In this document: piece after piece, positions 1-64,000 of the stretch | Numbering within the stretch: position 1 is the first letter of the stretch | Layout of the letters: each line of letters begins with the position of its first letter | Assembly (NCBI RefSeq): GCF_030867095.1 | Contig: NC_081830.1 | Span: 35,819,832 to 35,883,831 of the forward strand | Reading direction: 5' to 3' | DNA from: Alligator mississippiensis | Lineage: Eukaryota > Chordata > Crocodylia > Alligatoridae | DNA: 64,000 bases | The notes under the pieces: generated by a model | Database searches by the model: none | What the model was told of the DNA's origin: nothing | The model's input: only the letters and a program-made list of their open reading frames with translations | Position numbers and translations under genes: made by a program

Positions 1-600
1 AGGTCAACTTTCATATGTTTTGCTAACCTCCCATCCCTATATGCTTCTATTTTTGGTTACTCAATAAGCCAATGTCAAGAGGAGTTCTGGAGAGAGGTTG
101 AACAATGTTTTTGATAGCAGGCAAAATTCTTTGGCAGTGAGGGGCTCAGAATTTCCGTCCCTTAGGAAATCCAGTAACAACTGGGCTAAAAAAAAGGCAG
201 AGATTCCCCCATGTGCCCTATTACTAGTCCTGGCTATTTGGAACTTGCACACAAGCCCAAGTGGTATTCTTCTAACACATAGCAGTCGTGGCCATATTGG
301 ATTTCTAAGTAAAACTTAAGGCATAATGGAAAAAAAAAATTGAATTTGGCCCTAAACCTGGGTAATTTCAGCCTAAATTTTTAAAGCTTGGAAAACTGCA
401 CCTAATGACAAAAAGAGTGCTAAATATTGGTTACTAGACCATCTAAGAATAGCTAAATTTTAGTGTGCTCTGATACCTTTTCTTCTCTGACTCCAAAACA
501 TGTCTCTCCAGCCCCAACAAAGGGGTGAGGTAGAAGGGGAAAATTCTGACACATTGATTGAGTACTGCCCCATCACACACATCCATACACAACTACCAGT
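1..600. other. Intergenic, nothing recognised
   Basis: No coding region, RNA gene or repeat family could be recognised here. Two short reading frames on opposite strands (about 61-319) lack any known motif and overlap each other, so they are treated as chance frames. Confidence 0.5.
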
Positions 601-617
601 TTAGGAAGCCGAAAAAA

Positions 618-972
618 TCACCTAGGAAGTGACATCATCTGTGAAGATATTCACTTGCCAAATGATCTCTTCAGATCTTCTCTAATCTCCTTGTTACTCA
701 GGCTGTAGATAATGGGGTTCAACATTGGTGTGACCACAGTGTAAGATGGAGACACCCACTTCTTGCTGTTGGGTGACAAACTAGAAATAATACACATGGA
801 TGTGGAGGGCAGGGTTGACGGTTGTGATCACCATAATGAGACAATTTCCTGTCAAGGTTGCAAAAAACATTTAAAAAAACAACTACAAAGAGTAGGGGCT
901 ACAGTTTGGTGAGGTGGGAGAATCCCATCAGGATAAAGCTGGTCATGCTTCAGTTTTTCTACATGCTCAGTC
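618..972 (-). pseudogene. Olfactory receptor pseudogene, internally deleted
   Basis: This is a decayed class II olfactory receptor, closely related to the intact receptor at 54349-55434. Read on the minus strand, 796-972 matches the receptor's N-terminal part (extracellular tail, TM1 with its GN motif, first intracellular loop). Positions 618-795 match the end of TM7 with NPxxY and the C-terminal tail. The central part, TM2 to the start of TM7, is missing: about 600 bp by comparison with the intact relative. The start codon region is also altered, and an in-frame TGA lies inside the tail. The last in-frame stop (TGA, 618-620) falls where the intact relative has a cysteine codon, which bears on that gene's extended tail. 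It cannot encode a receptor. Confidence 0.85.
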
Positions 973-985
973 AGAAGAGGGACCC

Positions 986-1965
986 AGGCAGAAGTTCATT
1001 CAGTAGGAAGAAATGATTGGAACGTGAGGTGGTCTAAATCCAGGTCCAGTGTAGAGTGGCTCAGCTAATCTGAAATCTCTGATCAGCTGCTTTCTTGTGG
1101 GAAGACATATGATGATACCTGGACAACAAAGAGGAAATAAATCAAAACACGAGTAGTGTTCTCCCCATTAAACACAAAAACACATATTTGCTAGGATACA
1201 GTTGTCTGGGATCTCTTAAGTCACTGATATCTGGATTTATGCATTCCTCTGCACAGGAAGGATGAGGATTTTTTTTCCGAATTAACTAAAGATACACATT
1301 AAAAGTGCATTAGTGTTTCCCTTTTGACAAAATATAAGTGGAGATCCATGATTCTAGGCGGGGCTAATTCAGAATATTTTCATAGGCATTTTTACATGTA
1401 TTTTTCACAAAATGGAAATTCTCAATTGCATTTTCTTCAAAAAAAAGGTGATTTTTCTTATCAGATTTTCTGGGGAATAAACCAACAAACCCCTCAACTT
1501 TGAAAGTTGTTGACCATCAGGATACTTGGAAATCCAAGGAAACTCTAAATATTTATTTTTGTTGGAAATGATGTATTTGTCATTGGTTCTTTGAAATTCT
1601 TTGTAGAATTTTAATATATTTTTTATAAGTTGTATTAAAGTTGTAGATTCACAGAATACTGTGCATATTCCTACCACCAGATGGCAACAGGAAGCCACAG
1701 AGCATTAAGGTCTACTCAAACATGAGGTAGATCATATGTAGGAAAAATCCTGGGTCACAGCTGTATCACCAGGTGTGAAGGTTGTGGGGAGGAAGAGGAG
1801 GGGGAAATGAAAAATGTGTAGCCAAAGTTGCATTTTGCATTTCTTTTACAGCTTGTAAATCACATTCAGTGTGTGTATTTATCATGATGGAGAATTTAAA
1901 AATGTTCAAAATGAACTGATCCATTAAACAAATGATTATTGCCTATTAAAAATGAGTTTGAACCT
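986..1965. other. Intergenic, AT-rich, nothing recognised
   Basis: No gene or classifiable repeat was seen. A 97-residue minus-strand frame at 1405-1698 has no recognisable domain and is rich in low-complexity Lys/Phe/Ile codons, as expected of AT-rich non-coding DNA. Confidence 0.4.
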
Positions 1966-4900
1966 TCTCAGTCCCTGGGACAGTATGATGAGGACCCATT
2001 CATTACAGGCATAAAGGTTTGTAGAGCTATGAAGTGAAATGAGAACATCCCAGCGGTCAGTCCTCATCAAACATTAACTTTCAAATGGAACTTATTCACC
2101 ACCATTCATTTTTGCCTTTGAAAATCATCCCTTCAAAATATGGGATAAAATTTGTGTCCAAATAAATTCATAGCATTTCCCCACAATGAGGAAGGCCTTG
2201 TTTTGATGTGATGTTTATCTCAAAGTGTGCTCAGAGTCCACAAGTCCCAGTTTCTGCTGTCTATTAGGAAAGGGCTATTATCTCTTGTTTTACAGATATA
2301 AAATTAAAACACAGATTGGCTAAACAACATGACTTTTGAAGATATTTAGGTGGATAAGGAATCAGGCAGGCATATATTAAAAAAACACATAGGCAAGGTT
2401 TAACTTGGATTAACATTTTACTATGTTCCCCTCACTTGAAAATCCTGCCAAAATTTTTGTAACATGCTGAAAGTTCTGGAGCTTGTCGAGTTTGTATTTG
2501 AACATCGGAGAGAGGTTGCTTCAAGGTGGGTGCAGGCTACATTTATCCAATGTATATGTTTTTTTTAAATGAGGGCTGTTGAGATCATTTATTTATATGT
2601 CTTATAGTTTATTTGTGCCTTACAACTTACTTACTACAGCCCATTTGCTTACATAAGGTAGGCAAGTATCTTCACTGGCTGGCTTTATTGCATGCATACC
2701 AGCCTCCTGCTTCTTTACTATTCCTTCCATCCGGGAAGAGCACACAAACCAACTGCAGATGCTTCCTCAGCCTAATGAAGCGTGTTTAAAGCCACAAGCT
2801 TGCTAAGAAGAATATTTCCAACTATTTGAGTTGGTTTAATAAAAGATATTACATTGACCCAAAGAACCTTGTCTGAAAGTAAACTAGATATTCTGGACAT
2901 TTTGTACAGTGCTCTAGGGGGCGCTTTAATTAGAGCAGCTCTGAGAGCCACTCTAAAGCACCTGTAGCATCAGCATCCCCACACTTGAAACTCAACTAAA
3001 GGCCCCACCACCATTTTGAAGCACAGGGACACTAATAAATGAGATGTGAAGGCTGCTGGAGCATGCTAATTAACGGAGTATGCGCTTACACCCTGTAATT
3101 AGAAAACGTCAGAGCAGCCTCCCTGCATATCTACAAGCACCCTTGGCTGCCATTGGAATCTATTGCTTTGGTTCATGATAATCCCAGCAATTATAACAAC
3201 CTACTGCTTATGGTATTTGCAACTGAAAGATTTATCTTTTAGCTTGAGTGGGGAAGATTTATATTTTGGGGGATGAATATTACAAATTCAAGACCTGTTG
3301 GTAATGGTGACATACCTGTGATCACATGAGCACCAAATGCCATCCTATTGTAGCGTTTTTGGCCATGCTAACTTTTAACACTTTCAAGCAGGCTGATCTG
3401 CACTGATATCAAAATGGAACTACTTGGGACATAGAACAGCTTGGCTCTCTTCATCCTTCTGCCACTTATTTTCTGTGTAATCTTAGACAAAATTATTTCA
3501 CTTTGGGTTCTCGTTTGCCTGTCATTGCCAACCTTTTAATGAAAAGCCCTTTAAAGCAAAGGATTTTTCAGGAGTGTCTTGAAACAGGACCATGCACAAT
3601 GACAGGACTGGATCCAGGAGGGGATGCAGTGCCATTGTTGCACCTACCTTCTGGTTTAAACTGGCCCATTGGAGCCTATGGAGATTTATTTTTTTTAGTT
3701 CTCTTCTTCCTCCCCTCCTCTTCCCTGCTCCCCACCCCCAACTCCTCCACTTAGCACTGTTCCTGTCTGCCTGAGCCAGGCTGCAGGTGGTCTGAGCTCA
3801 GATAGGAACAAGGAAAGCAGAAGTGGGAATGGTCAGGAGGGATCCCCTTCCCTGCTCCTGCTCCAGGGAGAAGAGCAGGGAGAGGAAAACTACTCTTCTG
3901 CCCTGCTGTTGCCACTGTCTTCATCCCAAGATGAACCCATCCCCAGTGCAGCCTGGCCAAGGCAAGCAGAAATACCTCTTGTGCTTCTTCCACCCCTAGG
4001 AAAGTTGGGAAAGCAACAGCAGTAGAGAGAATAGAAGGGAAGGGAAGGGAAGGGAAGGGAAGGGAAGGGAAGGGAAGGGAAGGGAAGGGAAGAAGAGGCA
4101 AGATTTGCTCCTTTTTTAGGGACTTAAAAAGTCTGCCTGCACTGGTGGGGGCAGAGGAGGCTGAGAGCAAGGAGTGCAGCCACCCCTGCAGTGTATGTGG
4201 CAGCTGCCTCACTCCCCCACCACCCCGCTTTGGGAAATCCTGAATCTGCCCCTGCACAATGAGACCTTGCTCTCAGCTAGGGACTCTGAGCATATTATGA
4301 AGGAAGGAAAGGTATGAGGGAGGGAGGGACCTGGTCTACCCACAAATCACTCTTCTACCTCCCCAATCACCTCCTCTATCTTCCTTCAGTCCATCCGCCC
4401 CCAGATCACTGCCTGGCATGCCCTTCAGCTCAAGAAAGGTGGAGGCACCAGTGGGGATGTTCTGTGCACCCAGGTCCAACCCTCACCATGCCCTGCTGGG
4501 AGGAGGGGTTGACAGGGCAAGGAAGTGCCAGGTAGCTGTGGGGCCTAGAGGTGCATTGGATCTGGGTGTTTGGGGGCCGCATGGGCTGCAGGAAGGGGGA
4601 ACTCTCCACCCCGCCCCCCACTTCTGCCACAACTACTCTTGGTCTGACAGGGCAATGGGTGACAGGACAGTGATTTAGCGGTGGAGGGGCCAATCAGAGC
4701 AGTAGAGGGCAAATCTGTGGGACAGTGGGTTATTATGGAGGGAGAAGTCTGAGCCATGTGTCAGGACCCTCCTCTTCCTCCTCATAGTCTATACTGTGGC
4801 TAGAGAGCTGGGTAGCAGGGCAGGCGTGGAACAGATTTGCAGCCCTTAGCTATGCCCCTGCTTGCCAAACCTCTAGCATGAAATCTCACCCTTTGTTCCA

Positions 4901-5204
4901 CATATAGGGACACCAGGATCTCTGTACACTCTCAAATATAATGTATATGGAATGATAATCATTTATCCAAGTGAGTTTTTGAGGGATGAAATTCCTCTAA
5001 AAGACACAGATTCAGGTGAAAAACACTTTTTTCTCCCAGTCAAAAACTAAGCATTACCATTTCTTTCCCTTTTTTAACTAGAGGTCATTAGGATTCAACT
5101 CTACAGGTGTAGGATGTTAAAGCTCTTTGGTTAATGCTTAGTGCTTCCACACATTTCATTAATGTGCAGCAATAAATTCAGGAGTTTAATGCTCCAGAGT
5201 TTAG
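1966..5204 (+). repeat. Segmental repeat unit, copy A
   Basis: First of four same-orientation copies of a unit of about 5 kb (others at 8578, 37195 and 58858). It matches copy C from the 'CATAAAGGTTTGTAGAGC' stretch near 2010 onwards at roughly nine bases in ten by eye. Compared with C and D it lacks about 1.8 kb near 2465, the part present at about 37760-39570 in C. It ends abruptly at 5204, where the LTR element begins, while copy D continues past the equivalent point (63903). No gene is supported inside. Long frames such as 3751-4257 recur in all copies only because the DNA is shared. Confidence 0.8.
4035..4091. repeat. (GGGAA)n microsatellite
   Basis: About eleven perfect GGGAA pentamers, expanded in copy A. 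The same site in copies B, C and D has only two to four units. Confidence 0.95.
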
Positions 5205-5210
5205 AATTAG

Positions 5211-6476
5211 TTGAGAACTGCCCTTGGAGTTGAACTTCCAAGCATCGCAGAACTGGAGGCACACATCGCGTACCACCAGACGGGCGGAACGGGCAGGAGA
5301 TGTATCCGGGGACACCTTTCACTAAAGGGAGAAGAAGGAGCTTCCGAAGTCGGAGCCCTAGAAGGGAAAGAAGTATGTCTTCACCCCGCGGCATTCGGGT
5401 GTATTATGAGCGACGAGCGGGTCCTGTACAGGCCCCTCGATACTGTGACCCTCGCCGAAGTTGACCCGGCGAGCGCAGTAAGCCCGACCCCCACACGGGA
5501 GTGTGTCCGTTGCTCGCGGTGTGCCCGGGAGATGGGAGAGCCGATGCCGATCGGCTGGCTTTCTCCTTGCATGGTGGTACCTAGACTGAGGGGTCACGAT
5601 TGTCCGTCCGAGCTCCGCGAAGACCCAGAGACGGAGGACCGCGCCGTAGATGAGAGAGTGGTTCTACAGTGCAACAAGGGGGGAGAATTAAATGCAACTT
5701 TTCAGACTATGACAGATCTGATGAATAAAACTTTAAGTTTGAAGACCCAGCTGCGTATGGCCTTTCGGGCGGTCGGAGAAGCGGCTGAGAAAGGGGATCT
5801 TAAAATGCCCCGACAAGATGGCGCCGAGCAGAGGGAAAACCGCGTGGAGAAGCTGGAAGAGAGGGATGGAGCTTCAGAAGAACCCACGAGGGTTCGGCCG
5901 GTGACTCCACCCAGCGACGTAGCATCGATTCTGCTGACCACGCCCCTCTGCCGAAGGGAGGGGGAGTCAAGCGGAGGAGTGCATCCGCCCCTCCCGCCTG
6001 AAACAGCAACAACCCCCACTGTAACAATGACTACAGCTCCGACAGAAACAGCAACAGCAACGACAACTCGCGAAGAAATTGATCAGCCTGCAGCATCAAG
6101 CAGCCCAGTCATCGGTCCGCAGAGTGCAGTTCATGCTACTACCTATTACGCTCGTTCCAGAGCTGAACTGCAGAATTTGTGTAGAGAATCCAGGATCCGA
6201 CCTGAAGAAACTCTGGCTGTGTGGTTGGGACGTCTGGTCGTGGAGCTTGGGTCCGACCTCCTGGACCAGGAAGAAGCAAGCTTCTTGGTGAGACAAGCTT
6301 CATGGAGTAGGGGACATGTCACTGACATCGACATGGTGGCGTTTAGTGTCCACTGGCCTATTCCAATTCCAGCGCTTGTGGCAGGAGTGATCGAACAGAA
6401 GGCCCACGCATGGCATGACGGACGACCAGAGCACACCAGTGCAGAACAGCTTGTACTGGCTATTATCGGAGTTTAG
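5211..6476 (+). CDS. Gag-like protein of LTR element
   Basis: A 421-residue open frame inside the LTR element. The N-terminal third is rich in Arg and Cys. The middle (about residues 190-220) is highly charged and could form a coiled coil. Next comes a Pro/Thr/Ser-rich linker (about 225-295) with runs of Thr-Ala. The last 115 residues, beginning near YYARSRAELQNLC, resemble the helical capsid region of retroelement Gag proteins, with an RPEETLAVWLGRL segment like the conserved 'RPGES..W..RL' pattern. No zinc knuckle or protease motif was seen. Assignment rests on this pattern and on the position 5' of a polypurine tract and LTR. It could instead be another structural protein of the element. 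Confidence 0.5.
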   Translation: MRTALGVELPSIAELEAHIAYHQTGGTGRRCIRGHLSLKGEEGASEVGALEGKEVCLHPAAFGCIMSDERVLYRPLDTVTLAEVDPASAVSPTPTRECVRCSRCAREMGEPMPIGWLSPCMVVPRLRGHDCPSELREDPETEDRAVDERVVLQCNKGGELNATFQTMTDLMNKTLSLKTQLRMAFRAVGEAAEKGDLKMPRQDGAEQRENRVEKLEERDGASEEPTRVRPVTPPSDVASILLTTPLCRREGESSGGVHPPLPPETATTPTVTMTTAPTETATATTTREEIDQPAASSSPVIGPQSAVHATTYYARSRAELQNLCRESRIRPEETLAVWLGRLVVELGSDLLDQEEASFLVRQASWSRGHVTDIDMVAFSVHWPIPIPALVAGVIEQKAHAWHDGRPEHTSAEQLVLAIIGV

Positions 6477-7449
6477 TATTGTGCCTGGAACCCAAGAGTA
6501 TGTACGCTGGGACTGACACCGCTCCAGCGAATGCGACCGTGGCCTCATCGTCACCTGCAAGACCCTGGAACCGTTCCAGTGACCCTCAACAGCATAGATA
6601 GTTGTCTTAAGGTCCATGGGCAAAGAAACATCGTGGTTTTGTGAATTGTGCTTAAACCAATGGTCGATCATCCTGTGAGTAGTCTCCTTCATCAGTTGCC
6701 AAGACTGCGCATCCTAATGGAGCCAAGACTATCCAGTGATCGGGAGTGTCAACGTCCAGCTGAGACTCAGAACACAAAACACCGCGAATCCGAGTGTCCA
6801 GTATCACGCCAGAGAACGCAAGAGGAGCAATACATGTTTGGATTCCTCCTGCAGCGTTCTGGACTTAATAAGCGACAGCTTCAGATTTTGGGGGACGCGG
6901 GACAATGGCAGCTAGCCTACGAGTTAGGTTTTCATTATCTAGGAGAAGGTGACGACAACTCCTCGATGATTTCATCGAGTTGCTGAGTGTGAAGAGAAAG
7001 AGCTGTCCAGTATAGAATCGTGTTTACATATTTGTATTTAATAGTGATGATAAGTTTAATCGACTGCATTATCGTGCAGTCCTGTGTGATTTTGTAAATA
7101 GTAGTGAAATAACCATTTTAAGAGAGTTTTTTTACAGATCAGGGATTCGGAGTGCGTGGTGGAGAGAGGCCCCGAGAGGGACAACATCACCGAAAGGAGC
7201 GAAGGCCTGACGCGCGATTCCACCATGACGCCCACTGAAGCCCTGATCATCCAGTTTTTTGTTATGGATGTAATTTTATGTATATGTGTGTGTCCTGGCT
7301 ATTATTTGATTCGATCCCTTGAGGACGAACTTTTATTGTTTGCGAATTTTGTTTTTGCTCGTTTAGTTTCATGAACCGTTGACAGAGCTATTAATAACCC
7401 GGATGATGGATTTGAAGTATAATGCTATTGTGCCTTCAGCAAGGGGGGA

Positions 7450-8205
7450 TGTCATGACTCAAAGTTCTGATTTTTTGTGTGTGCTTCGGCACCAGAATTA
7501 TCCCCGTGGGATTGCAGCTTCTTTGCACGGTGGAGTTTTGCTGCACAGAGAACCCGCGTGCAAAGGAGAGAGTTCCCGCCACTTTGCAGCTGTCTTTGCA
7601 GGGTGCATTTTCTTTGCAACACAGAAATGCACAGTGCAAAGAGTTCCCGCTCTTCGTATGCAAATTTGTGTCCCGCTATTGGCTAGTGCTAAATTATTCC
7701 CACGTGGCGGCTAGCGATTGGCCTGCTAGCCATATAAGAGGCTTGAGCAGTTTCTGCCCAAGCCGAAGAGGACTCCACATCCATCTCGTGGGGACTCTGG
7801 GTGCGCGGCAGGGTCATCGAAGCCCTGTGTGTTACTCAGAGGAGTTTGGCGGCCTGATCCACCGCCCACCTCTTCCCGTCTTCGAGCGGTAACTTTCTAT
7901 AAGACGTATCGACAAGTTTTCTATTTTGAGGCGCACTTGTCCTGGACATCCGGAGTTTGTCTGTGTGGAGCCTAGCAAACTCCACGTGATTGTTCATGTT
8001 TTCTGTTTGTAACTGCAACTCAAGCAAGTTTTCAGCCTGCACCGCGACCATCTCGGTGTAAGTAAACAATCTTAAAATCAACCGTTAAGTGTCTGTGCCT
8101 AATTCTAGCTTGGCCCCCACCCTCTCCGACCCGGCGTGCCCGGGCTGCCAGCCACAGCCCATGTGCAGCGCGACCAAGGGCCCGGGTTCACGCCTGGCCC
8201 TCACA
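7450..8205 (+). repeat. LTR of the element at 5205-8205
   Basis: Begins with TGTCATGACTC right after a polypurine tract and appears to end in ...CTCACA near 8205, about 756 bp. A TATA-like motif (ATATAAGAGG, about 7732-7741) sits mid-LTR as expected for a U3/R border on the plus strand. The right end is inferred, since there is no second LTR or target duplication to fix it. Confidence 0.6.
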
Positions 8206-8577
8206 GAAACAAATAGACATGATGGAATGTTTCAGACAATGATCCATCCAGAAGTCATCTACACTGGTCATATTTCTGGTAATACGGACATTGTGACAAT
8301 CCTGGGTATGCACTATGACATAGTCTTTCAGGTGCCAATGTTTAAAGCTGGAGTACATATATGATGTCTCCTTTGGTGGAATAAGGAGTTTGTGATGATG
8401 ATGAAATCATCTTCTGAATGCTCGGTCAGGAGCAGAATTTAATTTGAGTTGTCTTTCCCTACCACTTTCTTTCTGAGTATTTATTTCCATAGTTCAGACT
8501 CCCTGCCCACTTTAGCATTAAAACTTCAAGAAGAATTATCTTATCATCTTTAGGGACAGATGACAGGACGTGGTTGA
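8206..8577. other. Intergenic, nothing recognised
   Basis: Unique sequence between the LTR element and repeat copy B. No match to the other copies of the segmental unit and no gene was seen. Confidence 0.4.
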
Positions 8578-8616
8578 GTTTCAAATAGAGTGTGCTCAGA
8601 GTGCAGAAGTCCCAGT

Positions 8617-8905
8617 TTCTTGTCCTGGTTCTACTACTCATGTGAGGGGTAAATTTAAGCATATGGCTTCTTGTTCTTGTATTTGCAAAACAGAAGTGCA
8701 ATAAAGACCTTCCTTGTAAAAAGCTTTGACACCTACAAATGAAAGGCGCTACATAAGAGCAAGGTCGAATTGTTACAAGATCACCATGACTGTGAATCAC
8801 AAGGTGTTAAATGTGCCCGTCATCTGTTAGGAAAAGGCTATTATCTCTGTTTTGCAGATATGAAATTAAAACACAGATTGATTCATGAACATGACTTTTA
8901 AAGAT
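8617..8905 (+). repeat. MIR-type SINE relics in copy B
   Basis: The segment resembles amniote MIR elements. It has a 'CCTGGTTCTAC' start, then the tail motif 'AAAGGCGCTACATAAGAGCAAGG' shortened here to its core GAAAGGCGCTACATAAGAG. A second piece (about 8830-8905) is like the MIR core around 'TTTTGCAGATATGAAATTAA'. Identification is from memory of the consensus. The same pieces lie in copies C and D, so the SINEs predate the duplication. Confidence 0.5.
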
Positions 8906-10662
8906 AGTATATGGCTAAGGAATCAGGCAGCCATCTATAGAAATAGCACATAGGAAAGGTTTAACTTGGGTTAACATTTTACAATGTTCCCCTAAATTGA
9001 AAATGTTGTAACTAAAAGAAGGATTTTTTTTCTGAGTGATATTTATAAAATAGATTTTTTAGTGAAATCCTCACTTTGAGTAGACAGTCATAGCTTACTC
9101 TCTCAATGGGTCACATGTCCCACTGGTGAAAATGGTGCTACTGTCATGGCCCTGCCTAGTTTGCTGCTCCTATTGATGGATCAGGGGATTTTTTCTGACA
9201 ATCATTACTAGCCTCATTCAAAGAGAGAAAAAGAATAATGTTAGCTGTAATATGTAAGGCACAAAAGTATGATTCCAAAGAACTTAAATGAAGAGATTCA
9301 TAACAAATTTCATAGAATCGTAAAAATGCAACATCTCACTTTTGAAGGAAGTGTTTACTGAACTTAACAGTGTTGCCAACATTGACTTTTTTTCACTGAT
9401 TGTGAATCATACCAAACAAGAATTGTTCTTTAAACTTAGATAACATTTTTTAGAACAGGGTAATTAAATCAAAACTGACCTCTCACATCTTATGTCCGTG
9501 TTTTTCAGACTAGGCTATATACTCTCACACCATTTGGTGCTAAACTTTGGTCTGTGAGGAATGAAACCCATATGATCCTGATGACTTATCTTTGTGCAAG
9601 TGGGGCTCCTACTCACATGTGGAGAGCCTCTTCCGGTGCACTGGAAATCCATTGCTTTGAAGCAGCCTCCCTGAATCTGCTGGAGCATGGATATTTACAT
9701 GCTCCAGCAGCCTAGTGTGTCCCATGTATCAGCATCGCAGCACATCTCTGCGCTGACAAAATGGCACTTTGAAATAAAACACATCTGATGAGCTTTAGTT
9801 CAAAGCACTCCACTACCATTTGTTCAGCACAGGGGCGTGCAGCAATGCTGATACACATGACATGTGGGCACCTTTAATTAGTGTAGCTCACTCATTAAAG
9901 TGCCCAGCGCCGCATCCGGAACCACATGTAAAAATGCCTGTGGTTTTCTTGCTTCAGTTTGCTTTGCATCTCTTTCTGAATTGGAAACATATCTTTGGTT
10001 CATTATTTATCATCCTTGCTGGAAGATGGTCCTTTGCCTTGACATGTTATCTGATTACAAACATTTTAAAGAAATAAGAAATCAAAAGTTAACAATGTAG
10101 TTACATCAAGCTTAATAAAGCCAAACTTGTAACCTCAAACGGGAAGAAGTAAGGAGTGAAAAACTTGGTATCTCCAGGGAAAGAAACAGAATGAAGTGAA
10201 AAGCCTGAGTTAAGGAAAGGGATTAGTGTTTTTTAATAAAATTCTACAGTTTACATTGGACATAAATTGATTAAAACAGTAAAATGGCCAAAGCAATAGG
10301 TGGCAGAATCCCGGAAATCCCCTCTCAAGGGAAGGACCCTCATCATTGAGATACAGAGTCATGTTTTTGGTTTCATTGCCTTAATGAAAGTTGCATTCTG
10401 GGCTCCCACGTGACCCAGCCTCACCAGCTTCATCACGAAGATGAGATATCACTAAGGTCACAAATAATCTTTTTTTAAACAGATCCAGCACCAGTACAGT
10501 AGCAACTGCATTTCATTTCTCTGTACAGTTAAAATAGTTGCAAACATAACTTTAATTACAACTGGTGCCATTTCTAAATCAGCCACACATTGGTAGGTTT
10601 TATAAGGTTCTGTCAGTTTTGATTATTTTATTTTTTTTTAGCAATGTTAGTCGATATAACTT

Positions 10663-10693
10663 CTCTCTCTCTCTCGCTCTCTCTCTCTCTCTC
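10663..10693. repeat. (TC)n microsatellite
   Basis: A CT-dinucleotide run shared, at different lengths, with copies C (about 39500-39533) and D (about 61094-61121). Confidence 0.9.
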
Positions 10694-12850
10694 ACCTTTT
10701 AAACTTTAATACGGGGCCTACCAAGTACATATGCTGAAAGTTCTGAAGCTTGATCTACACTGATATCAAAATGGAAGTACTTGGGACATAGAACAGCTTG
10801 GCTCTCTTCATCCTTCTGCCACCTGGTTTCTGTGTAATCTTAGAAAAAGTGCTTTCACTTTGGGTTCTCATTTGTCTGTCATGTCCACCTTTTAATGAAA
10901 AGCCCTTTAAAGGAAAGGATTTTTCAGGAGTGTCTTGATACAGGACCATGCACAATGACAGGACTGGATCCAGGAGGGGTGCAGTGCCATTGCTGCACCT
11001 ACCTTCTGGTTTAAACTGGCCCATTGGAGCCTATGGGGCTGGGGTTTTTTTAGCCCTCTTCCTCCTCGCCTTCTCATCCTCGCTCCCCACCCCCAACTCC
11101 TCTACTTAGCACTGTTCCTGTCTGCCTCAGCATGTGGTCTGAGCTCAGCTGGGAACAGGGAAAGCAGCAGTGGGAATGGTCAGGAAGGATCCCCTTCCCT
11201 GTTCCTGCTCTGGGGAGATTTGGCAGGGAGGGGGAAACTACTCTCCTGCCCTGCTGTTGCCAATATCTTCATCCCCAGATGAGCCCATCCCCAGTGCAGC
11301 CTGGCCAAGGCAAGCAGAAATACCTCTTGTGCTTCTCCCACCCCTGGAAAAGTTGGGAAAGCAACAGCAGTAGGGAGAAGATAAGGGAAGGGAAGGAGAG
11401 GCAGGATTTTCCCCCTTTTTAGGGACTTAAAAAGTCTGCCTGCACTGGTGGGGGCAGGGGAGGCTGAGAGCAAGGAGTGCAGCCACCCCTGCAGTGTATG
11501 TGGCAGCTGCCTCACTCCCCCACCACCCCGCTTTGGGAAATCCTGAATCTGTCCCTGCACAATGAGACCCTGCTCTCAGCTAGGGACTCTGAGCATATTA
11601 TGAAGGAAGGAAAGTTATGAGGGTGGGAGGGACCTGTTCTACTCACAAATCACTCTCCTACCTCCCCAGTCACCTCCTCTATCTTCCTTCAGTCCATCTG
11701 CCCCCAGATTATTGCCTGGCATGCCCTTCAGCTCAAAAGTGGTGGAGGCACCAGTGGGGATGTTTGTGCACCCAGGTCCAGCCCTCACCACGCCCTGCTG
11801 GGAGGAGAGGTTCACGGGATAAGGAAGTGCCAGATAGCTGTGGGGTGCACAGGTGGATTGGATCTGGGTGTATGGCAGCAGCATGGGCTGCAGGAAGGAG
11901 TACCTCCCCACACTTTTGCCACCACTACTCTTGGGCTGGCAGGACAATGGGTGGCAAGACAGTGGGGGGCAGGACAGTGATTTAGGTGGGGAGGGGCCAA
12001 TCAGGGGAGTGAGGGAGCAAATCTGTGGGACAGTGGGGTATGATGGAGGGAGAAGTCCAAGCCATGTGTCAGGAACCTTCTCTTCCTCCTCACAGTCTAT
12101 ATCGTGACTAGAGACATGGGTAGCATGGAAAAAATGGAACAGATTTGCAGCCCCTAGCTGTGCCCCTGCTTGCCAAACCTCTAGCATGAAATGTCACCCT
12201 TTGTTCCACATAGAGGGACACCAGTATCAGTATTCGTTTATCCAAGTGACTTTTTCAGGGATGATATTCCTCAATACGACACAGATTCAGGTGGAAAATA
12301 CTTTCTTCTCCCAATCAAAGTCTAAGCATTACCATTTATTTCCTTTTTTCAACTAGACGTCATTAGAATTCACCTCTACATGTATAGGATGTTAAATCTC
12401 TTTGGTTAATGCTCAGTGCTTCTAGACATTTCATTAATGTGCAGCAATACATTCAGGAGTTTAATGCTTCAGTGCTTATTGCTCCTTGGAAGTTCCCAGG
12501 CATGCCATTTATAGATGTGACTGGACAGCAGCACATAGAGCCAGGTCAGAACAGCCTGGGCTGACCAGAGGTTGAGGAGGGTAACCTCCCAGCCTGGTGC
12601 TGCTCCAACTGATCCAATTTGCTGTGGAGGGGAGGGCTGGTGCATGAAGGTGCTTCAGCATGGGGCTAGCCAGCAGTCAGTCTACACCCTGAAGCACTCT
12701 ACACATGCGCAGCTGTGCAAGAAAAAACTTTGCATCACGGTAGTACTTGTGTTTACAAGTACTATCCAACTGGAAAGTTTATTAGTTTTGTGCACCCTAA
12801 TACGGGAGCATGGGTAGAAGTTTAGCTCTATAGCAAGCATCTCATCTAGA

Positions 12851-13377
12851 TGTGCACACTGAGTAGTCTCATGAGTCTGTATGAGAGATGTATTTCATTC
12901 CTCTGTTTTGTCTGTCTGCTAACATTTCGTATTACATTTTCACAATGCCAAAGATTTCCAGAATGTTTCAAGCATTTGAAAAAATATTTTACAGCATTTT
13001 AGGTTTCATGGAGTAAGGTCAAGTTAAATCATTTGGGGATATATTGAAGATAATGTTGAGGGAACAACTTCAGTTTACCTCAGGTACATATGAAATCAAT
13101 ATATTTTTGCTTTAAGTTTGAGTCAGTACAAAAAAATTGAACAGGATTTCAAAGACTGCACAGATTCTGGGGGATATATTTTGGAGACTGCAATATCCAC
13201 TCCCAGCCTACATAGCAGATCTTGATGTGAGTAAAGTACATATTTTCTTTTTTTTTCCACCCTCAATTCATATTAACAGGATATAAAACAAAAAGAAAAA
13301 GAGAAGCTACCCAAGTTGGAAGGCTCTGAAAATTAGGAACTGTCTCTGTTGCCTTAAGGTTTAAATAATTGAATTCT
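12851..13377. other. 3' flank of first OR gene
   Basis: AT-rich sequence downstream of the minus-strand OR gene. The part from about 13190 resembles 47035-47204, downstream of the second OR, so it belongs to the duplicated OR block. No further gene was seen. Confidence 0.5.
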
Positions 13378-14340
13378 TTACTTTCTCTGGATTTCTATGT
13401 ACAAGAACAATTTACCCACCAAGTTTCTTAGGGCCTCCTTCACCATTTTGTTTCTCAGGCTATACACCAAGGGGTTGACCAACGGAGTCACAACTGTGTA
13501 AGAGACAGAGAGCACTTTGTGGAGATCACTCAGTGCTTGGGATTTTGGTAACATATAGACAAAAATCAAAGTCCCATAGAAGAGGGTCACCACAATGAGG
13601 TGAGACGAACAGGTGGAAAATGCCTTCTGCCTCCCAGTGGTGGAAGGGATTCTCAGGATGGTGGAGATAATGAAGGTGTAGGAACTTAAAGTCAAAAGAA
13701 ATGGGAAAAGTGTGAAAATGAAGGCTAAGGTGAAAGTTGTAAGTTCCACTTGGTGAGCATCACTGCAGGAGAGTTTTACAATTGGGGAAGTGTCACAAAT
13801 AAAATGATCAATCTCACTGGAACCACAAAAAGATAATTGTGAAATTAAAACTGCCATGATGGTACTTCCTAAAAGTCCACTTATCCATGACACCGCTGCT
13901 AGGAAAAGACAGAACCTGTCATTCATATGAGCTGCATAATGAAGAGGCTTACAAATTGCTAAGTATCGATCATAAGACATCACAGAAAGAAGGCAGCATT
14001 CAGTGGACACCAGGAAACCATAAATGACATATTGTACCATGCAAGCCCTAATGGAAATGCTCCTATTCCCAGTCACAAGACTGCCCAGCATCCTGGGGAG
14101 GATGGTGGAGGTGTAACAGGTCTCCAAGGTGGACAGGTTCCCCAGGAAGAAGTACATAGGGGTGTGCAGGTGCTGATCAGCTATGACCAGCACAACAATA
14201 AGGATGTTCCCAGCCATAGTCACAATGTAGATCACTAGAAAGAGCAAGAAGAGAGGAATGTCCAGTGCAGGATGATTCCGAAATCCAGAGAGGATGAATT
14301 CCATTATGGATGTTTGATTTCCACAGTTTGTGTCTGCCAT
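13378..14340 (-). CDS. Olfactory receptor, class II, intact
   Basis: A seven-helix odorant receptor of the rhodopsin-like GPCR family, expected in the membrane of olfactory neurons and coupled to Golf. With the ATG at 14340 it is 320 aa, the usual OR length. Visible hallmarks are an N-glycosylation site at N8 (NQT), GN at 44-45 in TM1, LHTPMY at 58-63, C100 for the conserved disulfide, MSYDRYLAIC at 121-130, KAFSTCSSHL at 239-248 in TM6, and NPLVY at 289-293 in TM7. The frame stays open upstream to an ATG at 14403. I reject that start because a strong splice acceptor ends 5 nt before the inner ATG. About nine in ten residues match the receptor at 47205. Subfamily is uncertain (OR6/OR11-like by impression). 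Confidence 0.93.
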   Translation of the reverse strand: MADTNCGNQTSIMEFILSGFRNHPALDIPLFLLFLVIYIVTMAGNILIVVLVIADQHLHTPMYFFLGNLSTLETCYTSTILPRMLGSLVTGNRSISIRACMVQYVIYGFLVSTECCLLSVMSYDRYLAICKPLHYAAHMNDRFCLFLAAVSWISGLLGSTIMAVLISQLSFCGSSEIDHFICDTSPIVKLSCSDAHQVELTTFTLAFIFTLFPFLLTLSSYTFIISTILRIPSTTGRQKAFSTCSSHLIVVTLFYGTLIFVYMLPKSQALSDLHKVLSVSYTVVTPLVNPLVYSLRNKMVKEALRNLVGKLFLYIEIQRK

Positions 14341-14345
14341 GCTGT

Positions 14346-14377
14346 CTGTTGGGGGAAGAGGGGAAGGAGAAAATACC
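14346..14377 (-). other. Splice acceptor before OR coding exon
   Basis: On the minus strand a long pyrimidine tract ends in CCCCCAACAG, followed by ACAGC and the ATG at 14340. Vertebrate OR genes commonly have non-coding 5' exons spliced just before a single coding exon. The same signal precedes the second OR (about 48173-48204), which supports it. Confidence 0.75.
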
Positions 14378-14403
14378 TGTTTGGTAAAGTCTGAAGCAGA
14401 CAC

Positions 14404-15601
14404 AGCCTATATATCAATGCAACAGAGGTACTCAAGACTTAAATGCATAAAAGATCTCAAGAGATTTGTATACCTGTTTCCCATTGTAAAAGAATGAGAC
14501 TTCTTTGCTTACATGGGTGCTGATCTCTGACAGTAGATTTTGAAGGACTTGAACTTAGACTACTACATATACTTCAGAAGAGCTAAACAAAACTATTATA
14601 ACCTTTTGACAACTAATTTTATGCTCCCCTCCCCTAAGTTAAAGGAAGCAAAAGGAAAAATTAAAAAAAAAAAATCAATAAAGTTTCTCTGGAAGTCATC
14701 AGTAAAATACAATCACTGGCCAAATCCAAAGTTGCCCATTGCTTACTGAAACCAGTGGCCACATGCTCAGCTCACAGAAATTGCTGTTGAAATCAATAGA
14801 GCAGATCTGTTGAAACCTTTATGAATTTAATGAAAGCATACAGATCAGATTTCCTACTGCAGATATTTTTGCATTACTGTTTCTTTAGTTGGTCAGATCT
14901 TCATCCAAAAGTGTTTATTAACACTTGCCGCTTTGCTCTTTTCCTTTCAATCAGTAAATACTTCTTCCAAATCCACACATCAGTTTTTATTCAATGTAGA
15001 TCTATTTTTCCTTATTTTTTGAAGGATTTTGCTATTGCAATAGGGTTTTACCGTGGTTGGTGAATTACCTCCTTAGCAGTAAATTTTCACAAGTTTGACA
15101 ATTTTTTCTGCAACCTGCAGCCCTTGGGAGTGGTCCTACCCATGGAGTCTTCTTATTGGGCCACCAAAGCCTGATATCAAGGGGTGGTCTCTTGCCAGAC
15201 GGAGGTGGGTGGTGGGTGGGCAGGTCCTGTAGGAATGGGGAAGAATTCAAACATATGGGGGTGGCCAGGTCAGAATCACTGGCCTGCTCCAAAGTGAGGG
15301 GCATTCTTTTGGCCCACTACTCTAAAGACCCCAGACTTGCTTGAAGAGTTAGAAATTAGGTTTCCTAGGAAATTCACTGGGGTATTGGCTTTCCTATCTT
15401 CTACCTAGGTAGGAAACCTCCTTGCCCAAAACAACCTCACTTTCAAACTCCCATTCATTATATTCAGAAAGAAAAAAAAAATGTTTCTCTCTCTCCACTT
15501 TTCATTCCTTCTCCACTTTCACTCCTTTACCTCTTATCCAGGGGAGTCCCCACCCTTTTTATGGTCTGAAACCTCTCCTTGTCTGGCATGGGGGTGGGGA
15601 T
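14404..15601. repeat. OR upstream flank, paralog 1 (left part)
   Basis: This stretch resembles 48231-49280 and 56220-57085, the upstream flanks of the other two ORs. It carries an extra piece of roughly 350 bp (about 15065-15410) absent from both. The flank is cut at 15601 by the Polinton and resumes at 30202. Promoters and non-coding exons of the OR genes are expected in this flank, but I cannot place them. Confidence 0.75.
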
Positions 15602-15633
15602 GCCGCTAGTAGTATATGGCTCTCCGCCCTTCA

Positions 15634-15700
15634 ATGCAAATGTGACAGGTGGGCGGGACTTCACTCCACCCCCTTTCCCCTTTTATGGTGTGTGACGTCA
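15634..15700 (+). promoter_or_regulatory. Octamer, GC box and CRE in left Polinton end
   Basis: Counting the terminal A as base 1, the octamer ATGCAAAT is at 27-34 (15634-15641), a GC box GGGCGGG at 44-50 (15651-15657), and a perfect CRE TGACGTCA at 86-93 (15693-15700). A TATA-like CATAAAAG lies on the minus strand between the GC box and CRE. Adenovirus terminal repeats carry the same classes of site (Oct-1/NFIII, Sp1, ATF/CREB). Here function is inferred from motif identity only. Confidence 0.55.
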
Positions 15701-15710
15701 TCAGCCACAC

Positions 15711-15909
15711 CCCCTGACCCCGGTCACGTGGTGCATGACATCAGCAACTCCGTCCCTGACCCCAGTCACGTGGTGCATGACATCAGCAACTCCGTCCCTG
15801 ACCCCGGTCACATGGTGCGTGACATCAGCAACTCTGCCCCTGACCCCAATCACATGGTGCGTGACATCAGCAACTCCACCCCTGACCCCAAACACGTGGT
15901 GTATGACAC
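15711..15909 (+). repeat. 42-bp tandem repeats in left TIR
   Basis: About 4.7 units with a period of 42 bp, each of the form CCCTGACCCCGGTCACGTGG then TGCATGACATCAGCAACTCC. Units carry an E-box CACGTG (or CACATG) and TGACATCA, a one-base variant of the CRE or AP-1/ATF half-site family. Spurious frames run through on both strands because 42 is a multiple of three. Confidence 0.9.
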
Positions 15910-16035
15910 CAACACCACATGGTTCATGACATCAGAAGGACAACCCAGGCAGACCCTCAAAGCCCAACCCCTCATGCTGCAAGATCCACCCTAGATCACA
16001 TGGTGCTGTTATGGCCTATCAGGTCCCTGACCACT

Positions 16036-16681
16036 CTAACCCCCCTTACGCCGGAGCACAGGCGTGGCCTATGGGGTGGTAGGGTGGTGATGTGACCCCT
16101 CTAACAACCCGCCCCAACACCCCCAACCAATTGGCAGGGGTTTCAGAGGCCTCAGACCTCCCAAGAACAATCCTGAACCAATTGGAATGAGTACAGTGGG
16201 GGGGTGGGGTTTAGGCGGCAAACCTACTAGGTCTATCTGCTTTCCCAAACGACCCCTCTGTTTATCTGAGACCGTGCTAAGGCAAGCAAGGGCAGATATG
16301 GATTCTTTCACAACGCCTGTAGGCCCACTCACTACACCACCAAGACGGCCTTATAGAAAGCGTTACCGTAGAAATAGTTTTGAGGAGGAGACCCGACTCC
16401 TTGCCCAAAGACTCTTTGAGACGCCTGACCCTGTTGGGGAAAAGCCTGTGAACAGGCAATTGGAGGAGACCTAGGACCTCGAAGCAGACGTTGAGACTTT
16501 GGAAGATGGTATGTTTGTGCCTGAGCCTGCGTGCGAAGTAGAGGTCACTGCAGAGGAGAGACCGGTAAGAGACTTGGAGCATGAATGTGGGGGTATTTGG
16601 GTTGTGACGGTAGTGGTGGGGTTCACTTCATGGCACATGTGTGTTTGGAAGTAGCTAACTTAGTCCTTTATTTGAATTCCT
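16036..16681 (+). other. Polinton left interior, short Arg-rich frame
   Basis: Between the inverted repeat and the first long frame lies GC-rich sequence and a short reading frame (about 16187-16474). Its latter part is rich in Arg, Pro and Thr (RRPYRKRYRRNSFEEE). No family is recognised. It probably belongs to the accessory region of the element. Confidence 0.4.
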
Positions 16682-17266
16682 TTGCAGCTAGATGAAGCCT
16701 TTTTAATGACACCAGAAAACCTCCTCACCAGTACACCAGAAGGAAGTGTATGCTTCTGCAGAGAACAAAGACCTGATGAGGCTGAAGAGTTAAGAAGTGA
16801 GCTCGGCATCGAATCTACACAAGCTCTTACATCACGTGAACGTAAAGTTTTCATGAAGTCTCTTGTTCGCATTTCCTTTTATGGCATAATGAAATACTGC
16901 TTGAGGCAGAGACTTTTTGACCTATGCTGGGGGTGCACATTTGACTTAGGGGGTCAAGAAGCCCACGAATGTATTACTTGGTTAGATGAAGACATAAATA
17001 AAATAATTCAGGATCTTTGCCAGGAAATGTGTCTTGATAGCATTTTCAATGCTGTTATAATCATAGGGTTTGCCAGGAACAGTCTCAGAATTACTGAGAA
17101 ACACTTAATTCAGGTTAGACAGCTTTTAAATACTGTGTATTCTGCAGAAGATCCTAAGGCTGCCCTTCATGATTTGATCACTGAGGAAGATGAAACACTC
17201 ATACCCCATATTGAATGCTTAATTGGTGCTAGAGATTATAAAACCCTGCTTAAGAGAAGGGATTAG
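16682..17266 (+). CDS. Unrecognised Polinton accessory protein
   Basis: A 194-residue frame, open throughout, encoded at the left end of the Polinton before the polymerase. I do not recognise the family. The sequence looks like a real, mostly helical protein. A Cys/His cluster at about residues 73-98, of form C-x8-C-x2-C-x9-H-x-C, could bind zinc. It is followed by acidic and hydrophobic helices and a basic end (LLKRRD). It has no signal peptide or clear transmembrane helix. Accessory genes at this position vary between Polintons. Adenovirus early proteins with Cys/His clusters are a tempting comparison, but I see no alignment that proves it. Confidence 0.6.
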   Translation: MQLDEAFLMTPENLLTSTPEGSVCFCREQRPDEAEELRSELGIESTQALTSRERKVFMKSLVRISFYGIMKYCLRQRLFDLCWGCTFDLGGQEAHECITWLDEDINKIIQDLCQEMCLDSIFNAVIIIGFARNSLRITEKHLIQVRQLLNTVYSAEDPKAALHDLITEEDETLIPHIECLIGARDYKTLLKRRD

Positions 17267-17439
17267 CAAAACGAGTTTGGGGTGTACCTCTGTTGCTGTT
17301 CTGGGTGGGAGACTGGGGAATGTGAGGCTGTAAAACACAACAACAGTTTTCTACATCTAATGTATTTTAGCATTTGCTTTAGTGTCTTGGATATCTAATC
17401 ACATACATATAGGGTTTTTTTGTAAAGATAAAACAATGA

Positions 17440-18290
17440 GACTTAACGGTCATTAGAAATGATAAAAATCCTTCTTAGGAGAAGGGGTAACAAAATAAAC
17501 TAGTAAAATATTGTAAAAGTTTTAATGGAAATAAAGACTGAATTTAAAAACATATATTCTCACAGCTTTTGTATGGTATGGTTGGGGTGGGGTGGGGTGG
17601 GGGTCTTGTTATAAAGATAAAACAGACCTCAAAAAAAAAAAAAGATGACCATAAGTTATCTCTTACCAAAAGGCCTGCTGTAAAGATAAGGCCGACAAGG
17701 CATAATGGTCACTGGATATGATAAGAAACATTTCTTAGAAGAAATTTTAACAAAATAAACTAATAAAATATTATCAAAGTTTTTAAGGGAAATAAAGACT
17801 GAATTTAAAAAGATATATTCTCACATATTGTGTATGGTATAGGGGTGGCGGGGTTGTGTATCATAAAGATAAAAAAACAAGCGGCCTGGTGCGTCCAGAT
17901 CGCCACATGTTTTAAGACTAAAAGGGAGTGGAGGTGTCTTTTAGTGCTGACTATTTTAATACAGTTATATTTTACTTTATACATACACTATTTTCCGGTC
18001 AACAATGCATAATGGTCACTGGATATGATAAGAAACACTTCTTAGAAGAAAGACTAACAAAATAAACTAATAAAATATTATCAAAGTTTTTAAGGGAAAT
18101 AAAGACTGAATTTAAAAAGATATATTCTCACAGATTGTGTTATGGTATAGGGGTGATGGGGTGTGTGTTATAAAGATAAAAAAGAGGCCTGGTGTGTCCA
18201 GATCACCACATTTTTTAAGACTAAAGGGGGTGGGTTGTCTTTTAGTGCTGACTATTTTAATACAGTTATATTTTACTTTATACATGCACT
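17440..18290 (+). repeat. Three tandem repeats of ~260-310 bp in Polinton
   Basis: Three AT-rich units start near 17440, 17700 and 18007 (spacing about 260 and 307 bp). Each has the order 'GGTCACTGGATATGAT', 'CTTCTTAG', 'AACAAAATAAACTA', 'GGAAATAAAGACTGAATTT' and 'ATTCTCACA..TGGTATAGGGGT'. Every unit brings one or more AATAAA signals on the plus strand, so the block may end transcripts of the accessory gene. The stretch 18291-18690 holds AT-rich sequence with no recognised gene. Confidence 0.75.
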
Positions 18291-18991
18291 ATTTTCCTTA
18301 ATCTATTATTTAATTTTTAATTCAGAGGTCTTACTTATTGTATCATTTCATTTATATTACAGAGAGCTTATCAGGTGGGGAAGCCCCAGGCCATTTTACC
18401 ACAATAAGGTAAAAATTATTTTAAAAGGATTGGGTTATTTGTGGCAGTGTTGCTATAATCACACTAAGTTATAACAACTGTTTGTTTTCAAACAGAACCT
18501 CTTCTTCTAAAATAGAAAAGCAGAACAAGCACATACAGTCATGTTTTTACCCAGTAGTAAAAGGTAATTTTTCTGAAACTGTGTGTTTCCTGTGGGAGGA
18601 GAATCTGTGTGTAGGGGTTAAGCAAATTTTAAATTTACAGTGTGTGAGGAAAGTGAATTCTCAATGCTGAGATATAAATTTTATATTTCCTAAGTGATCA
18701 CACGCACCACACCCAAAGAAGAGCAGGGACCTGGGCAGAGACCTCTAAAAGCACAGCCTGCAGATCATAACACCCAAGGATCAGAAGACGGATGGGACAA
18801 AACAGAAGGGTACGATTCCTCGGAGGAAAACAAGCCACATACCTCTGAGAAACTCACATGTAAAAAGACTAGGATTCACACCCCCAAAACAGGTGATCTG
18901 AACCCTGTGAATAAGAAACCCAGGACTGATTGCTTGCACAATTTACAAAAAGAGGAGAGTCTTTCTCCTTTTTTGAAAGATCATAATTATT

Positions 18992-21900
18992 GTGAAAAAA
19001 AAAAAGAGGGTGGGTTTTCAGGGTGGGTATAAACACCCTGTCTTGAAAGGTCATGATTACTGTGAAAAAAAGAAAGGGGTTTGGAGTGGTACACACAGGC
19101 GTATACGTCTCAGAAAGAGTGCGCAGAGCCCTTTGAAAGATCATGGTTATTGTGAAAAAAAGAGGGGGATTTGGAGTGGTACACGCAGGTGTATACATCT
19201 CAGAAAGAGTGTGCAGAGCGCTTTGAAAGATCATGATTACTACCAGCGCAAAAGGGTAAATTTTACTCAGAGAGGAGGTAGTCTGTGTAATTCGGACAGC
19301 AGGCGTAGTCTGTATCATAAGAGGGGGAGTCATGGTAAACGTGGGGGTAAAAATGGTTGGCCAACCAGCAAGTGGCTTGCGGGGAAAAAAGTAAGGGCCT
19401 GGTTAAAGAAGAGCGTGGGGAAGGCTAAACACCGTTTGAGAAAAAAAAAAAAGAGATCCCCTAGGGATCCCTCAAACACTTCTCCTCCTATCAGTCCTGA
19501 CCCTTCACCAGAACCCCCGGAGCCAGAGAGAGGGGATGGAGAACATGGTTTAGGAACCCCTTTAGAGGGTCCCTCAAATGTACCCCAGACACCCAGATCA
19601 GACCTTTCACCAGAACCCACAGAACCAGAGAGGGGAGATGGTGACTATGGTTTAGGAAGCCCCTTAGAGGGTCCCTCAAATGTTCCTTCCCCATCACCAA
19701 GACCTGAGGGGTCAGAGGGTTGGAATAACAAATCTGTTGTAGAAAACAGTTTAGAGGACCCCTTAAGCGCCCCTTGGTCTCCTGAGTCATCAGAGGATGT
19801 TTTACTGGATGTACATATGGTGCGGGTAAGAAGGCAAGAGTGGTCTGTAGCCAGGTTTGGAGGCATGAGGTACACTGAGGAGTTCCGTTTCATGAATCTG
19901 GAGCATGTGTCGTTACACGTGGCATACGAAGCCATAACCCATGGGGTGAAAGAAATTGTAGCAGAACTCCGCCAGAGATTCACAGGCAACGATTATGCCC
20001 AGTTACGTATTCAGGCAGATAGTTTGTCAAACTGCTTATACTCTCGAGCTATTAATTTAAACAAGATGACCCCTGAGCTGTTTTTAGAGTGGCTCAGTAA
20101 GCTGTTACAAAGCCAGAGAGAAATGTTGCTCGATTCAACATTTCGGCTGGTTGTGATTGTTGTGAAAGGCCGGGGAGGTGGGAGCCGTAGAGTTATAAGC
20201 TCTATCCCCTATTCTCAGATCATTACTAAAAAGAGGAAGTATTTAATAGACTTGAATACCTATGATACTAACCTGTGCTTTGCAGGCAGTCTATTGGCTG
20301 TTACAAAACGGAGAGGGGCCAGAGATGTCAAACTGCTAGATGGTGCCAAAGAACTGCATAGGAAATTAGGACTGTCTATATATCAAAAGGTTATGCTCCA
20401 TCAAGTACCTTTGTTTGAAGACCTTGAGCAGGTTAACATTCACATAGTGATGCATAAGGAAAAAACTGGGTGGAGTTTATTTAAAACACAGGACACACCC
20501 AGATACCCCGACACCTGTTTTCTTCTGCTACATGGTGAACATTACTATGGTGTTTTAGATGTGAGAAATGTGTTTGGCATGAGAAATTATTGTGATCTTT
20601 GTCAGACGTTGTACAGCCATAGCCACACGTGCAGGTTCCAATGTCGTCTTTGCCTGAGCCCAAACTGCTCTGAAAATGTGGGCAAGACACAGAGGTGCCC
20701 TAACTGTAAACTGTTCTGTCGTTCCAAAGAGTGCTTAGAAAAGCACGTGGCCCTGGCCTCTGAAAATAGGATTGAATGTCTGACTAAAACTCTGTGCAAT
20801 GAGTGTAAATCTTATGTGGACAAAAAGCACGAGTGCAAAGGGCGACAGTGCAAACAGTGTTATGGGAAAATCACGGATGTAAACAAACACTGGTGCTTTA
20901 TGCGCCAGATTAAAGAGCCTGAAGAAGGCGAGGGGTACATTTTTTATGATTTTGAATGTGTGCAGGAGACGGGTATGCATGTGCCCAACTATATTTTTGC
21001 AATGGAGCTAAAGACAGGGGAAAAAAAACCTCAGAAAGACACAGGCAAATACCCCAAAAGAGTTTGTAAAGCTAAGCCCAAAAAGCCAGAAAGCACTTGG
21101 GAGTTTAAGGGTGAAGAGTGTCTGTCTGATTTTATTAAGGTTTTTATGGATAAAAAGTTCAAGAACTACACCTTCATAGCTCACAACGCCAAAGGCTACG
21201 ACGGTTACTTCGTTGTCAGCCAGTTATTGAAGGAAAAAATGGGTGTGAAACTAATCACTCAGGGCGGTAAACTCATGTGCATTGAAGTGACCAGGCTAGG
21301 CATCCGTTTCATAGATTCTTTAAACTTTTTGCCTATGAAACTTAGCAGACTTCCACAGGCGATGGGATTTGAAGGATGCAAAGGTTATTTCCCACATTTT
21401 TTTAACAGGGCAGAAAACCAAAACTATGTGGGACCTCTCCCAAAGATGGAGTACTACCGCGTTGAAAATATGATGTCCAGTGAGAAAGGGCAGTTTTTAG
21501 AATGGTATCAGAATAACCGCGATAAGACCTTTGACATGCGGAAGGAGCTGGCCTATTATTGCCAGCAGGATGTAAAAATTTTGAAAGAGGCCTGTTGTCT
21601 CTACAGGGATGAGATTATGAAAATGACACGGCGGGTAGACCAAGTGAAAGTAGATGGTGAACTCCAAAATGTAGTACGCTGCATAGATCCTTTTCAATAC
21701 ATCACGCTGGCCTCCGTCTGTATGGCCATGTACAGGTTTATGTTTTTGGAACCACAGACTGTAGCGCTTCTCCCCCCTGGACAACTATCACAGGCAGAAA
21801 AAGAGGTTTTCAACCCCATCTATTCAGTGGCTAATGTACATATTGGAGAAAGAAAATATTCAAATTCAACATGCCTTACAGGGTGGGGAATTTCATGTAG

Positions 21901-23531
21901 GTCCCTATTTTTTAGACGGCTATGCCAAAATTGGTGGGGAACCTACGGCGTTTGAATTTAATGGATGCTTTTTCCACGGCTGTGTCACTTGCTACAATGA
22001 GAAAGACCAGAACCCTTTGACAGGGACGACCTTCGGGTTTCTGAATTATCAGGCATTGCACAAGACCGATTATCTCAAGAGAGAAGGGTTTACTGTTAGG
22101 ACCATTTGGGAGCACGAGTGGAGGGCTCTGTTAGAAACGGATGGGGAGCTGGCAGATTTTTTAAGCAGAAACCCGCTGCCTTCTCCACTGGTGCCTAGGG
22201 ATGCTCTTTTTGGGGGCCGAACTAATGCCATCTGTCTATATTACCAAACTAAACCTGGCGAACAAATACACTATTACGATTTTACCAGTCTTTACCCCTT
22301 TATAAACAAAACAAAGGAATACCCAATCGGACACCCTGAAATCATTCATGACAATTTCCAACCCCTGTCGAGCTATTTTGGAATAGCCGGGGTGAGGCTG
22401 TACCCACCGCGAAGTCTTTTTTTCCCTGTGCTACCCACTAGGATGAACGGGAAACTTATGTTCACGCTGTGCCGCCTCTGCGCGGAAACAAGACAGCAAA
22501 AGTGTGACCACACAGATGAAGAGAGGGCCCTCCTGGGCACGTGGTGCACACCAGAATTGAATAAAGCTATCGCCAAGGGGTGCAGAGTAGCTCAAACCTA
22601 TGAAGTTTGGCATTTTGCTGAGAAGTCTAGCACCCTTTTTTCAGAGTACATAAAAATGCACCTCCTTCAGAAGCAGGAAGCCTCGGGCTACCCCGCCTGG
22701 TGTACTGACCTAGAAAAACAAGAGAGATACATGGCCAATTTCTTGCAAAAAGAAGGCGTGACCTTACGCCCTGAGCACATCAAACCCAATCCTGCCAAGC
22801 CCCAAATAGCAAAATTGTTTCTAAATTCTTTGTGGGGTAAATTCGGTCAGAGAACCAACTTGCCCAACACCAGCATCGTTAGAGACCCCGAAGATCTCTT
22901 TGGCTACCTCTTTTCTCCCGCCTATGAAATTTCATCTTGCGACTTTATTGATGATGAGGCAGTCTGCGTGTCTTGGAAACACGCCAAAGAGCGTTACACA
23001 GTCTCTGGTAACACAAACATCTTTATAGCCTGTTTCACCACTGCTTATGCACGCTTAGAGTTGTACTCACTGTTAGACAGCTTGCAAGAACGTTGTCTGT
23101 ACCACGACACAGATTCTGTGATATTTGTGAGCTGCGAGGGAGATTGGAATCCCCCGCTAGGTGATTATTTAGGTGAGCTCACCAGCGAAATCCCGCCAGA
23201 TGAACAAATCACAGAGTTTGTGTCGGCCGGTCCAAAAACCTACGGGTACAAGCTGTCTGGGGGAAAGGTTTGCTTGAAGGTGAAAGGGATTACCCTGAAT
23301 GTGGCCAACAGTGAAAAAGTCAACTTTGAAACCTTGAGAGATCTTGTTCTAGATTATGGGGCAAACCCCACTGGGGACACCCCTAAAACAATTGTGATAC
23401 AACAGCGCTCTATCGTCAGGAACAAAAGCAAGTGGACGATAGAAACCAAAACCTTGAGAAAAACACAGAAAGTCGTTTATGACAAAAGGGTCCTCACAGA
23501 AAACTTTAACAGCCTCCCCTATGGTTTTTAA
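18992..23531 (+). pseudogene. Polinton protein-primed DNA polymerase (PolB)
   Basis: Family B DNA polymerase of the protein-primed kind, which would copy the linear element from its ends. The N-terminal region is basic and disordered. It has about 30-residue repeats around 'KDHDYCEKKK' (DNA repeats at roughly 90-bp spacing, 18970-19260) and two Pro-rich copies of 'EPERGDG..GLG.PLEGPSNVP'. A Cys/His-rich segment follows at about 20590-20900. Exonuclease motifs are DFE (FYDFECV, near 20945), HNAKGYDGYF (near 21183) and YYCQQDVKIL (near 21555). Polymerase motifs are DFTSLYP (near 22277), NSLWGKFG (near 22827) and YHDTDS (near 23100). It is a fossil with about one break. All hallmark motifs are still visible, and it is followed after 2 nt by the ATPase gene. 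Confidence 0.93.
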
Positions 23532-23533
23532 AG

Positions 23534-24205
23534 ATGGATATGCGTTGGAAGCATCCCTTTTCTGTGATTTTGGCAGGCCCTAGCAACTGTGGTAAAAGTT
23601 ACTTTATAAAAAACCTTTTGGATCACGCTGATAAAATGGTGTCTGTTATGCCTGAGAATATGGTGTGGTGCTATAGCTGTTGGCAGCCTTTGTATGAAGA
23701 ACTGCTTTGTAAATATCCTTTTATCAAGTTTGTGGAGGGTCTACTGGACAGTCTTAATGGCAACTGTTTGTTTCCTCCTAATAAAATCAATATGGTTGTG
23801 GTAGATGATTTGATGGACTCTGCCTGTGACAGCGGCGAAATCGAGAAAGCCTTTACCAAGTACGTGCATCATCGGAATCTGAGCATTATGTATATAGTTC
23901 AAAATGTTTTCTGTCAAGGGAAAAGGAGCCGCACCATTGCTCTTAACACAAAATACATGGTTTTGTTTAAAAACCCCAGGGATAAGCTACAGATAGTGTC
24001 CCTGGCGCGGCAGATGTACCTGGGTAAGACCCTGTTCTTTCTAGAAGCTTTTGAGGATGCCACTAAAACACCTTACGGGTATCTGGTGGTTGATCTAAAT
24101 GTTTCTACCCCGGATGCTTTTAGATTAAGAACCGGGCTTTTTCCTCCCGACCAGCCAGCTGCTTACACTTTTAAAAAATCAGCAGGTGGGAATAAAAAGA
24201 GATGA
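23534..24205 (+). CDS. Polinton packaging ATPase (FtsK/HerA, A32-like)
   Basis: A 223-residue ATPase of the kind that packages DNA into capsids in Polintons, virophages and large DNA viruses. Walker A is GPSNCGKS at residues 15-22. The Walker B strand is MVVVDDLMD at about 87-95. A later segment, 'IVQNVFCQGKRSRTIALNTKYMVLFKNPRDK' in outline, matches the family's sensor region. It starts 2 nt after the polymerase region, suggesting a shared transcript. It looks whole. Confidence 0.92.
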   Translation: MDMRWKHPFSVILAGPSNCGKSYFIKNLLDHADKMVSVMPENMVWCYSCWQPLYEELLCKYPFIKFVEGLLDSLNGNCLFPPNKINMVVVDDLMDSACDSGEIEKAFTKYVHHRNLSIMYIVQNVFCQGKRSRTIALNTKYMVLFKNPRDKLQIVSLARQMYLGKTLFFLEAFEDATKTPYGYLVVDLNVSTPDAFRLRTGLFPPDQPAAYTFKKSAGGNKKR

Positions 24206-24251
24206 TGTAGTGGCAGCCTCTTCTTAGCTCTCAGGACGGTGGAAGGGAAAC

Positions 24252-24581
24252 ATGTCTAACCGCGTAAAAAGAAATCTGGCTCTCTTAAAACTACTTCTTC
24301 AATCCTCCCCACAGCAGAGAAAAGCTATACTTTGCTCCGCCTCTGATGATTTAATAGCAGCCATTTCAGAAATTGCTCTGAACACCTTAAAAGGAAACAT
24401 CCCTTTGACACCGCATCAAATTCGCGTGCTAAAAAAGAGACGCGGGATCATAAAAAACCTAAGTAACAAAAGACTACCTCTTAAAAAAAAGAAACAGCTG
24501 GTGAAACAGTCTGGGGGATTTATCGGACCTCTGTTAAGTTTTGCTCTTCCTTTGGTTACGGGGCTTTTGGCTAGCCGGTGA
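24252..24581 (+). CDS. Polinton small basic protein, Gly/Leu-rich C-terminus
   Basis: A 109-residue protein. The N-terminal part is helical (NLALLKLLLQSSPQQRKAIL), a Lys/Arg-rich centre (RVLKKRRGIIKNLSNKRLPLKKKKQL) follows, and the end is hydrophobic (GGFIGPLLSFALPLVTGLLASR). Proteins of this layout recur in animal Polintons between the ATPase and the next small gene. They are often listed as unknown, and a similarity to small adenoviral core or membrane-active peptides has been suggested. It is probably a minor virion component. It looks whole. Confidence 0.7.
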   Translation: MSNRVKRNLALLKLLLQSSPQQRKAILCSASDDLIAAISEIALNTLKGNIPLTPHQIRVLKKRRGIIKNLSNKRLPLKKKKQLVKQSGGFIGPLLSFALPLVTGLLASR

Positions 24582-25282
24582 TGGAGCATGCAGAAAAAAT
24601 GTACCTGGTGCCCAAACACGAATTGGAACAATTAAGGGCTACCCAACCGCCTCAGGAAAATATCAGAACTGAGGCAACCTGCTTATTGGATGCTGAAATG
24701 AGGAATATTCTCCAAAGACCGGGATTAGAAGAATATGATAAGGCTTAACTGTATGCCACAGTGCTTCAGAAATACCTGACCTATGTAAAGCAGAGTGATC
24801 TGGACAGAGGGAAATTAACCCTGTTTCTGCCGGAACAGACACCCCTAGAAGCTGGATACCCCCTAGAAACCCCCACAAACCCTGATACAATCGTTCAGGA
24901 AGTACTGGATAACGTGCATACCCGATACAGGAAAAATGCTAAAGTACTGCTCACTAAGCTGAGCCAGCACAAGGATATTTCTTCTTGGGATGATCAAGGG
25001 GGTTTCGTCTACAAAGGGATGCTAGTCAAGGGTTCTAACATGCTCGACTTGGTCTGGAGAACCCTTCAAACTCACGCCGGGGCTACTAAACATCCGCCTA
25101 AAGGCTGGGACATCTTTATGCAAGCCATGGCCGAGCTGAACGTACCATCTTCTGTTATGGGCAATGTTGGGAATCGTGATCATCTGGAACGTCTGAAAGC
25201 ATCTGCCTCAGACCAAGAAACACGAACAACGCCACCTATGAAGCGAAAAATGGTCTCTAAAACCCCCTGGCTCTCCCTGTAA
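24582..25282 (+). pseudogene. Polinton conserved protein of unknown function
   Basis: The region encodes a protein of the type usually found next to the small basic protein in animal Polintons, with 'LVPKHELEQLR' near the start and then a 'YLTYVKQ' motif. The latter part is rich in Lys and Thr and ends 'MKRKMVSKTPWLSL'. Its role is unknown and probably structural. It is a fossil with about one break. It is the last gene of the plus-strand block. Confidence 0.65.
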
Positions 25283-25297
25283 AGTTTTACACTTTGA

Positions 25298-25396
25298 AAT
25301 AAACTATTCTCTATTTCTATAAATTTTTGTCTATAGAGGATTTTTTTGAATGAAAGCACACACACACACACACATTTAAACAACAACAGCTTTATT
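25298..25396. terminator. Facing poly(A) signals at Polinton centre
   Basis: The plus-strand gene block is followed by AATAAA at 25298-25303. The minus-strand block is followed by AATAAA read on the minus strand at 25391-25396 (TTTATT on plus). They face each other about 90 bp apart across a (CA)n run at about 25358-25375, so the two transcripts would overlap slightly. This matches two convergent transcription units. Confidence 0.65.
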
Positions 25397-25422
25397 TACA
25401 CAGCATCAGCTGAGTGTCTTAT

Positions 25423-25986
25423 TTAGACAAAGCATTCGTGAAAGTCATTGCAAGAAATACATGTCTGGGCATGTTGAAACATGTTTTGAGCAGGCCCAGC
25501 CACACGAAAATTTTCATATTTACTTTTTACAAAATGCATCACCACCCTATCATTTTGTGCTAAATCATCGGAATAATACAATTTTAAAATCTGTTCAAAC
25601 GACAGCCCCTTGCTACGGTGGTGTAGGAAAAACACACAATGGTATCCGCAGGCGACAGATTGGGGGTCTTGTAACTGTTTCGTTTGAAAAACAGTGCCGG
25701 TGACGTTCTTGTTTAAAAACAACATAATGCTTTGAGGAAAGAGAGCGCTGTTTGGGGGGTGACCGTACGAGTCGAAAAATTCTCCGCTGTTCCGATCCTC
25801 CAAGTAAACAGCCAACCAGTATTCTCCGGGTTGATTATGCGGGTGCGTGTTGACTACTAAGCTCAGGGGCCTTTTAGACTGCTGAGTCTTAGGAAGCCAG
25901 TCGCTGGGGAAAACATCTAAGAAAGTGTCTTTGGCATAAGGGTCTGAGGATAAAACCCTGATGATCTGTTCAGTGTCCATCTTCAC
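25423..25986 (-). CDS. Polinton cysteine protease (adenain-like)
   Basis: A 187-residue protein of the adenovirus maturation protease family (C5), which in these elements would trim capsid precursors. Visible family landmarks are GEYWLAVYLED at about residues 54-64, EFFDSYGHPPN at about 69-79, and QSVACGYHCVFFL at about 108-120 holding the nucleophile cysteine region. Its length is close to the roughly 200 residues of the family. It is the 3'-most gene of the minus-strand block. The frame is open. Confidence 0.88.
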   Translation of the reverse strand: MKMDTEQIIRVLSSDPYAKDTFLDVFPSDWLPKTQQSKRPLSLVVNTHPHNQPGEYWLAVYLEDRNSGEFFDSYGHPPNSALFPQSIMLFLNKNVTGTVFQTKQLQDPQSVACGYHCVFFLHHRSKGLSFEQILKLYYSDDLAQNDRVVMHFVKSKYENFRVAGPAQNMFQHAQTCISCNDFHECFV

Positions 25987-26053
25987 ATATAGTCAAACAG
26001 GACGTTTCTTCTCTGATTTATTTCTATGACATTGTCAAAGACCCCATACACGA

Positions 26054-27289
26054 TCATGTTAACCGTGGCAAAGCCGCAGCAAAGCGTATTTCTGCTCTCA
26101 GGTTCCCGGTTTTAATCAGTGAATAATGATCGGCACACTCCTGGTCAGGAGACAGGTCAAAGGCAAATAAGGTGTACCCCAGAGCAAACTCCTCACGGTT
26201 GATGATCAGGGCCTGGTCTTTCGTATGTTTACCGGCTGTCTGTACCAGCTGCATGTATTCTCTCACGCAGTTACTGTTTTCAAAATCTGGTTGTAGGGGT
26301 TTTGTTGGGGTTTGTTCTCCATCAACATAGAGGGCCACAAAATTAATATTGTAATGTTTAAAATTAAAGGGGTTCTTAGCATAATTCCCACTAAAGGCAT
26401 CGTTATCCACGAACCCGATGACGATGAGTTTGGATAACTGTCCCAGAAACAGATTCTCCTGGTTGCTGACTCGGCTGCCGGCAGGAATGCTAAACACTTT
26501 CATACCCACGCGGTCTACGGGGTATTTCGCGTTGGCCATAAGCAAGGTCTCCGCGTGGCCCAATCGGACACCCGGAGCTACCTTCACTTTTTTCACAAAA
26601 AGTGAGGCAGATGTTATTTTTAGTTTACATTGGCCAGCTGCTACATTGCCCATCAAGCAGAAGACATCTTTGCTACGTGTCAGCTTAATTTTCACATCCA
26701 CGCCATTCAGCAACAGTTTTTCTTGAAAAAACAAATCGCTATGGAGATGACCAAGCAGCTCTATCTTTTTGCTCCGGTCTGTCAGATTTGCCCGTCTTCG
26801 AAACCCCTGATTATGGCCATCCCTTGCAACCGATTCATGATGCCCGGGGGTATCTTTGTAAAACAGGCCGGCAGAAAATTGGGTGGTGAGGGTGTCATCA
26901 CTGTAGTTGAGAACTGATTCGATGAAGGCTCGGTAAGGGTAACAGTTGTTGCTCTGGCTTATGAGACGGTCTCCCAGAGTGACATCCAGCTGACTGAAGA
27001 CAGAGGCTAGTGGGTAATTCACCAGACCCACTGCAGCCCCGGCATCAAGATCCGTTCCATCACCTTTTACAATCTTGCAGCAAAGGTACAGCAGCGTGTT
27101 GTTCAAATCCATGTAATCTTCACCATTCCCAGCTATGAAAAAGTCAAGGGGGCTGGACTCGGTAATAGCCGAGAGTGGGGGGATCTCAACATACAGGCTT
27201 TTCTCAATGCAGGTCTGCGTTGGGGCTATTTGAAACACATCCAGTTCGGATTTGGCACATTCTTCAGACCCACAGTGAACAAAGGCCAT
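26054..27289 (-). CDS. Polinton major capsid protein (double jelly-roll)
   Basis: A 411-residue protein with the hallmark start 'FVHCGSEECAKSELDVF' and the 'DFFIAGNGEDYMDLNNTLLYL' segment (about residues 49-69) of the Polinton major capsid protein. Cellular copies of this family are annotated as F54H12.2-like. Known members form double jelly-roll trimers that tile an icosahedral shell. The length is somewhat short but within the range seen in animal elements. It overlaps the next upstream gene by 26 nt, suggesting a compact shared transcript. The frame is open. Confidence 0.9.
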   Translation of the reverse strand: MAFVHCGSEECAKSELDVFQIAPTQTCIEKSLYVEIPPLSAITESSPLDFFIAGNGEDYMDLNNTLLYLCCKIVKGDGTDLDAGAAVGLVNYPLASVFSQLDVTLGDRLISQSNNCYPYRAFIESVLNYSDDTLTTQFSAGLFYKDTPGHHESVARDGHNQGFRRRANLTDRSKKIELLGHLHSDLFFQEKLLLNGVDVKIKLTRSKDVFCLMGNVAAGQCKLKITSASLFVKKVKVAPGVRLGHAETLLMANAKYPVDRVGMKVFSIPAGSRVSNQENLFLGQLSKLIVIGFVDNDAFSGNYAKNPFNFKHYNINFVALYVDGEQTPTKPLQPDFENSNCVREYMQLVQTAGKHTKDQALIINREEFALGYTLFAFDLSPDQECADHYSLIKTGNLRAEIRFAAALPRLT

Positions 27290-27773
27290 GGCGGTTAAAA
27301 TATATTTCTGTTTCCTCCAGGAGAGCGCCCCTTCTTTTTCCCAGGCTGCTTCTTGGTCTTTTGTGTCTGGCTTCCCGTCGACTTACCCTCTTCTTTTTAA
27401 GGGGTTGTGGAGGTCCTGCACGTCCGGAGTCCAGTACGTCTCTCTTTCTTTTAAGGCTCTTTCTTTGAATATACATGAGACCAGACCCCTCCTGCTTTGC
27501 CGGCTTGACCACTTTATCTAGGACAGCTCGGGAGACATGACCAATCACATCTTTGGCTATGTTTTGTGCCGCATTTTTAGCGTGGGGTTTAATAATCTCC
27601 AGACCCCTTCCCAAAAGTGGAACGGCTTTTCTAAAGAGGCTGCGAAATATACCTCCCACACCAGCCCCATACATCACGGGTACCCCATGATATCCGGGAA
27701 GGCCATACCCAGCCTGGGCTTTATAATAATTTCTGTACAAATTAGGGTCCCCATAGTTTTTTACCATTACCAT
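27264..27773 (-). CDS. Polinton basic minor capsid protein (pVI-like)
   Basis: A 169-residue protein starting with a Tyr/Gly-rich segment (YYKAQAGYGLPGYHG). An amphipathic stretch 'GIFRSLFRKAVPLLGRGLEIIKPHAKNAAQNIAKDVIGHV' in outline follows, and then a Lys/Arg-rich tail. This layout is that of the Polinton protein compared with adenovirus protein VI, thought to disrupt membranes or cement the shell. It lies between major and minor capsid genes, the usual order. The frame is open. Confidence 0.75.
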   Translation of the reverse strand: MVMVKNYGDPNLYRNYYKAQAGYGLPGYHGVPVMYGAGVGGIFRSLFRKAVPLLGRGLEIIKPHAKNAAQNIAKDVIGHVSRAVLDKVVKPAKQEGSGLMYIQRKSLKRKRDVLDSGRAGPPQPLKKKRVSRREARHKRPRSSLGKRRGALLEETEIYFNRHGLCSLWV

Positions 27774-27789
27774 TGTACTTTTACTTATT

Positions 27790-28526
27790 TTAAAATCTCA
27801 AAGTCTTCCGGGGGCGTAGGTGAAGCTTAACGATCACCTTACCAAAGCGAAATGAGACGTGTTTGTTCTGATCCGTCTTTATTTCAATGCTGATTGTGTC
27901 GATGTGACGTTGACTGATGGGGACATAATGCGGGTTGTCATACGTGATGGTGACAAACTCGTTGTTGCTTCCATGGACCGGGACACAACGTAGCAAAGGT
28001 ACCGAAAACTCCCCGACAAGCTGATGTTCCACAATGCCTGTGTAGACATACAGCGAATTGAATCCTCCGGTAATATCAGCTGGGAAGGGTGTTTTTTTAA
28101 CAGAGACTCCAGGTAGCATTCCCAAAATATAGGCTAGCTCACCATGCATATAAAAACCATAAGAGTTATCTTTGGCTTTAAGTCTCACTTTCCCGAACGC
28201 TTGGTCATAGTGCATAACTAATTCGGGCGGAGTAGGGTTGTTGGTGATTGTATTGTTTATAAGATCCAGTAACTCTGTGATGGATGTATAATACCCCCGA
28301 GGCAGTACCCCCATTTTTTAGTCCCAGAAATAATTTTGAAAGGGGTGTCTTCGTTGATGTTGTTCCAGCTGTGTGGGTATTGTATTTCTGCTAACCCTAT
28401 CTCCCAGTTCCCCAACAGATCCAGAGGTTTAACCAGTTGTATGGTAAAGTTTGAGCTGGTGTTCTGCGGAAAAATGCTGGAGCAAGCGTTGCTGGGTAAA
28501 GTAATGTAAAAGTCACCATCACACAT
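27790..28526 (-). pseudogene. Polinton minor capsid (penton, jelly-roll) protein
   Basis: The region encodes the penton-type single jelly-roll protein. It has an N-terminal 'FYITLPSNACSSIFPQNTSSNFTIQLVKPL' pattern in outline and 'WEIGLAEIQYPHSWNNI', which is characteristic of Polinton minor capsid proteins. The latter part has 'SYGFYMHGELAYILGM' and a Tyr-rich 'SLYVYTGIVEHQLVG' segment. Family members fill the five-fold corners of the shell. It is a fossil with about one break. Confidence 0.8.
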
Positions 28527-28550
28527 CTCGACCTTTTGACTGAGGTACCC

Positions 28551-29684
28551 CTATGTGTTACAAACTTGGGAGGCTTCCACCCAACTGTTAAATTTAGATG
28601 GCCACCCCAACCATTTTACCAACAACTGCTTCTTTCTTCCTTTTCCTTTCGTTGCTAGAACTTTTTCAACCCTGTAAACTCTGTCCTGTTTGGGATTCAC
28701 TTTTTGTAGTTCTTCAGGGTAGAAAGAACCCTCATCTTCGTAATCTTTTAGGCGGTATACAGGCGTCTGCACACGTCTAAGGACTTCATCCACTATGAAA
28801 ATCTCATCGGTGAATGTTTGTTCATAATCTTTTTCAAACCGCCCTTTGGCTCTAGACACCCTCACGTGGTCTCCTTTTCTAAACACGGGTGCTGCTGGTT
28901 TTATTTTGAAATAGTCCCCGTACACGGCTTTCCACACCCATGGAGAGTTTGAGAAGTTCATGTCAACAGGTCTGGTGCGAATAGTTCTGTGAAAACTGTG
29001 GTTGTAGCTCTTTATAAACTCTGGTAACACATCAATGTAGCGAAAGGTGTTGTGGGCTGTAAAATACCTCCACATCTTTGATTTTAATGTTCTGTTAAAC
29101 CTCTCTACCACCGCCGCTTTCACTTCACTATTTGTCACAAAATGGTGAACATTATACTGTTTTAACAGCTTACTTAAAGACTTATTTAAAAATTCTTTTC
29201 CCTGATCAGTCTGTAATTTTTGAGGTACACGGCCCTCTGTAAAAATGGTTTTAAATGCTCAAGCTATTTCACCACCTGACTTGTCTTTTAGACCCACGGC
29301 CCACGCATACTTTGATAATATGTCTATCGCTGTTAAGATGAACTTAACCCCTCTGTTGTGTTTAGAAAACTGCTGCATATCCACCAAATCTGCCTGCCAT
29401 TGTGCATCAATATCTGAAACAACTGTCTTGTTTCTTTTAAAATGTCTTCTTGCCGGTTTGTGCAGGGTATAAGCATCCTGGTCTGAAAGCCAGGCGGCCA
29501 CCCCACTTCTGTTCAGGAACTTATTCTGCCTTTTGGTAGCTTCAAAAAACGTGTTCACCCCACCAAAACTACCAGCTTCACCAGGAGAGTAATAAACTTC
29601 CTTTAACATAGCCTCCTGTGTAGACATGTCTGTTAACCGTTCCCCCACTACACTTACCCCCACACTAACACCCGTGTGGTGCAT
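28551..29684 (-). pseudogene. Polinton integrase with chromodomain
   Basis: A retroviral-type (rve) integrase that would insert the element and make the 6-bp target duplication. Catalytic-core landmarks are QADLVDM (first Asp), FILTAIDILSKYAWA, and AVVERFNRTLK (Glu region). The C-terminal end has a chromodomain, 'YRVEKVLATKGKGRKKQLLVKWLGW' in outline, which in relatives can target chromatin. It sits at the right end of the element, next to the inverted repeat, as is usual. It is a fossil with one or two breaks. Confidence 0.88.
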
Positions 29685-29753
29685 TCAAACACTTGAGGAC
29701 AAATTTAAACCACAGCACAAAGACACCTTCTTCCAAATTCTCAACTTCTGTTT

Positions 29754-30195
29754 AGTGGTCAGGGACCTGATAGGCCATAACAGCACCATGTGATCTAGGG
29801 CGGATCTTGCAGCATGAGGGGTTGGGCTTTGAGGGTCTGCCTGGGTTGTCCTTCTGATGTCATGAACCATGTGGTGTTGGTGTCACACACCACGTGTTTG
29901 GGGTCAGGGGTGGAGTTGCTGATGTCACGCACCATGTGATTGGGGTCAGGGGCGGAGTTGCTGATGTCACGCACCATGTGACCAGGGTCAGGGGTGGAGT
30001 TGCTGATGTCATGCACCACGTGACCAGGGTCAGGGGCGGAGTTGCTGATGTCATGCACCACGTGACCGGGGTCAGGGGGTGTGGCTGATGACGTCACACA
30101 CCATAAAAGGGGAAAGGGGTGGAGCGAAGGGGCGGGACTTCCAGTCCCGCCCACCTGTCACATTTGCATTGAAGGGCGGAGAGCCATATACTACT
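29754..30195 (-). repeat. Polinton right terminal inverted repeat
   Basis: A 442-bp repeat ending ...CATATACTACT at 30195, the reverse complement of the left terminus. It is followed at once by the second GCCGCT. The octamer (ATTTGCAT, 30162-30169) and CRE (30089-30096) sit in the same order as in the left arm, the octamer at the identical distance of 27 bases from the end. The 42-bp tandem block occupies about 29886-30085. Confidence 0.95.
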
Positions 30196-30201
30196 GCCGC
30201 T

Positions 30202-30930
30202 GTCCCCAAATTAATTCATCCGCTCCTTCCTACAAGGAACATATTATTTAAATCAAATAATTATAATTTTAAAAAAATCCTTCTGTGGGTGTCAAAAAGC
30301 ACAACCAAAGGTCAGTTACATAAGAGCAGTGTTTTTTGGGGTTTGTTTTTCAGAAAAAATATTCAGAGTGAGGACAGCAGAAGTGTGGAGCTCTGTGTGC
30401 TAACTTACTGAAATCACTTTTCTAACTCTGACTACCAGGGAATGCCCACATGTAAAGGAGTAGAAACATTAAGGACCGTGCTTACCTCAAACTGAATCAG
30501 TTCAGTTCAGGCTTTAAATTTGCTATCAATGCCGATTGCTCTTCTTAAACATGCTTTCCACTCACCCAGGAGATTATGATGATCTCTCTAGGAACATGCT
30601 AATTCCACTTTGTGTCCTCATATTTACATGCTCATTAAGGGAGAAGTGGTCTTCCCTCACTTATGTAGGAACAACAGCAACAGCAGCAAATTATTTTTCT
30701 TATCATTGTAATTTTTGTTGGTGGGTGAATGGTTTGTTGAGAACATCCACTGATGAAGCCAGAGTGCATGGAGCAAAGTGCAAAGTGTTTAAAGCTGAGG
30801 GCTGCGCGTGATACTGAATGCTACTCTGGTTCATACAATAGGAGAGGTGTCACCTTTAAAACCCTGGACCAGGCTTCAACACTAGTGGGAGGATGGGGAT
30901 TCCAAAATAGGATTTCTTATTGGCATCTCA
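30202..30930. repeat. OR upstream flank, paralog 1 (right part)
   Basis: Continuation of the flank cut by the Polinton. It matches 57105-57830 from 'CTCCTTCCTACAAGGAACA' onwards. It has no recognised gene. The 450 bp that follow (30931-31379) show no recognisable feature. Confidence 0.75.
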
Positions 30931-31379
30931 GCTGCTAGGTATTGTGGATTACCTTTTACTGCATAACCATCTTCGGCCTCCAAATTATCCTATGCAAGCA
31001 ATACGCACAGCTGTTTTATCCCTTCTTTTGCTAAAAGTTGCCCCCAAACACTGATTTTTCACCTGATATCACTTTATTCAGGAAATATTTTGATAGTTAA
31101 ATAAACAATTATAACAAGGAACTAACAATGACACTGACTACCACGAGTCATTGTTACTGTAAACATAGGTTGTTCTTTAACTCTCTGCGTTAACTCTCTC
31201 TCATTCTTTTTCATGGACATCATTGGTTACACTTCTTGATAATGTCAGATAGTGCAAAAATATTTATAGACCCATTTTTTTTCCTTCCACATGATTGTCC
31301 TTACAAGGTAATAAGACTACTTAGAAAGAAGATGAAGCAATCATCTTACCTGAGATATTATCCAGGAGATCACAACTTC

Positions 31380-32126
31380 TTGAGCAATGCCTCACAGTCA
31401 AGGATGATTGTCCTCCATGATCGTCTTATCTGTGGGTCGGAAGATGGCGGATGCTGCCTATCTGGGTTTGGCAGATTCTGTTGCAAGATGGGCATATGTT
31501 TCCATATGGGGCCGATGGTTCCAGATTCTTAATTTGGTCTGTGGCACACCGTTTCTGCCACTCCTGCTTTTCCATCTTATGTTGTCATTATAAGGTTTCA
31601 AAGTACTGAGATCCTTGTAGCAGACTCTTTCTCCATTTGATGCAAGCAGTCCTGGGTGATAGGCTCCCATGAGTTGATGTCAATGTTGCATTTTTTCAAG
31701 CTGGTCTTGATGATGTCCTTGAAGCACTTTCTCTGCCCCTGTCTCAAGCAAACACTTCAACTGAGCTGGGAGACTGAAACTTTCTTTGGGAGTCTGGAGT
31801 CAAACATCAGGATGATGTGGCTGGCACAGCAAACTTGATGTTGGATTATCATCTAGTGATGTTTGCTTGCAAGAGGATGCTAATGTTGACCATTTACTCA
31901 CTGGATTTGAAAAATCTTCTGCAGACAGTATGGATGGTAGTTTTCCAAAAACTTGAGATACCTCCTGCACATCGTCCATTACTCAACTCCATACAGTACA
32001 GAGGGGATCACAGGTGCTTGATAAACCACAAGCTTTGTTTTGGATCTGATGTTGTAATCTTTAAAACATCAGTTTCCTAGTTTCCTCAGCTGTGCAAGCG
32101 TAGCCTTCAGACATTTGAGGTGATGC
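31380..32126 (-). mobile_element. LINE fragment, 3' part (jockey/CR1/L2-like)
   Basis: On the minus strand near 31400-31500 lies a degraded C-terminal Cys/His segment of the type '..CNRICQTQIGS..HLPTH', typical of the 3' end of a LINE whose polymerase part lies at 33406-34262. The coding frame has many breaks. The LINE is interrupted by two LTR remnants and a microsatellite before its polymerase part resumes. Confidence 0.55.
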
Positions 32127-32792
32127 TGTTACACATATTGCCAATTGCTCAAATCAGGAACGAGGCCTTATGAGGGAGGATAATGCAAGATGCCATGTTT
32201 ATTGATTAAACACTTAATACACACACAACATTCATATCCCAATTTCTGTTCTGCGCTGGTATAGGTTAACAGTCTTATTGGTGATCAAATCAACCTATTG
32301 GCCAGCCAAGTTGATCATGAGTAGGAGCCAGGCTCCTGCCATTGCATCTCATTAGATGAACCAATGCCCCAGGATGACATGCAGAACAGGACCCAAAAAA
32401 CATTCTCTCTCAACCCACCTTTTATAGCCTTGTCAATTCACCCAGGCCTCTGTGCCTTTGCTGGGTTATCACTGTGTTCTTTCTTGAAGGTCAATTGCCC
32501 TTGTTCCCTCTCTGTTCTGGGGCAGATTCTTCTTTGTTATTTTATCTGTCTGCATTCTTCAGCCAGTCACTAGCTGATGTTTTCCCTTTCCACAAACACA
32601 TTTTACTTTTTTGTATGCTGTATGGTTGACAAGGTCAAGCACTGAATGTCAAGTTACAGAGCAATACAAATGGGAGTTTCTTAAGGTAATGCAAAATTCA
32701 AGAATATACATAAGATAAAAAGCAATAGCTAAAAATCTATTTCCATGTTATTTACCTAACATGAAGCTGGTATTTATGCTGTTTGCATAACA
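32127..32792 (-). repeat. Solo LTR-like remnant within the LINE
   Basis: A 666-bp stretch with inverted ends TGTTA/TAACA. Read on the minus strand it has a TATA box (CTATAAAAGG, about 32418-32427) followed about 210 bp later by AATAAA (32208-32213), the order expected in an LTR. Flanking 5-mers (GATGC and ATGTT) do not form a clean target duplication. Family unknown. Confidence 0.5.
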
Positions 32793-32879
32793 ATGTTGGA
32801 TTTGTTTGTTGTCAGTCTTCTGCTAAAAATGGCTTCTGAGATATGGGAAATAGTCAGTGTTCTTCAGAGTCTTATTGTG

Positions 32880-33300
32880 AATCTGAATTATAGGAGCTGG
32901 GGAGTTATCATGGAAAACACATGCAGCAAACTTTTGGGTCAGGTCAGCAGAAGCTTTATTTGAATAGAGCTACAGCTGTAGGAGGGGCCCAAAGTGATAT
33001 GGATTCACATGAACTTGGAGGGGGCTCCCTCCCTAAACATTAAAGGATAAGGCTTATATACCTTTTTAGCAGTCACCTACAATTCACGTGAACATATAGT
33101 GAAATTTTTTAGAAACCTAGTTGCGGTAACAGTTACAAAACATTATTTTCATTTCTTTATTACCAAACACTCTTTCCTTGCTGTGTCAGTAACCGCTGAT
33201 TACCACAAGGCCAGACATTCTTCCTCTTTTCCCAGCCCACACTTCTACACAACGCCTTTTGTTTTATCTTTATAACCTTTTTTCGATCAAAGGTTAAGGC
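32880..33300 (-). repeat. Possible second LTR remnant
   Basis: On the minus strand a TATA-like GGTATATAAG (about 33053-33062) is followed about 95 bp later by AATAAA (32955-32960) and a GC-poor tail, suggesting a U3-R-U5 order. Ends are not defined, and the boundaries given are approximate. Confidence 0.3.
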
Positions 33301-33305
33301 CTTTG

Positions 33306-33339
33306 CTTTTTTTTTTTTATATATATATATATATTATAT

Positions 33340-33405
<66 letters not shown>
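33306..33405. repeat. (TA)n(CA)n microsatellite
   Basis: Poly-T, then TA repeats, then about 30 CA units (33345-33405). Likely polymorphic. Confidence 0.95.
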
Positions 33406-33406
<1 letters not shown>

Positions 33407-34262
33407 ACAGAGTGATCATCAGGAGTTCGTTGATGGAGGACCTTAGTCTTCTGAATTTTAATCATCACTCTCATTTTTTCATATGCCTTGGTAAAGAAGT
33501 TGACGATTGCATGAATGTCTGGTTCTTAATGAGCACACACTACAGCATCATCAGAATACTGGAGCTCAATGATTCAAGTCAGGGTAATCTTTGTTTTGAT
33601 TCAGAGCTGGATGAGATTAAACATCTTACCATCTGGTCAGTACCTTAGAACCACCCTGACTAGAAGCTTTTGGATGGTAAGATGTAGCATTGCAGTAAGG
33701 AATATTGTGAAGAACGTTGTAACAATGATGCAGCCTTGATTAACTCCTGTCTTAACCTCACAGGGATCTGTTATTGAAAACCACCGTTTGGATGCTGTCA
33801 TGGAGCAGGCAAAGAATGGAAGAGGTTTTGATGGGTATCCATACTTCAAACAAATCCTTGACAGCACTTCTCAGTTTAGAGAGTTGAAGGCTTTCATGAA
33901 GTCAAAGGCGGCCATGTAGAGTGGTTTATATTTTTTCCCAGCATTTTTCAAAGGGATGACAAGCTGTGAAGATCATGTCACTTGTGCCTCTTGATGTCCT
34001 AAATGACACCGAGATTCTAGGGGCAGCTCTTCACTAGATCGGAGATGGTTCCAGAAAATTCTTGCAATGCTCTTTCCTTTGGTGGACAGCAAGGCGATAC
34101 CTCTGTAATTTCCACAGTCAAATTTGTCTTCTTTCTTGAAGACTGTCACAATCATTGTTAGAGCAACAGGCTGTGTAGATAGGGAGACAGCAGTGACTAT
34201 GATATACCTAAAAATTAGCTTCCAATATCATCTTCCATGGCATTCTCATACATAAGCTGAGA
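33406..34262 (-). mobile_element. LINE fragment, reverse transcriptase part
   Basis: Minus-strand frames show non-LTR reverse transcriptase motifs: 'DCGNYRGIALLSTKGKSIARI' shortened here to NYRGIALLSTKGKSIARI (near 34080), then 'KYGYPSK' and 'VKTGVNQGCIIVTTFFTIF' (near 33740-33830). These match the palm region of jockey-superfamily LINEs (CR1/L2 relatives; exact clade not assigned). The frame is broken many times. A second copy of part of it is at 42056-42428. Confidence 0.75.
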
Positions 34263-36245
34263 AAAGAGTTTAGATGAAACTGTCATAAGGGAATGCACAA
34301 CTGGTTGAGTCATCATGATCAAAGAGTAGTCATTCATTGTCCAACATCTGATACGCAGGACGTTTCATCTGGGGGTGTAACAGGTATCCTCTCTGGGCCA
34401 ACCTAAATGTGGCCTGCACACCTGTTCCTGGGGCAACCGCCCACCTACTTGCCTGCCATGCCTTGTTGTTAGTTGATTAATTGGTGTTAATTAGCGGGAG
34501 GCTGCCCTTGTACTGCCCTGCTGCCAGGGGGTGCTATCTGCCGCTCCGTTTCCTCCCCTACACCGCAGTCCACACCTTGCTGATGGAATAGATGTTATGT
34601 CCCATCCTAGTTATGATCTGGCCCCTTTTTGTCCTCTCTGGGCCTCCTCAGTCAGGTCACCCCCTCTCTGGGGCTCCCCAATAACACCCCCTTCTCTGGG
34701 GTTTCTGAGCAATGCCCCCTCGCTGGGGCTTCTCGGCAACTACCCCTTCACTGGGGCTCACCATGCCTGCACTGGGCTTCTCAGCAGTGCCCCCCCTCTC
34801 CAGGGCTCACCGCACCTGCACTGAGGCTTCTGAGTAACTACCCCCTTCTCTGGGGCTTCCACCCCCTCTCAGGGCACTTCTCAATACTGCCGCCCTCTCT
34901 CAGGGCTCACCGCGCCCACACTGGGGCTTCTCAGTTGCCCCTCTCTCTGGGACTGGGGTCTGTGCACCCCGAGTGCTATGCCCACCTCACCGATGGAATA
35001 GATGTTATGTCTCAGCCCTTTCACAATCTGGCCCCTTTTTGTCCTCTCTGGGCCTTCCTTCCTTTGATGCGCGCCACCTCTGGCGCTAGGGCTCTCCCCG
35101 GCCCTATTCCACTCTGTGCCCTCTTCTCTGGGGCTTTATCAACAATGCTGCCCCCTCTCTGGTGCCTCTGCATCCACACTGGGGCTTCGCAGTAAGGCTG
35201 CCCCCTCTCTGGGGCTTCTCAGTAATGTTGCGCCCTCTCTGGCACTGGGGTCCTCACACTCTGCTGTGAGTCCCCTATGAGGCCTCCTCCAACCCCTAAT
35301 AGCCTCACCCAAACCACTGGTTACAAACAACAACACAACTCAAGCCCTTCGGCTATAACTTAAACAGAAGCCACCCAGCCATAACAACAGTCCTGCCTAC
35401 CAGAGATCCTTTATCTCTCCACAGTATCAGAGGCAGCTCTTTCATCAAGCCTCTCTTTTGTAGCATGGCTGAGAGCTCCCTCCTCCTTGGCTGCTGGCAG
35501 TGAACTACCTCTGGCCTCAGCTCCTTGGGTTTATAAGGGAGCCAGGCCCTGCCCCTTCTGGTCAGCTGACCTCCTCTGGTTGCCCTGGCAACCCACAGCT
35601 GGGCTCCTTATTCCCTGCTAGGGCTCTTTCCCTGGCAGTTTCCCTTCTTTAGAAGCAGGGCACCAAAGTGCTTTAGGGGGCTTTAGGGGTGTTTGCTGTA
35701 TCGATTACTGTTCAATATCCTCATTAATGAATTGGTAGGTAGAATTAAGCATGCATTTGTCAATCTGCAGATGGCACCAAACTGGGTGGCAAAGCAAATC
35801 TTTTGAAGGTTAACACTAGGATTCCTGTTGAACTTGATACCATGCAGGTATCATCTGATACAAATCAGATTGAATTAATAAATGATAAGTGCAAAGGTCT
35901 GTATTCAAGATGACATTTTCAAGTTTAGAAATACAAATTGTGGAATGATCAACTAGATTCCAGTACTACTGAAAAGGAGTTGGGGGTTGTAACATAGATT
36001 CATATGACTTAACAGTGCGCTAGAGTTCAAACAAACAAACAAAAAATAAATGAGGAAAAGAAAAAACAAACATAAATACATTGCCTGTGTTAGCAAGAAT
36101 TTCACATACAAGTCATTGGATGTAATTTCTTTTTCCACTCTACTAAGCACTGGTCAGGGTTTTCCTGATGTACTGGGTCCAATTTTGGGCACTGTACTTC
36201 AAGAAACACATAGCCAAACTAGAATGAATGAACAGGAAAAGGAAA
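34263..36245 (+). mobile_element. CR1 LINE fragment split by an LTR
   Basis: Positions 34263-34370 and 35681-36245 match the reverse transcriptase end of CR1. Recognisable stretches include 'TTCAATATCCTCATTAATGA', 'TTTGTCAATCTGCAGATGGC' with 'ACCAAACTGGGTGGCAAAG', and 'GTCCAATTTTGGGCACTGTA'. The two parts are separated by the LTR-like insertion at 34376-35675. A 16-bp poly-C run (36265-36280) follows the CR1 end. Confidence 0.75.
34376..35675 (+). repeat. LTR-like insertion, 1.3 kb, 5-bp target duplication
   Basis: A 1,300-bp block flanked by GGGGG on both sides (34371-34375 and 35676-35680) and starting TGTAACAGG. The paralogous site near 42545 lacks it, so both edges are well supported. 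It contains many degenerate repeats of 'CTCTCTGGGGCTTCTC' and a TATA box (TTTATAAGGG, about 35529-35538) near the right end. The TG start, 5-bp duplication and TATA box favour a solo LTR of an endogenous retrovirus, although the right end (CTTTA) is not the usual CA. Confidence 0.6.
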
Positions 36246-36429
36246 AAAAACAAACTCCCCTTCTCCCCCCCCCCCCCCCCGCGAAAATAACTGGAAAAGA
36301 GGCTAAGAAACCATGGGGATATTACAGTTAAATTAGAGCATGTTAGGAGCACTTAAAATGAGAACAATCACACATTAAGTGTTCAGACAAGCATGACAAT
36401 GTTTGTTTAATCTGGCCCAAGAAAATAAT

Positions 36430-37194
36430 CTGTGAGTGATTCATGGGGCAGACAGGTAAATTTGGAAGATCAGTGGGTGATACAGCAGGTGGGGAGTTAA
36501 TCAAAGTGTGGAGGGGTGATTCAAGTGTCTTGGGGACCCCTTCTTCCCTCTCTGTATGGAGCTGACTTGGCATCTCATAGCCATGGTTCTGCTCACCAGC
36601 CGTCCAGGGTAAGGTCTGAGCAGTACATATTACAGAGGGGACTAACCCTTAAAGGTTATTGTTCACAGGATGAACTAACTTTAATATACTGTAACATTTC
36701 TCAGAATTGTTAACTGTAAGTGTGTCATCTCACCCCATGAGTAACCCCTTTGTGAGGGAACAGGCAGCTGTGGGATCCAAGAAAAGGGATAAAGAATGAA
36801 CTAGCTGAGGTTGAAACACCCATCAAATCAAATCCCTTTATTGATTTGGTGATCTGCATTGACTCTTAACTTCAGGAAAGGAGAAAAGAGGAATACATTT
36901 TACCTCCTTGCTTCCATCCAGGTACCCCTGCTCCCAAATGCATGCAAGTAGATGGGATTGTCAGCCAGTCTGAACGAGGGTATAAGACACCACCATTGCA
37001 AACTCTAACTAGTGTGGGACATCAGCCTTTGTGCTTGCTCACTGCTGCACAAGAAAGGATGCAGAAAATGTATCATCTCAGGTGTCAGTCCTGCAGAAAG
37101 GAGTATTCCCTACCCTGTTAATTCATTTCCACAGTCCTTTTTTTAGGAGAGTATCAGTTGTAGCCAAACAGTGTTTCCCTAGTTCATTTGTACC
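36430..37194 (+). repeat. Duplicated block, copy 1
   Basis: Matches 44255-44590 and 45440-45855 ('GGTGATACAGCAGGTGG', 'GGACTAACCCTTAAA', 'GAATGAACTAGCTGAGGTTG'). Copy 2 contains an extra roughly 850 bp between these parts. It lies directly before segmental unit C. No gene was seen. Confidence 0.75.
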
Positions 37195-37471
37195 CTGGGA
37201 CAGTATTATGGGGACATATTCAATACTAGCATAAAGGTTTGTAGAGCTATGTAGTTAAATGAGAGCATTCCAGCAGTCAGTCCTCATCAGACATTAACTT
37301 TCAACTAGAACTTTTTGACCAGCATTCATTTTTGCCTATGAAAATCATCTCTTCAAAATATGGGATGAAATTTCTGTCCAAATAAATTCATAGCATTTCC
37401 CCACAGTGAGGAAGGCCTTGTTTTGATGTGATGTTTATCTCAAAGTATGCTCAGAGTCCACAAGTCCCAGT

Positions 37472-37762
37472 TTCTTGTCCTGGTTCTACCTCTCATGTGA
37501 GGAGTAAATTTAAGCATATGGCTTCCTCTTCTTGTATTTGCAAAACAGAAGAGCAATAAAGACCTCCTTTGTATAAAGCTTTGGGACCTATAAATGAAAG
37601 GCGCTACATAAGAGCAAGGTAGAATTGTTACAAAATCACAACCGCTGTCAATCACAAGGTGTTAAATGTGCCTGCCATCTGTTAGGAAAGTGTGTCATCT
37701 CCATTTTGCAGATATGAAATTAAAACACAGACTGGCTCAAGAACATGACTTTTAAAGATATT
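37472..37762 (+). repeat. MIR-type SINE relics in copy C
   Basis: Equivalent of 8617-8905, with the GAAAGGCGCTACATAAGAG tail motif near 37600 and a second core-like piece near 37700. It was inherited through the segmental duplication. Confidence 0.5.
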
Positions 37763-40700
37763 AGGTGGCTGAGAAATCAGGTAGGCATCTATTGAAAAAG
37801 CACAATAGGCAAGGATTAACATTTTACTATGGTCCCCTAAATTGAAAATGTTGCAACTAAAAGAGAATTTTTTTTTTCTGAGTGATATTTGTAAAATAGA
37901 TTTTTTTGGTGAAATCCTCACTTTGAGTAGATGGTCATAGCTTACTCTCTCAATGGGTCACATGTCCCACTGGTGAAAATGGTCCTATTGTCATGGTTCT
38001 GCCTAGTTTACTGCTGATGTTGAAGGATCTGAGGATTTTTTTTTTTCTCACAATCATTACTAGCCTCATTCAAAGAGAGAAAAAGAATAATGTTAGCTGG
38101 AATTTCTAAGGCACCTAAAGTATGATTCCAAAGAACTTAAATGGAGAGATTCATAACATTTCATAAAATCATAAAACAGCAGTATCTCACTTCTGGAGAG
38201 GAGTAAGACTCTGAACTTAACCGTGTGCCAACACTGACTTTTTACTAATTGTGAGTAAGACCAAACAAGAATTTTTTTTTAAACTTAGATAACTTTTTTT
38301 AGAACAGGGTAATTAAATCAAAACTGACCTCTCACATCTTATGTTCGTGTTTTTCAGACTAGGCTATAGGTTCTATAGTCTCGCACCACTTTGTGCTAAC
38401 CTTTGGTCTGTGAGGAATGAAACCCATCTGATCCTGATGACTTATCCCTGTGCAAGTGGGGCTCTTACACACACGTGGGGAGCCTGCTCCGGTGCACTGG
38501 AAATCCACTGGTTTGAAGCAGCCTCCCTTAATTGAATCTGCTGGAGCATGAATATTTACATGCTCCAGCAGCCTCGTGTATCCCGTGTCTCAGCATCCCA
38601 GCACATCTCTGCGCTGACAAAATGGCACTTTGAAATAAAACACACTTGATGAGCTTTAGTTCAGGCACCCCACCACCATTTGTTCAGCACAGGGGCGTGC
38701 AGAAATGCTGATACACATGACATGTGGGCACCTTTAATTAGTGTAGCTCACTCATTAAAGTGCCCAGCGCTACATCTGGAACCACATGTAGAAATGCCCC
38801 TGGTTTTCTTGCTTCAGTTTGCTTTGCATCTCTTTCTGAATTGGAAACATGTCTTTGGTTCATTATTTTTCATCCTGGACCATTTCCTTGACATGTTAGC
38901 TGATTACAAACATTTTAAATGAATAAGAACTGAAAAGTTAACAATGTAGTTACATCAACCTTAATAAAGTCAATCTTGTAACCTCAAATGGGAAGAAGTA
39001 AGGAGTGAAAAACTTGGTATCTCCAGGGAAAGAAACAGAATGAAGTGAAAAGCCTGGATTAGGGAAAGGGGTTAATGTTTTTTAATAAAATTCTACAGTT
39101 TACATTGAACATAAATTGATTAAAACAGTAAAATGGCCAAAGCAATAGGTGGCAGAATCCCGGAAATCCCCTCCCAAGGGAAGGAACCTCATCATTGAAC
39201 TACCGAGTCACTCTTTTGGCTTTATTGCCTCAATGAAAGTTGCACTCTGGGCTCCCACATGACCCAGCTTCATCAGGAAGCTGGGATATCACTAAGGTCA
39301 CAAATAATTTCCTTTTAAACAGATCCTGCGCCAGCACAGTGGCAACTGCATTTCATTTCTGTGTACAGTTAAACCAGTTGCACAAATAACTTTAATAACA
39401 AACTGGTGCCGTGTCTAAATCAGCCACACGCTGGTAGTTTTTCTGAATTTCTGTCAGTTTTAATTTATTTTTCTTAGCAAAGTTTGTCTGTATAATTTCT
39501 CCCTCTCTCTCTTTCTTGCTCTCTCTCTCTCTCACCTGTTAAACTTTAATAGGGGGCCTACCAGGTCAATATGCTAAAAGTTCTGGAGCTTATAGGATTT
39601 GTATTTGAACAGAGGAAAGAGGCTGCTTCAAGGTGGGTGCAGGCTAAAATTACACAATATATATATATTTTTTAAATGAGGTCTTTAGAGATAATTTATT
39701 GATATGCCTTACAACTTATTTTCTACGGCCCATTTGCTTATGTAAGTTATGCCAGTATGTTGGTATGGCTGGTATGGCTTTCTTGTACGCATACCTAGCC
39801 TCCTGCTTCTTTTCTATTCCTTCCATCCAGAAAGAGCACACACACCAACTGCAGATGCTTCCTCAGCCTAATTAAGCGTGTTTAAAATCCAAAAGCTTGC
39901 TAAGAAGATTTTTCCCAACTATTTGCATTGATTTAATAAAAGATATCACATTGACCCAAAGAACTTTGCCTGAAACTAAACTAGAAATGTTGGGCATTTT
40001 TACAGTGCCCTGCGGGGCGCTTTAATTAGAGCAGCTCTGAGAGCCACTCTAAAGCACCTGTAGCATCAGCATCCCCACAATTCAAAATTAACTAAAGGCC
40101 CCACCACCATTTTGAAGTGTGGGGACTCTAATACATGAGATGTGGAGGCTGCTGGAGCATGCTAAATAATTGAGTATGTGCTGACATCCTGTAATTGAAA
40201 AATATCAGAGCAGCCTCCCTGCATATCTACAAGCATCCTTAGTTGCCTTTGGAATCTACTGCTGTGGTCCATGATAATCCCAGCAACTATAACAACCTAC
40301 TGCTTATGGTATATGCAACTGAAGGTTTTATCTTTTAGCTTCTGTGGGGAAGATTTGTATTTTGGGGGATGAAAATTACAAATTCAAGACCTGTTGATAA
40401 TGGTAACATGCCTGAGATCACGTGAGCACCAAATGCCCTCCTATTGTAGCGTTTTTGGCCATGCTAACCTGTAACACTTTCAAGCAGCTTGATCTGCACT
40501 GATATCAAAATGGAACTACTTGGGACATAGAACAGCTTGGCTCTCTTCATCCTTCTGCCACTTGGTTTCTGTGTAATCTTAGACAAAGTACTTTCACTTT
40601 GGGTTCTCATTTGTCTGTCATGTCTACCTTTTAATGAAAAGCCCTTTAAAGGAAAGGATTTTTCAAGGACACAAGGAGTGTCTTGATACAGGACCATGCA

Positions 40701-41904
40701 CAATGACAGGACAGGATCCAGGAGGGGTGTAGTGCCATTGCTGCACCTACTTTCTGGTTTAAACTGACCCATTGGAGCATATGGGGATTTATTTTTTTTA
40801 GCTCTCTTCCTCCTCCCCTCCTCTTCCCTGCTCCCCACCCCCAACTGCTCTACTTAGCACTGTTCCTGTCTGCCTGAGCCAGGCTGCACGAGGTCTGAGC
40901 TCAGCTGGGAACAGGGAAAACAGCAGTGGGAATGGTCAGGAGGGATCCTCTTCCCTGTTCCTGCTCCGGGGAGATGGGGCAGGGAGGGGAAAACTACTCT
41001 CCTGCCCTGCTGTTGCTACTGTCTTCATCCCCAGAGGAGCCCATCCCCAGTGCAGCCTGGCCAAGGCAAGCAGAAATACGTCTTGTGCTTCTTCCACCCC
41101 TGTAAAAGTTAGGAAGGAAAAAGCAGTAGGGAGAAGTTAAGGGAAGGGAAGGAGAGGCAGGATTTTCCCCTTTTTAGGGACGTAAAAAGTCTGCCTGCAC
41201 TGGTGGAGGCAGAGGAGGCTGAGAGCAAGGAGTGCAGCCACCCCTGCAGTGTATGTGGCAGCTGCCTCACTCCCCCACCACCCCGCTTTGGGAAATCCTG
41301 AATCTGCCCCTGCACAATGAGACCCTGCTCTCAGCTAGGGACTCTGAGCATCTGATGAAGGAAGGAAAGGTATAAGGAGGGAGGGACCTGGTATACCCAC
41401 AAATCACTCTCCTACCACCCCAATCACCACCTTTATCTTCCTTCAGTCCATCTGCTCCCAGATCACTGCCTGGCATGCCCTTGAGCTCAAGAATGGTGGA
41501 GGCACCAGTGGGGATGTTCTGTGCACCCAGGTCCAACCCTTACCATGCCCTGCTGGGAGGAGGGGTTGACGGGGCAAGGAAATGCCAGATACCTGTGGGG
41601 CCTTCATGTGGATTGAATCTGGGTGTATGGGGGCTGCATTGGCTGCAGGAAGCAGCCCCCCCCCCCCTTCTGCCACAACTACTCTTGGTCTCACTGGTCA
41701 ATGGGTGGCAGATCAATGGGTGGCAGGACAGTGATTTAGGGGTGGAGGGGCCAGTCAGATGAGTGGAGGTGAAATTTGGGGACAGTGGGGTATTATGGAG
41801 GGAGCAGTCCGAGCCATGTGTCAGGACCCTTCTCTTCCTCCTCACAGTCTATATTGTGGCTAGAGAGCTGGTGAGCAGGGCAGGCATGGAACAGATTTTC
41901 ATCC

Positions 41905-41934
41905 GGGTAGTACTTGTGTTTACAAGTACTACCC
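41905..41934. other. Perfect 13-bp hairpin
   Basis: GGGTAGTACTTGT (41905-41917), a GTTT loop, then its exact reverse complement ACAAGTACTACCC (41922-41934). Copy B has the same hairpin at about 12739-12766 with one mismatch. It may be the end of a small palindromic DNA transposon. Confidence 0.8.
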
Positions 41935-42055
41935 AAATGCTATGTTTATTAGTTTTGTGCACTCTAATAAGGGAGCATGGGTAGAAGTTTTGATGATTAC
42001 TGCAGAGCTAATTAGTCGGCTCTGTAGTAAGCATCTCATCTAGACATGCCCTCAC

Positions 42056-42428
42056 AAAGAGCTAAAGGCTTTCATGAAGTCAAAGTAGGCCATATAGAGT
42101 GATTTATATTTTTTTCCCAGCATTTTTCCAAGCTGTGACAAGCTGTGGCAAGCTGTGAAGATCATGTCACTTGTGCCTCTTGATGTCCTAAATGGCACTG
42201 AGATTCTAGAAGCAGCTCTTCACCAAATGGATTGAGATGGTTCAGGAAGATTCTTGCAATGCTCTTTCCTTTGGTGGACAGCAAGGCAATCCCTCTGTAA
42301 TTTCCACAGTCAACCTTGTCCCCTTTCTTGAAGATTGTCACAATCATTGTTACAACAACACACAGTGAATATGATATACCTAAAATATAGCTCCCAATAC
42401 CATCTTTCATGGTATTTTCATACATAAG
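42056..42428 (-). mobile_element. LINE fragment, second copy
   Basis: Minus-strand frame with NYRGIALLSTKGKSIARI and 'SQCHLGHQEAQVT', nearly the same as 33973-34155. Here the frame runs through 87 residues without a stop. It abuts the same CR1 fragment as in the first copy, so the LINE/CR1 junction predates the duplication. Confidence 0.75.
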
Positions 42429-42912
42429 CTGAGAAAAAAAAGTGTTTAGCTGAAACTATCACAAGGGAATGCATCAGGGTTGAGTCATCATGATCAAAGA
42501 GTAGTCATTCATGGTCCAACATCTGATACGCAGGAGGTTTCCTCTGGGGTTTTTTAGGGGTGTTAGCTGTATCCATTACCATTCAATATCTTCATTAATT
42601 AATTGGAAGGTAGAATTAAGCATGCATTTGTCAATCTGCAGATGACACCAAACTGGGTGGCAAAGCAAATCTTTTGTGGGATAAGACTAGGATTCCAGCT
42701 GAACTTGATAAAATGCAGGTATCATCTGAAATAAATCATATTGAATTAATAAATGCTAAGTGCAAAGGTCTGTATTCAGTATGACACTATCAAGTTTAGA
42801 AATACAAATTGGGGAATGATCAACTAGAGGCAGGGGGCAGGGCAGGGCGTTGGACTAGAAGATCTTCAAGGTCCCTTCCAAGCCTATATCTATGAATCTA
42901 TGTATCTATGGA
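42429..42912 (+). mobile_element. CR1 LINE fragment with 3' end
   Basis: Paralog of 34263-36245 without the LTR insertion. It ends with the CR1 3' hallmark 'GGACTAGAAGATCTTCAAGG' then 'TCCCTTCCAAGCC' and degenerate ATCTATGA repeats, which is diagnostic of sauropsid CR1. Part of the coding region between is missing. Confidence 0.85.
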
Positions 42913-44254
42913 GCCTCCCCACAGGTGGGGTGGGGCTCCAATTCATCTACTCCACCCTTCAGCACCAGCTGGGGAGCCCCAAGAAAGAGCTCCCTCCACT
43001 GCCTTTCCCTCTTCCCATTCTGAAAACAGCAAGCACTGATGGAGAGCCTTGGCCATGTCTGTAGGAAACTGATTGCAGGCTCTCAGCTCTCAGCCCACAG
43101 TTAGTTCCCCCTCCCCACTGGAACCAATAGTGAACTTCTGTTTGGACTGGGGTTATGTAACTCAGTGCTTTGCAGAAATCATTTTGAGTTATACTGGAAG
43201 CTGCTCTTCTGTCTGCAGCTCATGGCTCACTTACAAGTGCTAAGTGCCCCTATCCCTGGTAAAGTTACATCCTACCAGGTAAAGTTTATCTTTCAGCTGT
43301 GATATCTATTTAAATTCATTTCTGACTGTTCAGCTAAAATAAAACTACAAGTTTTCAGTCCTTCAGTATCCATGGAGGCATCACTTCCAGGTGGACAGGT
43401 TATCATTAAGGACTTTGTTGCCCTGGACTGACAGCTGGGGACATGTGGGTAGCAGGTGAAGGATTAGGGGTTAAGTGGGGAGAGAGGAGAAAGGGGTGAA
43501 GGAAGCAGTGGAGCCACAGCGAGAGAGACATAGGGAGGGGGAGCAGGAGTGTAGGGTTGAAGCATGAGAGGGTAGTGAGGGAGTGTGTTTGGCTGGGAAT
43601 TGTCAAGGTACTGTTCCCTCCATCCCCTGGTTCACTCCCTTTCACCCCAAATCACCGCTGCCACCCCCTTTGCTCCCCTGCCCCCATTTGGCTCCTCCAC
43701 ACCTGGGGTGCCCCCCCCCCCGCCATCCCTATCTCCCCCAACACACAGATATGTCCCCTGCCTCCAGCCCATAATTGCACCTTGAATGCCCCCCATAACC
43801 CCTCCTCCACACCATTGGCCCCTTCACCCCTGGACTGACCCTACAACCTCATGATAAGACCAAGACTGGTGGCAGTATTTGGGGTGGAGAATCCCTCTCC
43901 CTGTCTGCTTCCCAGGTTCCCTACAGCTTGCCCCACAACTGTGCACTTGAATGCAGTCCCTGCTGGGCCCCTCAGCTGCCAAACATCTCATCAACCTCCC
44001 ACCCTCGACTCCCCCTTCTGATGCATGGAGCTGCCAGGCAGGGAGCTGGATCTGGGCATGAAGGGGCAGCACAGGCTGCAGGGAACCCAAGGAGCAGTTG
44101 GGGCAGGGAACCTGCCCTCCACCATTCGAGCTGTCTCTCTCAGGCTGATCAAGGTGGGATTCCTGGGATGAAGGGACACATACAAGGGGAGGTGAAGAGG
44201 GTGACCTGGGATTTAGAGAGTGATCTGGAGCCAAAGAGGGGTGAAGGGAGTGTC
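42913..44254. other. Intergenic, GC-rich, nothing recognised
   Basis: C-rich and G-rich low-complexity sequence (a C run near 43710) with several overlapping frames on both strands and no recognisable domain. It lies between the CR1 fragment and the duplicated block, and has no counterpart in copy 1. Confidence 0.4.
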
Positions 44255-45855
44255 ATGGGACAGACAGGGAAATTTCAAAGATCAGTGGGTGATACAGCAG
44301 GTGGAGAGTTAATCAAAGTGTGGAGGGGTGATTCAAGTGTCTTGGGGACCACTTCTCCTCTCTCTGTATGGAGAGGACTTGGCAGTTTATAACCATGCTC
44401 CTGCCCACCAGCCCTCCAGGGTCAGGTCTAAGCCGTGCATCTTAGAGAGGGGACTAACCCTTAAATGTTATTGTTCACAGCATGAACTAACTTTAACACA
44501 CTAACATTTCTCAGAGTTAGCAAGTGTTAACATGTCATCTCGCCCCATGAGTAAGAGCATGGTCTATTCCTTTGGAAGGGAAGAGGCAGCCCTGTTGAGA
44601 AGTGCAGGGTAGTTGTATAGAGAGGGAGTTTCCTGCTAGGGACTTGACAGAGCTCCCAAAAAAGTAATCACAGAAAGGATAAAGCAAGATGTGGATGAAA
44701 CTGCCTGCTACAGAAATGGAGTCAGGACACTGTACTAGCACCCAAAGTCAAAGGGGGCGTCCTTGAGTGCCTAGGACAGGGTGGATAGGTTTGATTTTGC
44801 TTGTCAATCTATTGACTTGTTTGTGTCCGAAGGACTGAATTACCTGAGTGGACTGGCTGAGGAGCACAAAAGCCCGTCTGCAGAGGCCAGCAGGGTAGAT
44901 AACCTGCTTATGCCATGACATAAGAAAAGATTAGAAGGAATGGGATAATTAAAGGTGCAATTCTGTTACCCTGACTGGGCACACAAAGTGAAACTTTGGA
45001 GTGAGTTGCAGGCAGATGACTAAAATGTAGGCATGGTTATAGCATCACTAACGCAGGTATATGTGTTCCCTTTATAAGTATATACAGAAGCTCAAGTGTC
45101 TACACTTCTGGAGAGTCATCATAATTTCCGGTGAACAGTTAATAAATGATGCCTCCTGTTCCTGGGACAAAACAAACTTTCTACAAGGATCACGTGAAAT
45201 TGGACCTTATGATATGCATCCTGCTATGGAAGCTTTGGGCTGGGCCTCCCCCACTGCTGGAGCACAGCATTCTGGTTTTCCAGAACTGAAGCATTCCTTC
45301 CAGCCTTCTCAACTATATACAACAATAGCCACACGTTAAAGAGCTTCCCCTAAGAGAAGGACACAACTGCTGCCTATGTTGTTCTCTTCCATTACCAAAA
45401 GGAATACAGCAGCCTAACTCTACCAGCTCCAATGGGATTCAAGAGAGGAAATAAAGAATGAACTAGCTGAGGTTGAAACACCCATCAAATCAAATCAAAT
45501 CCCTTTGTGCATTTGGTGATCTGCATTGACTCTTAACTTCAGGGAAAGAGAGAAGAGGAATACATTTTACCTCCTTGCTCCCATCCAGATACCACTGCCC
45601 ACAACTACATGCAAGTTGCTGGGGTTGTCATCACCCAGTCTGAATGAGGGAATATGACATCACCATCACAAACTCTCTAAATACTGTGGGACATCAGCAT
45701 ATGTCGTTGCTCACTGCTGTACAAGAAAGGATGCAGAAAATGTGTCATCTCAGCTGTTGGTCCTGCAGAAAGGAGTATTCCCTACCCTGTTAGTTCATTT
45801 CCACAGTCCTTTTTTTAGCAGGATATCACTTGTAGCCAAACAGTAGTTCCCTAGG
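44255..45855 (+). repeat. Duplicated block, copy 2
   Basis: Paralog of 36430-37194, split by an extra piece at about 44595-45435. The extra piece shows no coding domain, and its ends do not show a clear target duplication by eye, so its nature is unknown. Confidence 0.7.
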
Positions 45856-45927
45856 TGATTTGTACACGTGATGATGTGACCATGTACACATGACAAAAAG
45901 TGATGAGAAATCACCATTTGTCTAACA

Positions 45928-46162
45928 CAGGGGGTGTCAAGCAGGGGGTATTTGAGAAAGCCCTAGAGGGTACGCGCAGGCAGGCAGGAAAAGAGTGCCG
46001 CCACGCACCATCCCAAGCTGCCGCGCAGGTGCCACCCACCCTGCTGGGGAAGTTTGTACACGGCAGCTGCCGCCGCTCTGCATTCGACTGTGCACTGCCC
46101 CCCTCCTCCACTCTGCATCTGGCTACTGGAGGTACACTGATCCAAAAGATTGAAAACCCCTG
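45928..46162. mobile_element. Non-autonomous hAT-like element
   Basis: A 235-bp element with inverted ends CAGGGGGTGTCAA (left) and CAGGGGTTTTCAA (right, reverse complement), matching at 11 of 13 bases. The flanking 8-mers GTCTAACA and ATCTTACA agree at 6 of 8 positions, the target duplication size of hAT transposons. It has no transposase. Confidence 0.6.
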
Positions 46163-46170
46163 ATCTTACA

Positions 46171-47204
46171 CAATGGCATTACCATGTAGATGTGCACAAT
46201 TTATTTTTATATAGCAATCTTTTTGAGCCTGGCAACTTAGACCACCTCCAATGTATCTTAGTTTGGTCATGCCAAATTGTCCCATTGTGGACAAAAAAAT
46301 CTGTCATATCTACATGTCATGCAGCTCCTGCTGCCTCCATGTGCTTCCCCAGCAGTGGGCTGGCTTGTCCTTGGGGCAGTGTGGGAAAACAGCAGGAGCA
46401 TGGCTGGGTGTGCTGGCAGCTGGAGAATGTGGTGGGGGTGGTGCATGGGAGCTTCCCAGAGCAGGCCTGGGCTTCCAGTGCCCCGTGCACCTTTGGATCA
46501 GGCTGGGTGCTGTCTGCAAGCTCAAGCAGCACCCGCACATCTAGTATCCCACCTGGATAGCCCTAGGGGGTGCTGCCACTGTACAGAGAAGCACTCCAAC
46601 AGCTAAGGGGCTGCACGACCCAGTGGCAGCTCACATGGGCAGGCTCCATCAAGAAAAAAAAGAGCAGCAAGGGACCTGATCCTTTTTTTTTTTTTTCTTG
46701 TCACATCTCTCACAGCTCAGGGTTGAGCTGCTGGTGGACCCCTGAGCTGTGGGAGGCCATGGTCCTTTGCTCCATGGTGGCCACATTGAACCATTCCAGG
46801 TGCTTAAGTTGGATTCAATATATCACCCACATCTCACACCCCATAGAGGAGCATGGGGATAACCACTGCACTATAGACCAGGATTTTAGTTTCCATCTGC
46901 AGCTCTTGGTTGGCAAAGACATGGTGAAGCAGCTTTCTGAATGATAGGCTGGGACAGAAAATCCTATGTTTGATAGGACTTCAGAGATACTGGTAGATAT
47001 ATTTGAGACAGCTAGATGCTTTATCAGTCTACATACAACATCTTGATGTGAGTAAACCACATAGTTTCCCATTTTCTTCTGATCTTAAATCCTAATAACA
47101 GGTTATGGAGAAAAAAAAAAGAAAAAAAACAGCATTCCACCCAAGCAGGAATGCTCTGATGAATGGGAACTGTCTCTGTTGCACTTAAGGCTTAAATAAT
47201 TGAT
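46171..47204. other. 3' flank of second OR gene
   Basis: No gene was recognised. Several overlapping frames near 46250-46600 on both strands have no domain. From about 47035 the sequence matches the 3' flank of the first OR (about 13200 onward). Confidence 0.45.
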
Positions 47205-48167
47205 TTATTTTCTCTGGATGTATATGTTCAGGAACCATTTACCCACCAACTTTCTTAGGGCTTCCTTCACCCTTTTGTTTCTCAGGCTATACACTAGGGG
47301 GTTGACAAGTGGAGTCATGACTGTGTAGGAGAGAGAGAACACTTTGTGGAGATCACTCAGTGCTTGGGATTTTGGTAACATATAGACAAAAATCAAAGTC
47401 CCATAGAAGAGGATCACCACAATGAGGTGAGAAGAGCAGGTGGAAAATGCCTTTTGCCTCCCGGTGGTGGATGGGATTCTCAGGATGGTGGAGATAATGA
47501 AAGTGTAGGAGGTTAAAGTCAAAAGAAATGGTAACAGTGTGAACATGAAGGCTAAGCTGAAAGTTGTAAGTTCTGCTTGGTGAGCATCACTGCAGGAGAG
47601 TTTTACAATTTCAGAAATGTCACACATAAAATGATCAATCTCATTGGAACCACAAAAAGATAATTGTGAAATTAAAACTGCCATAACAGTACTTCCAATA
47701 AGTCCATTTACCCATGACACTGCTGCCAGGAAAAGGCACAACCTGTCATTCATTTGAGCTGCATAATGAAGTGGCTTGCAAATTGCTAAGTATCGATCAT
47801 AAGACATCACAGAAAGAAGGCAGCATTCAGCACCCACCAGGAAACCATAAATACAAAATTGTCCCATGCAAGACCTAATAGAAATGCTCCTATTCCCAGT
47901 CACAAGACTGCCCAGCATCCTGGGGAGGATGGTGGAGGTGTAACAAGTCTCCAAGCTGGACAGGTTCCCCAGGAAGAAGTACATAGGGGTGTGCAGGTGC
48001 TGATCCACTATGACCAGCACAACAATAAGGATGTTCCCAGCCATAGTCATGATGTAGATCACTAGAAAGAGCAAGAAGAGAGGGATATTCATTGCAGGAT
48101 GATTCCCAAATGCAAGGAGGATGAATTCCATTGTAGATGTTTGATTTCCCCAGTTCGTGTCTGCCAT
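47205..48167 (-). CDS. Olfactory receptor, class II, intact
   Basis: A 320-aa odorant receptor paralogous to 13378-14340, about nine in ten residues identical. It has the same landmarks: N8 (NQT), GN at 44-45, LHTPMY at 58-63, C100, MSYDRYLAIC at 121-130, KAFSTCSSHL at 239-248 and NPLVY at 289-293. An ATG at 48230 would add 21 residues. The inner ATG is chosen because on the minus strand a pyrimidine tract ending CCTCCAACAG lies 5 nt before it (about 48173-48204). Differences from the first paralog include several changes in TM3 and the second extracellular loop, where odorant contacts occur, so ligand range may differ. Tandem duplication is the likely origin. Confidence 0.93.
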   Translation of the reverse strand: MADTNWGNQTSTMEFILLAFGNHPAMNIPLFLLFLVIYIMTMAGNILIVVLVIVDQHLHTPMYFFLGNLSSLETCYTSTILPRMLGSLVTGNRSISIRSCMGQFCIYGFLVGAECCLLSVMSYDRYLAICKPLHYAAQMNDRLCLFLAAVSWVNGLIGSTVMAVLISQLSFCGSNEIDHFMCDISEIVKLSCSDAHQAELTTFSLAFMFTLLPFLLTLTSYTFIISTILRIPSTTGRQKAFSTCSSHLIVVILFYGTLIFVYMLPKSQALSDLHKVFSLSYTVMTPLVNPLVYSLRNKRVKEALRKLVGKWFLNIYIQRK

Positions 48168-48230
48168 GCTGTCTGTTGGAGGAAGCGGGGAGGGAGAAAA
48201 TACCTGTTTGGTAAAGTTTGAAGCAGACAC

Positions 48231-49300
48231 AGCCTATATATCAATGCAGCAGAGGTACTCAAGATTTAAATGCATAAAAGATCTCAAGAGATTTTTATAC
48301 CTGTTTCCCACTGAAAAAGAATGAGACTTCTTCACTTAAATGGGTGCTAATCTCTGCCAATAGATTTTGAAGGCCTTGACCTTAAACTTTTATATACACT
48401 TCAGAAGAGGTAGACAAAACTATTATAACCTCTTCACAACTAAGTTTATGCCCTCGTCCCCTTAAGTTAAAATAAGCAAAAGGAAAAATAAAATATAAAA
48501 AATATAGTTTTTCTGGAAGACATAAGTAAAATATATTAATTGGCCAAATCCAAAGTTTACCATTGCTTACCAAAACTAGAGGACACATCTCCAGCTCATG
48601 GGAATTGCTGTTGATACCAATGGACCAGACCCATAAAACCTGTAAGAAATGACTCAAAGCATACAGACCAGATTTCCTACTGTGGATATTTTTGCATTAC
48701 TGTTTCTTTAGTTGCAAAGATCTTAATCCAAAAGTGTTCATTATAACAGTTGTGGCTTTTCCTTTTAATCAGTAAATGCTTTTTCTAAACCTACACATCA
48801 TCTGTTTCTTCAGGTGCAGACAGAAGTGACAATTTGCACCTGATCTGGCATCAGGAAGCAGTCTACAGCTGTGATTGTACACAGTGCACAGCTGCAGACC
48901 ACTTTAAAAAGGCCCAATTTCATTGCATGAGGGTTCCGATGACTCGACTCCAAAACAGAGCGTGCTCTGTAACTTGTGTCTGTGGAGCTCCCAGTCTGTT
49001 GCTGTTTTCAAAAACGGTGTGTGGAAAGGGAGTGGAAGGAGCTTTGTCTGCTGTTTTTTCACCCACCACTGGAGGGTGGGGCGGGTAGATTGCAGCCCTT
49101 CTGAAGTGCCCAGAACCACCTCACTTCCAATCTCCCATTCACTTTCTTCAAAAGGAAAAAAAGTAATTTTTCTTCTTCTCCATCTTCCATCTTCCCCTAC
49201 TTCAGCTTTCATCCAGAGGAGCCCCATCCCTCTTCCTTTCTGAAGCCTGTACCTCTGTCTGGCATGGGGGTGCTGCAGCTGCCCCCAAACCAGTGCATCC
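48231..49300. repeat. OR upstream flank, paralog 2
   Basis: Matches 14404-15601 and 56220-57100. Positions 48901-49290 are almost identical to 56704-57093 (I find one mismatch before the ends), while the sequence to the left is more diverged. Identical 106-residue frames inside both copies are a consequence of this, not evidence of a gene. It contains the uninterrupted version of the Polinton target (GCAGCT, 49275-49280). Confidence 0.8.
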
Positions 49301-49782
49301 TCCCCTTGTCCCTCTTGTCCATCACTTGTGTTTCTAATTGTTAGAGTTGTCCAACAGGGTGCAGATGTTCCACATGTGACAGGACTCACCCAAAGGTTAG
49401 TCCTGAGGTTCTTGCATAGGGAATAATCCTGCACTTTCATCCACATTTTCTACACTGGGGACTGTTATTTTCCTATTCAGATTGCTATATATCTGGAAAC
49501 CTCACCCTTGACCTTGCTGCCATGGGTGACTCTGCCAGGATTACAAAACTCCAGAAGGTATTGCTCTGAGGCTTATTGGTATCATATAAGCTTGTCCACC
49601 TTATCAAGGCTGTGACCCATGGCAGGGTGGATCTGAGGTAAAGAATGAACTGGAACGCAGGTCTGTTGAACCCTCCAGGTAAATGTTGAAGGGGAGAGCA
49701 GCAGGGGAGGTGTCATGCTCTAGGTCAGCAAAATAAGAGGTGGACAATTTTTTTTTTTTAATTATGTACAGTAGTCTCCAAC
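49301..49782. other. Intergenic, nothing recognised
   Basis: Unique sequence between the OR flank and a CR1 fragment. No gene or repeat was recognised. Confidence 0.4.
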
Positions 49783-50166
49783 TTGCAAGACCTGATTCTA
49801 ATGGTAGATATTATTTACCACACCAACTGCTGGGAGGGAAGCACAGCTGTGTTCAAGCAGTCCACTAAATTATTGGAGCATGTTGGGGATAACTTTTTTG
49901 ATGCAGGTGGTAGAAAGGCCAAAAAGGGAGAAAGTTTTCTCAGCTTTCCAATATTAAACTGGGAAGAAATGGTAGAGAATATGCAGGTGAAAAGTAACTT
50001 GTGTGACAGCCACCACAAAATGCTCAAGTTCAAGATCCAAAGGGGAGGAAAGAAGAAGAGCAGCAGAATGTAGACAATGGAATTCAAAAAGCAGATTTTA
50101 GCAATCTCTGAGAACTGGTGGACAGGGTCTCCAGAAAGGCTAGTCTGAGGGTAAAAAATGGGAAAC
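49783..50166 (+). mobile_element. CR1 LINE fragment, internal region
   Basis: Resembles the part of CR1 upstream of the polymerase. Landmarks are 'AAGTTCAAGATCCAAAGGGG', 'AGAAGAGCAGCAGAATGTAG' and 'TTCAAAAAGCAGATTTTAGC' followed by 'CTGAGAACTGGTGG'. A 96-residue frame is still open across it but is a LINE relic. Confidence 0.65.
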
Positions 50167-50959
50167 TATGATTTACAGACTAACAGTGTACCTAAAGCTT
50201 TAAAAGAGTACACTAATACAGTAAAAAGACAAGATAGAAGAGGAGGGCAAGAGCCTCACATCTCAGATAGAACAAAAAAACAGGACAAAAATACGACATA
50301 ACATAAACACAAGAATCACCCAGGTTTTGATGAGGTTGCCTGGTATTCTTTGCCATACAAATGAATTATTGCTATATGGCAATACTAGACAGGAACATGA
50401 AGATTGTATACATGCTATTTTGAAAACTTCTGATTATCTAGTCTTTCATTTCAGTGGAAAATGTTCTTGAGAAGCTAATAAAGAAGACTGATTCATTAAT
50501 GTAGGAATTGCCAGAACCCTCCTCCTCCTCATATCTTTACAGAACCAAATTTCAAGTCTAAGATGAAGGGTTGTTATAGGTGTTTTATTACTTTTTTTTT
50601 TTCAGGAATTTGAACAGGATGGAATAGAATCACACAGAATCCCTAAATAGCACTGAAGTTCTCAAGAGGTAAAATAAGATTGAATCCTTGACTTCATCTT
50701 CTTGTAACATCACTCCAAATGTAAAGTAGACGCAATATTCTTAAGAGATAGGGAGACAGTGTTATGTGGGGAAAAATGGGTTGTGGTTTACAATCTATTA
50801 GCTATTTATAATCTGTAAATTATGTTAGAGGGTAGCAACATTTTCATCACAAACTCTTTTCCTGATAATGTTAAAACCTAATCAATCTATGTTAATCCAA
50901 TAAAGGTATATGGATGCAGACTATTTTAAGGTATTTGTGTTTACGTTATCCCCACACAC
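50167..50959. other. Intergenic, AT-rich, nothing recognised
   Basis: It may hold further decayed CR1 sequence at the left edge. No gene or other repeat could be named. Confidence 0.4.
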
Positions 50960-51338
50960 TGGGCTTGTTTACACGTGCATTTACTCCAGCTTAAATTTAC
51001 TGCTCAGTTACTGTGCAGTATGTGGGAATAGGCGTCTACATGTGCAGAGATTAAAGCTTATTAATGCTATTTGTGGACTGTCTTGAAACTCAAGTTAGTC
51101 CCAAATCAGTCCACACACATGGTGCTACTGCTCAGTAAGCTGTCTACACATGCACTACTGTGAAGTATCTAATGAGGCATACATTTGATGCCTGCATGAT
51201 GCAGGTATCAGATTTATGTTCAAGCTGGCGTAAGTCACCATGTTTACTGTGCTGTACAGGCGAGTATATGTAAACGTGCCTGTACTGTGCAGTAATTTTG
51301 GTTACTGCACAGTAAATGTACATATATAAACCATCCCA
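50960..51338. mobile_element. MITE-like element with inverted ends
   Basis: Left end TGGGCTTGTTTACACGTG and right end (reverse complement) TGGGATGGTTTATATATG pair imperfectly and both lead into CATTTACT. Inside, a perfect 13-bp inverted repeat (51283-51295 with 51302-51314, 6-nt loop) and further ACTGTGCAGTA motifs recur. No target duplication was found, so the superfamily is not assigned. Confidence 0.45.
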
Positions 51339-52739
51339 TTATATATAATTTTAAAACTTACAAAGTGTAGATCTGCATAAAATTTAAAAAACTGATACAA
51401 TTTGGAATGGGAAAAAAGGAAAAAAAGGAAAAAAAAACAAAGAAGTGGCTTTAGAAAAGCATTATGTATGTTATTTTTTTTTTTTATTTGAAGATGCCCT
51501 GAGTCTTTCTGGAAGAGCAGCATAAAAATCTAATGAATAATAGTAATAATAATAAACAAGCCTACACTTACTAGGCACCACATATGCTTTTTTTTCTTTT
51601 AAATAGAAATAAGGAGATTTAGGGGTGCAGGGGTGGGGGGGCTCCCTCCACTGTGTGTACTGCAGAGGAGCCAAAGGGGTGAGGGGCATGTGGCCTGGCT
51701 GGGGCCCTATTCACGGTGAATGGGGCCCCAGCTTATCCAGGTCATGGCACAAACCCCACAGTGCAGGATAGAGTGAGGCAGAGACACGGGTGAATGATTC
51801 GTCCCTGCCCCACTCCTTCCTGCACTGTGGGGGTCTCGATCTGCTCCCCCACAAGCCCATTCACAAAGAAAGTAGATTGAAACTTACCTACCGTGCTGGG
51901 CAGACACACATTGAGGATGCGGTCCTGGCTGTGCAGGGTTTGTGAGTGTGCATGCCAAAATGCTAAGATCTACATCACAAACTATTCATTTGGGCCATTT
52001 ATAGCCTAGCAATTTCAAAAACTGACTGTGAAGATTTTCAAGCTCTTATAAATGTTCGGTTAAGAAAAAAAATCTCTCTGCTTTTGGGTCAAATTTCCAA
52101 GATTAAAATATAATCCAATACAGAGAGAAAGTGGGGATGAACAAAGTAGGAAGTCTCACTACTCTCAAAGAGAAGAACAGAATTCAAAAACAAAGAATAT
52201 TTCTTGTAGTTCCACCTGGCTGCAGCAATGGTGCCTGCATGCTGGTGCTTCTGAAGGGGTCTTGTGGTACCCTGGTTGAGAAACTTACGGTTAAAAAAAA
52301 CCCTTGTATAGGACAGTATGGATAAAGATGATTCTCCCTTGAGCAAGGGGCTGAACTAGATAATCACCTAATTTCCCTTTCAGCACTACTGTTTCATGAT
52401 TCTATTTCACTTTAGGTATTTAATATAGTTCCTTCAACATGTGGATCTGCTATAAAGTGTAACTACATCACTCTAATTTGATAAGCTGGCAGTTTTAGAG
52501 AGAACAGCTCATTACTCATTCTGACAGAGTTGTGCCATTTAGTATGCACTTTTGGAAGAAGCAGATGACTTCCCTTTTATTTTTTTATCCACTAGTGATG
52601 TCAATGGTACAGATGAATTTCCACTATTGGTTTCTTCTCTCTCTAGTACACTAGTGGAAATATAACTGCTGATTTCTAAAATCTTACCATCTGCACCTTT
52701 CTGATAGTTATTTAATGGCATAATGTCTTCCTTTCTATG
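51339..52739. other. Intergenic, nothing recognised
   Basis: A-rich and T-rich low-complexity sequence (poly-A/T near 51410-51490, AAT repeats near 51537-51555) and a GC-richer part near 51620-51950. No gene was supported. Confidence 0.4.
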
Positions 52740-53410
52740 AGAAGGTGAAAGGCTTTGTGGATGGAGTGAGAACAGTAGGTGTAACATACCTCAACTTTAG
52801 CAAGGCTTTCAACAGTCTCTCATGACATTCTCACAAGCAAATTAAGCAATGCTGATGAGATGAACTTATTCAGTATTGATGCTCAACTAGTTGGATCATC
52901 ATACTCAAAGAAAAGTCATAAACTGGTCAGGTACAGTATAAAGGAAGGATCATCTAGGGCTCCCCAGTGGCCTGCTCTGGGTCTAATACTATTCAGTATC
53001 TTCACTAATGACATGGTAGTTGGAGTGGAGTGCACATTTTGTCAATCTGCAGATCACATCAAGCTGTGTGGGGTAGGAATGCTTTATAGGATTTTATTAG
53101 AATTCAGAATTACCATGGTAAACTGGAGAAACTGTTTAAAATACATCAGATGAAATTCAATAATGAATGGCCAGTTTGCAGCATTACCAAAAAGGACTAG
53201 GGGAACACAGTAAAATGCCACCTGAACATGACTAAGCAGTTTGCTATCACTACAGAAAAAGGCCAATGTCACAGTGGGATATAATTACAAGAAGGTTGCA
53301 TTGAATTACAGCACTCTTTTCACACCTCTCCTGTGTCCAGTTTTGGGTACAGCCTTTCAAGAAAGATACGGACAAATTGGAAAGGCAAAGTAAAGCAATC
53401 AAAATGTTTA
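52740..53410 (+). mobile_element. CR1 LINE fragment, polymerase 3' part
   Basis: Matches CR1 from 'AACTTTAGCAAGGCTTTC' (the polymerase FSKAF motif, near 52794) through 'TTCAGTATCTTCACTAATGA' and 'GTCCAGTTTTGGGTACAGCC'. The frame is broken many times by indels and stops. An old copy. Confidence 0.8.
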
Positions 53411-54348
53411 GAATCTAAAAAATCTAACACACAAGAAAAAGGTGGGAAAAAAGGGAATCATCAAAGGTTTACGTTTTTTCTCCATTTATTCTCCACAAAA
53501 TGTAAATATTGCACAAGTCTCTGGTAGATGATCTCAGTGTAGGCATAATTCTGTTACTCCCTAGAAGTGTAAAACTATTCCCATTATAAGTAAAGCAAGA
53601 AGGACAGGTGTCCATTTAGAGTGATTCTACTTTGTGTCTACCCTTCTACAGACATAAGGAGAGGACAATACTCCTTCTCTGGGCTCCTTCATGTCAAGCT
53701 GCCTGCTACACAGGCAGTCTACAGACACCACAGAACTGCTCTCAACATCTCCTGAAGAAAATATCCCTGATGAGGACATATTCCTGGGTCACCGTCACAA
53801 ACAGTTGCACACTCAGAACAAAATGGTTGCTATCTCAGTTTCTACAATATCCCAAGAGCTGTTGCTGGGATCTGTAAGGAACACAACAGATGCCTTGGCA
53901 TAGGTTTTTCTTTCCTGTATATATCCTTATTTAGACACAGATATGAACCATATGTCATCGCTAGAGATGTGTAACTAAAATAATTAAAATACTGGGTTAA
54001 CCTGCTCTAAATACAGACTTGTAAGGCCGGATCCAGGTCATGGCACAAACCCCACAATGCCCAAAAGGGCCTTTTTCACTTTTACTGTTCCCAAGTATCT
54101 GGTTTTGTACATACATGTCACATGCATGAGGCCACGTGTGTGCAGGTGTTGGGAGTTGTGGCATATGAATGTGAGCCCAGGTCAGGTTTTCATGGAAATG
54201 TTTCCAGCTTCCTTCAATGTGCAAAAACCTCTCTTACGAACAGTGAAGAGTAATTTGAAAGCTGTTTGAACTCATGTCCTCATGAAGTCTTAGAAATTAT
54301 GTATAAACTGGAAATAGTAAGATATATGTTTGTTTTGACAGTTTCCCT
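53411..54348. other. 3' flank of third OR gene
   Basis: No gene was recognised. A 24-bp stretch near 54025 is shared with about 51738, perhaps a small repeat fragment. Confidence 0.4.
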
Positions 54349-55434
54349 TCACTGACCCTGGCATATCCCCCTCTTCTCCAAATAGGGAGATGACAAAGGC
54401 CTCAAACCTCCCACAGTAATCGCTGCTTCATCACACAAATACATGCAATAAGAAACAAATACGCACCTGGGAAGTGATATCATCTGTGAAGAAATTCTTC
54501 CAAATGATCTCTTCAGACTTTCTTTAACCTCTTTATTCCTCAGGCTATATATAATGGGGTTCAACATCAGCGTGGCCACTGTGTAAGACAGAGACACCAA
54601 CTTTTTGCTGTTGGGTGAGAGGCTGGACTTAGGCTTTAAGTGAATTAAACAGGTTGTACAGTAAAACAGGGTCACCACCACCAGGTGAGCAGTGCAAATG
54701 GAGAACGCCCTGTGTCTGCTCTCAGCTGATGGCATCTGGAGGATAGTGTGGATGATACAGATGTAGGAAACAGATATCAAGATAAATGGGAACAACATTA
54801 TTGCAACAGTGGCTACAAAAACCAGAAGTTCAAAGAAAGATGTGCCTGAACAGACCAGCTCCAAAACTGGGGCAATGTCACAAAAGAAATGGTTAATTTC
54901 AGTTGAGCCACAGAAAGAGAAGCTAAATAACCAGACAGCGAGCACTATTGCCACCGGGATTCCTGAAAGCCAGCATGCAATCACCATCTGAAGGCACACC
55001 CTCTTGTTCATGACAGTGGCATAACGCAATGGATGACATATGGCCACATAGCGGTCATATGCCATGATACCCAACAGAAGACACTCAGAGGTGATTAAGT
55101 GTATGACCAAGTGGAGCTGCAGGGCACAGCCATAAAAACTGGTGACTTTCCTCTCCACAAGCAAATTCATCAGCATTTTGGGGACTATGTCTAAGGTGAA
55201 GCAGATTTCAATCAGGGCCAGGTTCTTGAGCAAATAATACATCGGGGTGTGGAGGGCAGGGTCAGTAGTTGTGATGATCACAATGAGAGAATTCCCTGTC
55301 AAGGCTGAAAGAAACATGAGCAAAACTACTACAAAGAGTAGGAGCTGCAGTTTGGCAAGGTGGGAGAACCCCATCAGGATGAAGCCAGTCACCATGGTCT
55401 GGTTTTCCAGTTTCAATTCTTCAGCAAGTTCCAT
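54349..55434 (-). CDS. Olfactory receptor, class II, extended C-terminus
   Basis: A 361-aa odorant receptor of a different subfamily from the other two (OR10-like by impression). It has N11 (NQT), GN at 47-48, LHTPMY at 61-66, C103, MAYDRYVAIC at 124-133, RAFSICTAHL at 242-251 and NPIIY at 292-296. The ATG at 55434 gives a normal N-terminus. ORs usually end 20-30 residues after NPxxY, near 323 here. Instead the frame continues for 38 residues rich in Cys (CVFVSYCMYLC...). The pseudogene relative at 618-972 has TGA where this gene has TGC (codon 324, 54463-54465), so the tail probably arose by loss of a stop codon. The transmembrane core looks intact. Confidence 0.9.
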   Translation of the reverse strand: MELAEELKLENQTMVTGFILMGFSHLAKLQLLLFVVVLLMFLSALTGNSLIVIITTTDPALHTPMYYLLKNLALIEICFTLDIVPKMLMNLLVERKVTSFYGCALQLHLVIHLITSECLLLGIMAYDRYVAICHPLRYATVMNKRVCLQMVIACWLSGIPVAIVLAVWLFSFSFCGSTEINHFFCDIAPVLELVCSGTSFFELLVFVATVAIMLFPFILISVSYICIIHTILQMPSAESRHRAFSICTAHLVVVTLFYCTTCLIHLKPKSSLSPNSKKLVSLSYTVATLMLNPIIYSLRNKEVKESLKRSFGRISSQMISLPRCVFVSYCMYLCDEAAITVGGLRPLSSPYLEKRGICQGQ

Positions 55435-56038
55435 CAGAAAAGGGATCTAGGTAAGACCTCATTCAGGGGAAGAGATGACTGGAATGTAAGCTTGTCTAAC
55501 TTCAGATCCAGTACTGAGTGGCTCAGATAGTCTGAAGACCTTGATCATCTTCTTTTCCGTGGAAAATGAAAAGTTGATACCTAGATATCAAGTAGGGCAG
55601 AAGGCGGAGGGGGGGGGATCAAAATAATAATATTGTTTTTCCCATCACCCACAGAAAACATGGTTAATCAGATGCATTTGGCTAGGTTCTATGAATAGCT
55701 GATATCTGGATCTATATATTCATCTACACAAGAATGGTAAGAAGCCTGAATATCAGTTAGGTAAAACTGTAAATTTAAGAGTGCATTACAATCCCCATGT
55801 AGATAAACTATAAGTGGGAGTACATTATCTCAGGTTATGCTATTAAAATATATATCCATGCCTATGTTTTCCCATTATTGATGAGAATGGAAGCTTTCCA
55901 CACAAGTTTAATTTCCTATGAGTTTTCTTCAAAAGCTGGGGGGTGGGGAGAAAGGGATTTCCCTTTTCCTGTTTACATGACAAAGATAAGCATTTCCAGT
56001 TTTCAGTTACCAAGATGCATAGAAATTACTGAAAACTT

Positions 56039-56070
<32 letters not shown>

Positions 56071-56219
56071 TCAATCTATATATCTAGATATATAGAAGAT
56101 ATATATGCATTGTGGAAAGATAGTACCACGATTATTGTTCCCTTGAAATCCTTTTTAGAACTTTAGTACTCAAAAAACCTGTACTCAGATAACAGACTCA
56201 TAGACTGCTATGCCTGTTT
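55435..56219. other. 5' flank of third OR, with (GACA)n
   Basis: Upstream side of the third OR. Positions 55435-55580 resemble 973-1110, upstream of the pseudogene. A (GACA)n microsatellite (56042-56070) and AT-rich sequence follow. No gene was seen. Confidence 0.5.
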
Positions 56220-57750
56220 CTTGCACAAATTATGTTTATGTCCCCCTCCCTCCCCTTCAGTTAAAATAAGCAAAAGGGTAAATCAAAATAAAAACATTAT
56301 GGTTTCTCTGGAAGACAAAAGGAAAAGAAATTAATTTGTCCAAATCCAAAGTCAACCTTTGCTTACCAAAACTAGAAGACACATCTCCAGCTCATAGGAA
56401 TTGCTGTTGAAATCAATGGACCAGATCCGTTGAAACCTGTAAGAAATGACTCAAAACATACAGACCAGATTTCCTACTGTGGATATTTTTGCATTACTGT
56501 TTCTTTAGTTGCAAAGATCTTAATCCAAAAGTGTTCATTTTAACAGTTGTGGCCTTTGCTTTTCCTTTTAATCAGTATATGCTTTTTCTAAACCTACACA
56601 TCATCTGTTTCTTCAGGTGCAGACAAAAGTGGCAATTTTCACCTGATCTGGAGTCAGGAAGCAGTCTACAGCTGTGACTGTACACAGTGCACAGCTGCAG
56701 ACCACTTTAAAAAGGCCCAATTTCATTGCATGAGGGTTCCGATGACTCGACTCCAAAACAGAGCGTGCTCTGTAACTTGTGTCTGTGGAGCTCCCAGTCT
56801 GTTGCTGTTTTCAAAAACGGAGTGTGGAAAGGGAGTGGAAGGAGCTTTGTCTGCTGTTTTTTCACCCACCACTGGAGGGTGGGGCGGGTAGATTGCAGCC
56901 CTTCTGAAGTGCCCAGAACCACCTCACTTCCAATCTCCCATTCACTTTCTTCAAAAGGAAAAAAAGTAATTTTTCTTCTTCTCCATCTTCCATCTTCCCC
57001 TACTTCAGCTTTCATCCAGAGGAGCCCCATCCCTCTTCCTTTCTGAAGCCTGTACCTCTGTCTGGCATGGGGGTGCTGCAGCTGCCCCCAGACCCTTGCA
57101 TCCTCCCCTTCCTACAAGGAACATATTATTTAATTCAAACTTATTATCATAAGAAATAAAACCCTTCTGTCATTGCTTCTGGCTCTGCCATTCATCAAAA
57201 CCATACATAAATTATATAGAAGCAGTGTTTCTTTGAGTTTCTTTTTTTCAGAAAAAAATGTTCAAAGTGAGGACAGCAAAAGTGTGGAAGTCTCTTGGAT
57301 GATTTGAATGAAATCACTTTCTGACTCTGAATAACAGCATTTAAAAGAATAGAAGGAGAAAAGACAATGCTTACCTCAAATTGAATCAGTTCAGTTGAGG
57401 ACTGAAGCTCATCCTGAAATTTGCTATTGATGCTGATTGCTCTTCTTAAAGATTCTTTCCTCTCACCCAAAAGATAATTATGATCTTGTGGGGAACATGC
57501 TAATTTCATTTTGTTTGTGAAGCTCAGATTTGTCCTCATATGTACATCCTTCTTGAGAGGCAGGTGTTTTTCTCTTGCTTATATAAAAACAACAGCAAGA
57601 GCAGCAAGAGCAAATATTATTCTTAAAGTAATTATTGTTGGTGGGTCACAGGGTTGTTGGCACCATCCACTGATGATATCAAAGTGTACGGAGGTGGTTG
57701 GAGCTGAGGACCAAGTAGGATACTTAATGCTACTCTGGTTCATATGATAG
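56220..57750. repeat. OR upstream flank, paralog 3
   Basis: Matches 14540-15601 joined to 30202-30830, and 48400-49300. At 57078-57083 it has GCAGCT where paralog 1 has GCCGCT on each side of the Polinton, so it shows the empty site. No gene was seen. Confidence 0.8.
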
Positions 57751-57826
57751 CAGAGATTTTATCTTTGCAACCCGTAACCATGGCTGTCAACTATTAGGAG
57801 GATTGGGATTCCAATTGGCTTGTTAT

Positions 57827-58857
57827 TAGGCCTGTGCGAATAAGGAAGTATTCCGTTTGGATTAGACCAAATCAGAGGACAGTGATTCAATTCAGAAATT
57901 TGGATTACTGTCCCTAATCAATTCTGCTGAATCAGCTTTGGAAGATTCAGTGCTGATTTGGACAGCTTCAGAGATTTGACCATAGACTATAATGGGGATT
58001 CATTGAATTACCTATAATTTTGACAATTTTGGGCTGATTCTGATAAAAATTGCAGAGATGGTAGCCCCTTCTGAAGGCATGAGGTCTACCAAGCTTCAAG
58101 GAGATAGGTACAGGGGTTTCTGGTAAACTGCACCTCAAGGTGCTGACAAGCATAACTCGTGACATGGTTGATACTGTGTGTGTGTTAAGGCGCACCCTCA
58201 CTGACGCTGGGGACTCTACACGACACGGTAGTGTGACCCAGTGAGTTCTCCTTCTCCCCTACAGCCTTAGTTAGGTCCAGAGAAAAGTGCAGTGGTACCG
58301 GGGCACTCAGGTATCCGGCCGGTTGTATGATGTCAGAGTTCCAAAATCTATAATGAGTCCATGAGTTCCTGTACCTAGGACGCTGATGAAGTGAAGTTCA
58401 TAGACCCAGGTGTGGAAAGTAGTTGTCCTCCTGCTCTCCCAGCCCCCACATGGCTGCCCTGCCCACCACAGCTCTGGTTATTTAAGGGGACTCACCGTTC
58501 CTGCCTGACAAGAGGCAATCCCCACCGAGCCCCACTATCCTGCACCATGTGTTGGGCTCTTTCACAACCCCCACCCCCTGAAGCCTGAAGCTGCTGCAGG
58601 TGCAGTGAGTAATGGGGGTTTTCTGATTTTTTTTTTTCTTAAAGGGCCAGAGCTGGGGTGGGCAGAGCAGCCATGGAGGGGGTGGGGGCATTCAGGGAGC
58701 TCCTCTTAGAGCCCCCCATGCAGTGTGGGGCAGTGAGGGGCAGCAGGGCTTGCCCCTCCCCCCAGCTGGAAGCACCCGGTAAGAGTGGGGCTTTTCCCTG
58801 ATTTGATTCGGATTCAGAGATTCGGCCACCAAATCAGGCCAAATCTCCTCTGAATCA
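57827..58857. repeat. Truncated DNA-transposon-like repeat
   Basis: Starts TAGGCCTGTGCGAA, a terminus I associate with small hAT-like repeats in reptiles. It is followed by ATTCGG/GATTCAG-rich sequence, which reappears at the right (58800-58857, GATTTGATTCGG). The right terminus is missing where unit D begins. The middle (about 58180-58790) differs in composition and may be a nested insertion. Confidence 0.4.
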
Positions 58858-61800
58858 GTCAGTCTTCATCAGACATTAACTTTCAACTGGAACTTTTTGA
58901 CCAGCATTCATTTTTGCCTATGAGAAGCATCCCTTCAAAATATGGGATGAAATTTGTGTCTAAATAAATTCAAAGCATTTCCCCACAGTGAGGAAGGCCT
59001 TGTTTTGATGTGAAGTTTATCTCAAAGTGTACTCAGAGTCCACAAGTCCCAGTTTCTTCTCCTGGTTCTACCTCTCATCTGAGGGGTAAATTTAAGCATA
59101 TGGCTTCCTGTTCTTGTATTTACAAAACAGAAAAGCAATAAAGACCTCCCTTGTAAAAAGCTTTGAGACCTACAAATGAAAGGTGCTACATAAGAGCAAG
59201 GTAGAATTGTTACAAGAGCACCATGGCTGTGAACCACACGGTGTTAAATGCACCTGTCATCTGTACAGAAAGGGCTATTATCTCTGTTTTGCAGATATGA
59301 AATTAAAACACAGAATGACTCATGAACATGACTTTTAAAGATCGTAGGTGGCTAAGGAATCAGGTAGGCATCTTTTGAAAAAGCACATAGGCAAGAATTA
59401 ACTTGGAATAACATTTACTATGCTCCCCTAAATTGAAAATTTTCTAACTAAAAGAGGGATTTTTTTTTCTGAGTGATATTTGTAAAATAGATTTTTTGGT
59501 GAAATCCTCACTTTGAGTAGACAGTCATAGCTTACTGTCTCAATGGGTCACATGTCCCACTGATAAAAGTGGTCCTATTGTCATGGCCCTGCCTAGTTTG
59601 CTGCTGCTGTTGATGGATCTGGGGATTTTTTCAATCATTATTGGCCTCATTCAAAGAGAGAAAAAGAATAATTTTAGTTGGAATATCTAAGGCACCTAAA
59701 GTATGATTCCAAAGAACTTAAATGGAGAGATTCATAACAAATTTCATAGAATTGTAAAAAAGTGACATCTCACTCCTGGAGAGGAGTAAGACTCTGAACT
59801 TAACCGTGTGCCAACACTGACTTTTTACTAATTGTGAGTAAGACCAAACAAGAATTTTTTTTTAAACTTAGATAACTTTTTTTAGAATAGGGTAATTAAA
59901 TCAAAACTGACCTCTCACATCTTATGTTCGTGTTTTTCAGACTAGGTTATAGGTTCTATAGTCTCACATCATCTTGTGCTAACCTTTGGTCTGTGAGGAA
60001 TGAAACCCATCTGATCCTGATGACTAATCCTTGTACAAGTGGGGCTCCTACACACATCTGGGGAGCCTGATCCGATACACTGGAAACCCATTGCTCTGGA
60101 GCAGCCTTCCTTAATCGAATCTGCTGGAGCATGGAAATTGACATGCTCCAGCAGCCTCGTGTGTCCCGTGTATCAGCATCCAGCACATCTCTGCACTGAC
60201 AAAATGGCAGCAGGGCACCTAGAAATAAACACATCTGATGAGCTTTAGTTCAAAGCACCCCACCACCATTTTTTCAGCAGAGGGGTATGCAGCAAGGCTG
60301 ATACACATGATGTGTGGGTGCTCTTAATTAGCAGAGCTCATTAATTAAAGTGTCCAACAGCGCATCTGGAACCACATGTAGAAATGCCCTGGTTTTCTTG
60401 CTTCAGTTTGCTTTGCCTTTCTTTCTGAATTGGAAACATGTCTTTGGTTCATTATTTACCATCCTTGCTGTAAGATGGATCTTTCCCTTGACATGTTAGC
60501 TGATTACAAACATTTTAAAGAAATAAAAGATTAACAATGTGGTTACATCAACCTTAATAAAGCCAATCTTGTAACCTCAAATGGGAAGAAGTAAGGAGTG
60601 AAAAACTTGGTATCTTCAGGAAAAGAAACAGAATGAAGTGAAAAGCCTGGATTAGGGAAAGGGGTTAATGTTTTTTAATAAAATTCTACAGTTTACATTG
60701 GACATAAATTGATTAAAACAGTAAAATGTCCAAAGCAATAGGTGGCAGAATCCCGGAAATCCCCTCTTAAGAGAAGGACCCTCATCATTGAGATACAGAG
60801 TCACTCTTCTGGCTTCATTGCCTTAACGAAAGTTTAACTCTGGGCTCCCATGTGACCCAGCTTCATCAGGAAGGTGGGATATCATGAAGTTCACAAATAA
60901 TTTTCTTTTAAACAGATCCTGCACCAGCACAGGGGCAACTGCATTTTATTTCTGTGTACAGTTAAACCAGTTGCACAAATAACTTTAATTACAAACTGGT
61001 GCCGTGTCTAAATCAGCCACACACTGGTAGGTTTTCTGAATTGCTGTCAGTTTTGATTTATTTTTGTTAGCAAAGTTTGTCTATATAATTTCTCCCTCTC
61101 TCTCTTTCTCTCTCTCTTTCACCTGTTAAACTTTAATAGGAGGTCTACCAGGTAAATATGCTAAAAGTTCTGGAGATTTTAGAGTTTGTATTTGAACAGA
61201 GGACAGAGGTTGCTTCAAGGTGGGTGCAGGCTAAATTTACGCATTTTTTTTTTTAAATGAGGTCTGTAGAGATAATTTATTGATATGCCTTATAGCTTAT
61301 TTTCTACAGCCCATTTGCTTATGTAAGGTATGCCAGTATCTTCACTGGCTGGCTTTCTTGTATGCATACCAGCCTCCTGCTTCCTTACTATTCCTTCCAT
61401 CCAGGAAGAGCACACACACCAACTGCAGATGCTTCCTCAGCCTAATTAAGTGTGCTTAAACCCGAAAGCTTGCTAAGAAGAATTTTTCCAACTATTTGCG
61501 TTGGTTTAATAAAAGATATCACATTGACCCAAAGAACCTTGCCTGAAACTAAACTAGAAAAGTTGTCATTTTTACAGTGCTCTGTGGGGCGCTTTAATTA
61601 GAGCAGCTCTGAGAGCCACTCTAAAGCACCAGTAGCATCAGCATCTCCACTATTTAAAATTAACTAAAGGCCTCACCGCCATTCTGAAGTGCGGGAATGC
61701 TAATACATGAGATGTGGAGGCTGCTGGAGCATGCTAATTAATTGAGTCTGTGCTGACACCCTGTAATTAAAAAACATCAGAGCAGCTTCCATGCACATCT

Positions 61801-64000
61801 ACAAGCACCCTTAGTTGCCTTTGGAATCTACTGCTGTGGTCCATGATAATCCCAGCAACTATAACAACCTACTGCTTATGGTATATGCAACTGAAGGATT
61901 TATCTTTTAGCTTCTGTGGGGAAGATTTATATTTTGGGGGATGAAAATTACAAATTCAAGACCTGTTGATAATGGTGACGTGCCTGTGATCACATGAGCA
62001 CCAAATGCCATCCTATTGTACTTTTTTTGGCCATGCTAACTTTTAACATTTTCAAGCAGCCTGATCTGCACTGATATCAAAATGGAACTACTTGGGACAT
62101 AGAACAGCTTGGCTCTCTTCATCCTTCTGCCACTTGAAGTCTGTGTAATCTTAAACAAAATGCTTTCACTTTGGGTTCTCATTTGCCTGTCATTGCCAAC
62201 CTTTTAATGAAAAGCCCTTTAAAGGAAAGGATTTTTCAGGAGTGTCTTGTTACAGAACCATGCACAATGACAGGACAGGATCCAGGAGGGGTGTAGTGCC
62301 ATTTCTGCACCTACCTTCTGGTTTAAACTGGTGCATTGGAGCCTATGGGGATTTATTTTTTTTAGCTCTCTTCCTCCTCCCCTCCTCTTCCCTGCTCCCC
62401 ACCCCCAACTCCTCCACTTAGCACTGTTCCTGTCTGCCCAGCCAGGCTGCATGTGGTCTGAGCTCAGCTGGGAACAGGGAAAACAGCAGTGGGAATGGTC
62501 AGGAGGGATCCCCTTCCCTGCTCCTGCTCCAGGAAGATGGAGCAGCGATGGGGAAAACTACTCTCCTGCCCTCCTGTTGCCACTGTCTTCATCCCCAGAT
62601 GAGCCCATCCCCAATGCAGCCTGGCCAAAGCAAGCAGAAATACCTCTTGTGCTTCTTCCACCCCTGTAAAAGTTGGGAAAGCAACATCAGTAGGGAGAAG
62701 TTAAGGGAAGGGAAGGGAAGGAGAGGCAGGATTTGCTCCTTTTTTAGGAACTTAAAAAGTCTGCCTGCACTGGTGAGGCCAGAGGAGGCTGAAAGCAGGG
62801 GGTGCAGCCACCCCTGCAGTGTATGTGGCAGCTGCCTCACCCTCCCACCACCCTGCATTGGGAAATCCTGAATCTGCCCCTGCACAATGAGACCCTGCTC
62901 TCAGCTAGAGATTCTAAGCATCTTATGAAGGAAGGAAAGGTACGAGGGAGGGAAGGACCTGATCTACTCACAAATCACTCGCCTGCCACCCCAAATCAAC
63001 TCCTCTGTCCTCCATCAGCCCATCCGCCTCCAGATCACTGCCTGGCATGCCCTTCAGCTCAAGAGTGGTGGAGGCACCAGTGGGGATGTTCCGTGCACCC
63101 AGGTCCAGCCTTCACCTTGCCCTGCTGGGAGGAGGGGTTGATGGGGCAAGGAAGTGCCAGATAGCTGTGTGGCCTGGATGTAGTTTGGATCTGGGTGTAT
63201 GGGGGCAGCATGGGCTGCAGGAAGGCAGGAACTTTTGCCACAACTTCTTTTGGGCTGGCAGGGCAATTCATGGCAGGTCAATGGGTGGCAGGACAGTGAT
63301 TTAGGAGTAGAGGGGCCAATCAAAGGAGTGGAGGGCAAATCTTGGGGACAGTGGGGTATTATTGAGGAACAAGTCCAAGCCATGTGTCAGGACCCTTCTC
63401 TTCCTTCTACAGTCTATATTGTGGCTAGAGAGCTGGTGAGCAGGGCAGTCATGGAACAGATTTGCAGCCCCTAGCTATGGCTCTGGTTGCCAAGCCTGTA
63501 GCATGAAATCTCACCCTTTGTTTCACATAGGGGGACACCAGTATCAGTATTCATTGTGCCAACACTATCTATGAGTTCATATCTGAGCAAATAAAAATCT
63601 TGTGTGGACCTACGTGGTAATGATTCTTGTACACTCTCAACAACAAAGTATATAAAACAGTAAACATTTATCCAAGTGATTTTTTGAGGGATGATATTCC
63701 TCCAAAACACACAGATTCAGGTGGAAAAGATTTTCTTCTCCCAATCAAAGTCTAAGCATTACCATTTCTTTCCCCTTTTTAACTAGAGGTCATTAGAATT
63801 CACCTCTACAGGTGTAGGATGTTAAAGCTCTTTGGTTAATGCTTAGTGCTTTCACACATTTCATTAGTGTGCAGCAATAAATTCGAGAGTTTAATGCTCC
63901 AGAGTTTATGGCTCCTAGGAAGCTCCCAGGCATGCCACTTATAGATGTGCCTGCACAGCAGCATACTGAGACAAGTCAGAATAGCCTGGGCTGACAGGAG
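58858..64000 (+). repeat. Segmental repeat unit, copy D
   Basis: Fourth copy of the 5 kb unit, starting at 'CAGTCTTCATCAGACATTAA' and running off the window. It lacks the internal gaps of copies A and B and carries about 130 bp (63545-63660) not seen in B. It continues, like B, past 63910. No gene is supported inside. Confidence 0.8.
59055..59345 (+). repeat. MIR-type SINE relics in copy D
   Basis: Equivalent of 8617-8905 and 37472-37762, with GAAAGGTGCTACATAAGAG near 59178 and a core-like piece near 59290. Confidence 0.5.

What the first reader, a model, noticed from the sequence alone, without database searches (positions are those of the whole stretch)
15608..15700. Polinton ends look like adenovirus-type replication origins
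Both termini of the element have, in the same order and with the octamer at an identical distance, a perfect octamer ATGCAAAT (bases 27-34 from the end), a GC box GGGCGGG (44-50 on the left) and a perfect CRE TGACGTCA. Adenovirus terminal repeats carry Oct-1/NFIII, Sp1 and ATF sites near the ends, and Oct-1 helps recruit the protein-primed replication complex. The element encodes a protein-primed polymerase, so a shared or convergent use of host Oct-1 is a testable idea.
Basis: partly seen in the sequence, partly recalled or inferred. Interest (0 to 1): 0.72.

Follow-up and report, generated by a model that had tools for sequence, protein, structure and literature searches.

The report
Polinton ends with adenovirus-like regulatory sites
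A broken virus-like element in a vertebrate genome carries near its two ends three host-protein binding sequences (octamer, GC box, CRE) in the order published for a human adenovirus end; they more likely form the element's promoter beside its replication start, and whether they help copy its DNA is untested.

Summary
The element is a vertebrate Polinton/Maverick at 15608-30195 with a 6-bp target duplication, (AGT)2 ends and ~430-bp inverted repeats. Octamer at 27-34 and GC box at 44-50 from both ends; CRE at 86 (left) and 100 (right). The cluster is not chance: 0 of 20,000 shuffles of the first 110 bases hold two of the three motifs, and in the window only stretches at the repeats do. The order octamer, Sp1, ATF is that annotated for human adenovirus 1, but the octamer lies 13-14 bases nearer the terminus, and the adenovirus core and NFI motifs match only at chance level.

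Agreement of the ends is not independent evidence: inverted repeats are copies. The CRE is the first of six CRE-type sites; the other five each follow an E-box. The right-hand frame in line with the integrase has ATGs 512 and 569 bases from the terminus. My leading reading is an inward promoter/enhancer beside a protein-primed end; Oct-1 in replication is possible but unshown. The decisive test, other copies, could not be run: no usable relatives in the collections scanned, and the genome search did not complete.

The parts
15602..15607 (.). left copy of the 6-bp target site duplication GCCGCT
30196..30201 (.). right copy of the 6-bp target site duplication GCCGCT
15608..30195 (.). Polinton/Maverick element, 14,588 bp
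   Evidence: inverted repeats, target duplication, polymerase, integrase, protease
15608..16036 (+). left terminal inverted repeat (429 bp, homologous part)
29754..30195 (-). right terminal inverted repeat (442 bp, homologous part)
15608..15613 (+). (AGT)2 end motif, inferred jump-back initiation site
30190..30195 (-). (AGT)2 end motif of the right end
15634..15641 (+). octamer ATGCAAAT, bases 27-34
30162..30169 (-). octamer ATGCAAAT, bases 27-34
15651..15657 (+). GC box GGGCGGG, bases 44-50
30146..30152 (-). GC box GGGCGGG, bases 44-50, in the first arm of a perfect 10-bp hairpin (bases 44-66) whose loop and second arm the left copy lacks
15693..15700 (.). perfect CRE TGACGTCA, bases 86-93
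30089..30096 (.). perfect CRE TGACGTCA, bases 100-107
15711..15908 (+). 42-bp tandem array (4.7 copies) with CACGTG/CACATG and TGACATCA, enhancer-like
29881..30078 (-). the same 42-bp array in the right repeat
18977..23528 (+). protein-primed-type family B polymerase, in two overlapping reading frames (18977-21952 and 21765-23528); broken in this copy
23510..24202 (+). putative packaging ATPase frame (Adeno_IVa2 below cut-off, P-loop by eye)
25426..25992 (-). adenovirus-type protease
   Evidence: Peptidase_C5
28554..29684 (-). integrase: rve and chromodomain in 28554-29258; 29262-29684 is in line with it across a stop codon but has no family match of its own; in-frame ATGs at bases 512 and 569 from the right end

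Best explanation
Each terminal repeat is a compact, inward-facing control region of a Maverick. The extreme end, (AGT)2, is the template for protein-primed initiation with jump-back (published for this group; inferred here). The octamer, GC boxes, CRE and the 42-bp array of CRE-like and E-box sites are mainly binding sites for host transcription factors (POU2F1/Oct-1, Sp1, ATF/CREB, E-box factors; factor names recalled) that form the promoter/enhancer of the two convergent gene modules, one on the side of each repeat. Because origin and promoter overlap within about 100 bases, bound factors may also help recruit to the origin, as in adenovirus, but that step is inferred. Shown: positions, clustering, array, gene orientation. 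Inferred: factor binding, promoter activity, any effect on replication.
For: Motif cluster beyond chance. CRE is the first of six TGACRTCA sites per repeat, in steps of 43, 42, 42, 42 and 65 bp; sites 2-6 each follow a CACGTG or CACATG. On the right, the frame in line with the integrase has ATGs 512 and 569 bases from the terminus, 70 and 127 bp inside the repeat's inner end; on the left a small unassigned frame has ATGs at 580 and 691, so control sequence for frames near the ends would lie largely in the repeat. Two modules converge from the two sides, as published for vertebrate Mavericks. One paper calls Sp1/ATF sites of adenovirus ITRs transcription-related; ITR elements are reported to drive bidirectional transcription (Hatfield and Hearing 1991, title seen in reference lists only).
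Against: The short distance on the right may be secondary: the arms suggest that about 440 bp were lost there or gained on the left, and promoters could have lain in that stretch. On the left the polymerase frame's first ATG is 4.2 kb from the end, and the frame nearer the end is not a recognised gene. No TATAWA box in the repeats, only TTTTATGG at 74 (L) and 88 (R). CpG observed/expected is 0.38-0.41, not CpG-island-like (yardstick recalled). No expression data. The octamer, 27 bases from the terminus, is closer to the end than a promoter needs, which fits replication at least as well.
Confidence: 0.5

Rival explanations
1. Adenovirus-type auxiliary origin: Oct-1 bound at 27-34 recruits the priming protein-polymerase complex to the terminus, with transcription secondary.
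For: Protein-primed-type polymerase, (AGT)2 ends, order octamer, Sp1, ATF as annotated in HAdV-1; an octamer and then Sp1 also in HAdV-37. The best NFI-like match of the repeat (7 of 10 fixed bases) lies at 9-23, between terminus and octamer. Simian and early HAdV-E4 ITRs have only core origin and NF-III, no NF-I, so lack of NFI would not be fatal.
Against: Octamer 13-14 bases nearer the end than in HAdV-1 and HAdV-37; best match to the adenovirus core is 6 of 10, probability 0.34 by chance; the NFI-like match is equalled in 597 of 5,000 shuffles; no conservation data.
Confidence: 0.25
2. The octamer is incidental: the repeat is regulatory through CRE/E-box/GC boxes, and an 8-mer match near the end is look-elsewhere luck among many known motifs.
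For: The octamer alone occurs in 46 of 20,000 shuffles; many factor motifs could have been picked; the two ends are one observation.
Against: The motif set can be fixed from adenovirus ITRs, and two or more of the three never occurred in 20,000 shuffles.
Confidence: 0.15
3. Sites for the element's own proteins (integrase binding the ends, packaging motor binding the 42-bp array), with host motifs only by resemblance.
For: Integrase and an ATPase-like frame are present; adenovirus packaging sequences lie just inside the left ITR (passage); the array is repetitive.
Against: Exact octamer and CRE palindrome are unneeded for this; the adenovirus packaging sequences are described at the left end, the array here is in both repeats.
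Confidence: 0.05

Closest known systems
Vertebrate Mavericks/Polintons (adintoviruses)
   Same: (AGT)2//(ACT)2 ends, 6-bp target duplication, repeats near the published 402 +/- 276 bp, two convergent modules, pPolB, integrase, protease
   Different: Octamer/GC box/CRE and the 42-bp array are not mentioned in the parts of PMC8097293 that I read (section 7 and Discussion part 1)
Adenovirus inverted terminal repeat / replication origin (HAdV-1, HAdV-37 as annotated in PMC6414723 and PMC2397415)
   Same: Trinucleotide-repeat terminus, octamer-type site then Sp1 reading inward, then ATF (ATF in HAdV-1 only), protein-primed family B polymerase
   Different: Octamer nearer the terminus (27-34), core and NFI motifs at chance level, repeat about three to four times longer (429-442 against 103 and 159 bp), 42-bp array

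Membership tests
Vertebrate Maverick/Polinton | 6-bp target site duplication | tested here: met
   GCCGCT on both sides
Vertebrate Maverick/Polinton | (AGT)2 or (AG)3 end motif with inverted repeats | tested here: met
   AGTAGT at both ends; repeats 429/442 bp (standard)
Vertebrate Maverick/Polinton | protein-primed family B polymerase | tested here: met
   PF03175 E 1.8e-21 and 2.2e-25 in two frames; tblastn to a record annotated protein-primed DNA polymerase B, 23% identity
Vertebrate Maverick/Polinton | retroviral-type integrase | tested here: met
   rve E 5.6e-5 (23.8 bits, below Pfam cut-off 32.6) plus Chromo E 5.7e-7 (above cut-off) in one frame
Vertebrate Maverick/Polinton | adenovirus-type protease | tested here: met
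   Peptidase_C5, 22.6 bits against cut-off 21.3
Vertebrate Maverick/Polinton | packaging ATPase | tested here: inconclusive
   Adeno_IVa2 E 0.004, 16.5 bits below cut-off 21; P-loop GPSNCGKS by eye
Vertebrate Maverick/Polinton | double jelly-roll major capsid protein | tested here: inconclusive
   442-aa frame at 26057-27382 has no Pfam, PHROGs or PDB sequence match; fold not predicted
Vertebrate Maverick/Polinton | two modules facing the centre | tested here: met
   polymerase and ATPase-like frame on +, integrase and protease on -
Adenovirus-type origin | pTP-Pol core motif near the end | tested here: not met
   best 6 of 10, chance 0.34
Adenovirus-type origin | NFIII/Oct-1 site in the repeat | tested here: met
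   exact ATGCAAAT, but at 27-34, not 39-49/40-48
Adenovirus-type origin | NFI site (not in all adenoviruses) | tested here: inconclusive
   no exact TTGGCN5GCCAA or TTGGC (consensus recalled); 7-of-10 match at 9-23, reached by 597 of 5,000 shuffles in the first 40 bases and 1,893 of 5,000 in the first 110
Adenovirus-type origin | Oct-1 stimulates initiation at this end | not testable with these tools
   needs biochemistry
Adenovirus-type origin | octamer position conserved among relatives | not tested
   no usable relatives reached

The most novel reading that the evidence does not exclude
Vertebrate Mavericks use host Oct-1 (POU2F1) bound about 30 bases from the terminus to assist protein-primed initiation, so that host POU-factor use at replication ends is shared with adenoviruses, by common ancestry or convergence.
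Probability: 0.2. Interest if true: 0.8.

Novelty: new variant of a known kind. Interest (0 to 1): 0.48.

Why it matters
Mavericks are placed among the relatives of adenoviruses (PMC8097293, passages), yet I saw no paper here that says which vertebrate factors they depend on. A terminal octamer/GC-box/CRE cluster gives a concrete, cheap test: if it is kept across Maverick families at a set distance from the end, host-factor use at protein-primed ends would predate or parallel that of adenoviruses; if only the promoter part is kept, it would explain how both gene modules are switched on from one duplicated promoter.

Tried and rejected
Other copies: 8 of 8 scans of viral contigs and 2 of 2 of genome contigs gave no usable relative. 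Protein queries: searches (viral; genomes) confirmed none; one search confirmed 1 of 18 stretches (L105). DNA patterns: one search gave 104 stretches (80 listed, 104 held), one search gave 1, one search gave 17, one search gave 12. Of all 135 loci held, tblastn of six element protein pieces at E<=0.01 matched 1, L105, and blastn of the left repeat at E<=0.01 matched 0. L105 shares one 90-residue stretch at 34% identity, with two stops in it, and holds six imperfect copies of a short adapter-like repeat (D5; I recall it as a nanopore adapter), so I dropped it as a probable chimera. Phage and plasmid records: no DNA match to the repeat; the second polymerase frame matched 2 phage records at 23-24%.

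Rejected: counting the two ends as two observations (they are copies). Rejected: claiming conservation of the first 51 bases (P = 0.30). Rejected: a link of the terminal bases to the adenovirus core (0.34 by chance) or an NFI site at 9-23 (597 of 5,000 shuffles).

Literature: (polinton, adenovirus, terminal inverted repeat, octamer) 0 papers; (polinton, octamer) 1 paper, on Cryptons, listing only; (terminal inverted repeats, transcription factor binding, promoter, polinton) 4, listing only. So no report of this was seen in that library; Kapitonov and Jurka 2006, asked for by the id I recalled, is not held.

Full report
Element. The window holds a Polinton/Maverick at 15608-30195 (14,588 bp), with both ends present but genes broken, flanked by the 6-bp duplication GCCGCT. 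Its ends read AGTAGTATATGG, the (AGT)2 type that PMC8097293 gives as the commonest of vertebrate Mavericks, with repeats of 402 +/- 276 bp and sizes of 12.7-24.6 kb there (section 7). Here the homologous repeats are 429 (left) and 442 bp (right), with 10 substitutions in 427 columns, all 10 transitions, plus a 15-base and a 1-base indel. On +: polymerase (PF03175, two overlapping frames) and an ATPase-like frame; on -: integrase with chromodomain, a 442-aa frame without match, protease. The polymerase changes frame and the integrase frame is cut by a stop, so this copy looks like a fossil.

Observation. Octamer at 27-34 and GC box at 44-50 from both termini; CRE at 86-93 left and 100-107 right. 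The shift is due to indels, mainly the 15-base one. In the right copy the GC box is in one arm of a perfect 10-bp hairpin, and this end folds better than 195 of 200 shuffles; the left end, which lacks loop and second arm, better than 185 of 200. In 20,000 dinucleotide shuffles of the first 110 bases the octamer came up 46 times, the CRE 24, GGGCGG 1,136, two or more together 0. Shuffling the whole 475-base left stretch gave 0.24%, 0.235%, 5.9% and 0 for all three. Across the window only 110-base stretches starting in the 500-base bins at the two repeats hold two or more of the motifs. The cluster is therefore real, but it is one observation: the ends are copies.

The CRE heads a series of six TGACRTCA sites per repeat (left: 86, 129, 171, 213, 255, 320), four of the six within a 42-bp tandem array; sites 2-6 each follow CACGTG or CACATG. 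Such an array resembles viral enhancers (recalled). The frame in line with the integrase has ATGs 512 and 569 bases from the right end; a small unassigned left frame has ATGs at 580 and 691. This points to promoters in the repeats, with two reservations: the N-terminal part of the integrase frame has no family match of its own, and the right arm may have lost about 440 bp.

Comparison with adenovirus. PMC2397415 (passage) puts the HAdV-37 core at 8-17, an octamer TATGCAAAT at 40-48 and Sp1 at 73-80. PMC6414723 (table) puts the HAdV-1 core at 8-18, NFIII at 39-49, Sp1 at 50-56, 76-83 and 87-92, ATF at 64-69 and 96-101. PMC5717082 (passages) groups core, NFI and NFIII as replication motifs and calls Sp1/ATF transcription-related. 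PMC6410123 (passages) says simian and old HAdV-E4 ITRs have core and NF-III only. So the order octamer, Sp1, ATF is that of HAdV-1; base for base the octamer lies 14 bases nearer the end than in HAdV-37 and, by my alignment of its variant site, 13 nearer than in HAdV-1. The core matches at chance level. No exact NFI site or half site is present; a 7-of-10 match at 9-23 sits where one might look for it but is reached by 597 of 5,000 shuffles. By the division, of the three motifs only the octamer is a replication motif.

Mechanism. Most likely a merged origin and promoter: (AGT)2 primes by jump-back, as PMC8097293 argues (Discussion part 1), and the host-factor sites chiefly drive inward transcription (0.5). 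An adenovirus-type Oct-1 role in initiation is the main rival (0.25), chance for the octamer 0.15, sites for own proteins 0.05.

Limits. Olfactory receptor-like frames nearby indicate a vertebrate host; 'reptile' was not tested.

Noticed in passing
29715-29760 and 16475-16520: Right at the inner end of the right repeat, 46 bases match (83%) a stretch that lies about 440 bp inside the left repeat's end: the right arm seems to have lost, or the left gained, about 440 bp, and the repeats may once have been longer.
   Followed up: partly
30130-30152: Perfect 10-bp GC-rich hairpin (3-base loop) in the right repeat, loop and second arm missing on the left; fold of this end beats 195 of 200 shuffles.
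   Followed up: partly
15590-15607 and 30196-30212: Around the duplicated hexamer the host bases read GGGGA on the left and TCCCC on the right, a weakly palindromic target.
   Followed up: no
13381-14406, 47208-48233, 54352-55446 (all -): Three olfactory receptor-like open frames of 342, 342 and 365 aa: the Polinton sits among olfactory receptor genes.
   Followed up: no
19043-19241 and 19499-19683: Tandem repeats of 90 and 102 bp (multiples of three) within the upstream part of the first polymerase frame.
   Followed up: no
L105 1960-2193: IMG/VR contig with a short polymerase-like stretch and several copies of an adapter-like repeat; probably a chimeric assembly.
   Followed up: partly
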